A stretch of 64,000 nt of DNA from Ideonella alba. GTDB lineage: Bacteria; Pseudomonadota; Gammaproteobacteria; Burkholderiales; Burkholderiaceae_C. Positions 1-64,000 of this stretch are shown here, one piece after another; the first letter of the stretch is position 1; each line of letters begins with the position of its first letter. The translations under genes were made by a program, and so were the position numbers. The DNA is taken from contig NZ_JAGQDF010000011.1 of NCBI RefSeq assembly GCF_018069875.1, forward strand, positions 1 to 64,000, written 5' to 3'. The notes beneath the pieces are model-generated. The model had not been told where the DNA came from. It searched no databases and saw nothing but the letters and a program-made list of their open reading frames with translations.

Positions 1-76
1 CCCATCGTGGCACTCAGTTGCCGTCTGCCGCTTCGCGGCTGGTCCGGGACGGGGAAGTCCCTTTCATTCGTTAGGC
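1..76 (+). repeat. attC site, 3' part
   Basis: The window opens inside a spacer that ends in CGTTAGGC; the core GTTAGGC is at 70-76. Its 5' half is cut off by the window edge. It closes the preceding cassette, and the next cassette begins at the cut point after base 70. Confidence 0.7.
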
Positions 77-128
77 GTCAACAACACGCGGACGTTGATC
101 CGCAGATCACAATGACACGAAGCGAATC

Positions 129-641
129 ATGAATCGATGCACCCCCCTGCTAGCGCTGACGTTTTTCTTGCCTGCCGTCAATGCCGCAGAAGAACCTTTC
201 AAGGCACTTTGCGTCGCTGAAAAGTCAACTGGCTTTAATTGGAAGTCTGGGCAATGGGTGCAAGCAAACTTCAAGGCTGAGCGCAAGTTGATCGTTCAAA
301 AACTCGATCTTGACAAATATAGAACAAAACCCGCGCACGAGCGCCCCCTAGCCTGCAGCGACGATGCAATGAATAGCTACGACTCGAAGGTTCTGTCCAA
401 AGGCTGTTACTTGATAAAAGAAATGGGAAGCCCCACGTTCATAATGTTTGATTCCGAAGTTTGCATAGAAGCTCAGGTCGGCGACAGACTGCAATCAGTT
501 CAATGCAAGAAGCTGACATTCAATCCTGATGGAGCGTTCATCGAATACCCTTGGCATTCGGACATTAGCCCAAAGCCGAAGGACGACTACAAGGACTCAC
601 TCATCGTTTCCGTAGGCACCTGTAGCAGGCTCAGCGATTGA
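129..641 (+). CDS. Cassette protein, secreted, unknown function
   Basis: A 170-residue product starts with a typical Sec signal peptide (hydrophobic LLALTFFLPAV, probable cleavage after NAA near residue 20). The mature part has several cysteines (in ALCVAEKS, LACSD, KGCYL, EVCIE, VQCKK and GTCSR), which suggests disulfides and a periplasmic or secreted location. I recognise no family. It is the only gene of its cassette, between the core at 70-76 and the attC that starts two bases after its stop codon. The codon use is noticeably AT-richer than in genes to the right, as expected for a cassette acquired from elsewhere. The ATG at 129 is chosen because the signal peptide starts there. Confidence 0.75.
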   Translation: MNRCTPLLALTFFLPAVNAAEEPFKALCVAEKSTGFNWKSGQWVQANFKAERKLIVQKLDLDKYRTKPAHERPLACSDDAMNSYDSKVLSKGCYLIKEMGSPTFIMFDSEVCIEAQVGDRLQSVQCKKLTFNPDGAFIEYPWHSDISPKPKDDYKDSLIVSVGTCSRLSD

Positions 642-642
642 C

Positions 643-768
643 GCCTAACCCTTCGCTGGAACCGACGCACGCCGGCATGGCACTTGGCCCGCTTCCCGGC
701 TTAGGTCATCATCCGTACAGCGGGCCAAGTGCCATGTCGGCGTGCGCGGCTCAGCTCGAACGTTAGGC
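643..768 (+). repeat. attC site (126 bp)
   Basis: The 5' core GCCTAAC is at 643-649 and the 3' core GTTAGGC at 762-768. The arms are complementary, clearest in ATGGCACTTGGCCCG against CGGGCCAAGTGCCAT. It is nearly the same sequence as the sites at 1766-1896 and 3989-4114. Confidence 0.9.
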
Positions 769-773
769 GTCAC

Positions 774-1193
774 GTGCACCGAGCCTCAGTACTCTTCGCG
801 CTTCTCACGTCCGCTTCAGCGTCCTTTTCTCTGTCGGTCAAGTTTGCGCAAAATCTCAACATTCGCCTAGAGACATCGCAGTCCTTGAGTACCTCGCACC
901 AGAGCTTCCTTTTGTCGGCTGTATTGGAGTCAAGGAGGCGGTGCATCGCTGACGCGAGCGATTTGGTAGTCGCCGTACAGGAAGTCGTTCCTCAGTCGTC
1001 GTCTTCGACCGGAGTACTGACAACGGAGGTCGTGTCCGCCTTCTTGCGAGCGGCAGGCGTCCCTGGGCGTCAAGTTTTCCAAGGGCAGATACCTCTCTCA
1101 GACGCGCGTCAGCGAAGATCGGCAGCGCAAGATCAGGCAATCGTGGAAGTGGGAACCATAGAAGTCCAGCTTGTTTGCACCTCGAAGGAGTGA
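774..1193 (+). CDS. Cassette ORF, unknown function
   Basis: A 139-residue reading frame starting at GTG 774, six bases after the attC core, is the only long plus-strand frame in this cassette. The frame is also open upstream, but that part is attC sequence. The N-terminus (residues 4-20) is moderately hydrophobic and may be a signal peptide; the remainder is rich in Ser, Val and Gln and matches nothing I know. A 94-residue minus-strand frame (856-1140) overlaps it and has worse composition (very Arg-rich). The coding assignment rests mainly on cassette logic, one gene per cassette reading toward the attC, and is weak. Confidence 0.4.
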   Translation: MHRASVLFALLTSASASFSLSVKFAQNLNIRLETSQSLSTSHQSFLLSAVLESRRRCIADASDLVVAVQEVVPQSSSSTGVLTTEVVSAFLRAAGVPGRQVFQGQIPLSDARQRRSAAQDQAIVEVGTIEVQLVCTSKE

Positions 1194-1214
1194 GTTCAGC
1201 ATGCGGTCAATGAC

Positions 1215-1328
1215 GCCTAACAGGTCGTTCAACGGGACGTGCTACGGCTGGGCAGCCTGGCCGCCCAGCGCCAAAGGCCATCATGCGCCGGTCGGCCAGG
1301 CTCCCCTGCCTTCGCACGCCGGTTAACT
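1215..1328 (+). repeat. attC site (about 114 bp, atypical 3' core)
   Basis: The 5' core GCCTAAC is at 1215-1221. The 3' end is less regular: GTTAACT at 1322-1328 is the best core candidate and departs from GTTRRRY at one position. Internal arms such as GGCTGGGCAGCCTGGCC and GGTCGGCCAGGCTCCC are partly complementary. It is of a different type from the site at 643-768. Confidence 0.65.
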
Positions 1329-1332
1329 CTGC

Positions 1333-1764
1333 GTGAAGCCTCAGAACACGCCGTCCTCGGTTCTCTTGCATCCGATGAATACACCGACTCCGTGCCACGC
1401 AGTAAACCGCTCACCGAGCCGGAACGACCGAATCAAAGCCACCATCGCCAACGCGGCTGTCTTGGTTTGCGCCTGTTTCGTGCTGCTGGGTGCGTTCTAC
1501 TTCGGCATAGCATCGTGCGGCGGGTACGTTTGGCACAAGGAGGCCTTTCGAGGAGTCAGCATGACGCTGTACGTTGCTGCCCTGGCATGCCCAAGCTCTC
1601 TACTTCCATCCATCGGGCGCAAGGTGGCCTTCGCAATCGGGCTACCGTTACTGTTCGTCCTGGTTGAGTCAGCCACAGCGCCGTTCTATCCTGGGCCACC
1701 GAACTCTCTCGTGGAGTACGGCGCCATCTTCTTTCGCGCACTCGCATTTGGTCCATGCGGCTAA
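1333..1764 (+). CDS. Cassette membrane protein, unknown function
   Basis: A 143-residue protein starts at GTG 1333, or at ATG 1375 (129 residues) if translation begins at the second MNTPTP start. Three hydrophobic segments are visible: ANAAVLVCACFVLLGAFYFGI, a segment around SMTLYVAALACPSSLL, and VAFAIGLPLLFVLVE. It is therefore probably a small inner-membrane protein of three helices. No family is recognised. Its stop codon lies three bases before the next attC core, typical of a compact cassette. Which start is used cannot be decided, because neither has a strong Shine-Dalgarno sequence. Confidence 0.6.
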   Translation: MKPQNTPSSVLLHPMNTPTPCHAVNRSPSRNDRIKATIANAAVLVCACFVLLGAFYFGIASCGGYVWHKEAFRGVSMTLYVAALACPSSLLPSIGRKVAFAIGLPLLFVLVESATAPFYPGPPNSLVEYGAIFFRALAFGPCG

Positions 1765-1765
1765 G

Positions 1766-1896
1766 GCCTAACCACTCGCTGGAACCGACGCCCACCCTCA
1801 TGGCACTTGGCCCGATTCCCGGCTTTGGCCATCATCTCGTCCAGCGGGCCAAGCGCCATGCCGGCGCGCTCTCAAGCCTCTTCGCCGACGTCACCT
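1766..1896 (+). repeat. attC site with decayed 3' core
   Basis: The 5' core GCCTAAC is at 1766-1772 and the body matches the 643-768 and 3989-4114 sites, including CATGGCACTTGGCCCG. The expected 3' core aligns with GTCACCT at 1890-1896, which does not fit GTTRRRY well, so this site may be poorly recombined. Confidence 0.7.
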
Positions 1897-2020
1897 ACGG
1901 AAGGCCTATCGTCAGTGCGGGCCCTTCTTCACTACCATACCAATGCTCGGCGTCTTAAGTGCAGTGCTCGGTCATGTGCTTGCGGCCAGACGTGAAGGTC
2001 GCCTCAAGAAGCGGGTCGGC
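1897..2020 (+). other. Apparently gene-less cassette
   Basis: About 125 bases between two attC-like sites hold no convincing reading frame. The small frames that cross it begin inside the attC. It could be an empty cassette, a remnant, or a short RNA or promoter cassette. I see no clear promoter in it. Confidence 0.4.
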
Positions 2021-2081
2021 ACCTAACCCCTTCCGTCCATTGGGCAGGCCTGCGCCCAGCCTCTTACGTTGAACGTTAGGC
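2021..2081 (+). repeat. Short attC site (61 bp)
   Basis: The 5' core ACCTAAC is at 2021-2027 and the 3' core GTTAGGC at 2075-2081, with the central palindrome TGGGCAGGCCTGCGCCCA. It is about half the length of the long sites in this array and belongs to a different attC type. Confidence 0.8.
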
Positions 2082-2093
2082 GTCACACAAGCC

Positions 2094-2615
2094 ATGCTCG
2101 GTTCGCTGTTCCGTTCTTCGCTTCCCGACGATGCTGTTGAGTACGCCGGCTTCGTACTCATGCACTGTGCAGCCATTGCTGATTCGAACCGCGAAGGCGA
2201 ACTGATCTGCCCGTTTGCAGTTGTCACCGATGCGGCTGGACGGCAGGTACTGGACTTTGAGTCAGAGACTCAGGAGGAAGCTGTCGCCAAGGGTTGGACA
2301 AGCCTCTCTGAGGCAAAGCGAGCAAGGGTCTGGTGGGCCTTCGGCAGAGAAGGGATCTCTCGACGACCAGATGGAACTGGCATGGACGTCCTGACGGTCA
2401 CGGTATGGGTTCCCGGAATGAGGGAACACTACAGCTTCACCCAGCGCTTCGGTCGGGGCCCGGACCAAGGCATCTATCTCATCGGCAAACCTGAAGCGCT
2501 GAAGCATGGGGAGGAGTACGCCGAACCACTTGAACGCTGGAACCATGCAGCCCTTGGCAGAGGCATTGCGTCTCATCCGAAAGGCAGTCTTTGGTCAGAG
2601 TGGCTAGGACCGTGA
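2094..2615 (+). CDS. Cassette protein, unknown function, soluble
   Basis: A 173-residue product starts at an ATG only 12 bases after the attC core, so there is almost no leader and its expression must depend on an upstream promoter or a cryptic one in the attC. There is no signal peptide or membrane segment. The chain is mixed alpha/beta in character, with a hydrophobic stretch near residues 17-30 and a Trp-rich C-terminal third (RVWWAF, VTVWVPG, ERWNHA, SLWSEWLG). I do not recognise a family. Its composition looks like a real protein and the frame fills the cassette exactly, which is the main support. Confidence 0.7.
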   Translation: MLGSLFRSSLPDDAVEYAGFVLMHCAAIADSNREGELICPFAVVTDAAGRQVLDFESETQEEAVAKGWTSLSEAKRARVWWAFGREGISRRPDGTGMDVLTVTVWVPGMREHYSFTQRFGRGPDQGIYLIGKPEALKHGEEYAEPLERWNHAALGRGIASHPKGSLWSEWLGP

Positions 2616-2616
2616 C

Positions 2617-2694
2617 GCCTGACCCGTGGCTCACGCCAACCCGCTACGGCATGCAACGTAAGCCTCCGCAGGCAGCTCGGCTCGAACGATAGGC
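2617..2694 (+). repeat. attC site (78 bp, imperfect cores)
   Basis: The 5' core GCCTGAC is at 2617-2623 and the 3' core GATAGGC at 2688-2694; both differ from consensus at one base. The spacer GCTCACGCC...GGCAGCTCGGCTC keeps a weak palindrome. Its position, directly after one gene and 43 bases before the next, supports the call. Confidence 0.6.
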
Positions 2695-2737
2695 CGCACA
2701 TCCAAGTCCCTGCGAGATCCACCACGAGTGAATCCAG

Positions 2738-3448
2738 ATGCCAGAACCGTTCCGCACCGAGCCTCCAAAGTACATCGCAAGAATTGCCGGAGCGATGTAC
2801 CTCATAACGATGGCCACCGCGCTTTTCGGCGAAGGCTACGTTCGCGGTTCCCTACTGGTGAGTGAAAGCGCCGCGCAAACTGCACAGAACATCATCTACT
2901 CGCAAGGTTTGTTCAGGCTCGGTCTGGCCACCGATCTCATCACCTTCGCAGGTGTTGTCGTCCTGGTCTGGTCGCTGCATCAGTTACTGCAGCCCGTCAA
3001 CACCAAGCTGGCGCTCCTGGCTGCCTTCTTTCGCTTGGTTGAAGTTGGCGCTCATTTCTCTGCCGTCGCGTTTGGTCTCGCTGCGGCATCCCTGCTTGGC
3101 GGGGGCGAGTACGTCAAGGCCTTCAATGCCGAGCAGCTCGCAGGTCTGGCGGGCTTGGCCCAGCGAGCTCAGGGCGCTGGCTTGACCATCGGATTCATCC
3201 CGCTTGGCATCGGGTCTGCCATCTTTGCGTGGCTGCTCTTCCAATCCGCGTACGTGCCACGAGTCCTCGCTGGTTGGGGCATCGTCTCATCACTCATGCT
3301 GGCAATCTACGCGCTTGCCTGGGTGATCACGCCATCTACAACAGACTTCTTCTACCTTGCCATGCTCCCCATGTTCATATACGAGGTTGGGCTTGGCTTG
3401 TGGCTGGTAGTCAATGGCGCACGCACAGGCACCACGAGTGCGGCCTAA
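2738..3448 (+). CDS. DUF4386 family membrane protein (cassette)
   Basis: The 236-residue protein has about six hydrophobic segments and the N-terminal signature of DUF4386 proteins (KYIARIAGAMYLITM, then a GxxxR-G loop). Helices are visible near residues 15-30, 60-80, 90-120, 150-170, 180-200 and 205-225. The biochemical function of the family is unknown; members are integral inner-membrane proteins and are often found as single genes on mobile DNA. The stop codon TAA lies inside the attC 5' core, so gene and recombination site overlap. The start ATG at 2738 gives the usual short cytoplasmic N-terminus before the first helix. Confidence 0.85.
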   Translation: MPEPFRTEPPKYIARIAGAMYLITMATALFGEGYVRGSLLVSESAAQTAQNIIYSQGLFRLGLATDLITFAGVVVLVWSLHQLLQPVNTKLALLAAFFRLVEVGAHFSAVAFGLAAASLLGGGEYVKAFNAEQLAGLAGLAQRAQGAGLTIGFIPLGIGSAIFAWLLFQSAYVPRVLAGWGIVSSLMLAIYALAWVITPSTTDFFYLAMLPMFIYEVGLGLWLVVNGARTGTTSAA

Positions 3449-3568
3449 GGCTTCGCTCAAGCGGAGCGCCAACGGCGTGTCAGCAGGACAGCGAGGTGGC
3501 TTTGGTTATCCTCCGCCTCGCGGGCCTGGCGTCACACTGCCGTCGCCCTCTTGGCTCAGACGTTAGTC
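3443..3568 (+). repeat. attC site (126 bp)
   Basis: The 5' core GCCTAAG is at 3443-3449 and contains the stop codon of the DUF4386 gene. The 3' core GTTAGTC is at 3562-3568. The length equals the long sites, but the body sequence is different (GGCTTCGCTCAAGCGGAGCG at its left arm). Confidence 0.75.
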
Positions 3569-3584
3569 ATCTCCTGAATCCGCT

Positions 3585-3926
3585 GTGGCCATCGCTCCTC
3601 GCGTCCCCTTGTCCCAGGTCGTCTTTGTTCACGACTACTTCCAGCTCGTGTTTCAGGGCGAGATACTGAGTGTCTACAACCAGGCTTCGGTTCACCGTGG
3701 CTCCGCAGTCTTTGCCCATGGCGAGCCTGGCTTCTCTGACGCACTACTTCAGCTCATCGGTCAGCAAGCCACTGCAACCCCTGCTCAGCCGGGAACCATG
3801 CTTGCGCTCCGGTTCACTTCGGGCACGGAGTTGCGCGTCCAAGACGGTGGTGCATCGCCTGCGCAACTCGAAGGCTTCAGCTTCTCCGGCGACGCTGGCA
3901 CTTTCATGGTCGGGCACAACCAGTAG
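3585..3926 (+). CDS. Cassette protein, small soluble, unknown function
   Basis: A 113-residue frame starts at GTG 3585, 16 bases after the attC core. It has no signal peptide or membrane span. The pattern of alternating hydrophobic residues (VVFVHDYFQLVFQ, LALRFTSGTELRV) suggests a beta-rich fold, loosely like small DUF6188-type proteins, but I cannot confirm a family. The frame has natural composition and ends 62 bases before the next attC. Two overlapping minus-strand frames (3744-4058 and 3785-4024) are Arg/Ser-rich shadows. Confidence 0.6.
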   Translation: MAIAPRVPLSQVVFVHDYFQLVFQGEILSVYNQASVHRGSAVFAHGEPGFSDALLQLIGQQATATPAQPGTMLALRFTSGTELRVQDGGASPAQLEGFSFSGDAGTFMVGHNQ

Positions 3927-3988
3927 CAGTCGCCAGTGCTCGTTCGTGTCGCCAGTTGGAACGCTTGCGCCAGAGCAAAGGCAGTGAG

Positions 3989-4114
3989 GCCTAACCCCTC
4001 GCTGGAACCCACGCCCACCGACATGGCACTTGGCCCGCTTCCCGGCTTGGGTCATCATCGGTACAGCGAGCCCAGCGCCATGCCGACGTGCGCGGCTCAG
4101 CTCCTACGTCAGGC
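3989..4114 (+). repeat. attC site (126 bp)
   Basis: The 5' core GCCTAAC is at 3989-3995 and the 3' core GTCAGGC at 4108-4114. The body is nearly identical to the site at 643-768, including CATGGCACTTGGCCCGCTTC and CATGCCGACGTGCGCGGCTC. It overlaps spurious reading frames in several phases. Confidence 0.85.
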
Positions 4115-4120
4115 ATCGCA

Positions 4121-5017
4121 ATGCAGCGTGGTTCCACGATGGCGCGTCAAGTTCTACGCTGGTCAGCGTTCCTATCGCTTCCGGGCGTACTTTGGGCTGC
4201 GTTCGAGATGTACGGCTTCACTTTGTCCGGCCCACAGATGCTGTTCTTCAGCGTCGCACACAGCATGCCTCTGTTGGTGCTGGCCATCTGGCTGGCCATG
4301 CCAACCGGAGCACTCTGGCTCGCTCAATCAGCCGCCGCATTGGCTTGGCCCAAGTACCGCTTTCTTGCCGGCGTGTCGGCCCTGTCCGCCGCAACATTCC
4401 TCTTCGCGTTGGCGTCGCAAGCCGGGCTTCTGGCAACCTATGATGAGTGGTCTTCCTCAGAAGCAGCCCGCACACCCTTATGTCTGCTGGGCCTGGTCAC
4501 CACGGCCATGCTGATGCGCGAGTCGTGGCGCGCGCTGAGGCATAGTGCCCCGTTCAATCCGCCTGCTCCTGCCATGCTTCAAGACCGAACCCTCAGCACG
4601 TCGAGAACGCTTCCGCACTCTCCTGCGGCGGTGTACAACGCCTTCGCATCCGCCAGTGTTCTCGCCGCCTGGTGGGGGCCGGCCGGATTCTCGAACACCT
4701 TCGAGATCTTCGAGTTCAGACCCGGCGGCCGGTGGAAGTTCGTCATGCACAGCGCCGACGGCAAGGACTACCCGAACGAGAGCGTGTTTGCCGCGCTGGA
4801 GCCCGCAGCGAAGGTGGTCATCGAACACGTCGCGCACCCACACTACACGTTGACCGTGACTCTCAAGCCGGCTGAGCAAGGAACCCTCCTGACTTGGGAG
4901 CAAACCTTCAAGGACAGCAAGACGGCGCAAGGCCTCAGGCACATGGTTGAGCCTGCCAACGAGCAGAATCTGGACCGTCTGGCCCAGGCACTCGCCAAGA
5001 ACGAAGGTGCCGTCTAG
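4121..5017 (+). CDS. Membrane-anchored AHSA1/START-like (SRPBCC) fusion protein
   Basis: The 298-residue product has two parts. Residues about 10-140 contain four hydrophobic helices (around WSAFLSLPGVLWAAFEM, MPLLVLAIWLAMPTGALWL, LAGVSALSAATFLFALASQ and LCLLGLVTTAMLM). Residues about 165-290 form an AHSA1-type SRPBCC domain, with the typical AVYNAFASASVLAAWWGP, FRPGGRWKFVMHSADG and LTWEQTFKD segments. AHSA1-like domains are ligand-binding or chaperone-related folds and usually stand alone at 130-160 residues, so a membrane anchor in front is unusual. The ATG at 4121 lies just past the attC; the frame is open further upstream only because attC has no stop there. Function is unknown. Confidence 0.75.
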   Translation: MQRGSTMARQVLRWSAFLSLPGVLWAAFEMYGFTLSGPQMLFFSVAHSMPLLVLAIWLAMPTGALWLAQSAAALAWPKYRFLAGVSALSAATFLFALASQAGLLATYDEWSSSEAARTPLCLLGLVTTAMLMRESWRALRHSAPFNPPAPAMLQDRTLSTSRTLPHSPAAVYNAFASASVLAAWWGPAGFSNTFEIFEFRPGGRWKFVMHSADGKDYPNESVFAALEPAAKVVIEHVAHPHYTLTVTLKPAEQGTLLTWEQTFKDSKTAQGLRHMVEPANEQNLDRLAQALAKNEGAV

Positions 5018-5124
5018 CGAGGCGCCACGGCAAGTGGGAGTGGCTGCGCGGCCGCCAGGTTCCATGATTGGCAGCACGGCCGCGCTGCCCTTGCGCGTCG
5101 CCCCGGTGACCACTACTGTTAGGC
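5012..5124 (+). repeat. attC site (about 113 bp)
   Basis: A clear 3' core GTTAGGC lies at 5118-5124. The 5' core is weak: GTCTAGC at 5012-5018, which includes the stop codon TAG of the preceding gene. The centre has opposing arms CGCGGCCGCC and GGCCGCGC. This is the last site with a perfect consensus core. Confidence 0.65.
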
Positions 5125-5191
5125 CGCATACTGCGACGCTGCCGACACCGCCACTTTCAGCGTCGACAACCAACATCTCGGAGAGACTTGC

Positions 5192-5584
5192 ATGTTCAGC
5201 CACGTCATGGTCGGTACGAATGACATTGAGCGCTCCAAGCGTTTCTATGACGCCGTGCTCGCGGTTCTGGGCGCTGGCGAGCCCTTCCGCAATGAAAACG
5301 CCACCGGTCAGGTCCGCCTGTTCTATCGTCACGAAGGCAGTTCGTTCTGTGTGAGTGAACCCATCAACGGCGAATCGGCCACCTTCGCCAACGGTGGAAC
5401 CATCGGCTTCAAGTGCAGTTCGCCGGAGCAGGTACAACAGTTCCACGACGTCGCGGTCGCGAATGGCGGCCACTCGATCGAACAACCGCCCGGCTTGCGC
5501 GAAGGCAAGCTTGGGGCGATGTATCTGGCCTATGTGCGAGACCCCGACGGCAACAAGCTCTGCGCTCTCCACAGGCCAAAGTGA
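5192..5584 (+). CDS. VOC family (glyoxalase/bleomycin-resistance fold) protein
   Basis: The 130-residue protein has the two beta-alpha-beta-beta-beta repeats of the vicinal oxygen chelate fold. It opens with MFSHVMVGTNDIERSKRFYDAVL, where the His is a usual metal ligand and the helix with FYDAVL is the family hallmark, and it closes with AYVRDPDGNKL, the signature end of VOC domains. Members include glyoxalases, dioxygenases and antibiotic-binding proteins; the substrate here cannot be told. A purine-rich GGAGAG sequence about 10 bases upstream supports the ATG at 5192. It lies directly after the last good attC, so it may be the final cassette gene of the array. Confidence 0.9.
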   Translation: MFSHVMVGTNDIERSKRFYDAVLAVLGAGEPFRNENATGQVRLFYRHEGSSFCVSEPINGESATFANGGTIGFKCSSPEQVQQFHDVAVANGGHSIEQPPGLREGKLGAMYLAYVRDPDGNKLCALHRPK

Positions 5585-5633
5585 CCTGACCATGCCGGCA
5601 GGCGCTCAGTAGCCTGGCCCGCAAGACAGTGCG

Positions 5634-5704
5634 GCCTGATCCTTCGCTTGGGTGGGCCGCCTCCGGCTTGGCACTTGGCTCGTCCCTCGGTATCAACGAC
5701 AGGC
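5634..5704 (+). repeat. Possible decayed attC site
   Basis: GCCTGAT at 5634-5640 and GACAGGC at 5698-5704 sit where cores would be expected, with CTTGGCACTTGGCTCG between them echoing the long attC body. Both cores deviate from consensus. If real, it marks the right end of the array. Confidence 0.4.
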
Positions 5705-5711
5705 CTCTTCC

Positions 5712-6416
5712 ATGCAGCTCTTCCTCGCCATCGCCGCCCTCACCAGCGTCCTGCTGGCGGCTGCACTGTGGCGTCGGTACGCGGCGCTGCGCAGAGAGTC
5801 CCACATCCGCCACGCGGAGTTTCCCCGGGGCCTGTTCGAGAAGCTCAAGGCCAAGCATCCCCACCTCACCACCAAGGACTGTCAGCTGGTTGCCCATGGC
5901 CTGCGCCAGTTCTTTCTGGCGCATCTCAAGAGCGGGAGGAAGTTTGTTTCGATGCCCAGCCAGGTGGTCGATGACCTGTGGCACGAGTTCATCCTCTACA
6001 CCAGGAACTACCAGGTCTTCTGCCACAGCGCCTTTGGTCGTTTTCTTCACCATTCGCCGGCTGCCATCCTGGGCAGCGACCGCCAGAGGAATGAAGGACT
6101 GCGCCGTTGCTGGTGGTACGCCTGCAAGGAGGAGAACATCAACCCCAGATCCGCCACCCGGCTGCCGCTGCTGTTCGCCCTGGACGCCAAGCTGAACATT
6201 CCCAACGGGTTTCGCTATGTCCCTGACTGCAGCGGCGTTCAGCGAGAAGGTGATCCCGGCCACGGTGCGGCGGCGACCTACTGTGGCGGAGACTTTGCCA
6301 GTGACGCCGTCGATGGCGGCACCGACGGATTCGCCGACGGATCGTCCAGCGGCAGCGATGGCGGAGACGGCGGTGGGGACGGCTGTGGCGGCGGGGGCTG
6401 TGGCGGTGGCGACTGA
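5712..6416 (+). CDS. Glycine-rich domain-containing protein-like (GRDP/DUF1399-type)
   Basis: A 234-residue protein starts at ATG 5712 with a hydrophobic N-terminal helix (QLFLAIAALTSVLLAAALW), probably a membrane anchor or signal. The middle has the conserved pattern of the GRDP-like family: VDDLWHEFILYTRNYQVFC followed by FLHH. Residues from about 200 to the end form a low-complexity tail of Gly, Asp, Ser and Cys ending in CGGGGCGGGD. The family is known best from plants and its function in bacteria is unclear. The conserved His and Cys residues of the WH, FC and HH motifs might bind a metal; that is inference. It lies just outside the cassette array. Confidence 0.75.
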   Translation: MQLFLAIAALTSVLLAAALWRRYAALRRESHIRHAEFPRGLFEKLKAKHPHLTTKDCQLVAHGLRQFFLAHLKSGRKFVSMPSQVVDDLWHEFILYTRNYQVFCHSAFGRFLHHSPAAILGSDRQRNEGLRRCWWYACKEENINPRSATRLPLLFALDAKLNIPNGFRYVPDCSGVQREGDPGHGAAATYCGGDFASDAVDGGTDGFADGSSSGSDGGDGGGDGCGGGGCGGGD

Positions 6417-6565
6417 AGCGATGCTCTTCGTGGGTCCCGGTGGCCGGTGTGCGACGCGCAGCCGTGGTGTCACGCTTGCCGTCCCTCTGGTCCCCTTGGC
6501 GGATACCATCGTGGCCGGGTGCTCAGCGGACTTCAAGACAGCTTCGCCGGACGCTGACGAACACC

Positions 6566-6997
6566 ATGCCGCACCGCAAGAAGCCGATGCCCACCTCCAA
6601 ATCTTCGCGCCAGGTTGCCGCGCCCATGGGCGGCGTGGACGCATTCCTCGCCAGCCTGGCGCACCCGCACAAGGAAGGCATCGAGCTTCTGCGCCAGGCC
6701 ATCCTGGCGGTGGATTCACGCATCACGGAGGACGTCAAGTGGAACGCGCCCAGCTTTGCGCTGGCCGACCACTTCGCCACCTTCAAGCTTCATCCGCCTG
6801 CGACCCTTCAGCTGGTCCTGCACACCGGCGCCAGGCGGCAGGCGTCGCCGCGCAGGTTTGCTCTGTCAGGTGCAGAGCCGTTCATCAAGTGGGCGGCCCC
6901 TGACCGCTGCGTCATCACGCTGGCCAACACGGCGTCCGCGCGAGAACACACGGCACTCGTGGCCAACCTGGTGCGCCAGTGGCTCGAGCAGTTGTGA
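6566..6997 (+). CDS. DUF1801 domain-containing protein
   Basis: The 143-residue protein carries a DUF1801 (YdhG-like) domain from about residue 25: AFLASLAHPHKEGIELLRQAIL, then TEDVKWNAPSFAL, where WNAPSF matches the family's W-x-x-P-x-F/Y, and a later block LQLVLHTGA. The DUF1801 fold is known structurally but its role is not established. The N-terminal 20 residues are Lys/Ser-rich and disordered-looking. The ATG at 6566 is chosen because the upstream part of the frame is Arg/Trp-rich and atypical. It stands alone between unrelated small genes. Confidence 0.85.
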   Translation: MPHRKKPMPTSKSSRQVAAPMGGVDAFLASLAHPHKEGIELLRQAILAVDSRITEDVKWNAPSFALADHFATFKLHPPATLQLVLHTGARRQASPRRFALSGAEPFIKWAAPDRCVITLANTASAREHTALVANLVRQWLEQL

Positions 6998-7067
6998 GCC
7001 GCTCGAGCCTCGGAGAAGGGGCGCGCGTTGTTTGGCTGGTCGAACCCTCCTGGTCGACAATCGCGCC

Positions 7068-7439
7068 ATGTTTGATCACGTGGTGTTCTCGGTCAGCCAC
7101 TATGAGGAGGCCAAGGCGTTCTTTCTGAAGGCGCTGGCTCCCCTGGGTGTCGAGGTGGTCTCCGAAGGTCCCCTGGGCATTGAGCTGTGCCATCCGGACA
7201 GCCCGTCGTCGCTGTGCATTCGCCGGACGGAGCAGAAGACACACCATCTCCACCTGGCCTTCACGGCCCATTCGCGACAACAGGTTCATGACTTCTACGC
7301 GGCCGCGCTGCAGGCTGGCGGCCAGGACAACGGTGCACCCGGTTGGCGCCCGCAGTACAGCGGGAAGTACTACGCCGCCTTTGTGATTGGCCCCGATGGG
7401 CACAACATCGAAGCCGTTTACCACGAACCCGATGAATAA
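7068..7439 (+). CDS. VOC family protein
   Basis: The 123-residue protein opens with MFDHVVFSVSHYEEAKAFF, the first beta strand and helix of a VOC (glyoxalase-like) domain with the metal-ligand His at position 4. It ends with FVIGPDGHNIEAVYHEP, the typical last strand with the E of the metal site. The internal KTHHLHLAF gives another likely ligand. The length matches single-domain VOC proteins. The substrate is unknown. The longer upstream frame overlaps the DUF1801 gene and is not coding, so the start is ATG 7068. It is not a close copy of the VOC gene at 5192. Confidence 0.9.
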   Translation: MFDHVVFSVSHYEEAKAFFLKALAPLGVEVVSEGPLGIELCHPDSPSSLCIRRTEQKTHHLHLAFTAHSRQQVHDFYAAALQAGGQDNGAPGWRPQYSGKYYAAFVIGPDGHNIEAVYHEPDE

Positions 7440-7564
7440 ACGGGGAAGGGCATGGGCACACCGCGCCCCTCATCGACTGCACGATGGTGGCCTGAGCGCG
7501 GCCAGCCACCCCAGTGCGCGCTGAGGTCGAGCCGCCTGGGGTCAACAAGACGACGAGTCCGGTC

Positions 7565-8098
7565 ATGATGCAAGCATGCCGTCCTGTCCTGTGGGCCTTG
7601 ACCTTGTCAGGTGTGGTGACCAGCGCGGTGGCGGCCACCCCGTGGGAGCGCTGGATCGCGCGACCGACGCCAGCCAGTGCCCAACAGGTCCAGAGGATCG
7701 AGTACAGCACCCAAGGCGGCAACGCCGACCTTGGCGAAGAGACCACCCGCGGCCTGCGAATCCTGGCGGCGCGTGTGGGACAAGGCGACCCGGCATCCTT
7801 GGCCATCGCCGTGCGGCTGGTGCACACCACACGCCCCGGCGCCCACCTTGAAGATCTTCATGCGATGCTGGGACGCGCGTCCGGCGACCACGCCCAGCAG
7901 TTTCTGGCGGCGCTGAGGCAAGAGGGCGGCGATCTGTCCTGCCCTGGCGTTGAGTTCATGGGGGAGGCCTTCGTCGACAACGATGCGGCCAAAGTGGCCG
8001 AACGTGAGCGTCGGCGGCGCGCCCTCATGAAGGTCTCTTCGACGCGGCTGGTGCCGGTTCGAGACCGGTGCCTGAAGGTGCTGCAGCAGGCCGGCTGA
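7565..8098 (+). CDS. Exported protein, unknown function
   Basis: The product is 177 residues from ATG 7565, or 176 from ATG 7568. It starts with a clear Sec signal peptide (LWALTLSGVVTSAVAA, cleavage near residue 25). The mature protein is helical, with repeated Arg-rich amphipathic stretches (RGLRILAARVGQGDPASLAIAVRLV, AKVAERERRRRALMKV) and two cysteines (LSCPG, DRCLKV) that could form a disulfide. No family is recognised. It is flanked by 120-220 base gaps and is probably its own transcription unit. Confidence 0.65.
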   Translation: MMQACRPVLWALTLSGVVTSAVAATPWERWIARPTPASAQQVQRIEYSTQGGNADLGEETTRGLRILAARVGQGDPASLAIAVRLVHTTRPGAHLEDLHAMLGRASGDHAQQFLAALRQEGGDLSCPGVEFMGEAFVDNDAAKVAERERRRRALMKVSSTRLVPVRDRCLKVLQQAG

Positions 8099-8320
8099 CC
8101 GTTCACACATGCTGACCCGCCAGGGCCCGACCGGGTCGAGTGTCCTGCTTCAGCGCCCGCGTCCTGACCCCATCCCATCCCGGTGCGGCTGGGCAAGGTC
8201 GCCGCTTCGCGCGATCATTGGTCCACCCCGCACGCCCCCCATGGTCGTCTGCATCCGAATGGGGATGACAGGGCGGCCCCATGGGTGTTGAAGTGGGGCC
8301 CATGACACCAGGAGGACTTG
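8099..8320. other. Intergenic stretch with no recognised gene
   Basis: The 222 bases hold only short Arg/Pro-rich shadow frames. The sole clear signal is GGAGGA at 8311-8316, the ribosome-binding site of the next gene. Confidence 0.5.
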
Positions 8321-8749
8321 ATGTGGCGCTTCTATGTCGCGGTGGCGGCGGTCTGGGTGGCGTTGTCGCCGCCCCTGTTCACCGGCGGGGCCTGCACCGC
8401 CGAGTTCGACGCGCTCCACGCTGAACTGATGGACAGCGGGCTGCTGCGGCGCACGGCGAAAGACGCTGTTGAACATTTCCGGGGCCTCGGGGTGCCGGTG
8501 TCCGAGATCACGCCGGAACGCTGCCGTGAGCAGAAACCGCGCTTCCTGTCGCGCTGCACGAGTGAGACGCTGGTGTATGCGCGCGTGCCGGTGAAGCACC
8601 TGGTCTGCCGCACCTACCGCGACGCGGACATCAAGGTCGCCATGGTGTACGACGACCGTGGCCGCGGCGTGCGCCTGAACATGGACATGGCGCCGTTCAA
8701 GTCGCTGCCCATTCCCGGCACCGGCATCGTCATCGACTGGGGCCGGTGA
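8321..8749 (+). CDS. Exported protein, unknown function
   Basis: A strong Shine-Dalgarno GGAGGA lies 4 bases before the ATG at 8321, which decides the start. The 142-residue product has a signal peptide (WRFYVAVAAVWVALSPPLF) and four cysteines in the mature part (GGACTAEF, ERCREQ, SRCTSET, LVCRTYR), so a disulfide-stabilised periplasmic protein is likely. I recognise no family. It ends 28 bases before the nucleotidyltransferase gene and could share its transcript. Confidence 0.7.
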   Translation: MWRFYVAVAAVWVALSPPLFTGGACTAEFDALHAELMDSGLLRRTAKDAVEHFRGLGVPVSEITPERCREQKPRFLSRCTSETLVYARVPVKHLVCRTYRDADIKVAMVYDDRGRGVRLNMDMAPFKSLPIPGTGIVIDWGR

Positions 8750-8777
8750 AGGCCCGGCGCCCACCACAGGGACCCCC

Positions 8778-9410
8778 ATGACCCCCACGGCGATGGTCGA
8801 GGCGATCTGCCAGGAGCTCGTGTCCAGTCACGGGGTTCACACCATCTTGCTGTACGGCTCGCACGCCGACGGCACCGCGACCGACGACAGCGATCTCGAC
8901 ATCGCCGCCTTCGGCACGGTGGTGCAGGCATTCCGGATCGCGCGCCAGGAAGGTCCGGTCTACCTGGACGTGTGGGTGTACCCCGAGGCGGATCTCTCGC
9001 AAGCCTCGGTCGAGAGCCTTCGCCTGCGGGGCAGCCATATCCTGCTGCAACGCGGTGCGCTGGCAACCACCTTCCTCGATCGCCTGGATGCCCTGTACCG
9101 CCAAGGACCGGAGCGTCTCAGTGCCAACGAGGTGGCGGCCCGCGACGTCTGGGCGCACAAGATGCTCGCGCGCAGCGCACGTGGCGACGCGGAAGGTCAC
9201 TACCGCCGTGTCTGGCTGCTGCAAGCGCTGCTGGAGGACTACTTCCACAAGCGAGGTCTGTGGTTCGAAGGCCCGAAGAAGGCGCTGCGCTGGCTCCAGG
9301 CGTTTGATCGCCCCGCCTACGAGGCCTACTGCCTGGCGCTGGAGCCGGGCGCCAGCCAGCAGGCGATCGCGGACCTGGTGCGTCTGCTCGCCGGTCAGGG
9401 CCATGCCTGA
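8778..9410 (+). CDS. Nucleotidyltransferase domain protein (MNT/KNTase-like)
   Basis: The 210-residue protein has the minimal nucleotidyltransferase signature of pol-beta type enzymes: GSHADGTATDDSDLD at residues 27-41, i.e. G-S followed by D-x-D (Asp39, Asp41) that binds metal and NTP. The C-terminal half is helical, like the substrate-binding HEPN-type bundle often fused or paired with such domains (LLQALLEDYFHKRGLWFEGPKKALRWL). Members modify antibiotics, tRNA or partner toxins by AMP/NMP transfer. No separate HEPN partner gene is adjacent, so a MNT-HEPN toxin-antitoxin role would have to be within this one chain. The substrate is unknown. Confidence 0.8.
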   Translation: MTPTAMVEAICQELVSSHGVHTILLYGSHADGTATDDSDLDIAAFGTVVQAFRIARQEGPVYLDVWVYPEADLSQASVESLRLRGSHILLQRGALATTFLDRLDALYRQGPERLSANEVAARDVWAHKMLARSARGDAEGHYRRVWLLQALLEDYFHKRGLWFEGPKKALRWLQAFDRPAYEAYCLALEPGASQQAIADLVRLLAGQGHA

Positions 9411-9567
9411 CCGATACCCGATCCGTGGCACCCGTCGGCACGCTCTGCCCCGGGCGGCCGACTGGGCCTGGCAGGGGCTGGTCACGGGCCTGGGCCGTGC
9501 CTCAGAATGGCTGCTCGCCCCATGTCAAGCCGTCAGACGTGGTGCAGGGGCGAGGGAGGACCACAGC

Positions 9568-10398
9568 ATGAGAACGGATCAAGCGGCGCGCGGTCCGTCG
9601 TGTGGCGTGCACGAGGCCACCGCCCCAGACGAGGCGTGGGCGCTTGGAACGCCTTCGTCCGCCCGCCCTCCAACGGCTTCGGGGTGGGGTGGGCCGCCTC
9701 GTCGATGGCGCTGTCGTTCTTCGAGTCCAGCGCCTCGAACCATCGCCGGACCGATCGTCTTGTCGTGGTTGGCGGTGGTGTCATGCGTGACGCCAGCCTG
9801 GGCCGCCGCCGACAAGGTCTCCGAGTCGGCCGCCCACTCACAGTGTGAGCAGCAGTTGCGATGGGGGGTCACGCCAAGGGATCCGCTGCCGGCCATTCCG
9901 GCCTTTCGCAACAGTGTGTGCGAGTGCGTCGCTTCAGAGGCCCCCGGACTGCCCCAGGAGGGCAGCGCAGGCGAACGCCAGGCCGCGCAGGCCGCGTTGG
10001 CCCGGCGCTGCTATCAGCGAGCCCAGCAGGCCTTGCTGTCGCAGCCGGTGCCGGACACCGCCGTGTCGGCGATCGGTCAGGTGGTGCCCTTCTTTGCCGC
10101 GAACGCCGAGTTCAGGTCTGCCCGGTTGGTGTCGACGGTGTGTCCGAGACTGGACTACCCCTTCGTGGCAGTCAGGGCCGAGGCCGTGGGAACGACCGTT
10201 GTGGCCTTGAAGATCTCGTCCACCGGCCAGTTGCTGGGCAAGTACCTGGTCCAGTCCGCTGGTCCGTCCTACGGGCACAAGGCGCTGGACGAGGCCGTCA
10301 TCACGATGCTGGGCCAGTGCAAGTACGAGCCTGCGCGGTTGAACGGCCAAGCGGTGGAAGGATGGACCCGCATCGAGTACCTCTGGAAGCTGGAGTAG
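9568..10398 (+). CDS. TonB C-terminal domain (energy-transducer-like) protein
   Basis: A GGGAGGA ribosome-binding site at 9554-9560 points to ATG 9568, giving 276 residues. The N-terminal about 55 residues are Ser/Pro/Arg-rich. A hydrophobic segment (IAGPIVLSWLAVVSCVTPAWA) follows and may anchor the protein or act as a late signal. The last 90 residues match a TonB C-terminal fold: VGTTVVALKISSTGQLL, SAGPSYGHKALDEAVITML, YEPARLNGQAV. In TonB systems this domain contacts outer-membrane receptors. No exbB or exbD and no receptor is adjacent, and cysteines in the periplasmic part (SQCEQQL, SVCECVA, RRCYQ) are unusual for TonB, so it may be a TonB-fold protein with another job. Confidence 0.7.
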   Translation: MRTDQAARGPSCGVHEATAPDEAWALGTPSSARPPTASGWGGPPRRWRCRSSSPAPRTIAGPIVLSWLAVVSCVTPAWAAADKVSESAAHSQCEQQLRWGVTPRDPLPAIPAFRNSVCECVASEAPGLPQEGSAGERQAAQAALARRCYQRAQQALLSQPVPDTAVSAIGQVVPFFAANAEFRSARLVSTVCPRLDYPFVAVRAEAVGTTVVALKISSTGQLLGKYLVQSAGPSYGHKALDEAVITMLGQCKYEPARLNGQAVEGWTRIEYLWKLE

Positions 10399-10498
10399 TG
10401 AGTCGTCCCGGGTGACAGCGGTCCGCGTCGAGCGTCCACGGAAGCCGCCGCGCGCATCGGCATGGCACACTGACCGCGGTTCCAAGGAGGTCAACAGC

Positions 10499-11188
10499 GT
10501 GTCCGAGCCCGCCGAGCCAGGCGACGGTGATGTGGTCCGGGTGGCCACCTGTGAAAGCGCCACGGAAGCGCATCTGCTGAGGGGGGTGCTGGAGTCCGCT
10601 GGACTGGCGCCTCGCGTGGCGGACGCGCACACCGTTCAAGCCAACGCCTGGATGACCCAGGCCGTGGGTGGCGTCAGGGTGCTGGTGCCTGCCGCGCAGG
10701 CCCGCGATGCGCTGCAGGTGATCGCCCAGTTCCACGCCGGCGCCTTCCAACTGGAGGGCGAGCAGGCGGCGGGACCCACCTACCAGGTGCAAGCCTCGCC
10801 GGTGTTCAGCCCGGACCGGGCGGCGCTGCTCAGCCTGGTGCTCACGCCGGTGTTCGGTGCCGCGGTGCAATGGGCCAATGCGGCCACGCTGCGTGACGGC
10901 GCGCGCCGACGGGCCCGATGGGTGTGGCTGATCGTGCTGACGCTGGCCAGTGTCGGCGCGACGGCCGTCATGCATCGGCTCAACCCAGGGCCTGGGGTCA
11001 TCTTCCGGGCCAGCCTGGCGATGTCGGCGGTGACGCTGGTGTGGTACTTCGTGTCCGGGCAGGATCAGAGCCGAGCGCTGCTGGCCACCTACGGACCGAG
11101 GTTCCAGCGGCGAAGTCTGGTTGTGCCCGCTGGGCTGGTCGCCCTGCTTCTGCTGGCGGCGGGCTGGTCGCTCAGCGAACTGGCATGA
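10499..11188 (+). CDS. DUF2007-type signal-transducing domain with membrane region
   Basis: A perfect AAGGAGG at 10484-10490 places the start at GTG 10499 (229 residues); the frame extends further upstream but without coding character. Residues about 15-75 match the DUF2007 'putative signal transducing protein' domain: VVRVATCESATEAHLLRGVLESAG, with VRVLVPAAQARDALQVI closing it. The C-terminal 130 residues contain three or four hydrophobic helices (WVWLIVLTLASVGATAVM, ASLAMSAVTLVWYFVSG, LVVPAGLVALLLLAAGW). DUF2007 folds like a PII/ferredoxin-like ligand-binding domain; the ligand is unknown. It stands alone. Confidence 0.7.
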   Translation: MSEPAEPGDGDVVRVATCESATEAHLLRGVLESAGLAPRVADAHTVQANAWMTQAVGGVRVLVPAAQARDALQVIAQFHAGAFQLEGEQAAGPTYQVQASPVFSPDRAALLSLVLTPVFGAAVQWANAATLRDGARRRARWVWLIVLTLASVGATAVMHRLNPGPGVIFRASLAMSAVTLVWYFVSGQDQSRALLATYGPRFQRRSLVVPAGLVALLLLAAGWSLSELA

Positions 11189-11402
11189 CGCCGGGTCCTT
11201 GCGCCGATCTGGCATGGGCGTGCCACCGTCGCCTCCAGGCGAGCGAGGCGCGATGCCTCTGCCGCATACCGCGATCCTTCCGAGGCGCCTACGGGCTCAC
11301 CACCGACCCGCCGACAGGCCGGGGTGCGCGCCGGCCCGTGACAGCGCACCGGCGCACGCCCCAGAATCCCCCCTGACACCCACCGCGCGATAGCCCCACC
11401 CG

Positions 11403-11924
11403 ATGCTAATCCGACTGCTCAACCCAGCCGATGCCGCCGGCTTCCGGGCCGTGCGCCTGCGCGGCCTGACCGAGGAGCCCGCGGCCTTTGCCTCGTCCTA
11501 CGAGGAAGAGTGCGGCCGGCCGCTGGAGGCCACCCAGGCGCAGCTTGCGCCGAAGGCCGATGGCGCGGTCTTCGGCGCGTTCGAGGGCGACACGCTGCTG
11601 GGCGTGGTGGGCCTGCAGCGCGAGAGCATGCGCAAGCTGGCGCACAAGGGCGTGGTCTGGGGCATGTATGTGGTGCCGCAGGGACGGGGCCGGGGGATCG
11701 CGCGCCGCCTGCTGGCCGCGGCGCTGGACCATGCGTGGACGCAGTGGCAGTTGGCCCAGGTGAACCTGAGCGCGCAGACCGGCAACCAGGCTGCGGTGGC
11801 CCTGTACCGGTCCCTGGGCTTCGAGGTCTTCGGCACCGAGCGGGGGTCGATGCGGGTGGGGGACCGCGTCCATGACGAGCACCACATGGTCTGCCGGGCG
11901 CCCGCTGCGCTCACGAAGGAGTGA
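11403..11924 (+). CDS. GNAT family N-acetyltransferase
   Basis: The 173-residue protein has the complete GNAT fold: an N-terminal strand-helix (MLIRLLNPADAAGFRAVRL), the central VWGMYVVPQGRGRGIARRLL that carries the acetyl-CoA pyrophosphate loop (Q-G-R-G-R-G), and the C-terminal NQAAVALYRSLGFEVFGTE typical of the family. It transfers an acetyl group from acetyl-CoA to an amine on a small molecule or protein; the substrate cannot be inferred. It ends 7 bases before the next gene, so the two are probably co-transcribed. Confidence 0.92.
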   Translation: MLIRLLNPADAAGFRAVRLRGLTEEPAAFASSYEEECGRPLEATQAQLAPKADGAVFGAFEGDTLLGVVGLQRESMRKLAHKGVVWGMYVVPQGRGRGIARRLLAAALDHAWTQWQLAQVNLSAQTGNQAAVALYRSLGFEVFGTERGSMRVGDRVHDEHHMVCRAPAALTKE

Positions 11925-11931
11925 GGCACGT

Positions 11932-12300
11932 ATGGCCACCACCGACCTGACCACCGTGTACGCGGCGCTGCGCCAGATCCTGGCCCGGCACACCGACGGG
12001 CTGCTGGTCCAGCACGACGATGACACGCAGTTCTACGTCGACACCCACCACGTGCAGCCGAACAAGAAGCCGCTGTTCTTCGGCGCCGTGCAGCGGAAGA
12101 AGGCGATGGTCGCCTTCCACCTGATGCCGGTGTACCTGCAGCCGGCGCTGCTGGCGTCGATCTCGCCGGCCCTGACCGCGCGGATGCAGGGCAAGTCCTG
12201 TTTCAACTTCAAGACCCTGGAGCCGGCCTTGTTCGAGGAACTGGACCGGCTCACGCAGTCGGCCCGGGCCAGCTACCGCGCGCAGGGCTTTGTCGACTGA
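11932..12300 (+). CDS. Conserved small protein, DUF1801/YdhG-like, unknown function
   Basis: The 122-residue protein starts at ATG 11932 after a GAAGGAG sequence. The conserved-looking core is KKPLFFGAVQRKKAMVAFHLMP and MQGKSCFNFKTLEPALFEEL. I have seen this pattern in a widespread family of small bacterial proteins without known function, related in fold to DUF1801. It has no signal peptide and no membrane helix, so it is cytosolic. It is immediately downstream of a GNAT gene and 80 bases upstream of an AHSA1 gene, in a run of small stand-alone genes. Confidence 0.7.
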   Translation: MATTDLTTVYAALRQILARHTDGLLVQHDDDTQFYVDTHHVQPNKKPLFFGAVQRKKAMVAFHLMPVYLQPALLASISPALTARMQGKSCFNFKTLEPALFEELDRLTQSARASYRAQGFVD

Positions 12301-12380
12301 AGCCGGGGCCCGTAGACTGTCTGGCCGTGCGTCATCGCCGATGGCGTCAGGCGCCAACCGCCCTGGCTGAAGGAGCCCCC

Positions 12381-12785
12381 ATGAAGATTGTCGTGTCCAC
12401 CCGCGTCGCGGCCCCGTTGAGCGAGGTCTGGCGCGCCTACACCACGCCCGCCGACATCATGGTGTGGAACACCGCCTCGCCCGACTGGCACACCACGGCG
12501 GCCACGGTGGACCTGCGGCCAGGGGGCCGCTTCTCGTCGCGCATGGAGGCCAAGGACGGCTCCTTCGGCTTTGACTTCGCGGGCGAGTACACGCGCGTCG
12601 AGCCGCAGGCCCTCATCGAGTACGCGTTCGGTGACCGGGTGGGGCAGGTGCGGTTCGAGGAGGGCGCGCAGGGCGTGCTCGTCACCGTCACCTTCGATGC
12701 CGAGTCCACCCATTCCGAGGAACAGCAGCGCGGCGGCTGGCAGGCGATCCTGGACAACTTCGCGCGCCACGTGGTCGGCTCTTGA
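12381..12785 (+). CDS. SRPBCC (AHSA1-type) domain protein
   Basis: The 134-residue single-domain protein follows GAAGGAG with ATG at 12381. It shows the AHSA1 pattern: STRVAAPLSEVWRAYTTPADIMVWN, then VDLRPGGRFSSRMEAKDGSFGFDFAGEYTRVEP and GGWQAILDNFARHV at the end. The SRPBCC fold binds hydrophobic ligands in a helix-grip cavity; in bacteria this subgroup often sits with ArsR-type regulators, but none is here. It resembles only in family the C-terminal domain of the fusion at 4121-5017. Its stop is 13 bases before the next GNAT gene. Confidence 0.9.
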   Translation: MKIVVSTRVAAPLSEVWRAYTTPADIMVWNTASPDWHTTAATVDLRPGGRFSSRMEAKDGSFGFDFAGEYTRVEPQALIEYAFGDRVGQVRFEEGAQGVLVTVTFDAESTHSEEQQRGGWQAILDNFARHVVGS

Positions 12786-12798
12786 GCGGCGCCTGGTG

Positions 12799-13194
12799 AT
12801 GCAGGTCCGGGATGTGGCGCCCCACGAGCTGCCGGCGGTGTGGCGGCTGCTGTGCGCCCAGGGCTGGGCGCAGCGCGTGGGCAGCCCGGCCGACCTGGCG
12901 CGCCTGGTGGCGGCCAGCCAGCGCAGCGCGGTGGCGCTGGACGACCAGGGACAGGTCGTGGGCTTTGCCCGAGCGATCACCGACGGCCTGTCGAACGGTT
13001 ACCTGTCGATGGTGGTGGTGGACCCGGCGTGTCGCCGGCAGGGCCTGGGGACGCGGCTGGTGCAGCACCTGATGGGTGAGGATGCCAGCATCACCTGGGT
13101 GCTGCGCGCGGGTCGCGAGGGCGCCGAGGCCTTCTTCAGCCGGCTGGGCTTTCGCGTGTCCACGCTGGCAATGGAGCGGCCCCGCCAGCGCTGA
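12799..13194 (+). CDS. GNAT family N-acetyltransferase
   Basis: The 131-residue protein is a compact GNAT domain: VGFARAITDGLSNGYLSMVVVDPACRRQGLGTRLVQHL contains the strand-4 and acetyl-CoA loop (R-R-Q-G-L-G), followed by GAEAFFSRLGFRVS, the family's last motif. The size fits the YhbS/GCN5-like minimal forms. The frame is open far upstream, but that region lies over the AHSA1 gene, so ATG 12799 is the first reasonable start. The substrate is unknown. Confidence 0.9.
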   Translation: MQVRDVAPHELPAVWRLLCAQGWAQRVGSPADLARLVAASQRSAVALDDQGQVVGFARAITDGLSNGYLSMVVVDPACRRQGLGTRLVQHLMGEDASITWVLRAGREGAEAFFSRLGFRVSTLAMERPRQR

Positions 13195-13237
13195 GCGGGT
13201 CGGGCCGGACGACCCCGTCGAACTGGTACCCTGCCGC

Positions 13238-13870
13238 ATGCCCAGGTCCACGCTGAGCTGGTCCGAGAGTGCCGTGGTGGCCCTGATCTGCTTCGGGCTG
13301 TTCACCCTGTGGTCGGTGCAGGCGGTGCTGTCCGGCTTCCCGGATGCCCGCTTCACCGACGATGGCAACTGGCAGATGGTCGGGGTGGAACTGGTCCTGG
13401 CCCTGGCGGCCCTGCTGTACCTGCGCGCGCGCCGCTTCGACATTGCGTCGCTCTACCCGCAGCCGACGCTGGCCGGCACCGGCATCGGCCTGCTGCTGTT
13501 CGTGGCCTGCTGGCTGGGTGGCACGCTGACCACGTCGGTGCTGGGCGTGGCGGGCGAGGGCGATGTGATCGCCTTCTCGTTCGATCAGACCTCCCTGGCT
13601 TCCCGCGTCGGGTTGGCCGTGGTCAATGGCAGCTTCGAGGAGGTCTTCCTGCTGGGCGTGCTGGTGCGGGGCCTGCGCGGCCATGGCCTGTCGGTGGCGC
13701 TGGGGGTGCCTCTGCTGGTGCGGGTGCTCTACCACCTGTACCAGGGACCATTGGGCGTGGTCTGGGTGGCGACCTTCGGTGTGCTGCTGTCGCTGGCCTA
13801 TGTGTGGCGCCAGGACCTGTGGCCGCCGGTGCTGGCCCACATCCTGTGGGACATCGTGCCGACCCTGTAG
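13238..13870 (+). CDS. CPBP family intramembrane (CAAX-like) protease
   Basis: The 210-residue protein has about six hydrophobic helices and the CPBP motifs: EEVFLLGVLVRGL (E-E-x6-R, motif 1, near residue 130), a middle helix with a VRVLYHLYQG His (motif 2) and HILWD near the end (motif 3). The family includes CAAX prenyl proteases and bacterial immunity or processing proteins. The substrate is unknown. It is convergent with the 5'-nucleotidase gene, ten bases away, and is the last gene of the plus-strand run of small genes. Confidence 0.85.
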   Translation: MPRSTLSWSESAVVALICFGLFTLWSVQAVLSGFPDARFTDDGNWQMVGVELVLALAALLYLRARRFDIASLYPQPTLAGTGIGLLLFVACWLGGTLTTSVLGVAGEGDVIAFSFDQTSLASRVGLAVVNGSFEEVFLLGVLVRGLRGHGLSVALGVPLLVRVLYHLYQGPLGVVWVATFGVLLSLAYVWRQDLWPPVLAHILWDIVPTL

Positions 13871-13880
13871 GGCGGCGGCC

Positions 13881-14774
13881 TCAGGCGTTGGCCACACCTG
13901 CCGCCACATGGCCGGCAGGCACATGGGACAGCGCGCCCTGCACATGGCCGGTCTGGTCGTCGAAGAAGAAGTCGGGTTCGAACTCGCGCAGGAAATCGCC
14001 CTTGGGCAGGCCGCCCAGGAACAGCGCCTCGTCCACCTCCACCTGCCAGTCCATCAGCGTGCGCACGGCGCGCTCGTGGGCGGGGGCGCCGCGTGCGGTG
14101 ACCAGCGCGGTGCGGATGCGCATCGGGCCGGGCTCGGCGCGCAGGCGGTGCAGCGCATCCAGCAGCGGCTTGAAGGGGCCCGGCGGCAGCGGCGTGGCCG
14201 CCTTGGCCTGCTCGTGGCGCTGGAAAGCCGGCAGGCCCTCGCGCTGGAAGACCTGCTCGGCCTCATCCGAGAACAGCACCGCGTCGCCATCGAAGGCGAT
14301 GCGCAGTTCATCCGGGTGGGCCTGCGAGGCCCGCGCGCCGTGCGGGTAGACACGCGCCGCCGGCGTGCCGGCGGCGAGCGCCGGACGCACGTCGCCATCG
14401 TGCGCCGACAGGAACAGGTGCGCGCCCAGCGGCCGCAGGTAGCGCCAGGGCGGCTGGCCCCGGGTGAACACGCCACGCTCGATGCCCAGGCCGTAGTGCG
14501 CCGCCGAGCGGAACACGCGCAGGCCCGACATCGGGTCATTGCGTGACAGGATCACCACCTCCACCCGCGGCGCGGCGCCGGCATTGAAGGCCAGCAGCTT
14601 CTTCACCAGCGAGAAGGCCACACCGGGCGGGGCCGGCTGGTCCAGGCGCTGCTGCTGCAGCTGCATGTAGGCGCGGTCGTCGGCGGCTTCAAAGACGCGG
14701 TTCTCGTCCTCGAAGTCGAACAGGGCGCGCGACGAGATCGCGACGACCAGGCGGTCCTGCAGGCTGGCGGGCAT
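13881..14774 (-). CDS. 5'-nucleotidase (cytosolic NT5C1-like)
   Basis: The 297-residue protein matches the bacterial 5'-nucleotidase family related to vertebrate cytosolic 5'-nucleotidase I (PF06189). It has LVVAISSRALFDFEDENRVF at the N-terminus, VEVVILSRNDPMSGLRVF, FLSAHDGDVRPAL, LRIAFDGDAVLFSDEAE and FFFDDQTGHV near the end. The FDGDAVLFSDEAE and FDD segments are the HAD-like acidic metal sites. Expected reaction: nucleoside 5'-monophosphate to nucleoside and phosphate, in the cytosol. ATG 14774 is chosen because the frame upstream runs into the AAA+ gene in another phase. It lies 32 bases downstream of that gene and is likely co-transcribed. Confidence 0.85.
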   Translation of the reverse strand: MPASLQDRLVVAISSRALFDFEDENRVFEAADDRAYMQLQQQRLDQPAPPGVAFSLVKKLLAFNAGAAPRVEVVILSRNDPMSGLRVFRSAAHYGLGIERGVFTRGQPPWRYLRPLGAHLFLSAHDGDVRPALAAGTPAARVYPHGARASQAHPDELRIAFDGDAVLFSDEAEQVFQREGLPAFQRHEQAKAATPLPPGPFKPLLDALHRLRAEPGPMRIRTALVTARGAPAHERAVRTLMDWQVEVDEALFLGGLPKGDFLREFEPDFFFDDQTGHVQGALSHVPAGHVAAGVANA

Positions 14775-14806
14775 GCGGGCGATGTTACGCGCGCAGCACC
14801 GCTCCT

Positions 14807-15805
14807 TCAGTGCACGAAGCCGATCGCGTTGCGCCGCCCGGCCGGGGCCGGCAGGTCGCGCGAGAGCACGGTGCCGCGGCCATCCAGGCGTGCATTGCCA
14901 AACGCCGTCATCCAGGCCCGGCGCATCTCGCGCGGGGCCATCTCGGCCAGACGGTCGAGCACCTCGTCGGAGGGCTCGGGGTCGAAGCGCTGGCCCCAGT
15001 CGTGGGCGGCGCGGATGCTGGCGTACAGCCGGCCGGCGATCGCGCGCGCGGCGGCGGCGTCGGGCATCTGCACCTCGTAGACGTTCATCCGGTTCAGGAT
15101 GGGCTCGGGGATGGCGCGCTCGTCGTTGGCGGTGGCCACCCAGATGACCTGGCTGGCGTCGATGGGCACCTCGGCGAACTCGTCGGTGAAGCTGCCGGCG
15201 GTGTCGTGTTCGAGCAGGCTGTAGAGCGCGCCCAGCGGGTCGTAGGCGTGCTCGCCGCGCGCCTTGTCGATCTCGTCGACCACCATCACCGGGTTGGCGT
15301 AGTTGCCGTCGACCAGGGTTTCGAACACCTTGCCGGGGCGGGCGCCCTTCCACTGGCTGGAGGCGCCCGAGAGCACCCAGCCGGCGGTCAGCGAGCCCAT
15401 GCTCATGAAGCCCATGCCGGTGCCCAGCAGCTTGGCCACCTCGCGGGCGAAATGCGTCTTGCCCACGCCGGGCGGGCCCAGCAGCAGCATGGGGGTGATC
15501 TCCAGCGCGTCGCGGCTGTCCTCGCACAGCGCCAGCTGGCGCTTCACGTCGTCGAGCACCTCCCCGAAATTGGGCAGTTCGTCATACAGATGGTGCATCG
15601 CCGGCAGGCCCGAGGGCTTGACCTGGAAGCGCTCGGGGCCCTTCTCGAGCATGCGCTCGTAGGTGTGGCGCAGGTGTTCATGCTCGCGCTCGGGCAGCTT
15701 GCCCAGGCGCTTTTCCACCTCGTCGAGGCGGTAGACATGGCGCATGCGGGCGATCGGGATGCGCCCGCCCGGGGGCACGGTGGCGATTTCGTGCGAGGTC
15801 GACAT
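14807..15805 (-). CDS. AAA+ ATPase, Lon/ClpX-like core
   Basis: The 332-residue protein contains Walker A GPPGVGKT (residues 110-117), Walker B VMVVDEID (about 173-180), a sensor-1 VIWVATANDE and a sensor-2 region near REMRRAW. The segment before Walker A (EVLDDVKRQLAL...) and the helix LPEREHEHLRHTYERMLEKGPERFQV look like the Lon ATPase module, but there is no Lon N-domain and no protease domain. It is therefore a free-standing ATPase, perhaps a remodelling factor. A good GGAGGTG site lies upstream of ATG 15805. It is followed by the 5'-nucleotidase gene; the functional relation is unknown. Confidence 0.85.
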   Translation of the reverse strand: MSTSHEIATVPPGGRIPIARMRHVYRLDEVEKRLGKLPEREHEHLRHTYERMLEKGPERFQVKPSGLPAMHHLYDELPNFGEVLDDVKRQLALCEDSRDALEITPMLLLGPPGVGKTHFAREVAKLLGTGMGFMSMGSLTAGWVLSGASSQWKGARPGKVFETLVDGNYANPVMVVDEIDKARGEHAYDPLGALYSLLEHDTAGSFTDEFAEVPIDASQVIWVATANDERAIPEPILNRMNVYEVQMPDAAAARAIAGRLYASIRAAHDWGQRFDPEPSDEVLDRLAEMAPREMRRAWMTAFGNARLDGRGTVLSRDLPAPAGRRNAIGFVH

Positions 15806-15945
15806 CAACAACACCTCCAGACGCTGCAGGCCGGCTGGCCAGGGTGCCAGACTGCGGCATGTCGAGGGTGCACGAAGGCCCGAACAGCGCCGCGATCCCG
15901 GCACAGACAATCTAGCAAGTGCCGGGCCCGGATGCGAATCGGGGT

Positions 15946-17166
15946 TTACTTCACCCAGGTGTTGAGCTGGATGATGGGCAGCAGCACCGCCAGCACGATC
16001 AGCATCACCACGCCGCCCATGGCGACGATCAGCAGCGGCTCGAGCAGCGTGGCCATGGTCAGCGCGCGGCGCTGCACCTCGGAGCCCAGCTGGCGCGCGG
16101 CGCGGTCGAGCATCAGCGGCAGCTGGCCGGTCTGCTCGCCCAGGCGACTGAACATGGCCAGCAGGCCGGGAAAGCGCTTCTTGCCGGCCAGCGCACTGGC
16201 CAGCGGCGCGCCCTCGCGCACCTGGGCCAGGGCGTCCATGGCGTCGGCGCGCATCGCGCGGTTGCCCAGGGTCTCGGCGGCGGCCTGCAGGGCCTTCAGG
16301 ATGGGCACGCCGGCGCCGGCCAGCATGGCCAGCGTGCCGGCAAAGCGCGCCGCGTTGTAGCCGCGGGCCAGGCGGCCGAACAGCGGTACGTTCAGGAAGC
16401 CGGCGTCAAAGCGCTCGGCGAAGGCCGGGTTGCGCAGCGCCATCGCCAAGGCGCCGCCGCCGGCGGCCAGCAGCAGCAGCACCGCCCAGCCCCAGTGGCG
16501 GATGAAGTCGCTGATCGCCAGCATCGCCACGGTCAGGCCGGGCAGCGCACGTTTGCTGCTGGTGAACACGCCGGCCACCTGCGGCACCACGTAGGTCACC
16601 AGGAAGGTGACGATGACCACCGCGATCAGCGACACCACCATCGGGTAGAGCATCGCGCCCACCACCTTGCTGCGCAGCGCCTGGCGCTCTTCCAGGTCGT
16701 CGGCCAGACGCTCCATGACCGCGCCCAGGGCACCGCTTTGCTCACCGGCGGCGACCACGGCGCGGTAGACCTCGTCGAAATCCTTGGGGCAGCTGGCCAT
16801 CGCGCGGGCGAAGGGGCTGCCGGCGTTGACCTCGGACTTGAGGTGGGCGATCAGCTCGCGCTGGCGCGGTTCCTCGGCCTCGTCGGCCAGCGCGGTCAGC
16901 GCGCGCTCGAGCGGCAGGCCCGAGCCCACCAGACCGGCGAACTGGCGCGTCCACACCGCCAGTCCGGCGTTGCTGTAGGCGCGGCGCCGAAAGCGCGGGC
17001 CGCTGGCGCCGCCGCCGCCGTTCTCGCTGCCGACGGCATCGACCGACAGCGGCACCAGCTGCTGCGCCCGCACCAGCGCACGCGCCGCCTTGGCGTTGTC
17101 CGCCTCGACCAGGCCATGGCGGGCCTTGCCGGCGGCGTCGAGGGCTTCATAGCGATAAGCAGGCAT
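15946..17166 (-). CDS. gspF: Type II secretion inner-membrane platform protein GspF
   Basis: The 406-residue protein has two repeats of the GspF/PilC domain (about residues 65-190 and 270-395) with three long membrane helices, including VVSLIAVVIVTFLVTYVVPQ and LLIVAMGGVVMLIVLAVLLPI. The N-terminus MPAYRYEALDAAGKARHG and the FTRQFAGLVGSGLPLERAL-type repeat start are characteristic. GspF forms the inner-membrane platform that links the GspE ATPase to pseudopilus assembly. The length is normal. It is the last gene of the minus-strand gsp operon, separated from gspE by 101 bases that contain a repeat element. Confidence 0.97.
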   Translation of the reverse strand: MPAYRYEALDAAGKARHGLVEADNAKAARALVRAQQLVPLSVDAVGSENGGGGASGPRFRRRAYSNAGLAVWTRQFAGLVGSGLPLERALTALADEAEEPRQRELIAHLKSEVNAGSPFARAMASCPKDFDEVYRAVVAAGEQSGALGAVMERLADDLEERQALRSKVVGAMLYPMVVSLIAVVIVTFLVTYVVPQVAGVFTSSKRALPGLTVAMLAISDFIRHWGWAVLLLLAAGGGALAMALRNPAFAERFDAGFLNVPLFGRLARGYNAARFAGTLAMLAGAGVPILKALQAAAETLGNRAMRADAMDALAQVREGAPLASALAGKKRFPGLLAMFSRLGEQTGQLPLMLDRAARQLGSEVQRRALTMATLLEPLLIVAMGGVVMLIVLAVLLPIIQLNTWVK

Positions 17167-17192
17167 AGGAACTCAGCAGACCCGTCCCGGCG

Positions 17193-17262
17193 CAGGGCCG
17201 CCCCAAGCCGGGACAGCCCCCTTGGGGGGTGGCGAAGACGCGAAGCGGCAAGCCTGGGGGTT
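17193..17262. repeat. Intergenic repeat with CCCCCTTGGGGGG core
   Basis: The gap between gspE and gspF holds GGGCCGCCCCAAGC followed by AGCCCCCTTGGGGGGT and a GAAGCGGCAAGC tract. The same blocks recur, inverted, at the right end of the window (63946-64000). CCCCCTTGGGGGG is itself palindromic, so an RNA copy would fold. I know similar elements as dispersed intergenic repeats of Burkholderiales. Confidence 0.6.
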
Positions 17263-17267
17263 CATGT

Positions 17268-18689
17268 TCAGTCTCTGGTGACCCGGACCACTTCTTCCAT
17301 CGACGTGATGCCCTCGGCCACCAGGCGTTCGCCGTCCTCGCGCATGGCCTTCATGCCGCGGGCCTTGGCGGCGGCGATGATCTCGACCTCGCCCGCACGG
17401 TTGTGGATCAGGGCCTGGACCTTGTCGTCCACCACCATCAGCTCATACACGCCGGTGCGGCCCTTGTAGCCGGTGTGGCTGCATTCGGGGCAGCCTACGG
17501 CGTTCCAGCGGCCGCGCCGGCCCTGGGTCTTGCAGTGCGGGCAGAGCTTGCGCACCAGGCGCTGGGCCAGCACGCCCAGCAGGCTGGAGCTGAGCAGGAA
17601 GGGCTCGACGCCCATGTCGATCAGGCGCGCCACGGTGGACGGCGCGTCATTGGTGTGCACCGTGGCCAGCACCAGGTGGCCGGTCAGCGAGGCCTGGATG
17701 GCGATCTGCGCGGTCTCGAAGTCGCGGATCTCGCCGATCATGATGACGTCCGGGTCCTGGCGCAGGATGGCGCGCAGGGCCTTGGCAAACGTCAGGTCGA
17801 TCTTGGCGTTGACCTGGGTCTGGCCGATGCCGGGCAGCTCGTACTCGACCGGGTCCTCCACCGTCAGGATGTTGGTGGTGGAGGTGTCCAGGCGGCCCAG
17901 GCTGGCGTAGAGCGTGGTGGTCTTGCCCGAGCCGGTGGGGCCGGTGACCAGCACGATGCCGTGCGGCTGCTTGACCAGGCGGTCGAAGTCGGTGAGCACC
18001 TCGCCGCTCATGCCCAGGCCTTCGAGCGTGAACTTGGATTCGCTCTTGTCGAGCAGGCGCAGCACGGCGCGCTCGCCGTGCGCGCTGGGCAGCGTGGAGA
18101 CGCGCACGTCGATCGCCTTGCCGCCGATGCGCAGCGAGATGCGGCCGTCCTGCGGCAGGCGCTTCTCGGCGATGTCGAGCTCGGCCATGATCTTCAGACG
18201 GCTGATCAGCGCGGCGTGCAGTGCGCGGTTGGGCTGCACCACCTCGCGCAGGCTGCCGTCCACCCGGAAGCGCACGCTGGAGCTGCGTTCGTAGGGCTCG
18301 ATGTGGATGTCGCTGGCGCCGTCCTTGGCGGCCTGCGTCAGCAGCGCATTGAGCATGCGGATGATGGGCGCGTCGTTGGCGGCCTCCAGCAGGTCCTCCA
18401 CCGCGGGCAGCTCCTGCATCATGCGCGACAGATCGACCGCGCTTTCCACCTCGCCCACCACTGCGGCGGCACTGGCCTCGCCACCGGCATAGGCGGCGGC
18501 CAGGCGCTGGTCCAGCGCGGCGGTGTCCTCGGCCTCGCAGGTGTCCACCGCGTACAGGCGCATCACCTCGCCGATGGCCGAGGGCGGCGTGCCCGGGGCC
18601 ACACGCAGCAGCAGCTGCTGGCCGTCGTCCTCCAGCAGCAGGTGGTTGGCCTTGGCGAAGGCGTAGGGCAGGGGGTGGCGCTGGCCCAT
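17268..18689 (-). CDS. gspE: Type II secretion ATPase GspE
   Basis: The 473-residue protein is a type II/IV secretion ATPase. It has Walker [16 protein letters not shown] (near residue 248), the Asp box and Walker [20 protein letters not shown], the His box [11 protein letters not shown] and a four-cysteine zinc site (CPHC and CPEC) near residue 390. The N-terminal 120 residues include [15 protein letters not shown], matching the GspE N-terminal domain that binds GspL. It powers pseudopilus growth on the cytosolic face. It is one base from the gspD stop, so translation is probably coupled. Confidence 0.98.
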
Positions 18690-18690
18690 G

Positions 18691-20895
18691 TCAGTTCGGC
18701 GCGGTCGTGGCGGGTGCGGTCGTGGCCGGAGCCGGCTGCGCCGGACGGGTGCCGGGCAGCTCGGGCAGCACCGGGGCCTCGTTGATCGGGGTGAGGATGC
18801 TCTGCTCGGGCTGGGTGCTGCGCTGGGTGGCGCGGATCGCCTCGTAGCGGTCCAGCGCGATGCGGTCAGAGCTGCCCTGGTCGCGCACCACCACCGGCCG
18901 CAGGAAGATCATCAGGTTGCTCTTCACGCGGGTGCGGCTGTCGTTGCGGAACAGGTTGCCCAGGATGGGCACGCTGGCCAGGCCGGGCACGCGGCCGTCG
19001 CTGTCGGTGAACTCGTCCTTCATCAGGCCGCCGAGCACCATCATCTGGCCGTCGTCAACCACCACGGTGGTCTCGACCGCGCTCTTGTCGGTGATCAGGC
19101 CCGAGGTGGTGTTGCTGTTGACCGAGGAGTTCTCCTGGTAGATGGTCATGCGCACCGTGCCGCCTTCGCCGACCTGGCTCTTGACGCGCAGCGTCAGGCC
19201 CACGTCCTTGCGCTCGATGGTCTGGAAGGGGTTGGTGGCGCCGCTGCCGGTGCCGGTGTTGGTGAACGAGCCGGTGATGAAGGGCACGTTCTGGCCGACG
19301 ACGATCTTGGCTTCCTCGTTGTCCAGCGCCAGCAGCGTGGGCGTGGACAGGATGTTGGCGCCGGCCTGGGTTTCCAGGAAGCGCGCCAGCGTGCCCAGCG
19401 TGTAGACGCCGTTGAGCTTGTTGATGAAGCCGATGTTCAGGCCCTGGCCGGGCACGGTGATGCTGGTGCCGGTGGTCCCGGTGGTGCTGGCGGTGGCGCC
19501 GCCGAGCGACAGGTTGATGATGTTGTTGCCGCCGGAGCCGAAGTTGGTGCCGGCGACGATGCCGCGGGTGTTGCTGCTGTTGGACAGCAGGCCCTGCCAC
19601 TGGATGCCGAAGTCGGCGGTCTTGCTGGCATCGACCTTGACGATCATCGACTCGACGAAGATCTGCGCGCGGCGGGTGTCGAGCTGGTCGATCACCTGGC
19701 GCAGCTGGCGGTAGACCGGCTCGGGCGCCGAGATGATCAGCGAGTTGGTGGCCGGGTCGGCCTGGATCTGGCCGCCGGTGGAGGGGCGGGCTGAGGATGC
19801 CACCGGCGTGGTGGCCGCCGCGCTGGCGCCACCGGTGCCGGCCACGCCGGTGTTGCTGCTGCTGGTGCTGCTGCCGGTGCCGGCGATCGAGCCCGGGCGG
19901 CTGCCGCCCTCCAGCCCGGTCAGGCTGCTGCTGCCGCCGGACCCGGCACCGGCGCCCGACGTGGCACTGGCCAGCACCGCGCGCAGCACCTCGGCCAGCT
20001 TGGTGGCGTCGGCGTTCTTCAGGTAGACCACGCGGATCTGGCCGGCCGGGCCGCCGTCGGCGATCGGCTTGTCGAGCTTGTCGATCAGCGCCTTCACGCT
20101 GGCCAGACGGGCCGGGTTGGCGGCGCGCACGATCAGCGAGTTGCTGCGCGGCTCCGCCATCACGCTGGTGGCGGCCGACTGCGACTGTGCGGCGCCCGGC
20201 ACGCCGGGCGTGGGGGCCGATTCGGAGAGCTTCTGCACCAGCGGCTGCAGCTCGGAGGCCAGCGCGTGCTTGAGCGTCACCACCTCGACCTCGGAGGCCG
20301 CCGGCTGGTCCAGCGCGGCGATGATCTTGGCCAGGCGCTGCAGGTTGTCGGCGTAGTCGGTGATGACCAGCGTGCCGTTGCCGGCGTTGGCGTTGATGGT
20401 GTTGTTGGCGCTGATCAGCGGCCGAAGGATGGCGACCAGGCTGTTCGGGTTCTCGTGGTTGAGGCGGAAGATCTGGGTCAGGATCTGGTCACCGCGCACG
20501 GTGGGCGCACCCACCACCACGGTGCCGGCCTGCAGCTTGGCCTCGGCCTCGGGCACCACCTTCAGCAGGCCGGCGTTCTCGACCACCGTGAAGCCCAGGC
20601 CGCGCAGCGCGGCCAGGTAGCTGCGCCAGGCCTCCTGCGGCGGCAGCGCCTTGTCGGAGGTGATGGTCAGCGAGCCCTTGACGCGCGGATCGACCAAGAT
20701 CTGGCGGTCCAGCATGGTGCCGATCGCGCGCGAGACCATCTCGATCTCGGCGTTGACGAAGTTCAGCGTGACCGGCGCCTTGGCGCGCGTGGCGGGCATC
20801 GGCATGTCACCGTCGGCGGCCTGGACAGGCCAGGCCAGCGCGAGGGCCAGCGCCAGGGCGCCGTGCCGGAAGGAGAAGTGATGGAGCTTGGCCAT
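18691..20895 (-). CDS. gspD: Type II secretion outer-membrane secretin GspD
   Basis: The 734-residue product starts at ATG 20895 (a GTG six bases upstream is also possible and would overlap the gspN stop). It has a signal peptide ([15 protein letters not shown]), an N0 domain ([17 protein letters not shown]), N1-N3 repeats ([15 protein letters not shown] and [18 protein letters not shown]) and the C-terminal secretin barrel ([51 protein letters not shown]). A Ser/Gly/Thr-rich insert near residues 315-375 lies in N3, a common variable loop. It forms the outer-membrane channel of the secretion system. A pilotin gene is not evident. Confidence 0.97.
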
Positions 20896-20897
20896 GG

Positions 20898-21743
20898 TCA
20901 CCCGATCGAGAGACGCGACAGCGCGCCGTCGCGCCGTCCGATGATGTTGAGCAAGTTGTTCAGCGCGGCCTCCTGGCCCGGTGCGGCCGAGGCTTCGCCG
21001 CGCAGGCGCAGGCCCTGGGCGCCGATCTCGCCCTGGCCGGTCAGGCGCAACGCGCCGTCCAGCGTGGACAGTTGCAGGGCGATGCGCCGGTCGCCCTGGG
21101 GCGCCAGCAGCAGCTGGTAGCTGCCCAGCGGTTCGATGCTGGACAGGCGCGAACTGAACTGCAGCAGTTCGACGCGCGCCTGGCCTTCGAGGCGCCAGCC
21201 CTGGGCGTCGCTCTCGAAGCGCAGTCCGCTGCTGGACAAGCGCAGTTCGCCTCCGGGCCGCAAGGTGTTCAGCGGCGCGCCCAGGCCGGCCAGCCAGGCG
21301 GCCGGCCAGTGGCCCAGTGCGCCGGCGGCGCCCTGCAGTTCGATGCGCTGGCGTCCCCAGCCGGGCTGCCAGTCGATCTGCAGCGGGGCCTCGATGTGGC
21401 CGGGTTGCTGCAGCTGCCAGCGCAGACCCAGCCAGGTGGGCCGGGCGCGCCAGTGCAGCCGCGCGGGCAGCACCGAGGCGTCGCGCGAGCCGGTCGGCCC
21501 GGCCAGCACCGGCAGCGCGCTGCCCTGCCAGACGGTGCCCTGCGGATCGACCAGCTGTACGCGGTCCTGGCTCAGGCGCGCCACTGCCTGCGCCAGCCAG
21601 GCCGCCGGTGCCTGGGTGACGAGACCGGCCACCAGGCCCAGCAGCGCCCCCAGCGTGGCCCAGGCCCAGACGCGCGGCGCGCGGCCGGCGACCGCGGACG
21701 CGCCGCGCAGCGGCTGGGACAGGTGGGGGCGGCGGCGCATCAT
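20898..21743 (-). CDS. gspN: Type II secretion protein GspN
   Basis: The 281-residue protein has one N-terminal membrane helix (WAWATLGALLGLVAGLVTQAPAAW) and a beta-rich periplasmic part with LVDPQGTVWQGSALPVL and GGELRLSSSGLRF, the pattern of GspN. GspN is a non-universal inner-membrane component whose exact role is unsettled. It starts with tandem ATGs at 21743/21740 and overlaps the gspM stop (ATGA), so the two are translationally coupled. It sits in the usual gspM-gspN-gspD order of betaproteobacteria. Confidence 0.9.
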   Translation of the reverse strand: MMRRRPHLSQPLRGASAVAGRAPRVWAWATLGALLGLVAGLVTQAPAAWLAQAVARLSQDRVQLVDPQGTVWQGSALPVLAGPTGSRDASVLPARLHWRARPTWLGLRWQLQQPGHIEAPLQIDWQPGWGRQRIELQGAAGALGHWPAAWLAGLGAPLNTLRPGGELRLSSSGLRFESDAQGWRLEGQARVELLQFSSRLSSIEPLGSYQLLLAPQGDRRIALQLSTLDGALRLTGQGEIGAQGLRLRGEASAAPGQEAALNNLLNIIGRRDGALSRLSIG

Positions 21744-22228
21744 GGGGCGGCGCTCGCCGGCAGGCTGACCACCACCTGGCCGCTCAGGCCGGCCTGGCTG
21801 CGGCTGAGCTGCATGTCGATCGGGCGCGCCCGGGCGCCGCTGCGCACCTCGGCCAGCCAGCCAGTGAGCGCGGCGGGGGACAGGTCGGTGACGTTCAGCG
21901 TGGCGCGGTCGGCCACGACGTTGAGCTTGACCTTGCTGCCCAGGCGGTCGGTGGCGGCCTTCAGCGCCAGGCGGGACTGCTCGCCACTGACGGCGGGCTG
22001 GGCCTTGAGCTCGCGCGCTTCGGCGGCCAGGCGCTGCATGCCCAGGAACTGGGCCTCCAGCGCCTCGCGCTGCGGGGGCACCTCGCGCCAGGTGCGCCAG
22101 GCCGGCTGCAGGCCGACGAACCACAGCAGACCCAGCAGCACGACCGCACCGGCCAGGCGCACCAGGGTCTGCTCGCGCGGCGCCAGCGTGGCCCAGCGGG
22201 TCTGCAGCGGCAACAGCAGCGGCTTCAT
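21740..22228 (-). CDS. gspM: Type II secretion protein GspM
   Basis: The 162-residue protein has a short cytosolic N-terminus, one membrane helix (VRLAGAVVLLGLLWFVGLQPAW) and a periplasmic coiled coil plus ferredoxin-like domain (LNVVADRATLNVTDLSPAALTGWLAEV), matching GspM. It partners GspL in the inner-membrane platform. Its start overlaps the end of gspL by four bases (ATGA), and it is followed by gspN with the same overlap. Confidence 0.93.
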   Translation of the reverse strand: MKPLLLPLQTRWATLAPREQTLVRLAGAVVLLGLLWFVGLQPAWRTWREVPPQREALEAQFLGMQRLAAEARELKAQPAVSGEQSRLALKAATDRLGSKVKLNVVADRATLNVTDLSPAALTGWLAEVRSGARARPIDMQLSRSQAGLSGQVVVSLPASAAP

Positions 22229-23631
22229 TGCTCATCCCCTGTGCCCTGGGCAGGGCTCTGGCGCGGTGGCGGCAAGGGCTGGCCTGGCGGGGGCGGCATC
22301 GACGCGCCCTGGGCCGCTGCGGGCGGGACCATGCCTTGGGCACCGGGGCCGGGCGGTCGCGCCGGCGGCGCAGCGGCCGCGGCAGCGGGCGGCGCCCGGC
22401 GCGGGTCCAGGCGGCTGATCACCAGGCGTCCGGGTGCGGCCTCGGCGTCCAGACCGAAGGGCTGCAAGCGGCTGCGCAGGCCGTCGATCTCGGCCGGCGT
22501 CCAGCCGGCGCTGGCCAGGGTCAGGCTGCCGGGCTCGAACTTGATCGAGTCGGCCGGGCCGCGCGAGGGCGGCCAGGCGGCGTCCACCGCCTGCAGCATC
22601 GGCTCCAGGTCGGTCTCGCCGGGGCGGCCGGCGCTGGCGCGCAGCAGCTCGATCTCCTTTTGCATCTGCACGCCGGGGTCGATCACGGCGCGCACATGCG
22701 GGAAGCTGCCCTGCAGCAGCGAGGCCATTGCCGCCTTCTGCCGCGCCAGGGCGTCGCGCTGCTGCCAGGCCCAGGCGTTCAGGCCCACCAGTTGCACGGC
22801 GACCAGGGCCAACAGGCCCCAGCGCACCGGGCGCCAGGCGCGGTCGCTGCGGAAGCGCCGCCAGCCGTCGCGCAGCAGGCGGCTGCCGCGGTGCTGCGGC
22901 GCCAGGTCGAACTGGCGCAGGTTGCCGTCCCAGGCGGCGGCGGCCAGGGCCAGGTCGGTGGCCGAGCGGGCGGCCACGGTCTCGGCGTCGAGGTGGGCCA
23001 GGGGCTGGGCACTGTCGCCCGAGGCGCTCCAGCGCACCGAGGCGCCGGCACTGCGACCGGCCACCCAGGTGCGGGCGCCGCCACCATGCAGCGGCAGGCA
23101 GGCCAGGCCGTCGGGGTCACGCCAGGCCAGGGTCTGGGCGCCCGGCTGGGCCGGGGCGTAGGCGTGACCGGCCGGTTCACCGTCCGGGGCCCAGGCCGGC
23201 ACCACGCGGTCCACGGTGGCGCCGCCGGTCTCCAGCGCCGCCAGCTGGCCGCGCAGCCAGGCCCGGTGGGTCACCGCCACCCAGCCCGGCTCGCCGGCCT
23301 TCCAGCCGGGCGCCAGCGCCAGGTGCAGGTCGGCCTCGTCCTCGAGCAGCGATTCCTCGAGCAGACCGGCCAGCGCCGCGCGCAGCCGCGCGGCCGGCGC
23401 CTTGGGCACGGGCAGGCGGTGCCAGGACAGCGCTTCGGGCGGCAGCACCGCCACCACGCTGCCGGCGCGCGGCAGCCGTTCCAGGGGATCACGCCCCTGG
23501 CGGATCAACTGCCGGGTGTCACTGGCCAGCACCCAGTCCCACTCGGGGGCGGCGCCTTCGGCGGGCGCCTGCGGGGGGGCCTGCACGGACAGCCGGGGCG
23601 GGGCCGGCAAGAGGACGATCAGGATGGACAT
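22225..23631 (-). CDS. gspL: Type II secretion protein GspL
   Basis: The 468-residue protein has a cytosolic actin-like domain (residues about 1-260, with VVAVLPPEALSWHRLPVPKA and LLEESLLEDEADLHLAL), one membrane helix (RWGLLALVAVQLVGLNAWAW, about 275-295), then a periplasmic ferredoxin-like domain and a Pro/Ala-rich C-terminal tail of about 60 residues. GspL recruits GspE to the membrane. The tail (PPAAAAAAPPARPPGPGAQG) is longer than in typical members and looks disordered. The gene is preceded by a 124-base gap after gspK, the only sizeable gap in the operon apart from the repeat before gspF, so it may have its own promoter. Confidence 0.93.
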   Translation of the reverse strand: MSILIVLLPAPPRLSVQAPPQAPAEGAAPEWDWVLASDTRQLIRQGRDPLERLPRAGSVVAVLPPEALSWHRLPVPKAPAARLRAALAGLLEESLLEDEADLHLALAPGWKAGEPGWVAVTHRAWLRGQLAALETGGATVDRVVPAWAPDGEPAGHAYAPAQPGAQTLAWRDPDGLACLPLHGGGARTWVAGRSAGASVRWSASGDSAQPLAHLDAETVAARSATDLALAAAAWDGNLRQFDLAPQHRGSRLLRDGWRRFRSDRAWRPVRWGLLALVAVQLVGLNAWAWQQRDALARQKAAMASLLQGSFPHVRAVIDPGVQMQKEIELLRASAGRPGETDLEPMLQAVDAAWPPSRGPADSIKFEPGSLTLASAGWTPAEIDGLRSRLQPFGLDAEAAPGRLVISRLDPRRAPPAAAAAAPPARPPGPGAQGMVPPAAAQGASMPPPPGQPLPPPRQSPAQGTGDEQ

Positions 23632-23755
23632 GGACGGAATTCGGGGCCGCTAGGCGCAGGGTACGTCGGAGCGCAGCCCCGGGCCGCACCCTGGCCAGCG
23701 TTGTACCGCATTATGGTGTCGAGCCGGCAGGCGGCATCCCTCATGGGCCGGACGG
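23632..23755 (-). other. gspK-gspL gap, possible internal promoter
   Basis: The 124-base stretch has no gene. Read in the direction of the operon it contains ACCATAATGC, where CATAAT resembles a -10 element, but no clear -35. It separates an otherwise overlapping gene series. Confidence 0.3.
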
Positions 23756-24742
23756 TCATGATTCTGGGGGGAGCGTCTCGCGGCGCATCACGATCACGTC
23801 CTGACCACGCCGCATCACCAGGCTGCGCTCGCGCACGACGAAGCTGTCGTAGCGCAGCTCGCCCAGCACCTCGAAGTACTGCGAGCTCACGCCCAGCAGC
23901 TTCTCGGACAGCTGCAGTTTCTCGGGCAGCAGCTTCTTGGCGTCGGCCAGCGTCCCGAAGCCGCCGTTCAGCCGGGCCCGCAGCAGGCGCTCGGCGGTGG
24001 CGCGGTCCAGGCCCTCGACGGCGGCCATCAGCACCTCGGGCGGGGCGGTGTTGAGGTTGATGCCGGTGAGTGAGGGCAGGATCACCACGAAGGGCTCCAG
24101 CCGGCGGATGGTCTCGCCGTCCAGCCCCAGCCAGGCCAGCTGCTCCATGCGCATCGGCGTCAGCGGCGAGCCGGGGGCGACGCGCTCGGAGTCGTCGATC
24201 TGGTCCTCGGCCAGCGAGGCGCCGTTCATGCCGTCGGCAATGCGCGTGGCCACGTCGCGCGGCAGGCCCAGGGTGTCGCACAGGCGCTGCATCAGCTGCA
24301 GCTGGACGTCGGCATCCTCCTTCTCGTCCTGCACCAGGTTGCGCAGGTTGTAGCGCGACTGGGCGTCGGTGATGCGGCCGGTCAGGAAGGCATCCAGGCC
24401 GCTGCTGTCGGCGCTGTTGTCGCGGTCGGCGGCCAGGAACTCGGACAGGCGCACGTCCTGCAGCGGGGTGGCCCAGACCTCGTCGAGCGAGTCGATGTTG
24501 CGGTGCTTGGTGTCCTGCAGGTCGGTGCGCAGGATCAGCCGCGCCCAGTCGACCGCGCCCTGCACCAGCCAGCTGGCCTGGCTGCGCGCGCGCTCGGCGC
24601 CCTCCACCTCGACCGCCTGCCACTGCTGCCAGACCATGCCGGCGGTCAGCGTGGCCACCAGCGTGACGACCAGCATCGCAAGCAGCAGCGCGGCGCCGCG
24701 CTGGGCGGATCGCAGACGGGAGCTCAGGGCGGCACGGCTCAT
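23756..24742 (-). CDS. gspK: Type II secretion minor pseudopilin GspK
   Basis: The 328-residue protein has a type IV-like N-terminal helix after a basic leader (RGAALLLAMLVVTLVATLTAGMVW). It lacks Glu at position 5 of the mature form, as is usual for GspK, which caps the pseudopilus tip. The body is large and alpha-helical, with the SAM-like region ITDAQSRYNLRNLV and LTGINLNTAPPEVLMAAVEGL. The start overlaps the gspJ stop (ATGA). It forms the tip complex with GspI and GspJ. Confidence 0.95.
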   Translation of the reverse strand: MSRAALSSRLRSAQRGAALLLAMLVVTLVATLTAGMVWQQWQAVEVEGAERARSQASWLVQGAVDWARLILRTDLQDTKHRNIDSLDEVWATPLQDVRLSEFLAADRDNSADSSGLDAFLTGRITDAQSRYNLRNLVQDEKEDADVQLQLMQRLCDTLGLPRDVATRIADGMNGASLAEDQIDDSERVAPGSPLTPMRMEQLAWLGLDGETIRRLEPFVVILPSLTGINLNTAPPEVLMAAVEGLDRATAERLLRARLNGGFGTLADAKKLLPEKLQLSEKLLGVSSQYFEVLGELRYDSFVVRERSLVMRRGQDVIVMRRETLPPES

Positions 24743-25377
24743 GGGCGCAGCACGATGTCGCGGGTGAGCGGGCCGCCGGGCATCTGCAGCTGCAGGCGCA
24801 CGCCGCGGGGCAGCAGCTCGCGGTCAAAGTCCGGGGGCGGGTTGTCGCCCTTGGGCGGGGGCACCGGCACGGGGGCGGTGTCGCCGGTGGATTGGGCGTT
24901 GGACCAGTTGTTGTCGGTCAGCCGCCAGTAGTAGACCTGCCAGCCGTCCAGGTCGCCCAGCATGCGCAGCGCATCGCCGCTGATCGCGCTCCACTGCTGG
25001 CCGCGGATCCACCAGTCCTGCATGTCTCGCACCCGCGTCACCGGCGGCGAGGCCCAGCGCCACAGCTGGCGGTCCTGCAGCGTCCAGACGACGAACTGCA
25101 GGCCCTCGGGCGTGCGCCGGGTCAGGCGCAGCGCCGCGCCGTCGAAGCGCAGCGAGGGCGCGGCGGCGCTGTCCTGGATCTGGTTCAGGTCCTGCTCCCA
25201 CTGCGCCAGCACATTGCCCAGGCGCATCATCTGCGCGCTGGCCTGCTGCGCGCCGTCGCGGCTGCGCGCCAGTGCGTCGATGCCCTGCCACGCCATGGCC
25301 GCCAGCACCGCCATCACGAACAGCGCCACCAGCACCTCGACCAGCGTGAATCCGCGCGATGACCCGGGCCGGTTCAC
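24739..25377 (-). CDS. gspJ: Type II secretion minor pseudopilin GspJ
   Basis: The 212-residue protein has a prepilin leader cut site SRGFTLVEVLVALFVMAVLAAM, with Gly before Phe and Glu at position 5. The body includes RFDGAALRLTRRTPEGLQFVVW, which fits the GspJ beta sheet. A GTG start is used at 25377 and lies one base after the gspI stop. A Pro-rich loop (PVPVPPPKGDNPPPDF) lies in the C-terminal half. It is part of the pseudopilus tip. Confidence 0.94.
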   Translation of the reverse strand: MNRPGSSRGFTLVEVLVALFVMAVLAAMAWQGIDALARSRDGAQQASAQMMRLGNVLAQWEQDLNQIQDSAAAPSLRFDGAALRLTRRTPEGLQFVVWTLQDRQLWRWASPPVTRVRDMQDWWIRGQQWSAISGDALRMLGDLDGWQVYYWRLTDNNWSNAQSTGDTAPVPVPPPKGDNPPPDFDRELLPRGVRLQLQMPGGPLTRDIVLRP

Positions 25378-25378
25378 G

Positions 25379-25735
25379 TCAGTACTTCGGAATGATCACG
25401 GACAGCCGCACCAGCGGCTGCCCCTGGTCGTCGGCCACGCCCAGGTCGACGATGCGAAAGCTGGGGTTGAACGAGGCCCGCACCTGCTGCTTGAGCACGA
25501 AGCGCCGGCCCATCAGCGTGCACTCGTCGTCGACCTGGCCGACGTCCGGGAAGAGCTTGGCCAGGCGCATCGCGCTCAGCCGGTTCTCGGCGCACCACTG
25601 GGCCATCATCACGTCGCCCAGGCGCTGCGAGTTGTCGAGCAGGGCGCCCCCGGCGCGGCTGCCCGCGGCCAGCGCGATGGCGACGATGGCCACCGCGACC
25701 AGCACCTCGACCAGCGTGAAGCCGCGACTGCGCAT
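25379..25735 (-). CDS. gspI: Type II secretion minor pseudopilin GspI
   Basis: The 118-residue protein starts MRSRGFTLVEVLVAVAIVAIALAAG, a prepilin with Glu at position 5, and continues with AQWCAENRLSAMRL, the typical GspI helix (A-x-W-x-A-E-N). The length is typical. It nucleates the tip complex with GspJ and GspK. The spacing to gspH is six bases and to gspJ one base, consistent with a single operon. Confidence 0.95.
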   Translation of the reverse strand: MRSRGFTLVEVLVAVAIVAIALAAGSRAGGALLDNSQRLGDVMMAQWCAENRLSAMRLAKLFPDVGQVDDECTLMGRRFVLKQQVRASFNPSFRIVDLGVADDQGQPLVRLSVIIPKY

Positions 25736-25741
25736 GGGGCC

Positions 25742-26221
25742 TCAGCGCGCCGCCAGCGCGCTGCTCTCCAGCACGGCGAAGGGGCCCAGGCCATCGGTGG
25801 CCAGCACCACCTGCCGATCTTCCAGGCGCAGGGCCACGCGCTGGGCGCCGATCACCGGCTCGGGGCCCAGGTGCAGCACCGGCGCGCCGATCACCTCGGC
25901 GCGGGTGCGGGCGTCCAGCCACTGCGTGGGCAGGCCGGCGCGCTCGCCCAGGCCGCTGAAGGCAAAGCCGTCGCCCTGCTCGCGCACCGGGAGCCAGTTC
26001 ACCGGCTGGCCGGTCGCCCGCGAGCGGGCCCGGGCGGCCTCGAACAGCGCCGACAGGCGCGCCGCTTCTTCCTCGAGCCGGCTGGCATTGGCGTCGCGCA
26101 GCGCCAGCACCGCCACGCCGGTGGCCACCGCGATCAGGGCGACCACGATCATCAGCTCCAGCAGCGTGAAGCCGCCGGTGCCGCGGCGTTGCGGCCGGGT
26201 CGGCTTACTGCCAGGAGCCAA
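25742..26221 (-). CDS. gspH: Type II secretion minor pseudopilin GspH
   Basis: The 159-residue protein has the prepilin signature GGFTLLELMIVVALIAVATGVAVL, then EEEAARLSALFEAARARSRATG, a typical GspH body, and DRQVVLATDGLGPFAVL at the end. The only available start is TTG 26221, with a moderate AAGGA a few bases upstream; this makes the coding region overlap the 3' end of gspG by 17 bases. No ATG or GTG exists between there and the cleavage site. It connects the major pseudopilin to the tip. Confidence 0.92.
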   Translation of the reverse strand: MAPGSKPTRPQRRGTGGFTLLELMIVVALIAVATGVAVLALRDANASRLEEEAARLSALFEAARARSRATGQPVNWLPVREQGDGFAFSGLGERAGLPTQWLDARTRAEVIGAPVLHLGPEPVIGAQRVALRLEDRQVVLATDGLGPFAVLESSALAAR

Positions 26222-26645
26222 TATCGGCGTCCTTGCCTTCGCCGCCGGGCTGGCCGTCGGCGCCCAGTGTGAAGACGTCGATCTCGCCCTTCACGCCGGG
26301 GTTGGCGTACTGGTAGGGACGGCCCCAGGGATCGGCGGGCAGCTTGTCGACGTACTTCTTCCAGTTGGCCGGCGCCGGGCCGGCGCTGGGCCGGTTCACC
26401 AGGGCCTCCAGGCCCTGCTCGGCGGTGGGGTAGCGCTGGTTGTCGAGCTTGTAGAGCTTGAGCGCCTGCATCAGGTTGCCGACGTCGGTGCGCGCCGCGG
26501 TCACCCGCGCGTCATCGGCGCGGTCCAGCACATTGGGCACGACCAGCGCGGCCAGCACGCCGATGATGACCAGCACCACCATCAGCTCGATGAGGGTGAA
26601 GCCGCGCTGGACCAGGCGGCGGGCGGTGAACAGGGGGTGCTTCAT
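26205..26645 (-). CDS. gspG: Type II secretion major pseudopilin GspG
   Basis: The 146-residue protein begins with a 15-residue leader and the RGFTLIELMVVLVIIGVLAALVVPNV prepilin helix. It continues with ALKLYKLDNQRYPTAEQGLEALV and the calcium-binding region DPWGRPYQYANPG and GADGQPGGEGKDADIGSW, all diagnostic of GspG. It forms the shaft of the pseudopilus. It is the first gene of the minus-strand gsp operon and is divergent from gspC with only 45 bases between start codons. Confidence 0.98.
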   Translation of the reverse strand: MKHPLFTARRLVQRGFTLIELMVVLVIIGVLAALVVPNVLDRADDARVTAARTDVGNLMQALKLYKLDNQRYPTAEQGLEALVNRPSAGPAPANWKKYVDKLPADPWGRPYQYANPGVKGEIDVFTLGADGQPGGEGKDADIGSWQ

Positions 26646-26690
26646 GGGCGGAGGGCTCGTGCTGCGGGATCGCTGGATGATAATCGTCGG
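26646..26690. promoter_or_regulatory. Divergent gspG/gspC start region
   Basis: Forty-five bases separate the two start codons. GATAAT at 26679-26684 resembles a -10 box for gspC but is only six bases from its ATG, which would make the message almost leaderless. Read leftward, ATTATC is a possible -10 for gspG. The promoters may lie inside the opposite genes. Confidence 0.3.
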
Positions 26691-27320
26691 ATGCGGACGC
26701 GATTGTTAAGCCTTGCCGTCTGGGCGCTGGTGGCCCTGGCTGCCACGTTCTGGGGATTGAAGCTGGGCGCCGGCGGTCCGGGCCTGCCCGCGCACGCCCA
26801 GGCCCCCGCGCGCGGCCTGCCTGCCGGTGGCGACCTGCACCGCCTGCTGGGCAGCAGCGCGGTGGCGGCGGCCGAGGCCGACGACGAGGATGCCGGCGAC
26901 AGCGCGCTGCAACTGCTGGGCGTGGTGGCGCCGCGCGGTGCCGAGCATTCACCGCAGGGCGTGGCGCTGATCTCGGTGGGTGGCCAGCCGGCCAAGGCCT
27001 TCCGCACCGGCGCCTCGGTGACCGAAGACCTGGTGCTGCTGGCCGTGGGCCGGCGCAGCGCCTCGCTGGGCCCGCGTGGCGGCCCGGCCGAGACCGAACT
27101 GCGCCTGCCCGAGCCGATGCGCAGCAGTGCCCCGGCGGTGGCGGGCGGCTTCCAGCCGCGGCCGATGCCGGGTCAGCCGGGCGCGCTGTTGCAGCCCGGC
27201 GCGATGGGCCAGCCCGGCGCCGCCATCCGTCCGATGGGCCAGCCCGCCGACGTGCAGCGCGCTCCGCAGCCGGGACGTGCCCAGGCCGCCAGCACCGCCG
27301 ACGACGAAGACGACGAGTGA
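26691..27320 (+). CDS. gspC: Type II secretion protein GspC (short form)
   Basis: The 209-residue protein starts at ATG 26691 with a membrane helix (LLSLAVWALVALAATFWGLKL). A homology region follows (DLHRLLGSSAVA... ALQLLGVVAPRGAEHSPQGVALISVGGQPAKAFRTGASV), which in GspC contacts the secretin N0 domain. After that comes a Pro/Gln-rich tail with repeated GQPG units and an acidic end (DDEDDE). There is no PDZ domain, so it is shorter than the classical Enterobacteria form. The divergent position next to gspG is typical of Burkholderiales gsp loci. Confidence 0.9.
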   Translation: MRTRLLSLAVWALVALAATFWGLKLGAGGPGLPAHAQAPARGLPAGGDLHRLLGSSAVAAAEADDEDAGDSALQLLGVVAPRGAEHSPQGVALISVGGQPAKAFRTGASVTEDLVLLAVGRRSASLGPRGGPAETELRLPEPMRSSAPAVAGGFQPRPMPGQPGALLQPGAMGQPGAAIRPMGQPADVQRAPQPGRAQAASTADDEDDE

Positions 27321-27346
27321 GGCGGCCGCCCGCCGCGCGGCGGCGC

Positions 27347-28048
27347 TCAGCGCCCGCAGCGCGACGGCAGTGGCGGCACCCAGTCCCAGCCGTAGGGCCC
27401 GTCGCGCAACTGAAGCGCCAGCGCCGGTGCACCGCGGCATTGCCATTGCAGCCGCGCCGCGGCCCCGTCGTTGCGCCAGCCGATGAAGCTCAGCCGGCCG
27501 CCTGGCGAGGCCTCCTGGCGCAGCAGCACGCGCCAGCGTGATTCCACCCGTCCCAGCAGCACCACCACCGGTTGGTCCTCGGCCAGCGTGCCGGTGCTGA
27601 TCAGCAGGCGGCCGCCGGGCGCCGGCCAGGCCGGGCCGGGCAGCCGCAGCGGCGGCGCACCCTCACCCGCCAGGCGGTAGGCCGGGGGCTGGCCAGGCGG
27701 AAATTCGACCAGCAGGTCCAGCCCGCTGTCGGCCAAGGGGCCCAGCCAGCGGACCGTGGGCGGCCGGGCCGCGTCGACCGGCGGGCTCAGGCTGAGCTGG
27801 CCGGACTCGCGCCGCGCTTGCTCGCCGTGGGCCTGCAGGGCACGGCTTTCCAGCCGCTCGGCGCAGTCGGGGGTCAGGGGTTCGGCACAGCTCCCGAGCA
27901 GCGGATGCCCCGCTGCGCGCAGCCCCGGACTGGCACCGGCGCCCAGCAGCGCCAGCGCCAGCGCCGGGCCCACGGTGCGGACACGGGCCGTCCACCCGGG
28001 TGGCGGTCGGAGCGAAGACAGGCGCGGCAGGCGCTGCAGGGCCGGCAT
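27347..28048 (-). CDS. Exported protein, unknown function
   Basis: The 233-residue protein starts at ATG 28048. It has a basic N-terminus followed by a hydrophobic segment (VGPALALALLGAGASPGLRAAG), a probable signal peptide ending near residue 47. The mature part is beta-rich with Cys pairs (GSCAEPLTPDCAERL at the start and QCRG, SRCGR near the end) and many Trp/Arg. No family is recognised. It is convergent with gspC and downstream of the patatin gene, and may be in the same transcript as the latter. Confidence 0.55.
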   Translation of the reverse strand: MPALQRLPRLSSLRPPPGWTARVRTVGPALALALLGAGASPGLRAAGHPLLGSCAEPLTPDCAERLESRALQAHGEQARRESGQLSLSPPVDAARPPTVRWLGPLADSGLDLLVEFPPGQPPAYRLAGEGAPPLRLPGPAWPAPGGRLLISTGTLAEDQPVVVLLGRVESRWRVLLRQEASPGGRLSFIGWRNDGAAARLQWQCRGAPALALQLRDGPYGWDWVPPLPSRCGR

Positions 28049-28126
28049 GCCCGCATGGTAGGCCCAGCCCGCGCCAGCGGCCAGCGCCTGTGGCGCTGCG
28101 GCCTCAGCCGCGCCTGCCGGCCACGC

Positions 28127-28171
28127 CGGGGCGGAGCCCCGTGCACCCACGAAACCGGGGCTCAGCCCCGG
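28127..28171 (-). terminator. Tandem GC hairpins at the 3' end of the patatin gene
   Basis: Two adjacent perfect inverted repeats lie here: CGGGGC-GGA-GCCCCG (28127-28141) and CCGGGGC-TCA-GCCCCGG (28155-28171). The TCA loop of the second is the stop codon of the patatin gene. There is no T-tract, so this may be a Rho-independent-like pause, an mRNA-stabilising structure or a repeat element. Confidence 0.35.
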
Positions 28172-29025
28172 CGGGGACGTGCCGCCAAGGCGTCCAGCCG
28201 CTTGCGCAGCGCCGGGATCAGCGGCAGGGCGGCCTCGTAGCCGGCCTGGATCATTTCGCGGCGGGCGCCGAAGTCGCTGCTGGCGAACTGTGCGGTGTCC
28301 GGGCGGACCACCAGGTCGGCCTGCAGCGCTTCCTGGTCGGCCAGCGCACGGCCCATGATCTCGAAGGACTGCAGCACCACTTCGTAGAGGCCGCTCAGGT
28401 CGTGGCGACGCGGGCGCGCAGCCACATCGACCGCCAGCACCAGCTCGGCGCCCAGCTGGCGCGCCGCGCGCACCGGCAGCGGCGAGACCAGGCCGCCGTC
28501 GACCAGCTCCCGCCCCTGCACCATCGGCGGCACGAAGACCCCGGGGATGCTGCACGAGGCGCGCACGGCGTCGGCCACCGGCCCCTGGCGCAGCAGCACC
28601 AGCTCGCCGCTGCGCAGGTCGGTGGTGACGGCGGCGAAGGGGGTGCGCAGCTGTTCGATCTGCGCGCCGCGCAGGCGCTCGGCGACGATGCGCGCCAGGG
28701 CCTCGCCGGCCAGCATGCCGCGGCGCCCGGCGCTGGCGAAGTCGGCCACGTCGGCCTCGCGCACCTGCAACGCGAAGGCTTCCATCTGTGCCGCGCTCCA
28801 GCCAGCCGCCAGGAAGGCGCCGACCAGCGCACCGGCGCTGGTGCCCACGACCAGGTCGGCCGCGATGCCGGCCTGCTCCAGCGCACGGGCCACGCCGATG
28901 TGGGCGAAGCCGCGCGCCGAGCCGCCGCCCAGGGCCAGGGCCAGCCGCGGGCGCGGCTGCGAGCGGGCGGGCAGGGCCAGGCCCAGGACGGTGGCGCCCA
29001 GCAGGGCGCGGCGCGACGCTGTCAT
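28162..29025 (-). CDS. Patatin-like phospholipase (RssA/YchK type)
   Basis: The 287-residue protein has the patatin catalytic dyad: LALGGGSARGFAHIG oxyanion loop, GTSAG nucleophile elbow (near residue 63) and DGG (near residue 175). The N-terminus MTASRRALLGATVLGLALPARS has a twin-arginine-like SRRALL motif, so Tat export is possible. Members hydrolyse acyl esters of phospholipids; in the periplasm it could act on lipid turnover. Its start overlaps the end of the OmpA-like gene by four bases, so the two are co-translated. Confidence 0.88.
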   Translation of the reverse strand: MTASRRALLGATVLGLALPARSQPRPRLALALGGGSARGFAHIGVARALEQAGIAADLVVGTSAGALVGAFLAAGWSAAQMEAFALQVREADVADFASAGRRGMLAGEALARIVAERLRGAQIEQLRTPFAAVTTDLRSGELVLLRQGPVADAVRASCSIPGVFVPPMVQGRELVDGGLVSPLPVRAARQLGAELVLAVDVAARPRRHDLSGLYEVVLQSFEIMGRALADQEALQADLVVRPDTAQFASSDFGARREMIQAGYEAALPLIPALRKRLDALAARPRRG

Positions 29026-29633
29026 TTCGGCGCGGCGGCGTCGACCGCCTGCACCCGGCCCTGCTCGATCAGGCTGCGCAGCCGCGCCCAGGCCGACTCG
29101 AAGGCGCCGGGCGGCTCGTTGGCGGTGAGTGTGGCGAGCTGTTCGCCCAGCACCACCAGCTCGACCCGGCGGTTCAGGCGTTTGCCGTCCTCGGTGCTGT
29201 TCGAGGCCACCGGCCGGCGGAACGAGAAGCCGGCGGCCTCCAGGCGCGCGGCCGGCACGCCGCGGCTGCTCAGCGCGTCGGCCACGGCGCGCGCGCGGGC
29301 CAGCGAGAGCTGCTCGTTGAGGTTGGCGCTGCCGTCGGTGTCGGTGTGGCCTTCCACGGCCACGCGCTTGTCGGTCTTGGTCAGCAGCAGCTGCGCCACG
29401 CGGTTGAGGAAGGGCGCCGCTTCGGCCTGCTGAAAAGTGGCCTTGCCCGACTCGAACAGCACGCTGCCGGGCAGCACGATCTGCACGCCGCGCTCGGTCT
29501 GGTCGACCGCCAGCACCGCGCCGCGGTAAGGCGTGGCGGGCGCCGGGGGCGGCGCAGCCGGCGGGGTGGATTGGCAGGCCGCCAGCAGCAGACAGGCGCT
29601 GAGCGCGGACAGGGCAGGGCGAAGACGCGGCAT
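29022..29633 (-). CDS. OmpA-family lipoprotein
   Basis: The 203-residue product starts at ATG 29633 (a GTG seven codons upstream is possible) with a lipobox LSACLLLAACQ. A Pro/Ala spacer follows, then an OmpA-like peptidoglycan-binding domain (VLFESGKATFQQAEAAPFL, VEGHTDTDGSANLNEQLSLARA, RVELVVL). It probably bridges the outer membrane and peptidoglycan like Pal. After the domain an extra C-terminal helix (AFESAWARLRSLIEQG) is present. The gene is coupled to the patatin gene by a four-base overlap. Confidence 0.88.
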   Translation of the reverse strand: MPRLRPALSALSACLLLAACQSTPPAAPPPAPATPYRGAVLAVDQTERGVQIVLPGSVLFESGKATFQQAEAAPFLNRVAQLLLTKTDKRVAVEGHTDTDGSANLNEQLSLARARAVADALSSRGVPAARLEAAGFSFRRPVASNSTEDGKRLNRRVELVVLGEQLATLTANEPPGAFESAWARLRSLIEQGRVQAVDAAAPK

Positions 29634-29804
29634 TCGGCAGGTGGGTGGCAGCACAAGACAGGCTGCACTCTAGGCAGGCCCGTGGTGGACGGCTGCCCCC
29701 TGGCCGCGGGCCGCGGGCAGCCTGTCACGCAGGCGGCCGCGCGCGTCGGCGCCGGCCGACGCCGGTGCCGATTTGTGCACGGGCGGCACCGGGCCGCCCG
29801 AGGG

Positions 29805-31523
29805 TCACTGGATGTCCAGGAAGACCGCGCTGACCGGGCCGGTGCGGCCCTTGGCGTTGGTGCCGGCCACCCACACCAGGTGGCGGCCCGGCGACAGCCC
29901 GGCGGTGGGCAGGCTGACTTGGACCGCCTCGGTCTTGCCGCCGAAGGCGCCGTCGGTGGCCGCCATCGGCAGGCCGGTGGCGCCGGGGGCCCACGGGGGC
30001 ACGTCCACATAAGCCGTGGCGGCGCTGATCCGGGGCGTGGCCTGCTTGCCGTTGGCGTTGCTGAAGCGCGTGGCGTCGATCGTGGCGCGCAGCGTGACCG
30101 GCGTGCCTGGCGTCACGTTGTTGGCGCTCAGCCCCAGCGACAGCGCGTCCGGGCCGGAGGGCAGCAGGTAGGGGGCGCGCACCACCTTGGCGGCGTACAT
30201 CAGCGCCGCCAGGTTGCCCGCCTTGATGGCCGGGTAGCTGCCGCAGCCCTGGAAGAAGGTGGTGCCCATCTCGAAGGTGTAGGCCGCCACGCCCAGCTCG
30301 CCGTAGCTGATGCCGTCGCTGGTGCCGTCGGTGGGGTACAGGCCGATCGACTGCTCGGGGAAGTGGCCGTTGAGGTAGGCGAAGCGCCGGCCCAGGGTCT
30401 GCAGGTCGGTGGCGTTGCCCGACAGGGTGGCGGTCGAGCCCCAGGGCCACAGCACCAGCTGGCCATAGCTGTGCAGGTCGATGTGGATGCCGCTGGTGTC
30501 GCGCGGCGCCGCATCACCCACGCCGGTGCCGCGGCGGTCCGGCCACAGCGAGCGCACATAGGCCTGCACCGCCTGGATCTCGGGCTCGGAGCCGGCCGAC
30601 GGACCGCGGTAGGTGTCGGCGCAGGCGCTGCTGCTCGAGCCCTGGCCATTGGTGATGTTCCAGTTGAACGTGAAGTTGCGGTTCAGGTCGGCGCCGCGGC
30701 TGTTGCTGTTGGCCCCGCAGTAGTTGCGGTTGGTGTTCTTGCGCCACAGCAGACCCGTCTCGGCCTTCTTGCGGCCGTCGGGGTTGGTGTGCAGCAGCAG
30801 GTGGACCTCGTGGTGGTCGAGGATCCAGGTGGCCTCGGGGTCGGTGCCGTAGCCGTTGACCAGTTGCTGCGCCAGCGCCAGCGCGGTGGGCGCAGTGACG
30901 TACTCGCGGGCATGGATGGCCGAATTGACGAACAGCTTGGGCTTGTCGCCGCCGATGGCCGAGTTGGTCAGCTTCAGCACCTTCAGGTCGTAGCCGCCCA
31001 GGCCGTTGGCCTTCTCCCAGCTGCTGCCGATGACGTTGTAGCTGGCCAGCGTGGGGCGGGCGCTGACCAGGGCCTGGGCAGCGGTCTGCGTCTCTTCGAC
31101 GGTCTCGTAGCAGCTGTAGCCGGGGATGGCCTCGGCGCCCACGTCCTGCGAGGCCGCGCGCCCCAGGATGCGTGGGTTGGCCTGGCGCGACAGTGCGTCG
31201 AGCTGACGCTGGCGCAGCGCGGCGAAGTCGTCCGCCGGATCGATGCGGCGCGCAAAGGGGCGCAGGCGGGCGAGCTCCTCGTCGTCCAGTTGCATCACCA
31301 GCACCGCCTGCTTCCAGTGACCGTCGACCACGGCCTCGTGCAGGCTGATCATGGCCTTGCGGGCTGTTTCGGGATTGGCGAACTGCACGCGGTAGTAGCG
31401 AGCGGTGGCGCGCTCGGCGTCGGCCTCGGCCTGCCATTCGGCGCGGCTGTCCACGCTCATCGGGTGGGCACTGCTGAGCAGCGGCAGCAGTGCTGCGATC
31501 ACGGTCAGGGTCAGGCGCGACAT
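29805..31523 (-). CDS. Secreted M14 family zinc carboxypeptidase
   Basis: The 572-residue protein has a signal peptide (LTVIAALLPLLSSAH) and a metallocarboxypeptidase catalytic domain: zinc ligands in AIHAREY (H-x-x-E), NPDGR and the SRGADLNRNF substrate loop, the third ligand in GIHIDLHSYGQLVLWPWG and the catalytic Glu in YTFEMGT. The region before it is a propeptide-like domain; the C-terminal about 120 residues are beta-rich (an Ig-like or P-domain type extension, VTLRATIDATRF, HLVWVAGTNAKG). It hydrolyses C-terminal residues of peptides outside the cell. It is a candidate substrate of the nearby type II system. Confidence 0.92.
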   Translation of the reverse strand: MSRLTLTVIAALLPLLSSAHPMSVDSRAEWQAEADAERATARYYRVQFANPETARKAMISLHEAVVDGHWKQAVLVMQLDDEELARLRPFARRIDPADDFAALRQRQLDALSRQANPRILGRAASQDVGAEAIPGYSCYETVEETQTAAQALVSARPTLASYNVIGSSWEKANGLGGYDLKVLKLTNSAIGGDKPKLFVNSAIHAREYVTAPTALALAQQLVNGYGTDPEATWILDHHEVHLLLHTNPDGRKKAETGLLWRKNTNRNYCGANSNSRGADLNRNFTFNWNITNGQGSSSSACADTYRGPSAGSEPEIQAVQAYVRSLWPDRRGTGVGDAAPRDTSGIHIDLHSYGQLVLWPWGSTATLSGNATDLQTLGRRFAYLNGHFPEQSIGLYPTDGTSDGISYGELGVAAYTFEMGTTFFQGCGSYPAIKAGNLAALMYAAKVVRAPYLLPSGPDALSLGLSANNVTPGTPVTLRATIDATRFSNANGKQATPRISAATAYVDVPPWAPGATGLPMAATDGAFGGKTEAVQVSLPTAGLSPGRHLVWVAGTNAKGRTGPVSAVFLDIQ

Positions 31524-31557
31524 CGGGGTCTCCCTGGATCGAAAGGCGCGATGCTAC

Positions 31558-31577
31558 GTCGCCGGCTTGCTGGCGAC
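31558..31577 (-). terminator. Possible terminator hairpin after the malonyl-CoA synthetase gene
   Basis: GTCGCCGG and CTGGCGAC form an 8-bp stem with one G-T pair and a four-base loop, 16 bases after the stop of the synthetase gene. There is no T-run after it. Confidence 0.3.
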
Positions 31578-31593
31578 AGTCCCTAGGAGTCGC

Positions 31594-33132
31594 TCAGCCG
31601 AACAGGCCGCGGTGCTGCTCGCGCAGCAGGTTCTTCTGCACCTTGCCCATGGTGTTGCGCGGCAGTTCCGGCACGATGAAGACCTGCTTGGGCACCTTGA
31701 AGTTGGCGATCTTCGACTTCAGTGCGGCGACGATGGCCGTGCCATCGAGCGCGCTGCCGGCCTTGGGCACCACCACCGCCACCACCCCCTCGCCGAAGTC
31801 GGGGTGCGGCAGGCCGATCACCGCGCTCTCGGCCACGCCGGGCATGTCGTTGATGAAGCCTTCCACTTCGGCCGGGTAGACGTTGTAACCGCCGGTGATG
31901 ATCAGGTCCTTGCTGCGGCCGACGATGGTCACGTAGCCATCCGCATCGCGCTGGCCGACATCGCCGGTCTTGAACCAGCCGTCGTCGGTGAACTCCTCCT
32001 TCGTCTTCTCGGGCATGCGCCAGTAGCCGGCGAAGACGTTCGGGCCATGCACCTGGATGCCGCCGATCTCGCCCGCGGGCAGGTCCTGGCCGGCGTCATC
32101 GCGGATGCGCAGGCCCACGCCGGGCAGCGGGAAGCCCACCGTGCCACCGCGTCGCGCGCCGTCGGCCGGGTCGCAGGGGTTGGAGGTCAGCATGATGGTC
32201 TCGCTCATGCCGTAGCGCTCCAGGATGGTGTGGCCGGTGCGCTGCTGCCAGTCGGTGAAGGTCTCGATCAGCAGTGGCGCCGAGCCGCTGATGAACAGGC
32301 GCATGTTCCGGCAGGCCGCGCGGTCCAGGCCCTTCTCGGCCAGCAGGCGCACGTACAGCGTGGGAACGCCCATGAAGACGGTGGCCTCGGGCAGGCGCGC
32401 CAGCACCGCCTTGGGGTCGTACTTCGCAAACCAGATCATCTTGCTGCCATTGAGCAGCGCGCCGTGCGAGGCGACGAACAGGCCGTGCACATGGAAGATC
32501 GGCAGCGCGTGGATCAGCACGTCGCCCGCTTGCCAGCGCCAGTAGTGCTTGAGCACCTGGGCGTTGCTGGCCAGGTTGCGGTGCGACAGCATCGCCCCCT
32601 TGCTGCGGCCGGTGGTGCCGCTGGTGTAGAGGATGGCGGCGAGCTCGTCGCTTTCCTTGAAGGCCGGCGTGTGCTCGTCGGCCTGGAAGGCGGCGCGGTC
32701 CAGCAGCGTGCCCGTGCGGTCCTCGTTCAGCGTGAAGACATGGGTGGTGCCGGCGGCAAACGCGATGCGGCTGACCCAGGTGAAGTTCTTCTGCGTGGTG
32801 ACGAAGACCGCCGGTTCGGCGTTGCCGATGAAGTACTCGATCTCGGCCGCCTGGTAGGCGGTGTTCAGCGGCAGGTAGACATGGCCGGCGCGCAGCACCG
32901 CCAGGTACAGGATCAGCGCCTCGACGCTCTTCTCGGTCTGCACCGCCACGCGGCTGGCCGGCGGCAGGTCCAGCGACTCCAGCAGGTTGGCGATGCGGGC
33001 ACTGGCGCGGTCCAGGTCGCGCCAGCTGTAGTACAGCGGTGCGCCGGGGCCATCGGCGGTCTCGATCGCGCAGGCATCCAGGTCGGCCGGGAAGTGCTGG
33101 CGCAGCGTGACGAAGAGGTTGTGGTTGAGCAT
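31594..33132 (-). CDS. matB: Malonyl-CoA synthetase (acyl-CoA ligase)
   Basis: The 512-residue enzyme has the adenylate-forming motifs: ATP loop YTSGTTGRSKGAMLSHRNL, the A5 region RYGMSETIMLT, A7/A8 GWFKTGDVGQRDADGYVTIVGRSKDLIITGGYNVYP, and the catalytic Lys near the end (NTMGKVQKNLLRE). ERYGMSET and the overall length match MatB-type malonyl-CoA synthetases, which make malonyl-CoA from malonate, ATP and CoA; methylmalonate can also serve. ATG 33132 is taken as the start. It is the third gene of an operon behind a Bug binding protein and a crotonase, and no MatA-type decarboxylase is adjacent. Confidence 0.88.
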   Translation of the reverse strand: MLNHNLFVTLRQHFPADLDACAIETADGPGAPLYYSWRDLDRASARIANLLESLDLPPASRVAVQTEKSVEALILYLAVLRAGHVYLPLNTAYQAAEIEYFIGNAEPAVFVTTQKNFTWVSRIAFAAGTTHVFTLNEDRTGTLLDRAAFQADEHTPAFKESDELAAILYTSGTTGRSKGAMLSHRNLASNAQVLKHYWRWQAGDVLIHALPIFHVHGLFVASHGALLNGSKMIWFAKYDPKAVLARLPEATVFMGVPTLYVRLLAEKGLDRAACRNMRLFISGSAPLLIETFTDWQQRTGHTILERYGMSETIMLTSNPCDPADGARRGGTVGFPLPGVGLRIRDDAGQDLPAGEIGGIQVHGPNVFAGYWRMPEKTKEEFTDDGWFKTGDVGQRDADGYVTIVGRSKDLIITGGYNVYPAEVEGFINDMPGVAESAVIGLPHPDFGEGVVAVVVPKAGSALDGTAIVAALKSKIANFKVPKQVFIVPELPRNTMGKVQKNLLREQHRGLFG

Positions 33133-33151
33133 GGGTCGTTTTCCTGGTCCG

Positions 33152-33931
33152 TCAGCGGAAAACCGCCGGACGCTTCTCATTGAAAGCCGCCAGTCCCTCG
33201 CGGTGTTCGTCGGACGGGGCGTAGGCGTAATGGGGTTCGCGCTCGGCGCGGTGGCTGGGCTGGTCGCGGTGAGCGAACTGGCGCAGCGCGCGCTTGTTCA
33301 GGCGCATCGCCTGCGGCGACAGGCGGGCGATCTGGCGCGCGCTGGCCAGGGCCTCGGCGGCCACCTCGGCGTCGGGCACCACGCGGGTGAGCAGGCCGCG
33401 GCGCAAGGCCTCGTCGGCGTTCAGCACACGGGCTTCCAGCAGCAGCTCGCGCAGCACGGTCTCGCCCACCACGCGGGCGACGATCTCGATCTCGGCCGGC
33501 GCCATCGGAAAGCCCAGCTTGGCGATCGGCACGCCGAAGCGGCTGCCCTGGCCGGCGATGCGCAGGTCGCAGCAGCAGGCGATCTCCAGCCCACCGCCAA
33601 TGCAGGCGCCATCAATCTGGGCCACCAGGGGCCTGTCCAGTGCCAGCAGCGCCCACAGCGCCGGCGCGACGATCTCCTCGTGGAAATGCGCCAGCGTGTC
33701 GGCCTGGAAGCGGAAGGCGGGGAACTCCTCGATGTCGCCGCCGGCCACGAAGGTCCCGCCCTCGCCCTGCACGATCACCGCGCGGGCATCGCTGGCCTGC
33801 AGCGATTCGGCGTGGGCGCGCAGCTCACGCCACATCGTGGTGTCCAGTGCGTTGAGCTTGCCGGGGTGGGCAATCGTCAGGCGGGCGATGCCGTGGGCAT
33901 CGGCCGCGTCGAGTCGAACATGTCCGGTCAT
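33152..33931 (-). CDS. Enoyl-CoA hydratase/isomerase (crotonase) family protein, possible decarboxylase
   Basis: The 259-residue protein has the crotonase fold, with KLNALDTTMW, the oxyanion region GGTFVAGGDIEEF and IDGACIGGGLEIACCCDLRIAG. The first catalytic Glu of hydratases is in place (GGGLE), but the second position reads FGVPIAKLGFPMAP, with Ile where hydratases have Glu. Methylmalonyl-CoA decarboxylases of the same superfamily also lack that Glu, so a (methyl)malonyl-CoA decarboxylase role is possible, which would suit the malonyl-CoA synthetase 19 bases downstream. This is inference; it could also act on another acyl-CoA. Confidence 0.8.
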   Translation of the reverse strand: MTGHVRLDAADAHGIARLTIAHPGKLNALDTTMWRELRAHAESLQASDARAVIVQGEGGTFVAGGDIEEFPAFRFQADTLAHFHEEIVAPALWALLALDRPLVAQIDGACIGGGLEIACCCDLRIAGQGSRFGVPIAKLGFPMAPAEIEIVARVVGETVLRELLLEARVLNADEALRRGLLTRVVPDAEVAAEALASARQIARLSPQAMRLNKRALRQFAHRDQPSHRAEREPHYAYAPSDEHREGLAAFNEKRPAVFR

Positions 33932-33941
33932 GCCGGCAGTA

Positions 33942-34937
33942 TCAATCGAGTTTGGCCCCCGAGAGCTTGACCACCGAGCCCCAGCGCTTGATCTCTTCGC
34001 TGACAAAGCGGCCGAAGTCATCGCCCCACAGCGTGGGCACGGTGCTGCCCAGGCCGGTCCAGGTGGTCTTGAGCTCGTCGGAGCTCAGCGCCTTCTTCAG
34101 CTCGGCCTGCATCTGCTCGACGATCTCGCGCGGCGTGCCCTTGGGCGCCCACAGGCCGTACCAGGTGGCGACCTGGTAGGTGGGCACCGAGCCTTCGGCG
34201 GCGGTGGGGATGTCCGGGAAGCCCGGCGCGCGCTGCGCCGAGGCCACCGCCAGCGCCTTGATGCGGCCCGACTTGATGTGCTGGGCGGAACTGCCCAGGC
34301 CGTCGAACATCAGATCGACCTGACCGGCCATCAGGTCTTGCAGCGCCGGGCCGGCGCCGCGGTAGGGGATGTGGGTGATGAAGGTCTTGGTCTGCAGCTT
34401 GAACAGCTCGCCCGCCAGGTGGTGCGAGGTGCCATTGCCGGCCGAGCCGTAGTTCAGCTTGCCGGGATTGCGGCGCAGGAAGTCCAGCAGCGCGGGCAGG
34501 TCCTTGGCCGTGACCTTCTGCGGGTTGACGACGATGACCTGCGGCACGCTGGAGATCAGGCCCACCGGCACGAAATCGCGCTCCAGGTCGTACTCCAGCC
34601 TGGGGTACATGGCCGGGGCGATCGCGTGGTGCACCGCGCCCATGAAGAAGGTGTAGCCGTCGGGCGCAGCCTTGGCCGCCAGCGTGGCGCCCAGCGTGCC
34701 GCCGGCGCCGCCCTTGTTGTCGATGATGAACTGCTTGCCCAGCTTGTGGCTCAGGTGGGCCGTCAGCGGCCGCGCGAAGGCGTCGGTGCCGCCGCCGGCG
34801 GGGAAGGGCACGACGATGGTCACCGGCCGCGCCGGCCAGCTGCCCTGGGCCCGCGCGGCGCCCGGCAGCCCGGCCAGCAGGGTCGAGCCGGCGGCGGCCG
34901 CCAGCAGGGCGCGGCGATCAGTGTCGATCAAGGGCAT
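33942..34937 (-). CDS. Bug family tripartite tricarboxylate transporter binding protein
   Basis: The 331-residue protein has a signal peptide with twin-arginine-like DRRALLAAAAGS, then the Bug pattern WPARPVTIVVPFPAGGGTDAFARPLTAHL, DNKGGAGGTLGA, YTFFMGAVHHAIAP and GELFKLQTKTFITHIPYRGAGPALQDLM. Bug proteins bind carboxylates in the periplasm, and many are orphans without TctA/TctB, as here. The following genes (crotonase, malonyl-CoA synthetase) point to a dicarboxylate such as malonate. It is the first gene of the operon, with an AGGAGA site before ATG 34937 and a divergent sigma-54 activator. Confidence 0.92.
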   Translation of the reverse strand: MPLIDTDRRALLAAAAGSTLLAGLPGAARAQGSWPARPVTIVVPFPAGGGTDAFARPLTAHLSHKLGKQFIIDNKGGAGGTLGATLAAKAAPDGYTFFMGAVHHAIAPAMYPRLEYDLERDFVPVGLISSVPQVIVVNPQKVTAKDLPALLDFLRRNPGKLNYGSAGNGTSHHLAGELFKLQTKTFITHIPYRGAGPALQDLMAGQVDLMFDGLGSSAQHIKSGRIKALAVASAQRAPGFPDIPTAAEGSVPTYQVATWYGLWAPKGTPREIVEQMQAELKKALSSDELKTTWTGLGSTVPTLWGDDFGRFVSEEIKRWGSVVKLSGAKLD

Positions 34938-35040
34938 GGAGTCTCCTGTCCTGTGGTTCTGCCCCGGATCGTAACGGCAGGCCCCGCATGGGCTGCCAAG
35001 GCGTTTCCCCGAGCCGCCGTTGACTGAAAACCATACAGCG

Positions 35041-35066
35041 AGTGTCCAAAAGCAATACACTGGCCC
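35041..35066 (-). promoter_or_regulatory. Candidate sigma-54 promoter of the Bug/crotonase/MatB operon
   Basis: Read on the minus strand from 35066 to 35052 the sequence is GGGCCAGTGTATTGC: GG, ten bases, then GC, the invariant spacing of -24/-12 elements. It lies between the operon start (34937) and the divergent sigma-54 activator gene (35068). A small inverted repeat AGTGT...ACACT (35041-35061) overlaps it. The -24 match beyond GGC is imperfect. Confidence 0.45.
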
Positions 35067-35067
35067 G

Positions 35068-36542
<1,475 letters not shown>

Positions 36543-36546
<4 letters not shown>

Positions 36547-36926
36547 GCATGACCGCCGTTCACCTGCTTGCGATCGCCGCGCTGCTGCAGTACTTCGTCT
36601 TCAGCACCATCGTTGGCTGGGCGCGCGGCAAGTACGGCGTGGCGGCACCCGCCGTCAGCGGCCATCCCGTCTTCGAGCGCCACTACCGGGTGCAGATGAA
36701 CACCCTGGAGCTGTTGGTGATGCTGCTGCCGGCGCTGTGGCTGGCCGGGCAGTTCTGGTCGCCCACCGCGGCCGTCGTGGGCGGCCTGGTCTACCTGGTG
36801 GGCCGCGGCGTGTACGCGCTGAGCTATGTGCGCAACCCGGCCAGCCGCACCGCCGGTTTTGCGCTGAGCATCGGCCCCACGCTGACCCTGCTGATCGGCG
36901 CCGTGGTGGGGATGTTGCGCGCCTGA
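36543..36926 (+). CDS. MAPEG family membrane protein
   Basis: The 127-residue protein has four membrane helices and the MAPEG signature around FERHYRVQMNTLELLVMLLPALWLAG (the E-x-x-x-x-x-x-x-N-x-x-E segment of glutathione-binding members) and YALSYVRNPASRTAGFALS. The superfamily covers membrane glutathione transferases and eicosanoid enzymes; bacterial forms are little studied. The ATGA overlap with the sigma-54 regulator gene implies co-translation, though a functional link is not obvious. Confidence 0.85.
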
Positions 36927-36941
36927 CCCGGGTTTGTCCGG

Positions 36942-36959
36942 GGCCGTGCAGGCACGGCC
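36942..36959 (+). other. Hairpin GGCCGTG-CAGG-CACGGCC
   Basis: A perfect 7-bp stem with a four-base loop lies 16 bases after the MAPEG stop. No T-tract follows, so it is a weak terminator candidate at best. It separates the regulator/MAPEG unit from the transporter cluster. Confidence 0.35.
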
Positions 36960-36967
36960 GTTGCACT

Positions 36968-37003
36968 CGTGTCTCCATCCAACATCCTGGACCCGGAGAC
37001 ACG
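36968..37003 (+). promoter_or_regulatory. Predicted mRNA hairpin that sequesters the ribosome-binding site
   Basis: CGTGTCTCC (36968-36976) is the exact reverse complement of GGAGACACG (36995-37003), with 18 bases between. The right arm contains the Shine-Dalgarno GGAG and ends at the base before the ATG at 37004. If formed, a 9-bp stem would block ribosome binding of the first gene of the cluster. Confidence 0.55.
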
Positions 37004-38194
37004 ATGACCCTGCGTCGCCTCACCCTCGCCGCTGCCGCGCTGATCGCGCTGGGCAGCACCACCCTGCCTGCGCTGGCCGTCGGCGAGATCCGCATCGCCC
37101 ACATCCACAGCAAGACCGGCCCGCTCGAAGCCTATGGCAAGCAGACGGCGCTGGGCTTCAGGATGGGCCTGGAGTACGCCACCAACGGCACGATGGAGGT
37201 GGCCGGCAAGAAGCTGGTGGTCATCGAGAAGGACGACCAGGGCAAGCCCGATCTGGGCAAGAGCCTGCTGGCCGCCGCCTATGGCGACGACCAGGCCGAC
37301 ATCGCCGTGGGTCCCACCTCGTCCGGCGTGGCGCTGGCGATGCTGCCGGTGGCCGCCGAGTACAAGAAGATCCTGCTGGTCGAGCCCGCGGTGGCCGACT
37401 CGATCACCGGCGACAAGTGGAACAAGTACATCTTCCGCACTGGCCGCAACAGCAGCCAGGACGCGATCAGCAACGCGGTGGCGCTGGACAAGCCCGGCAC
37501 CGTGATCGCCACGCTGGCCCAGGACTACGCCTTTGGCCGTGACGGCGTCAAGGCCTTCAAGGACGCGATCAAGCAGGCCAAGCTGGTCCATGAGGAATAC
37601 CTGCCCACCAACACGACGGACTTCACCGCCGGTGCGCAGCGCCTGATCGACAAGCTCAAGGACCAGCCGGGCCGCAAGGTGATCTTCATCATCTGGGCCG
37701 GCGCGGGCAACCCGTTCAAGATCGCCGACCTGGACCTGAAGCGCCATGGCATCGAGATCGCCACCGGCGGCAACATCCTGCCGGCCATGGCCTCGTACAA
37801 GAACTTCCCCGGCATGGAAGGCGCCACCTACTACTACTTCGGCATCCCGAAGAACCCGGTCAACGAGGCGCTGGTGGCGCAGCACTACAAGCAGTTCAAG
37901 CAGCCGCCCGACTTCTTCACCGCCGGCGGCTTCAGCGCCGCCATGGCCGTGGTCACCGCGCTGAAGAAGACCAATGGCGACACCGCCACGCCCAAGCTGA
38001 TCAGCACCATGGAGGGCATGAGCTTCGACACGCCCAAGGGCACCATGACCTTCCGCAAGGAAGACCACCAGGCGATGCAGAGCATGTACCACTTCAGGAT
38101 CAAGGTGGACCCGGCCTTCGCCTGGGGCGTGCCTGAGCTGGTGCGCGAGATCAAGGCGTCCGAGATGGACGTCCCCATCCGCAACAAGCGCTGA
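37004..38194 (+). CDS. Liv-type ABC transporter substrate-binding protein
   Basis: The 396-residue protein has a signal peptide (LTLAAAALIALGSTTLPALA) and the two-lobe fold of LivK/leucine-binding type periplasmic receptors: IRIAHIHSKTGPLEAYGKQTALGFRMGLEYA, DIAVGPTSSGVALAMLPVA, IFRTGRNSSQDAIS, TLAQDYAFGRDGVKAFKDAI. It is the receptor for the LivHMGF-like importer encoded downstream. Position 1 in a cluster with PHB depolymerase and oligomer hydrolase suggests the ligand is 3-hydroxybutyrate or a short oligomer rather than an amino acid; this is inference from context only. The start lies in the hairpin described at 36968-37003. Confidence 0.92.
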   Translation: MTLRRLTLAAAALIALGSTTLPALAVGEIRIAHIHSKTGPLEAYGKQTALGFRMGLEYATNGTMEVAGKKLVVIEKDDQGKPDLGKSLLAAAYGDDQADIAVGPTSSGVALAMLPVAAEYKKILLVEPAVADSITGDKWNKYIFRTGRNSSQDAISNAVALDKPGTVIATLAQDYAFGRDGVKAFKDAIKQAKLVHEEYLPTNTTDFTAGAQRLIDKLKDQPGRKVIFIIWAGAGNPFKIADLDLKRHGIEIATGGNILPAMASYKNFPGMEGATYYYFGIPKNPVNEALVAQHYKQFKQPPDFFTAGGFSAAMAVVTALKKTNGDTATPKLISTMEGMSFDTPKGTMTFRKEDHQAMQSMYHFRIKVDPAFAWGVPELVREIKASEMDVPIRNKR

Positions 38195-38202
38195 GCCCGC
38201 GC

Positions 38203-39390
38203 GTGACGCGACACCTGGCCGCCTGGCTGCTGGCCGGCGTGGTGCCCTGCGCCGGCGCCGCGCTGCCGCCGCTGCCCGCGGGCATCGTCGACCCGGCGCA
38301 GGGCGCGTCGGTGTCGGGCATCTCCTCGGGCGGCTACATGGCGGTGCAACTGCACTTTGCCCACGCCGAGACCTTCACGCAGGGCGTGGGCGTGGTGGCC
38401 GGTGGCCCTCTGGGCTGCGCCGAAGGGGACGTGGCCAAGGCGCTGGGCCGCTGCATGGCCCATGAGCAGCCGATTCCGGTGGAGGCCCTGGTCCAGCGCG
38501 CCCGCAGCGCGGCGCAGCAGGGCCAGCTGGCCCCGCTGAGCCAGGTGGGGGCGGGCCGGGTCTACCTGTTCAGCGGCACACGCGACGAGACCGTGCGCCC
38601 CGGCGTGATGGACGACCTGCGCAGCTTCTACCGCGCCTTCGTGCCCGCCGAGCGCCTGCGCGAACGGCGCGACGTGCCCGCCGGCCACAGCTTCGTCACC
38701 GAGGATTTCGGGCCGACCTGCGCCGCCGAGTCGGCCAACTTCATGAACGACTGCGATGTCGACCTGGCCGGCGAACTGCTGGGCCACCTGGTGGGCAGCG
38801 GTCAGGCCCGGCCGCCGCGGCCCCGGGTGGAGGGCACGCCCGCGGCGCAGGCCTTCGACCAGCGCGCCTTCGTCACCGGCCACGGCCTGGCCGCCGAAGG
38901 CCGCGTCTTTGTCCCGGCCGACTGCAGCCGCGAGCGGCCCTGCGGCCTGCACGTGGCGCTGCACGGCTGCCGGCAATCGGTGGGCGCGATCGGCAGCGAC
39001 TTCGTCGACCACGCCGGCTTCAACCGCTGGGCCGCCAGCAACCGGCTGGTGGTGCTGTACCCGCAGACCGAGTCCTCGTCGCCGGGCAACCCGCGTGGCT
39101 GCTGGGACTGGTGGGGCCACGACGACGCCCGCTACGCCACCCGCCAGGGCCCGCAGGTGCGCGCGGTGATGGCCATGGTGCACCGGCTGCAGGGTGCGCC
39201 GGCCGATGCGCCGGTGGCCGCCTGCATCACCGCCAGCAACTGGACCCACTACTGGGCCGACCGCGCCACCACCGACGGCTTCGGCGGCGTGCGCGCCGCG
39301 GGCAGCGGCGAGTCGCTGGGCTGGTGGTGGCAGACCACCACGCTGCGCGAATGGCCGGCCGGCCAGTTCCGCCGCGGGAGCTGCGACTGA
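38203..39390 (+). CDS. Extracellular PHB depolymerase (short-chain-length PHA depolymerase, type 2 catalytic domain)
   Basis: The 395-residue protein starts at GTG 38203, eight bases after the binding-protein gene, with a signal peptide (LAAWLLAGVVPCAGA). The catalytic Ser is in the lipase box SGISSGGYMA (Ser41), near the N-terminus as in type 2 catalytic domains; Asp is likely in SGTRDETVRPG and His in VPAGHSF. Later blocks HVALHGCRQSVGAIG, FNRWAASNRLVVLYPQT and CWDWWGHDD are family signatures. It hydrolyses extracellular denatured poly(3-hydroxybutyrate) to oligomers. There is no separate substrate-binding domain at the C-terminus, so it is a compact form. Export is likely Sec plus type II. 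Confidence 0.88.
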   Translation: MTRHLAAWLLAGVVPCAGAALPPLPAGIVDPAQGASVSGISSGGYMAVQLHFAHAETFTQGVGVVAGGPLGCAEGDVAKALGRCMAHEQPIPVEALVQRARSAAQQGQLAPLSQVGAGRVYLFSGTRDETVRPGVMDDLRSFYRAFVPAERLRERRDVPAGHSFVTEDFGPTCAAESANFMNDCDVDLAGELLGHLVGSGQARPPRPRVEGTPAAQAFDQRAFVTGHGLAAEGRVFVPADCSRERPCGLHVALHGCRQSVGAIGSDFVDHAGFNRWAASNRLVVLYPQTESSSPGNPRGCWDWWGHDDARYATRQGPQVRAVMAMVHRLQGAPADAPVAACITASNWTHYWADRATTDGFGGVRAAGSGESLGWWWQTTTLREWPAGQFRRGSCD

Positions 39391-40148
39391 TGCTGGAAAC
39401 CCGCGGCCTGACCATCCGCTTTGGCGGCCACGTGGCGGTGGACCAGGTGAGCTGTGCCTTCGCGCCGGGCACGCTGACCGCGATCGTCGGCCCCAACGGC
39501 GCCGGCAAGACCACCTACTTCAACCTGATCAGCGGCCAGCTGCCGGCCAGCGCCGGCCAGGTGCTGCTCGACGACATGGACATCAGCGGCCTCTCGGCGC
39601 CGCAGCGCACCCGCCGTGGCCTGGGCCGTGCCTTCCAGCTGACCCAGTTGTTCCCGGGCTTGAGCGTGCAGGAGAACGTGCGCCTGGCGGTGCAGGCGCG
39701 CCATGGTGGCGGCCTGAACCTGTGGCAGGTCTGGCGCGACCGCCGTGACTGGCTGGAGGAGACCCGCGAGCTGCTGGCCGCGGTGCGACTGCTCGATCGC
39801 CGCGACGCGCTGGCCGCCAGCCTGTCGCACGGCGACCAGCGCAAGCTCGAGGTGGCGCTGCTGATGGCCCTGGACCCGCGCGTCTACATGTTCGACGAAC
39901 CCACGGCCGGCATGAGCCTGGACGAGGCGCCGGTGGTGCTCGACCTGATCCGCGCACTGAAGGCGCGCCAGGACCGCGTGATCCTGCTGGTCGAGCACAA
40001 GATGGACGTGGTGCGCGAACTGGCCGACCGCATCGTCGTGCTGCACCAGGGCGCGCTGGTGGCCGACGGCGAGCCCGCCGCCGTGATCGCCTCGGATGTC
40101 GTGCAGCAGGCCTACCTGGGCACGGCACCCACCGGAGACAGCGCATGA
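39390..40148 (+). CDS. Liv-type ABC transporter ATP-binding protein (LivG-like)
   Basis: The 252-residue ATPase has Walker A GPNGAGKTTYFNLI, the family marker RTRRGLGRAFQLTQLFPGLSVQENV (GlyArg-rich LivG loop), signature LSHGDQRKLE and Walker B VYMFDEPTAGMSLDEA. The His in LSHGDQ and the C-terminal LVEHKMDVV are usual for LivG. The ATG overlaps the stop of the depolymerase gene by one base (TGATG), so translation is coupled. It pairs with the ATPase encoded next to drive the importer. Confidence 0.93.
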   Translation: MLETRGLTIRFGGHVAVDQVSCAFAPGTLTAIVGPNGAGKTTYFNLISGQLPASAGQVLLDDMDISGLSAPQRTRRGLGRAFQLTQLFPGLSVQENVRLAVQARHGGGLNLWQVWRDRRDWLEETRELLAAVRLLDRRDALAASLSHGDQRKLEVALLMALDPRVYMFDEPTAGMSLDEAPVVLDLIRALKARQDRVILLVEHKMDVVRELADRIVVLHQGALVADGEPAAVIASDVVQQAYLGTAPTGDSA

Positions 40149-40891
40149 CGGCCTTGCTGCAACTGGACGGGGTGCACACCCACATCGGCGCGTACCACAT
40201 CCTGCATGGCGTGGACCTGGCGGTGCCCGAAGGCGAGGTGACGATGCTGCTGGGCCGCAACGGCGCTGGCAAGACCACCACGCTGCGCACCATCATGGGC
40301 CTGTGGCCGGCCAGCGCCGGCCGCGTGGCCTTCCGCGGCCAGACCATTGGCGGCCCGGGCTCGGCCTTCGCCACGCCCGACATCGCCCGCGCCGGCATCG
40401 CCTACGTGCCCGAAAGCATGGGCATCTTCAGCGACCTGACGGTGCGCGAGAACATGCTGCTGGCCGCCCGCGCCGCGCGCCGCGAGGCCGAGCTCGACCG
40501 CGCCCGTCTCGACTGGATCTTCGGCTTCTTCCCGGCGCTGCACAAGTTCTGGCTCTACCCGGCCGGCAAGCTCAGCGGCGGCCAGAAGCAGATGCTGGCG
40601 GTGGCCCGCGCCATCATCGAGCCGCGTGCGCTGCTGCTGATCGATGAGCCCAGCAAGGGCCTGGCGCCGGCCATCGTGCAGAACCTGGTGCAGTGCCTGG
40701 CCGAGCTGAAGCGCGAGCGCACCACCATCCTGCTGGTCGAGCAGAACGTGATGATGGCCCGCGCCCTGGGCGACCAGGTGGCGGTGATGGACGACGGCCG
40801 CGTGGTCCACACCGGCCGCATGGCCGACCTCGCCGCCGATGCCGGGCTGCAGCAGCGCCTGCTGGGCCTGTCGCTGGGAGCGCACGCATGA
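40145..40891 (+). CDS. Liv-type ABC transporter ATP-binding protein (LivF-like)
   Basis: The 248-residue ATPase has Walker A GRNGAGKTTTLRTIMG, Q-loop-proximal IAYVPESMGIFSDLTVREN, signature LSGGQKQMLAVARAI and Walker B ALLLIDEPSKGLAPAIV, with LVEQNVMMA, all typical of LivF. It overlaps the previous gene (ATGA) and the next (ATGA). The heterodimer of the two ATPases would power the transport complex. Confidence 0.93.
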   Translation: MTALLQLDGVHTHIGAYHILHGVDLAVPEGEVTMLLGRNGAGKTTTLRTIMGLWPASAGRVAFRGQTIGGPGSAFATPDIARAGIAYVPESMGIFSDLTVRENMLLAARAARREAELDRARLDWIFGFFPALHKFWLYPAGKLSGGQKQMLAVARAIIEPRALLLIDEPSKGLAPAIVQNLVQCLAELKRERTTILLVEQNVMMARALGDQVAVMDDGRVVHTGRMADLAADAGLQQRLLGLSLGAHA

Positions 40892-41901
40892 GCCAGGCAC
40901 CGTCGGCCGGCGCGGCCATTCCGAAGGCGCAGTTCGACACCCGCCCGCTGTGGCTGCTGGCCGCGGTGATGGCCGCCGGCGCGGCGCTGGTGGGCAGCGG
41001 CAGCACCTGGCTCACGCTCACCGTGGCCGGGCTGGCGATGGGGCTGATCGTCTTCATCATCGCCTCGGGCCTGACCCTGGTCTTCGGGCTGATGGACGTG
41101 CTGAACTTCGGCCACGGCGTGTTCATCGCGGTGGGTGCGTTCGTGGCCACCAGCGTGATGGGCGGCATGGCCGACTGGACGGGCTCGGCCTCGCTGGGCG
41201 CCAACCTGGTGGCGGTGGGCGCGGCCATGGCGGTGGCGATGGCGGTGGCCGGTGCGATCGGTCTGGTCTTCGAGCGGCTGATCGTGCGGCCGGTCTACGG
41301 CCAGCACCTCAAGCAGATCCTGATCACGATGGGCGGCATGATCATCGGTGAGGAGCTGATCAAGGTGATCTGGGGCCCGGCGCAGATCCCGCTGCCGCTG
41401 CCTGAAGCCTTGCGCGGTGCCCTCCTGCTGGGTGATGCGGCGGTCGAGCGCTACCGGCTGCTGGCGGTGGTGATCGGGCTGGGCGTGTTCGCGCTGCTGG
41501 CCTGGGTGCTGGGCCGCACCAAACTGGGCCTGCTGATCCGCGCCGGCGTGCAGGACCGCGAGATGGTCGAGGCGCTGGGCTACCGCGTGCGGCACCTGTT
41601 CCTGGGCGTGTTTGTCGCCGGCTCGGCGCTGGCCGGCCTGGGCGGCGTGCTGTGGGGCCTGTACCAGCAGAGTGTGGTGCCGCAGATCGGCGCGCAGGTC
41701 AACACGCTGATCTTCATCGTCATCATCATCGGCGGCCTGGGCAGCACGCTGGGCAGCTTCGTCGGCGCGCTGCTGGTGGGCCTGGTGGCCAATTACCTGG
41801 GCTTCGTCGCGCCCAAGGCGGCGCTGTTCTCCAACATCGCGCTGATGATGGCCGTGCTGCTGTGGCGGCCGCAGGGCCTGTACCCGGTGGGAGGGCGCTG
41901 A
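40888..41901 (+). CDS. Liv-type ABC transporter permease (LivH-like)
   Basis: The 337-residue protein has about eight membrane helices and the LivH hallmark IIASGLTLVFGLMDVLNFGHGVFIAVGAF near residue 55-85, then RPVYGQHLKQILITMGGMIIGEELIK and IIIGGLGSTLGSFVGALLVG (EAA-like loop region). The N-terminal 20 residues are a longer polar extension (SQAPSAGAAIPKAQFDTRP) than in E. coli LivH. ATGA overlap with the ATPase gene before it. It forms half of the transmembrane channel. Confidence 0.92.
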   Translation: MSQAPSAGAAIPKAQFDTRPLWLLAAVMAAGAALVGSGSTWLTLTVAGLAMGLIVFIIASGLTLVFGLMDVLNFGHGVFIAVGAFVATSVMGGMADWTGSASLGANLVAVGAAMAVAMAVAGAIGLVFERLIVRPVYGQHLKQILITMGGMIIGEELIKVIWGPAQIPLPLPEALRGALLLGDAAVERYRLLAVVIGLGVFALLAWVLGRTKLGLLIRAGVQDREMVEALGYRVRHLFLGVFVAGSALAGLGGVLWGLYQQSVVPQIGAQVNTLIFIVIIIGGLGSTLGSFVGALLVGLVANYLGFVAPKAALFSNIALMMAVLLWRPQGLYPVGGR

Positions 41902-41905
41902 GACC

Positions 41906-43015
41906 ATGCTGATCGACCGCCTGCTGAGTGCCGATCCGCCGCGCAGCCGCCTGCTGGCCGTGCTGCTGCTGGCCACCGTGCTGGGCCTGGCCTGCGCGCC
42001 CTTCCTGTTCCCGGGTGCCAAGGCGCTGGGCGTGGCCGCGAAGATGCTGGTCTTCATCCTTCTGGTGGCCAGCTACGACCTGCTGCTGGGCTACACCGGC
42101 ATCGTCAGCTTTGCCCACACCATGTTCTTCGGCATTGGCGCCTATGGCGTGGCCGTCGCCGCCACGCGCCTGGGCGGCGAGGCCGGCGTGGGCTTCGGCG
42201 CGCTGCTCATGGGCCTGGCCGGCGCGCTGGGGCTGTCGCTGCTGCTGGGTCTGCTGATCGGCCTGTTCAGCCTGCGTGTCAAGGCCATCTTCTTCGCCAT
42301 GATCACGCTGGCGGTGGCAGCGGCCTTCCAGGGCCTGGCCTCGCAGCTGAGTGAGCTCACCGGCGGCGAGGACGGCCTGAGCTTCTCGGTGCCCGAGGTG
42401 CTGACCCCGGCCTTCGAACCCTTCGAGGCCCCGGTGCTGGGCCGCATGATCGATGGCCAGGTGATCACCTACTACCTGCTCTTCGGCGTCGTGCTGCTGG
42501 TCTTCCTGGCGCTGCTGCGGGTGGTCAATTCGCCCTTCGGCCGCGTGCTGCAGGCGATCCGCGAGAACGACTTCCGCGCCGAGGCCATCGGCTACCGCAG
42601 CGCGGTCTACCGCACCGGCTCGACCCTGGTGTCGGCGCTGGTGGCCACGCTGGCTGGTGCGCTGCTGGCGCTGTGGCTGCGCTACACCGGGCCGGACACC
42701 ACGCTGAGCTTCGAGATCATGCTCGACGTGCTGCTGATCGTGGTGATCGGCGGCATGGGCACGATGTACGGCGCGGTGCTGGGCTCGGTGCTCTTCGTCT
42801 TCGCGCAGAACTACCTGCAGGAAGGCCTGCGCTGGATGGGCGGCGAGGGCGGCTGGCTGGCCGAGGTGCCGGTGCTGGGCGCGCTGGTGTCGCCGGACCG
42901 CTGGCTGCTCTGGCTGGGCCTGGGCTTCGTGCTGTGCGTGTACCACTTCCCCACCGGCCTGGTGGGGCGTTTGCGGGCCCGGTCGAACACCGGGCCTTCC
43001 CCAGCCGACCACTGA
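41906..43015 (+). CDS. Liv-type ABC transporter permease (LivM-like)
   Basis: The 369-residue protein has nine or so membrane helices with LVASYDLLLGYTGIVSFAHTMFFGIGAYG (LivM signature), FFAMITLAVAAAFQGL and RVLQAIRENDFRAEAIGYRSAVYR, then VIGGMGTMYGAVLGSVLFV. It is separated by four bases from the preceding permease gene. A GGQ-type ATPase is not fused. It is the second half of the channel. The gene ends 52 bases before the start of the oligomer hydrolase gene. Confidence 0.92.
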   Translation: MLIDRLLSADPPRSRLLAVLLLATVLGLACAPFLFPGAKALGVAAKMLVFILLVASYDLLLGYTGIVSFAHTMFFGIGAYGVAVAATRLGGEAGVGFGALLMGLAGALGLSLLLGLLIGLFSLRVKAIFFAMITLAVAAAFQGLASQLSELTGGEDGLSFSVPEVLTPAFEPFEAPVLGRMIDGQVITYYLLFGVVLLVFLALLRVVNSPFGRVLQAIRENDFRAEAIGYRSAVYRTGSTLVSALVATLAGALLALWLRYTGPDTTLSFEIMLDVLLIVVIGGMGTMYGAVLGSVLFVFAQNYLQEGLRWMGGEGGWLAEVPVLGALVSPDRWLLWLGLGFVLCVYHFPTGLVGRLRARSNTGPSPADH

Positions 43016-43067
43016 CCCGGTGGTTCGGATTCCGATGACCAGCCGTCGACACAACGAGGAGACTGCC

Positions 43068-45218
43068 GTGCATTTGCATCGATCGAGACAACACCTGGTC
43101 CTGGCCGTGCTGGCCCTGCTGGGCGCCAACGCCGCGCAGGCGGCCACCCCGCCCAATCGCCTGCCTGGCGCGGTGCGCGGGCCGGTGATCGAAACCGTCT
43201 ACGACGGCGTCAGCAACGACCTGCTGACCGCCGGTCTGGGCAAGACCGGTCTGATGGGCGGCACGCCCGCCTATGTCAACCCGGCCGCACCCACCGCCGC
43301 CGAGTTGCGCCGCAACGCCATCTACGTCAACTACCGTGCGCTGGTCGACTACACCGCCGGCGGCGGCATGGGCGTGTTCTACGGTCCCAACATCGACATC
43401 CACGGCCAGGACACGCTGGGCGAAGGCAAGGTGCCCGGCCGCGAATACATCGCCTGGTCCGACGACGGCAGCGGCCAGCGCAACGTGACGCTGATGGTGC
43501 AGCTGCCCGACAGCTTCAACCCGGCCGCGCCATGCATCGTCAGCGCCACCTCGTCAGGCTCACGCGGCGTGTATGGCGCGATCGCCACCGCGGGTGAGTG
43601 GGGCCTCAAGCGCGGTTGCGCGGTGGCCTACACCGACAAGGGCACCGGCAACGGCCTGCACGACCTGGTCAGCGGCGTCGTGATGGCCCGCGATGGCACG
43701 CTGCTCAACGCCGCCACCGCCGGCACCGAGGCCCTCTTCCAGGCCCAGCTGACCGAGGAGCAGCGCGCCGCGTTCAATGCCGCCACGCCCAACCGTGTGG
43801 CCTACAAGCATGCGCATTCGCAGCGCAACCCCGAGAAGGACTGGGGTCGCCACACGCTGGACGCGATCCGCCTGGCCTTCTGGGCGATCAATGAGCGCTA
43901 CGGCGCGCCGGACGCCCGGCAGCCGGGCCGGCGCCTGGCCACGATCACGCCAGAGCAGACCCTGGTCATCGCCTCCAGCGTCTCCAACGGCGGCGGCGCG
44001 GCGCTGGCGGCTGCCGAGCAGGACAAGGACGGCCTGATCGACGGCGTGGCCGTCAGCGAACCCAATGCCACGCCACGCAACGCGCGCAAGCTGCAGATCC
44101 GCCAGGGCGCGCTGCAGGCCAGCGTGCTGGGCCGGCCGCTGGTGGACTACTTCACCTTCGCCAACGTCTACCAGCCCTGCGCGCTGCTGTCCTCGCAGGC
44201 CGGGTTGTCGCTGAGCGCAGCGTTCTGGCCGGCCGCCTTCACCACCATCGCCCAGCTGCGCTGCGGGGCGCTGGCGGCCAAGGGCCTGGTCAGCGGCGCC
44301 ACGCTGGCCGAGCAGGCCGACGATGCGCTGGCCCGGATGCTGGCCTACGGCTGGCAGCCGGAGAGCAACTTCCTGCAGCAGTCGCACTTCCGCTTCGCCA
44401 CCAACTCGATCGCCTTCACCTACGTGAACGCGGCCGGCCGCTTCAGCGTGCTGGACAGCGTTTGCGGCTACAGCCTGGCCAACACCGACGCCAACGGCAA
44501 CCCGACGGCCCAGCTGCCGGTGGTGCAGGCGGGCATCTTCGCCAGCGGCAACGGCGTGCCGCCGACCAGCGGCGTCAACATCGTCTACAACCCGTCGGTG
44601 GGCGGGGCCAAGCTGGACTTCGTGGCGATCTCGCCGTCGACCAGCCAGTTCGACTTCGCGCTCGATGGCGCGCTGTGCCTGCGCTCGCTGGCCACCGGCG
44701 TCGACGCTGTCACCGGTGCGCCCTTGGCGGGTGAGCTGCTGGCCCAGTCGCAGCGGGTGCAGGCCGGCGTCAGCGAGGTGCTGCTCAAGGCGCGCCTGCA
44801 GGGCAAGCCCACGCTGATCGTCGCGGGCCGCAATGATGCGCTGCTGCCGGGCAACCACACCGCGCGCGCCTACTACGGCGCCAACCAGCTGAAGGAAGGC
44901 GCCGGCAGCACCCGGCTGATCGAGGTGACCAACGCGCAGCACTTCGACGGCTTCATCGCCTTCGGCGCGCTGATGGGCTACGACACCCGCTTCATTCCGC
45001 TGCACGTCTACTTCAACCGCGCGATGGACGCGATGTGGGACCACCTGAAGCACGGCACGGCGCTGCCGCCCAGCCAGGTGGTGCGCACCGTGCCGCGCGG
45101 CGGCGTCAGCGGTGCCGCGCCGGCGCTGACGGCCGCCAACGTGCCGCCGATCGCCGCTGCCCCGCTGGCCGGCGATCTGATCACGATGGACGGTCCGACC
45201 CTGACGATCCCGGAGTGA
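43068..45218 (+). CDS. D-(-)-3-hydroxybutyrate oligomer hydrolase
   Basis: The product is 716 residues from GTG 43068, which has a GAGGAGA site five bases upstream (43056-43062); ATG 43035 and GTG 43020 upstream lack such a site. The signal peptide is HLVLAVLALLGANAAQA. The body matches 3HB-oligomer hydrolases (PF10605): VIETVYDGVSNDLLTAGLGKTGL, FYGPNIDIHGQDTLGEGKVPG, CIVSATSSGSRGVYGA and the serine elbow SSVSNGGGAAL (near residue 306), with GRNDALLPGNH and NAQHFDGF giving the likely Asp and His. It cleaves 3HB oligomers from depolymerase action to monomers. The signal peptide implies a periplasmic or secreted form. Confidence 0.9.
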   Translation: MHLHRSRQHLVLAVLALLGANAAQAATPPNRLPGAVRGPVIETVYDGVSNDLLTAGLGKTGLMGGTPAYVNPAAPTAAELRRNAIYVNYRALVDYTAGGGMGVFYGPNIDIHGQDTLGEGKVPGREYIAWSDDGSGQRNVTLMVQLPDSFNPAAPCIVSATSSGSRGVYGAIATAGEWGLKRGCAVAYTDKGTGNGLHDLVSGVVMARDGTLLNAATAGTEALFQAQLTEEQRAAFNAATPNRVAYKHAHSQRNPEKDWGRHTLDAIRLAFWAINERYGAPDARQPGRRLATITPEQTLVIASSVSNGGGAALAAAEQDKDGLIDGVAVSEPNATPRNARKLQIRQGALQASVLGRPLVDYFTFANVYQPCALLSSQAGLSLSAAFWPAAFTTIAQLRCGALAAKGLVSGATLAEQADDALARMLAYGWQPESNFLQQSHFRFATNSIAFTYVNAAGRFSVLDSVCGYSLANTDANGNPTAQLPVVQAGIFASGNGVPPTSGVNIVYNPSVGGAKLDFVAISPSTSQFDFALDGALCLRSLATGVDAVTGAPLAGELLAQSQRVQAGVSEVLLKARLQGKPTLIVAGRNDALLPGNHTARAYYGANQLKEGAGSTRLIEVTNAQHFDGFIAFGALMGYDTRFIPLHVYFNRAMDAMWDHLKHGTALPPSQVVRTVPRGGVSGAAPALTAANVPPIAAAPLAGDLITMDGPTLTIPE

Positions 45219-45234
45219 GGCCACAGGAGCCGCG

Positions 45235-46074
45235 ATGTCGCACACCTCGAACTACCTGCGCTGCCTGGACCGCGAGATCCACTACACCGAGTGGGGCGCG
45301 GCGCAGGCCGACGTGGTGATCGCCTGGCATGGCCTGGCGCGCACCGGGCGCGACATGGACGACATCGCGGCCCACCTGTCCACCCGCTGGCGGGTGATCT
45401 GCCCCGACACGATCGGCCGCGGCCTGAGCCAGTGGAGCCCGGACCCCGGGGCCGAGTACTGCCTGGACTTCTATGTGCGCCTGGCCGAATCGCTGTTGGA
45501 CCAGCTGGGCGTGCGGCAGTGCCTGTGGCTGGGCACCTCGATGGGGGGCGCGATCGGCCTGCGCGGCGCGGCGGGTCGCCTGCGTGGCCGGATCGGCCGG
45601 CTGGTGCTCAACGACATGGGGCCGGAGATCGCGGCGTCCGCGGTCGAGCGCATCCGCACCTACGCCGGCAGCCCGGCCAGCTTTGCCACCGTGGGCGAGC
45701 TGGAGCAGTACTTCCGCACCATCTACGCCCCCTATGGCTGGCTCAGCGATGCCCAGTGGCGCCGCCTGACCGAGACCAGCGTGCGCCGCCTGCCCGACGG
45801 CCGTGTGACGCCGCACTACGACCCGCAGATGGTGCGCCAGTTCATCGACCACCCCGCCGACTACGACCAGTGGCCGCAGTGGGACAGCCTGGACATTCCG
45901 GTGCTGTGCCTGCGCGGCGAGCACTCGGATCTGCTGGAAGCGCCGGTGGCCGAGCAGATGCGCCAGCGCGGCCCGCGCGCCACGGTGGTCACGGTGCCGG
46001 GCTGCGGGCATGCGCCGGCGCTCAATGTGCCGGCCCAGTTCGCGTGGGTCGATGACTTCCTGACGACACCCTGA
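45235..46074 (+). CDS. Alpha/beta-fold hydrolase, possible intracellular 3HB-oligomer hydrolase
   Basis: The 279-residue protein has no signal peptide and is an alpha/beta hydrolase: oxyanion region IAWHGLARTGRDMD, nucleophile elbow LWLGTSMGGAIG (Ser102), Asp in VLCLRGEHSDLL and His in VPGCGHAPALN. It is 16 bases downstream of the oligomer hydrolase gene and is the last gene of the cluster. By context it could hydrolyse imported oligomers in the cytosol; the sequence alone only supports a general esterase/hydrolase. It is convergent with the HAF-repeat gene, nine bases away. Confidence 0.85.
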   Translation: MSHTSNYLRCLDREIHYTEWGAAQADVVIAWHGLARTGRDMDDIAAHLSTRWRVICPDTIGRGLSQWSPDPGAEYCLDFYVRLAESLLDQLGVRQCLWLGTSMGGAIGLRGAAGRLRGRIGRLVLNDMGPEIAASAVERIRTYAGSPASFATVGELEQYFRTIYAPYGWLSDAQWRRLTETSVRRLPDGRVTPHYDPQMVRQFIDHPADYDQWPQWDSLDIPVLCLRGEHSDLLEAPVAEQMRQRGPRATVVTVPGCGHAPALNVPAQFAWVDDFLTTP

Positions 46075-46083
46075 GGCCGCCGC

Positions 46084-47130
46084 TCAGCGGGCCACTGCGC
46101 CCACCGAGTCAAGGCGTCGCAACAGCACGCCGTGAAACTGTCCCTGGGCATTGCGCGCCCATGCGATGACATGGCCGGCGTCGTTGATGCCTCGGGCCGC
46201 CATCAGCCGCCACTGGGCCTGCTGCGCCGCCGGCAGCAGCTTGGCCAGCCACCACATCTGGCCGCCGCTGTACAGGAAAGGTCCGGAACGGCCGGCCAGC
46301 GCGCGGTCACCCACCACCTCGCCTGCGGCATTGATGCTGTAGGCATAACTGCGGGCGCCATGGCGGCTCTCCAGGTCGGTGGTGACACCGTCGCGGTGGA
46401 GGTAGGCATGGGTCTGGAAATAGTGCGGACCCACCTGTGAGCTGCCGACCACCCAGCCCTGGCGGTTGATCGCCAGGGCCAGCGTGGACAGGCTGCCCGG
46501 CAGGCCGAAGGTCTCCTTCAGCACGCCGTCCTGCCACAGCGCGCCGTACTGCCCTTGCACCCCATCGATGGTCTGCCTGACGATGCCGGCCACCTGGCCT
46601 GCATCGTTGATCGCCCAGGCGACGCTGGGCAGGTCGGGCTGCGGCACCGGCAGGTCCTGCCACTGGCCGTCGTCCATCAGGAAGGCGCGGTCAGGCTGCA
46701 TCAGCTGCGAGCGTCGCCCCACCACCTGGCCCTGGCTGTTGATGCCGTGGGCCGAGGCGCTGCCTTCGGGCGGCGCATGCAGCGTGGTGCTGCCGGCCTG
46801 ATGGATGAAGATCCGGCTGCTCGCGCGCCCCAGCATCAGCTCGCCGGTGACATGGCCGGCATCGCTGATCGCGGATGCATGGCCGCTGCGGTACGGAGGG
46901 TCGCCGTGCTGGATCAGGCGCTGAGCCCGGCCGTTGACAAATCGCACGGGGTAGCCGGCACCGTCGGTCTGTTCAGCCATGCCGACGATGTCATCCGTGC
47001 TGTTGATGGCCCGCGCATCGCTCTGAACACCTTGGCGCAGGGTGCCCAGGTCCACCAGCTCATAGCGGGGCGCCTTCGCCCATGCGCCCGCCGAGGCCAC
47101 CAGGAGCAGCAGGGCTGCGAACAATCTCAT
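46084..47130 (-). CDS. Exported HAF-repeat protein
   Basis: The 348-residue protein has a signal peptide (LFAALLLLVASAGAWA) and at least six copies of a repeat of the form AINDAGQVAG (ARAINSTDDIVG, SAISDAGHVTG, GINSQGQVVG, AINDAGQVAG, AINRQGWVVG, SINAAGEVVG, GINDAGHVIA), about 45-50 residues apart. These are HAF repeats, which form a beta-propeller-like chain in extracellular or cell-surface proteins. The number suggests a seven-bladed form. The function is unknown; it is likely periplasmic or secreted. It is oriented toward the PHB cluster but not part of it. Confidence 0.85.
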   Translation of the reverse strand: MRLFAALLLLVASAGAWAKAPRYELVDLGTLRQGVQSDARAINSTDDIVGMAEQTDGAGYPVRFVNGRAQRLIQHGDPPYRSGHASAISDAGHVTGELMLGRASSRIFIHQAGSTTLHAPPEGSASAHGINSQGQVVGRRSQLMQPDRAFLMDDGQWQDLPVPQPDLPSVAWAINDAGQVAGIVRQTIDGVQGQYGALWQDGVLKETFGLPGSLSTLALAINRQGWVVGSSQVGPHYFQTHAYLHRDGVTTDLESRHGARSYAYSINAAGEVVGDRALAGRSGPFLYSGGQMWWLAKLLPAAQQAQWRLMAARGINDAGHVIAWARNAQGQFHGVLLRRLDSVGAVAR

Positions 47131-47400
47131 GTTTCGTCTCCTTGGTGGCCTCAGTGCGCACGCCGCTAATGTGGTGCGTCGGTGGCCTGCTGTGCATCCC
47201 TATGCTGTCCAGGGGCCGTGCGCAGGCACGCCCGGGTGCCCCCCTTGCCTTCGGGGGAGGGGGCATGGCCACGTTGAACAGCCCCTGGCCCGGCAGCGAC
47301 AATCGGCGCAGCAGGAGCCCGTCATGCCCTTCGTCGATCCATCCCACCCTTGCCGGCGAGCCCCGGCCCGCGTCGCCGCCGTCCTGCGCATGGTCGAGGT
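47131..47400. other. Intergenic stretch, promoter region for HAF gene and kinase
   Basis: The 270 bases separate two divergent genes. A GC-rich inverted repeat (TGCCCCC at 47237-47243 and GGGGGCA at 47259-47265) lies in the middle. I see no clear sigma-70 boxes and no convincing small gene. Confidence 0.45.
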
Positions 47401-48861
47401 GTGCGTCTGAATGCGTCCGACAGCCGGTGGGCCGCCGCCGCGGTGGTGCTGGCGGCGCTGGGGGGCGGTCTGCTGTGGCGCCTGGATGACGCGCAACGCC
47501 GCGAGGCCTTCGACACCCAGGCCCGCATCGCCCACCGCCTGCTGAGCCAGCATGCGCTGCAGATGGAGGCGGTGCTGGCCACGCTGACCCTGGTGGCCAC
47601 CGGCCCCGAGCAGGCCGACGCCGCGCGCCGCCTGCCGGCGCTGCTGCCCGCGGTGCGCAGCGTGCAGCAGCGCACCGATCCGCAACCCTGGCCCGATGCC
47701 CGGCTGCAGGCCGCCGAGCAGGCCTCGCGCGAGACGCGCCGGGCGGTGCTGGTGCGCCTGGAGACTGCCGCGCCGCGCGCGCTGCTGCTGCGCGCCGGCC
47801 AGCCCAGCAGTTATGCGCTGGAAGTCGACCTGTCGCAACCGCTGCGCGAGGCCGACTGGCCCGTGGCGCCGGGCTCGGCGGTGTCGGTGGCCCTGGTCCC
47901 GGCCGACCGTCCGCTGGTGTGGCTGCAGCAGGGCCGATCGCCGGCCACGGTGCTGGGCCGCTACGAGGCGCGCAAGCACCTGGCCGCCGACAGCCTGCCG
48001 GTGGATGTGGTGCTGCAGCAGCCCTGGAGCTGGGCCGAGCTGCCCTGGCTGGCCTGGGCCCTGTGGACGCTGCTGTGTGCCGCGGCGATGCTGCTGGTGC
48101 GCGCCGGCTGGCGCCAGCGCCAGGCCCGCCGCCGCGCCGAGGAGTGGCTGCGCCTGGGTCAGGTGGCCCGGCTGAACACGCTGGGCGAACTGGCGGCGGG
48201 CATGGCCCATGAGCTGAACCAGCCGCTGACCGCGGTGCTGGCCAACACCCAGGCGGCCGGCCGCCTGCTGGACGAGGACCCGCCCGAGCTGAGCACCGCG
48301 CGCCAGGCGATGACCCAGGCCGCCGCCCAGGCGCGCCGCGCCAGCGAGGTGCTGTCCCGCTTGCGCCAGGCCCTGGCGCGGCCCGACGAGCCACCGCCCA
48401 GCAGCAGCTTGCGCCTGGACGCGGCGGCGCGCGCGGCGCTGGACCTGCTGGCCCCCGAGGCCCAGGCGCTGGGGGTGCGCCCGCAGTTACAGGTGGCTCC
48501 CAGCGCGGCCGCGGTGCGGGCCGATCCAGTCGCGGTGGAGCAGATCCTGCACAACCTGTTGCGCAATGCGCTGCAGGCCCTGGCCGCGGTGCCGACCGAC
48601 GAACGCCGGCTGACGGTGCAGGTCGAGGCCGATGCCCGCAGCGGCCACCTCAGCGTGATCGACAGCGGCGAGGGCCTGGCGCCCGAGGTCGCGGCCCGCC
48701 TGTTCCAGCCCTTTGTCAGCACCCGCGAGGGCGGTCTGGGCCTGGGCCTGAGCCTCAGTGAATCGCTGGCGCAGGCCCAGGGCGGCGCGTTGACGCTGCT
48801 GCCGCTGGCCGAACGCGGGGCCGGCTTCCGGCTCAGCCTGCCCCGGGCCGAGGCCGCCTGA
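47401..48861 (+). CDS. Sensor histidine kinase, FixL/DctB-like
   Basis: The product is 486 residues from GTG 47401. It has one helix near residues 8-25 (WAAAAVVLAALGGGLLW), a periplasmic sensor of about 190 residues, a second helix (LAWALWTLLCAAAMLLVRAGW), then HisKA with the phosphoacceptor in GMAHELNQPL (His270) and a HATPase with NLLRNALQAL, DSGEGL, FVSTREGGLGLGLS. The HELNQPL form groups it with FixL/TodS/DctB kinases. The gene overlaps the response regulator start by one base (TGATG), so the pair is coupled. The signal is unknown. Confidence 0.92.
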   Translation: MRLNASDSRWAAAAVVLAALGGGLLWRLDDAQRREAFDTQARIAHRLLSQHALQMEAVLATLTLVATGPEQADAARRLPALLPAVRSVQQRTDPQPWPDARLQAAEQASRETRRAVLVRLETAAPRALLLRAGQPSSYALEVDLSQPLREADWPVAPGSAVSVALVPADRPLVWLQQGRSPATVLGRYEARKHLAADSLPVDVVLQQPWSWAELPWLAWALWTLLCAAAMLLVRAGWRQRQARRRAEEWLRLGQVARLNTLGELAAGMAHELNQPLTAVLANTQAAGRLLDEDPPELSTARQAMTQAAAQARRASEVLSRLRQALARPDEPPPSSSLRLDAAARAALDLLAPEAQALGVRPQLQVAPSAAAVRADPVAVEQILHNLLRNALQALAAVPTDERRLTVQVEADARSGHLSVIDSGEGLAPEVAARLFQPFVSTREGGLGLGLSLSESLAQAQGGALTLLPLAERGAGFRLSLPRAEAA

Positions 48862-49484
48862 TGCACACGCCGCTGATCCACCTGGTCGACGACGACGCCG
48901 CGGTGCGCGATGGCCTGGCGCTGCTGATCGGCACCGTGGGCCTGCGCGTGCAGACCTGGGACGACCCGCAGGCCTTCATCACGGGCTTTGACCGCCAGGC
49001 CATCGGCGCCATCGTGCTGGACGTGCGCATGCCCGGGCTGGGCGGCATCGCGGTGCTGGAGCGCCTGCAGGCCGAAGGCGTGGACCAGCCGGTGGTGATG
49101 CTCACCGGCCACGGCACGGTGGCGCTGTGCCGGCGCGCCTTCAAGAGCGGCGCGGCCGAGTTCCTGGAGAAGCCGGTCGACGACGAGCTGCTGCTCGACA
49201 CCCTGCAGCAGGCGGTGCGCCAGCATGTACGCTCGCGCGAGCGCCACGCCGCCGATCGCGAGGCCCGCGCCCGCCACGCCCAGCTGTCGCCGCGCGAGCA
49301 GGAGGTGCTGGGCCTGATCATCGAAGGCCTGACCAACAAGGAGATCGGCCGTGCGCTGGGCCTGTCGCCGCGCACCGTCGAGACCCACCGCGCCCACCTC
49401 TTCGCCAAGCTGGAGGCCGAGTCGCTGGCCCAGCTGATCCGGCGCTATGCCCGGCTGGTCGAGGAGGGCGACAGCGCTCCGTAG
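48861..49484 (+). CDS. FixJ/LuxR-type response regulator
   Basis: The 207-residue protein has an N-terminal receiver domain (LVDDDAAVRDGLALLIG, phosphoacceptor in IVLDVRMPG at Asp54, VMLTGHGTV, EFLEKPVD with the conserved Lys) and a C-terminal LuxR-type helix-turn-helix (LSPREQEVLGLIIEGLTNKEIGRALGLSPRTVETHRAHLFAKL). It is the partner of the upstream kinase. A 20-base perfect palindrome covers its stop codon and lies in front of the DUF336 gene, a likely target. Confidence 0.94.
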   Translation: MHTPLIHLVDDDAAVRDGLALLIGTVGLRVQTWDDPQAFITGFDRQAIGAIVLDVRMPGLGGIAVLERLQAEGVDQPVVMLTGHGTVALCRRAFKSGAAEFLEKPVDDELLLDTLQQAVRQHVRSRERHAADREARARHAQLSPREQEVLGLIIEGLTNKEIGRALGLSPRTVETHRAHLFAKLEAESLAQLIRRYARLVEEGDSAP

Positions 49485-49495
49485 TTCTACGGAGC
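49476..49495. promoter_or_regulatory. Perfect palindrome, candidate operator of the response regulator
   Basis: GCTCCGTAG-TT-CTACGGAGC has 9-base arms that are exact complements, and contains the TAG stop of the regulator gene. A further CGTAG half-site is at 49502-49506. A possible -10 TACAGT (49539-49544) puts the palindrome centre about 65 bases upstream of a start site. The tiny loop makes a terminator unlikely. Confidence 0.5.
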
Positions 49496-49586
49496 AGCGC
49501 GCGTAGCCGGCCGAATGGCCGCCGCCGCCCCGGCTTCCTACAGTGAGGGCACGGTCCAACGAGGACCGCCACCTCAGGAGAATCCG

Positions 49587-50075
49587 ATGCTGTCCACCCC
49601 CCGTCTCACCCTGGTCGCGCTGGCCCTGTGCGCCACCGCCGCACACGCTGAACTGCGCACCGAAAAGGCCCTGACGCTGTCGCTGGCCAACCAGATCGCC
49701 GCTGCGGGCGTGGCCGCCTGCCAGGCCAATGGCTACGCGGTGACCGTCACCGTGGTCGACCGTGCCGGCGGCGTGCGTGTCGTGCAGCGCGCCGACAACG
49801 CCGGCGCCCACACGCTGGAAGCCAGCCGCGCCAAGGCCTGGACCTCGGCCTCGGCCAAGAACACCACGCTGGCGATGATGGAGAACGCGCAGAAGAACCC
49901 GGCGGCCGCCAACCTGGTCAACATCCCCGGCTTCCTGCTGCTGGGCGGCGGCGTGCCGATCAAGGCCGGCAACGAGGTGGTCGGTGCGGTGGGCATCGGC
50001 GGTGCGCCGGGCGGCCACCTGGACGAGCAGTGCGCGATGGCCGCGTTGGACCAGGTCAAGGCGCAGCTGCAGTGA
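49587..50075 (+). CDS. Heme-binding-like DUF336 (GlcG/HbpS) protein, exported
   Basis: The 162-residue protein has a signal peptide (LTLVALALCATAAHA) and a DUF336/GlcG-HbpS domain: LANQIAAAGVAACQANGYAVTVTVVDRAGGVRVVQRADNAG, SRAKAWTSASAKNTT, and the conserved NIPGFLLLGGGVPIKAGNEVVGAVGIGGAPGG. HbpS-type proteins bind heme or sense redox stress outside the cell; others are found with alcohol or glycolate metabolism. An AGGAG site is six bases before ATG 49587. It follows the two-component pair, so it is probably the regulated gene. The stop overlaps the ankyrin gene start (GTGA). Confidence 0.9.
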   Translation: MLSTPRLTLVALALCATAAHAELRTEKALTLSLANQIAAAGVAACQANGYAVTVTVVDRAGGVRVVQRADNAGAHTLEASRAKAWTSASAKNTTLAMMENAQKNPAAANLVNIPGFLLLGGGVPIKAGNEVVGAVGIGGAPGGHLDEQCAMAALDQVKAQLQ

Positions 50076-50740
50076 AACGCCGCGCCTTCGGCCTGGGTCT
50101 GGCCGCGCTGGCGCTGACGGCGCGCGCCCAGACCGCCCCCACACCCGCCGAGATCGGCCGCTACGGCGGCCTGCACGCCGCGGCGTGGCGGGGCGACCTG
50201 GCGCGCATCGACGCCCTGGCCGATCAGGTGCGCCTGAACCCGCGCGACGAGCACGGCCGCACGCCCGTGCATGTGGCCGCCTTCGCTGGCCAGCGCGAGG
50301 CCTTGCGCCGCCTGGCCCGACACGGCGCCGACCTGCAGCTGCTGGAACACGACCGCTACGACGCGGTGACCATCGCCGCCGTCGCCGACGACGAAGAGAC
50401 CCTGCGCACCCTGCTGGCGCTGGGCGCGTCCGCGCGCCAGGTGACCAGCCGCTACGACGGCACCGCGCTGATCGCCGCCGCCCATCTGGGCCACGACGGC
50501 GTGGTGCGCCAGCTGATCGCCGCGGGCGCGCCGCTGGACCATGTCAACAACCTGCACTGGACCGCGCTGATCGAGGCGGTGGTGCTGGGCGACGGCGGAC
50601 CGCGCCACCAGGCCACGGTCCAGGCCCTGCTGTCCGCCGGTGCGGACACCCGGCTGAGCGACCGCGCTGGCCGCACACCGCTAGCGCTGGCGCGCGAGCG
50701 GGGCTACGGCGCGATGGTGGCCCTGCTGGAGAAGCGCTGA
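50072..50740 (+). CDS. Exported ankyrin-repeat protein
   Basis: The product is 222 residues from GTG 50072, which overlaps the previous stop codon. A short signal peptide (RAFGLGLAALALTARAQ) is followed by five or six ankyrin repeats: YGGLHAAAWRGDLARIDAL, DEHGRTPVHVAAFAGQREALRRLARHGADLQ, YDAVTIAAVADDEETLRTLLALGA, YDGTALIAAAHLGHDGVVRQLIAAGAPLD and the C-terminal DRAGRTPLALARERGYGAMVALL. Ankyrin proteins bind other proteins; periplasmic forms next to DUF336 or catalase genes have been seen. Coupling suggests it works with the DUF336 protein. Confidence 0.87.
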   Translation: MKRRAFGLGLAALALTARAQTAPTPAEIGRYGGLHAAAWRGDLARIDALADQVRLNPRDEHGRTPVHVAAFAGQREALRRLARHGADLQLLEHDRYDAVTIAAVADDEETLRTLLALGASARQVTSRYDGTALIAAAHLGHDGVVRQLIAAGAPLDHVNNLHWTALIEAVVLGDGGPRHQATVQALLSAGADTRLSDRAGRTPLALARERGYGAMVALLEKR

Positions 50741-50743
50741 GCC

Positions 50744-51868
50744 TCAGCGCTGGAAGCGCCCGTCCTCGGTGACGATCGACAGGTCCACGTAGTCCAGGCC
50801 GCTGTGGTCAGCCGGGCTGTAGCCCAGCTCCAGCCCGCCCAGGTCCAGGCGCTGCAGGCCGTTCAGGGCGTCGGCCAGGCTCTGCCGCGTGGGGGTGCGA
50901 CCGGCGCGGCGCAGGCCCTCGACCAGCACCTTGGCGGCGGCGAAGCCCTCCACCATCGCCGGCGTCAGCGCCAGGCCCCTGGCCTTGGCCAGCGCCTGGG
51001 CTTCCTTGATCATCGGCACCGCGATCGAGCGCTCGGACGGAAACACCTGGCTGACGATCACGCCGCGCGCCAGCTCGCCCAGCTGCTTGACGAAGCCGGC
51101 CGACGCATTGTTCGACAGCGTGACCATTTGCGCCTTCGAGCCGGCCGCGCGCAGCGCCTTCATCGCGTCCACCACGGCGGTGCCCGAGCCGATGAACAGC
51201 ACCGCCTGCGGCTCGGCCTTGACCAGCGCCGGAATCAAGGCCGTGAAGTCGGGCTTGCTGCGGTCATAACGCTGGTGGCTGACCGGGCTCAGGCTGGCGG
51301 CCTTCAGGCCTTTCAGTGCACCCTGGACGGCGTCGTCGCCGAAGCTGTCGTCCACCTGCACGATGCCGATCTGGCGCACGCCGATCTGGGTCAGGTGGGT
51401 GATCGCGCGCTCGGCCTCGCGCTGGTAGGTGGCGCGCACATTGAACAGCCAGGGGTGTACCGGCTGGTGCAGCACCATCGCCCCGGTGGACGGCGCGATC
51501 AGCGGAATCCGCGCTTCAGTCAGCAGCGGCATCAGCGCCTGGGTGTGCGGTGTGCCGCGGTTCAGGAACAGTGCCAGCACGCCCTGGTCGATCAGCTGGC
51601 GTGCGTTGGCCACCGCCTGCGGCACCTCGAAACGGTCGTCCAGGCTGATCAGCTCGATCGGCTGGCCCTGCACGCCGCCCTGGCGGTTCACCGCTTCGAT
51701 CCAGAGCATCGCGCCCTGGCGGGTCTCGGCCACGGTGGCCGCCACCGCGCCGCTCAGGCCAACGGTCTGGCCGATCTTCCACTGCGCCTGCGCGCCCAGG
51801 CTGACGCCCAGCGCCAGCAGCGCCACCCCAGCGGCTGAACGCCACCTCTGGCGGACTCGTGCACCCAT
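50744..51868 (-). CDS. Orphan Liv-type ABC substrate-binding protein
   Basis: The 374-residue protein has a signal peptide (AAGVALLALGVSLGAQA) and the LivK-type fold (KIGQTVGLSGAVAATVAETRQGAMLWIEAVNRQGGV, LNRGTPHTQALMPLL, PLIAPSTGA, VRQIGIVQVDDSFGDDAVQG). There is no transporter gene beside it. It could feed a distant importer or serve as the extracellular sensor of a kinase. It is convergent with the ankyrin gene. Its similarity to the receptor at 37004-38194 is only at family level. Confidence 0.88.
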   Translation of the reverse strand: MGARVRQRWRSAAGVALLALGVSLGAQAQWKIGQTVGLSGAVAATVAETRQGAMLWIEAVNRQGGVQGQPIELISLDDRFEVPQAVANARQLIDQGVLALFLNRGTPHTQALMPLLTEARIPLIAPSTGAMVLHQPVHPWLFNVRATYQREAERAITHLTQIGVRQIGIVQVDDSFGDDAVQGALKGLKAASLSPVSHQRYDRSKPDFTALIPALVKAEPQAVLFIGSGTAVVDAMKALRAAGSKAQMVTLSNNASAGFVKQLGELARGVIVSQVFPSERSIAVPMIKEAQALAKARGLALTPAMVEGFAAAKVLVEGLRRAGRTPTRQSLADALNGLQRLDLGGLELGYSPADHSGLDYVDLSIVTEDGRFQR

Positions 51869-51969
51869 CGACTGCCTCGTGCTCTCATGGCCCTAGTGGG
51901 CGGCCATTTTCGCGCGGACCTCGGGGTCTTTCAGGTGGACATCGCGTATCGGGTTGACCCTGAGCGGGC

Positions 51970-52344
51970 TCAGCGCACGCGCCAGCCGCCGCGCAACTCG
52001 TAGCCGCCACGGGCCGCAGGCTCCCAGCGGCGCGGCTCATAGTGCCAGCCGTGGCGTGGTGCTTCCCAACGGCCGCCTACCCAGACATGGCGGCCGCCCA
52101 CCCAGTTCCAGTAGCCGCCAATCCAGATGGCACCGGGGAAGGGAATGGCAGGCACCACCTCGTACTGGGGCGGCGGGGGCGCCATCGGGGCCATCACGAC
52201 CGGGCCGGATTCGTACACCGGCGGGCCGCCATAGGCCGGCCGGTGCGCCGGCACGACCACGCAGGCGGGCAGGGCCAGCAGGACGAGCAGGCTCGATCCG
52301 GCCAGCAGGCGGCGCCCGAAGGCGCTGGACATGGACGTGTTCAT
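51970..52344 (-). CDS. Small lipoprotein with YXWGXW-like repeats
   Basis: The 124-residue protein has a lipobox (LLVLLALPACVVVP) and a Pro/Tyr/Trp-rich mature part with repeats of the YxWxxGxxxWxxG type: IWIGGYWNWVGGRHVWVGGRW and HGWHYEPRRWEP. Such YXWGXW repeat proteins are common small outer-membrane-associated lipoproteins in beta- and gammaproteobacteria without known function. It is preceded and followed by short gaps. Confidence 0.82.
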   Translation of the reverse strand: MNTSMSSAFGRRLLAGSSLLVLLALPACVVVPAHRPAYGGPPVYESGPVVMAPMAPPPPQYEVVPAIPFPGAIWIGGYWNWVGGRHVWVGGRWEAPRHGWHYEPRRWEPAARGGYELRGGWRVR

Positions 52345-52626
52345 GAGCTATCAACCCCTGAGAGGCCCTGGCGGATGACAAGCACTCGCGTCGGTGTTGC
52401 CCATTCTCGCCGGAGCGGTTCGCGCGGCGGGCGGAAGTCGCTGCGTGCCGTCCCGGCGCACGGTGATCCGATCGAGCCGCGTCCGGAACCCCGGGCGCCA
52501 GCCGGTCCGGGCGCCTCTGCCCTGACGAGGCCGGGCTGACAGGGGCAGCAAGCCGGCGGCACCCTGGCAGCAGGGACCACGCCTTTGTGCCAACATGGCG
52601 GGTTCTGCGTGCTTCCAGACCCTTCC
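52345..52626. other. Gap before uvrA with no recognised gene
   Basis: The 282 bases between the small lipoprotein gene and uvrA contain only shadow frames. No LexA-type palindrome was seen near the uvrA start. Confidence 0.45.
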
Positions 52627-58278
<5,652 letters not shown>

Positions 58279-58329
58279 TGTGGTGAAACGCGGGCGCGCA
58301 GGCACAATCAGTGCAACGCGTCCGCCACC

Positions 58330-59309
58330 ATGACTGCCCGCCTCGTCTTCCCACGCCGACGTGTCTGCCTGGCGGCGGCCCTGGCGGCGCTGGCCCCCCT
58401 GTCGGCCTGCCGTTCCGGCCCGCAGGGTCCGCTGCGCCTGGGCTGCCACCCCTGGCCCGGCTATGAGCTGTTCTTCCTGGCGCGCGACCTGGGCGATTGG
58501 CCGGCCGACGCGGTGCACCTGGTCGAGATGCCCTCGGCCAGCTCCAGCCTGCGCGGCCTGGGCACCCAGTCCTTGCACGCGGCAGGCCTCACGCTTGACG
58601 AAGTGCTGAGCGCGCGCGCCCGCGGCATGGATCTGCGGGTGGTGGGTGTGCTGGATGTCTCGATGGGCGCCGATGTCGTTCTGGCGCGCAGTCATCTGGG
58701 CTCGGTGGCGGCGCTGGCTGGACAGCGCGTGGGGGTCGAGGCCTCGGCGGTGGGCGCGGTCATGCTGGACGCCATGCTGTCCCGCCACGGCATGCGGGTC
58801 AGCGACGTCCGGATCATTCCCCTGGACGTTGACCAGCACGAAGCCGCCTGGCGTGAGCGGCGCATCGACGCCCTGGTCACCTACGACCCCACCGCCGGTC
58901 GCCTGCTCGCCGAGGGTGCCCGTCCGCTGTTCAGCAGTGCCGAGGTCCCCGGCTCCATCGTCGACGTACTGGCCGTCCAGGCCGACGTGCTGGAGCCCCG
59001 GGCGACCCAGATCCGAGCGGCCTTGAGGGCCCACTTCGGCGCCCTGGCTGCGCTGCGGCAGACGCCGCAGCAGCACCTGCCGCTGATCGCCCGCCGGCTG
59101 GGCATCAGCGCCGGTGAGCTCGAGGCCAGCCTGGCGCGGCTGGAACTGCCAGGGGTGGCCGACAACCACGCCTGGCTGCGTCCCGGTGGCCGGCTGCAGG
59201 ACAGCGCCGATCGCCTGCGCCAGGTCATGGTCCGGGCCGGCCTGCTGGCCAACCCACCCGGCCTGGAGTTGCTGGGCAGCGCCGATTTCCTGCCAGCCGG
59301 AGGGGCGGC

Positions 59310-59313
<4 letters not shown>
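58330..59313 (+). CDS. Lipoprotein periplasmic substrate-binding protein (SsuA/THI5-like), sensor partner of the kinase
   Basis: The 327-residue protein has a lipobox-like signal ([12 protein letters not shown]), so it should be membrane-anchored. It has a type 2 periplasmic-binding fold: [86 protein letters not shown] and [17 protein letters not shown]. This resembles SsuA/THI5-like binding proteins (nitrate, sulfonate or thiamine-precursor type). No ABC permease or ATPase is near. The stop overlaps the kinase start by four bases (ATGA), so the protein is probably a ligand sensor for the kinase. Confidence 0.85.
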
Positions 59314-62459
<3,146 letters not shown>

Positions 62460-62484
62460 GCAGCGCGTCGCGCCAGGGCCTGGT

Positions 62485-62721
62485 TCAGGCCCGCCCTGAG
62501 CGGCGGCTGCGGGGCTGCAGCTTGTCCAGCTCGGCCAGCTGCTGGCGCAGCAGCAGCAGCAGGGTGCGGGCGTGCTCGACCGGCAGGCTCAGCACCGTGG
62601 ACGGTGATTCATCGTCGCGCAGCTTGCGCGTCTGCACCAGCGCATCCACGCTGACCTCGATCAGGCCGTGGTCGTGGCGCATGGCCTTCAGGCGCTGGAT
62701 CTCGATGTCATAAGGTTTCAC
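62485..62721 (-). CDS. Small conserved-looking protein, unknown function
   Basis: The 78-residue frame MKPYDIEIQRLKAMRHDHGL... has natural composition, a helical Leu-rich centre (EHARTLLLLLRQQLAELDKL) and a basic tail (PRSRRSGRA). There is no signal peptide or membrane helix. It lies 42 bases from the NirJ-like gene and reads in the same direction, downstream of it, so they may be co-transcribed. No family is recognised. Confidence 0.6.
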   Translation of the reverse strand: MKPYDIEIQRLKAMRHDHGLIEVSVDALVQTRKLRDDESPSTVLSLPVEHARTLLLLLRQQLAELDKLQPRSRRSGRA

Positions 62722-62763
62722 AGGGGCAGACTCCGGGCGGCGAGACCCGCATTGTCGGCTGCT

Positions 62764-64000
62764 TCAGCCGGCCACGACAGGGACCTTGAGAGTGCGCTGC
62801 GAACGGAAGGCGCTCAGGGGCACGCGCGGCCGGTCCTCGGCGAGACCGATCTCGGCGTCGTCCAGGTAGCAGCCCGGGTCCTCGGCCCAGGGGTCGCCGG
62901 TCAGCTGCTGGGCGCGCACGCGGGTGTTGCCGCCGCAGATCGCCAGGTACTGGCAGGCAGCGCAGCGGCCGCCCACCGGGCGGGGCTGCTGCTTCAGGCC
63001 GGCCATCAGCGCGTCGCGGGTGTCGGGCCAGATGGCGCTGAAGGGGCGCTGGCGCACGTTGCCCAGCGCGTGGTGCCACCACATGGTGTCGGGGTGGACC
63101 TCGCCCAGGTTGTCGATGTTGGCCACGTGCAGCCCCGAGGCATTGCCACCCCAGGCCTGCAGGCGCTGGCGCAGCGCCTCGCCAAAGCGGGCATGCAGGT
63201 CCGGGTGGCGGCGCTGCAGCCACAGCAGCAGCCAGGGGCCGTCGGCGTCGTTGTTGCCGGTCACGTACTCCTCGTCCAGGCCGCGCTGCGCGGCGTCCCA
63301 GGCGCGGTCGAACAGGGTGTCGAGCGCGGCGCGGGTGGCGGCGAACTGGGCGTCCTTGGCGCGGTGGATGTTGCCGCGGCCGGCGTAGTTCAGGTGCGAG
63401 AAGTAGAACTTCGGCGCGCCCTCGGCGCGCATCAGGTCCAGCAGCGGCTCGAAGTCGGGCGCGTTGCTGGCGGTCATGGTGTAGCGCAGGCCCACCTTCA
63501 CGCCGCGCGCCAGCAGCAGGCGCACCGCGTGCAGGCTGCGGTCGAACGCGCCGGCCAGGCGCCGGAAGCGGTCGTGGGTGGCGCGCAGGCCGTCCAGGCT
63601 GATGCCCACGTAGTCGAAACCGGTGGCGGTGATGCGATCGGCCAGCGCCTCGTCGATCAGCGTGCCGTTGGTCGACAGGCCGGTGTAGAAACCCATGGCC
63701 AGCGCGCGCTCGGCGATGGGGAAGAGATCGGGCCGCAGCAGCGGCTCGCCGCCGCTGAGGATCAGCACCGGAACGCCGAAGACCTTCAGGTCGTCCATCA
63801 CGGTGAAGACCTCGCCGGTGTCCAGCTCACCCGCGTAGTCGTGGTCGGCCGACAGCGCGTAGCAGTGCTGGCAGGTCAGGTTGCAGCGGCGGATCAGGTT
63901 CCAGATGACCACGGGGCCTGAGATGGCGCCCCCGGCCGCGTGGCGGCCGCCCCCCAAGGGGGCAGGCGCCGGGCTTGGGGCGGCCCGGCGCTCCGGCGCC
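62764..64000 (-). CDS. nirJ: NirJ-like radical SAM protein (heme d1 biosynthesis), 5' end beyond window
   Basis: The C-terminal 397 residues are complete. The radical SAM motif is CNLTCQHCY (first cluster), followed by FGVPVLILSGGEPLLRPDLFPIAERAL and GLSTNGTLID. The C-terminal CAACQYLAICGGNTRVRA plus PGCYLD is the auxiliary iron-sulfur region found in NirJ. NirJ acts in heme d1 synthesis for cytochrome cd1 nitrite reductase. A TTG at 63957 could start the chain, but the frame stays open to the window edge through the repeat element and NirJ proteins normally have more residues before GPVVIWN, so the true start is probably to the right. No other nir gene is visible. Confidence 0.85.
   Translation of the reverse strand, partial: APERRAAPSPAPAPLGGGRHAAGGAISGPVVIWNLIRRCNLTCQHCYALSADHDYAGELDTGEVFTVMDDLKVFGVPVLILSGGEPLLRPDLFPIAERALAMGFYTGLSTNGTLIDEALADRITATGFDYVGISLDGLRATHDRFRRLAGAFDRSLHAVRLLLARGVKVGLRYTMTASNAPDFEPLLDLMRAEGAPKFYFSHLNYAGRGNIHRAKDAQFAATRAALDTLFDRAWDAAQRGLDEEYVTGNNDADGPWLLLWLQRRHPDLHARFGEALRQRLQAWGGNASGLHVANIDNLGEVHPDTMWWHHALGNVRQRPFSAIWPDTRDALMAGLKQQPRPVGGRCAACQYLAICGGNTRVRAQQLTGDPWAEDPGCYLDDAEIGLAEDRPRVPLSAFRSQRTLKVPVVAG
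63946..64000. repeat. Intergenic repeat copy (inverted relative to 17193-17262)
   Basis: CCCCCCAAGGGGGCAGG and GCTTGGGGCGGCCC repeat the two blocks of the 17193-17262 element in the opposite orientation. Here the element overlaps the 5' part of the NirJ-like frame. Confidence 0.55.

Follow-up and report, generated by a model that had tools for sequence, protein, structure and literature searches.

Liv-family ABC importers usually carry branched-chain amino acids, and Burkholderiales genomes encode many Liv systems each. To our knowledge, the entry of PHB breakdown products into Gram-negative cells is poorly described, and our searches of open-licence PMC papers, judged by titles and abstract openings, listed no described Liv-type 3HB importer. 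PhaY of Cupriavidus is described in PMC2864759 for products of intracellular depolymerases, and a table entry in PMC6296734 gives BhbP/PP3074 of Pseudomonas putida as a D-beta-hydroxybutyrate permease. Here, we analyze a stretch of 64,000 nt from Ideonella alba (GCF_018069875.1, NZ_JAGQDF010000011.1, positions 1-64,000, forward strand), referred to as the window, in which genes for PHB breakdown and for a Liv-type importer are interleaved.

A sequence-only reading had reported a plus-strand run of eight genes at 37004-46074; each lies at the coordinates and on the strand assigned to it, and direct reading of the sequence confirmed the overlaps at 39390, 40145 and 40888. The run begins with a LivK-like receptor, i.e., a substrate-binding protein with an export-type N-terminus (37004..38194; PF13458, 183.5 bits), followed by a type 2 PHB depolymerase (38203..39390), LivG-like (39390..40148) and LivF-like (40145..40891) ATPases, LivH-like (40888..41901) and LivM-like (41906..43015) permeases, a 3HB-oligomer hydrolase, and an alpha/beta hydrolase predicted to be a cytosolic esterase (45235..46074; PF12697/PF00561). 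The PF13458 receptor, two PF02653 permeases and two PF00005 ATPases in one run place the importer in the HAAT/Liv type. Since the identical order recurs across many genera, the arrangement exceeds chance. Comparison of these sequences leads us to consider it probable, though well short of assured, that the locus is a sigma-54-controlled PHB catabolic operon whose importer takes 3-hydroxybutyrate and/or short 3HB esters as candidate ligands.

The depolymerase scores 337.9 bits against NF050059 (cut-off 280) and 162 bits against the solved PHB depolymerase 2d80/2d81, with the active serine aligned at residue 41, while no Pfam family matched it at E 0.001. Its catalytic domain spans residues 33-329 and precedes a C-terminal tail common to the longer orthologues, which we take to be a substrate-binding domain. 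With an export signal, the active serine and the C-terminal domain in place, it is predicted to be an extracellular type 2 scl-PHA depolymerase. The hydrolase encoded after LivM (43020, or a later ATG, to 45218) is by family a 3HB-oligomer hydrolase of predicted activity (PF10605, 1055.6 bits, cut-off 27), and hydropathy gives it an export-type N-terminus. The downstream esterase differs in this regard: by our own rule, a hydrophobic N-terminus is absent from 85 of 85 homologues. A 3HB dehydrogenase (355 bits, cut-off 307) is encoded in the same genome outside the operon, and another receptor-depolymerase-Liv locus (L076) has a 3HB-dehydrogenase-like SDR downstream (257 bits against the cut-off of 307). 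The window's genome holds no match to a GntP-type permease. Among the 22 receptor genomes searched (of 24 in all), eight have a GntP match at E 0.001, four of them over the cut-off, and the two types of importer are therefore not mutually exclusive.

Upstream of the receptor and on the same strand lies a sigma-54-dependent activator (35074..36546 from a putative start; the ORF opens at 35020) with an AAA+ domain (PF00158, 222 bits), a Fis-type HTH (PF02954, 46.6 bits) and a weak PAS match (PF08448, 21.2 bits, under the cut-off of 23.1). The intervening DNA carries a sigma-54 (-24/-12) promoter-like site, CAGGCACGGCCGTTGCA, at 36949..36965 on the plus strand, about 40 bp 5' of the receptor start and the sole one-mismatch site within the 64 kb. 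Neither the activator gene nor the site appears in the sequence-only reading. Of 111 related loci with a complete transporter, 80 have the activator upstream in the same orientation. Sites with at most two mismatches to the sigma-54 consensus precede the receptor in 75 of 100 loci, compared with 55 hits in 2000 stretches taken at random from these loci. Together, the adjacent activator and the -24/-12 site suggest that the PHB operon fits the sigma-54-regulated class. The divergent upstream genes for an AMP-ligase, a crotonase-fold protein and a TctC protein were considered and left out of the operon, as they are absent beside the activator in most relatives.

We mapped 119 receptor loci and dropped eight with an incomplete core, which leaves 111 with a complete transporter, a set biased to close relatives. 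The depolymerase lies between the receptor and LivG in 33 of the 111, always on the operon strand, and is missing from 78; 21 loci have the oligomer hydrolase after LivM (within 290 bp in 20, at 1841 bp in one), and 90 lack it. Both PHB genes are found in 12 loci, neither in 69. Besides that of the window, the depolymerases of L065, L074, L155, G264 and G220 pass the NF050059 cut-off; for the other slot copies, the assignment relies solely on tblastn matches to the window protein. Across all 119 mapped loci, the depolymerase, when present, occupies solely the receptor-LivG slot, and the oligomer hydrolase, when present, is found solely downstream of LivM. On a FastTree phylogeny of the transporter, the depolymerase changed state at least 14 times and the oligomer hydrolase at least 12 times; a paired test of the two traits on this tree yielded 10 pairs and p 0.625. 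Loci with both genes belong to Acidovorax, Giesbergeria, Ideonella, Piscinibacter, Rhizobacter and one Rhodoferax, those with the depolymerase alone to Variovorax, Hydrogenophaga, Comamonas, Pseudacidovorax and Rubrivivax, and those with the oligomer hydrolase alone to Curvibacter, Roseateles and another Rhodoferax. Conservation of the order beyond close relatives, a check set beforehand, thus holds for many genera within Burkholderiales.

The same distribution underlies a strong rival reading, which we judge rather unlikely: the transporter would be a broader importer of small carboxylates (hydroxy acids or short fatty acids) that has repeatedly recruited PHB genes, with 3HB as one ligand among several. 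The 69 loci without either PHB gene are in line with it, as are four loci of one family (L201, L202, L204 and L205) in which the activator, receptor and LivGFHM are retained and none of the three window hydrolases has a homologue within the sequence read. Acyl-CoA-ligase and MaoC-like genes near L207, L212 and L214 (the L207 ligase judged by eye) and a crotonase-fold gene near L207 and L214 point the same way. However, the PHB genes return at fixed slots, and the esterase, needless for a simple acid, is the enzyme that accompanies the importer most constantly in the named loci, being found in 61 of 61 with enough flank; these named loci are the best 80 of at least 582 matches and are not dereplicated. 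In 13 new loci with enough flank from a sample of the phylum, the esterase occurs in two, the depolymerase in one and the oligomer hydrolase in one.

Genome-wide counts also bear on the link to PHB. In 300 genomes of the order, 24 encode the receptor and 34 a type 2 depolymerase; the two occur together in eight (expected 2.7, p 0.0024) and are adjacent in five of these. Co-occurrence of the receptor with the oligomer hydrolase is weak (five genomes, expected 2.2, p 0.06; adjacent in three), the hydrolase being counted in 28 genomes, two of them marginal (G143, 34.5 bits; G200, 18.8 bits). These p values come from Fisher tests that ignore phylogeny. As a control, we inspected 22 of the 29 depolymerases encoded away from the receptor (G126, G249, G254, G265, G268, G269 and G298 were left out), and one has a complete Liv system nearby. 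Twenty of the 22 show no complete Liv system and a single lone LivF-like ATPase, with short stretches for L218 and L219; G112, which carries a second Liv system, and G219 complete the set. This second Liv system is seen upstream of an oligomer hydrolase in L092 and L094, where its receptors are 68% identical to one another and 26% identical to that of the window. This pair lends weak support to the PHB link, because Liv systems are numerous and the two may reflect one lineage or one transfer.

A close homologue of the esterase (at least 346 bits, a cut we placed at a gap in the scores) is present in 16 of the 300 genomes, 13 of which have the receptor (p 6e-14); at a 1e-60 cut, 36 genomes have a homologue and only 14 of these have the receptor. 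An alpha/beta hydrolase is encoded downstream in 83 of the 111 loci and upstream in seven more, five of the latter being just 33-36% identical. As the PHB genes are patchy by comparison, the importer could be defined by its esterase partner and take up other esters, derived from polyesters or plants, with PHB as only one source. TonB-dependent-receptor-like genes, seen next to 10 loci and examined with Pfam in one of them, would suit such a role. We hold this reading improbable, since the polymer-degrading genes recognized in the slots, which are annotated in part, are of the PHB families.

The receptor itself argues for a cargo other than amino acids. In a profile search of the window proteins, all five subunits failed the LIV NCBIfam cut-offs (LivK 57 bits against 477, LivG 185 against 362, LivF 169 against 441, LivH 61 against 379, LivM 64 against 366) as well as the curated cut-offs of the urea importer UrtABCDE (52/492.75 for the receptor, 149/250.3, 104/296.2, 204/304.1 for the LivG counterpart, and 207/285.8); LivG, LivF, LivH and LivM score higher with the urea models than with the Liv models, all under the cut-offs. 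In an alignment of 23 receptors, LivJ Ser79 is retained in 23, Thr102 is replaced by Val in 23, and the Glu226 position is non-acidic in 23. We take these three to be ligand residues of LivJ, and the set is thus incomplete in the window receptor. Its structural relatives are 3n0x (RPA4397) and 3nnd, at 64-69% identity, while its best other match in its own genome is 26% identical. The fold-nearest solved complexes, 4ey3, 4evq and 4evs, hold 4-hydroxybenzoate, and leucine receptors rank behind them. The receptor departs from amino-acid receptors and resembles carboxylate-binding folds. An ordinary importer of branched-chain amino acids (or of urea or amides) with coincidental neighbors, which family-level likeness (PF13458, PF02653) and the many Liv systems per Burkholderiales genome would allow, is made very improbable by these scores, by the loss of Thr102 and Glu226, and by the fixed-slot recurrence together with the depolymerase control.

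We therefore retain part of the earlier claim of a dedicated importer for this pathway: fixed-slot linkage, a receptor that departs from those for amino acids, the 3HB dehydrogenase and the lack of a GntP match favor an importer that serves PHB use, whereas "dedicated" is dropped, as so many loci have neither PHB gene and the family of the transporter extends beyond PHB. In a PHB catabolic operon of this kind, the exported depolymerase would release 3HB oligomers and monomer, and the exported hydrolase would shorten the oligomers. The receptor would bind (R)-3-hydroxybutyrate and/or short linear esters, most likely the dimer, for LivHMGF to carry inward. The cytosolic alpha/beta hydrolase would cleave imported esters, the 3HB dehydrogenase would pass the product into metabolism, and the activator may sense the product. 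That intact 3HB dimers or short oligomers are imported and cut in the cytosol by the conserved alpha/beta hydrolase is possible, and we put it forward tentatively. By analogy, and with similar reserve, such oligomer import might be for polyesters what oligosaccharide import is in other polymer-use systems, the depolymerase and oligomer hydrolase each occupying a modular slot. If the proposal is right, a whole polymer-to-cytosol route could be tested in one operon found in many Burkholderiales genera, and a receptor family labelled "branched-chain amino acid", with a solved structure in 3n0x, would gain a ligand.

The window depolymerase has its catalytic domain and aligned active serine in common with the P. 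funiculosum enzyme 2d80/2d81, and has the C-terminal tail of its orthologues without their FN3-like linker, as judged by alignment. PhaY bears the same enzyme name as the window's 3HB-oligomer hydrolase, and we assume that it belongs to PF10605; the window copy is distinguished by its export-type N-terminus. BhbP/PP3074, which we take to be of the GntP family and not an ABC importer, has the same cargo as that proposed here, in a family with no match in the window's genome. RPA4397 of Rhodopseudomonas palustris (3n0x; also 3nnd) belongs to the same receptor family, and the literature we searched, in part, gave no ligand for it: the main text of PMC3223731 (Giuliani 2011) mentions neither RPA4397 nor hydroxybutyrate, and passages of PMC7142370, PMC12967654 and PMC2842291 added nothing decisive. 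The HAAT receptors 4ey3, 4evq and 4evs for aromatic carboxylates are the nearest folds with ligand-naming titles, at 21-27% identity to the window receptor; their ligand is a carboxylate without an amino group, and their operon context is assumed to differ. Finally, the E. coli LivJ/LivK-HMGF systems (LIV-I/LS) have the five subunit kinds and families in common with the window importer, which, in contrast, falls under their curated cut-offs, lacks LivJ Thr102 and Glu226, and has PHB genes and an esterase as its neighbors.

The eight genes that the sequence-only reading had placed at 37004-46074 on the plus strand (a LivK-like receptor, a type 2 PHB depolymerase, LivG, LivF, LivH, LivM, an oligomer hydrolase and an alpha/beta hydrolase, here the esterase, at 45235-46074) are all present there with the families it had stated, and direct reading of the window sequence bears out the claimed gene overlaps. 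No Pfam family matches the depolymerase at E 0.001; its name comes from NCBIfam and PDB relatives, and its Ser41 aligns with the serine whose replacement by alanine sets 2d80 and 2d81 apart. The simplest account, to which we give somewhat better than even chances, is a PHB-use operon whose own importer would take up 3-hydroxybutyrate (3HB) and/or short 3HB esters.

Gene neighbourhoods were drawn from an order sample (receptor sought in 300 genomes, 24 matched at E 1e-80), a phylum sample (398 genomes, 23 with the receptor, many shared with the order sample) and, as named loci from the genome_contigs sample, the best 80 of 582 receptor relatives. Of 119 mapped loci, the 8 without a complete receptor-LivGFHM core were dropped; the remaining 111 are skewed to close relatives and not dereplicated. 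In this set, which includes the best 80 of 582 relatives, the depolymerase stands between receptor and LivG in 33 loci, always on the operon strand, and the oligomer hydrolase follows LivM in 21, starting at most 290 bp away in 20 and 1841 bp away in the remaining one; both occur in 12 loci. The depolymerases in this position that pass NF050059 are those of the window, of loci L065, L074 and L155 and of order-sample genomes G264 and G220, the others being assigned by tblastn. An alpha/beta hydrolase lies downstream in 83 loci and upstream in 7 others (62-63% identity in L075 and L077, 33-36% in five, two of these five on the opposite strand). Where enough flank was available, depolymerase, oligomer hydrolase and downstream esterase were found in 20, 15 and 61 of 61 named loci (from the best 80 of 582), in 3, 2 and 8 of 19 order-sample loci (with six further esterases upstream), and in 1, 1 and 2 of 13 new phylum-sample loci. 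On a FastTree phylogeny of the five transporter proteins, the minimum number of state changes, gains and losses not being distinguished, is 14 for the depolymerase, 12 for the oligomer hydrolase and 10 for the esterase.

The main rival, a general small-carboxylate importer to which PHB genes were recruited several times, is favoured by the 69 of 111 loci with neither PHB gene, and by one locus family in which activator and transporter are retained and, over the stretches read, none of the window's hydrolases has a homologue. Acyl-CoA-ligase and MaoC-like genes near the transporter in L207, L212 and L214, joined by a crotonase-fold gene in L207 and L214, likewise speak for it.

Across the 300 order genomes, a type 2 depolymerase occurs in 34 (33 over the cut-off) and an oligomer hydrolase match in 28 (two marginal). 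Shared ancestry ignored, receptor and depolymerase coincide in 8 genomes versus 2.7 expected (p 0.0024; adjacent in 5), and receptor and oligomer hydrolase in 5 versus 2.2 expected (p 0.06; 3 adjacent, and of the two non-adjacent cases one lies on a 5-kb contig). As a control, 22 of 29 neighbourhoods of depolymerases not beside the receptor were inspected: 21 had no complete Liv system, and the one in G112 is distant and different from the window's. A close esterase homologue (at least 346 bits, a cut-off we chose where the scores show a gap) is present in 16 order genomes, 13 of them with the receptor (p 6e-14, shared ancestry ignored); at the 1e-60 search cut-off the figures are 36 and 14. 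In the three genomes with a close homologue and no receptor, no other operon gene was found around the esterase gene.

The closest other receptor in the same genome has 26% identity. The best PDB relatives, 3n0x (RPA4397) and 3nnd from Rhodopseudomonas palustris, had no ligand in the literature searched. For the AlphaFold2 model (mean pLDDT 86.2), the nearest ligand-titled folds after these two and 3i45, whose title names no ligand, are 4-hydroxybenzoate structures (4ey3, 4evq, 4evs), followed by urea and then leucine receptors; 4eyg is also among the nearest folds, with no ligand taken from its title. In an alignment to E. coli LivJ and LivK, all 23 receptors keep Ser79 and carry valine at Thr102 and phenylalanine at Tyr150, and none is acidic at Glu226. 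With the ligand roles that we assume for these four positions, and bearing in mind that a different acidic residue might substitute, the residues argue against an alpha-amino acid ligand and are consistent with a carboxylate, for example 3HB. Urea models outscore Liv models for the four membrane and ATPase subunits, yet under every cut-off.

Additional receptors were also observed. A second LivK-type gene (cluster c16, PF13458 confirmed for L140) lies between oligomer hydrolase and esterase in L120, L131, L139, L140 and L164, which suggests two ligands per transporter; the c16 members of L092 and L116 are positioned elsewhere. A tandem copy precedes the main receptor in L111, L116 and L139 (76-77% identity to the window's). 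A distant second Liv system lies upstream of an oligomer hydrolase at L092:3217-10224 and L094:7973-15774 (receptors 68% identical mutually, 26% to the window's), and another complete one follows the esterase in L154, L158 and L159 (receptor 26-27% identical).

In the window, the receptor, the depolymerase and the oligomer hydrolase each start with a hydrophobic export-type segment, absent from the esterase and from 85 of 85 esterase homologues by a rule that is insensitive (it picks up 82 of the 107 receptors, 17 of the 33 depolymerases and 14 of the 19 oligomer hydrolases). An excerpt of PMC2864759 has PhaY of Cupriavidus acting on products of intracellular PHB depolymerases, so the oligomer hydrolase family name alone is no proof of an extracellular role; for the window's enzyme it is the export signal that argues for such a role. 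A loose lipobox pattern, some matches being possibly spurious and some misses apparently real, occurs in 28 of 37 oligomer hydrolases and not in the window's. Depolymerase orthologues between receptor and LivG (window and 15 other proteins aligned) combine an FN3-like linker with a conserved C-terminal tail, presumably a substrate-binding domain; those of the window and L103 keep the tail without the linker. For the cargo of the proposed 3HB importer, the exported oligomer hydrolase points to the monomer, and the predicted cytosolic esterase, more persistent than the oligomer hydrolase, points to an imported ester. Close to the operon, L074, L076, L078, L083, L084, L085, L114, L125, L154 and L158 carry TonB-dependent-receptor-like genes (cluster c13, with PF00593 tested in L084 alone), a possible outer-membrane route.

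Upstream of the receptor and in the operon's direction lies a sigma-54 activator gene (ending at 36546, plus strand), followed by a small MAPEG protein gene (36543-36926, plus strand) that has a match among the mapped relatives' loci in L103 only. The window has a single sigma-54 promoter-like site with one mismatch, at 36949-36965, about 40 bp upstream of the receptor start; the pattern overall is not enriched in the window (60 matches at three or fewer mismatches versus 82 expected). Among 100 loci with enough upstream sequence, 75 have a site with two mismatches or fewer, versus 55 of 2000 random stretches from the same loci. The activator is present in 80 of the 111 complete-core loci, and among 109 loci gene and site were both found in 68, neither in 22, the gene only in 12 and the site only in 7. 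Between activator and receptor, L114, L125, L127, L138 and L141 encode a protein that on inspection by eye resembles a chemotaxis receptor. Divergent genes at 31594-35168 (minus strand) encode an AMP-binding ligase, an enoyl-CoA hydratase/isomerase family protein and a TctC receptor, and in several relatives, too, the activator has TctC and ligase-cluster genes on its upstream side. Downstream, 46084-49484 encodes a DUF3466-matching protein (minus strand) and, beyond it on the plus strand, a histidine kinase and a LuxR-type response regulator. The G+C content is 0.57-0.63 in window positions 1-6000 versus 0.66-0.76 across the remainder.

The same genome has genes for a class I PHA synthase and for a 3HB dehydrogenase that scores above its curated cut-off. 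No description of a Liv-type 3HB importer was found in the open-licence papers searched. The genome has no match to a GntP permease, the family to which we take the D-beta-hydroxybutyrate permease of Pseudomonas putida to belong. That P. putida permease is listed in an excerpt of PMC6296734.
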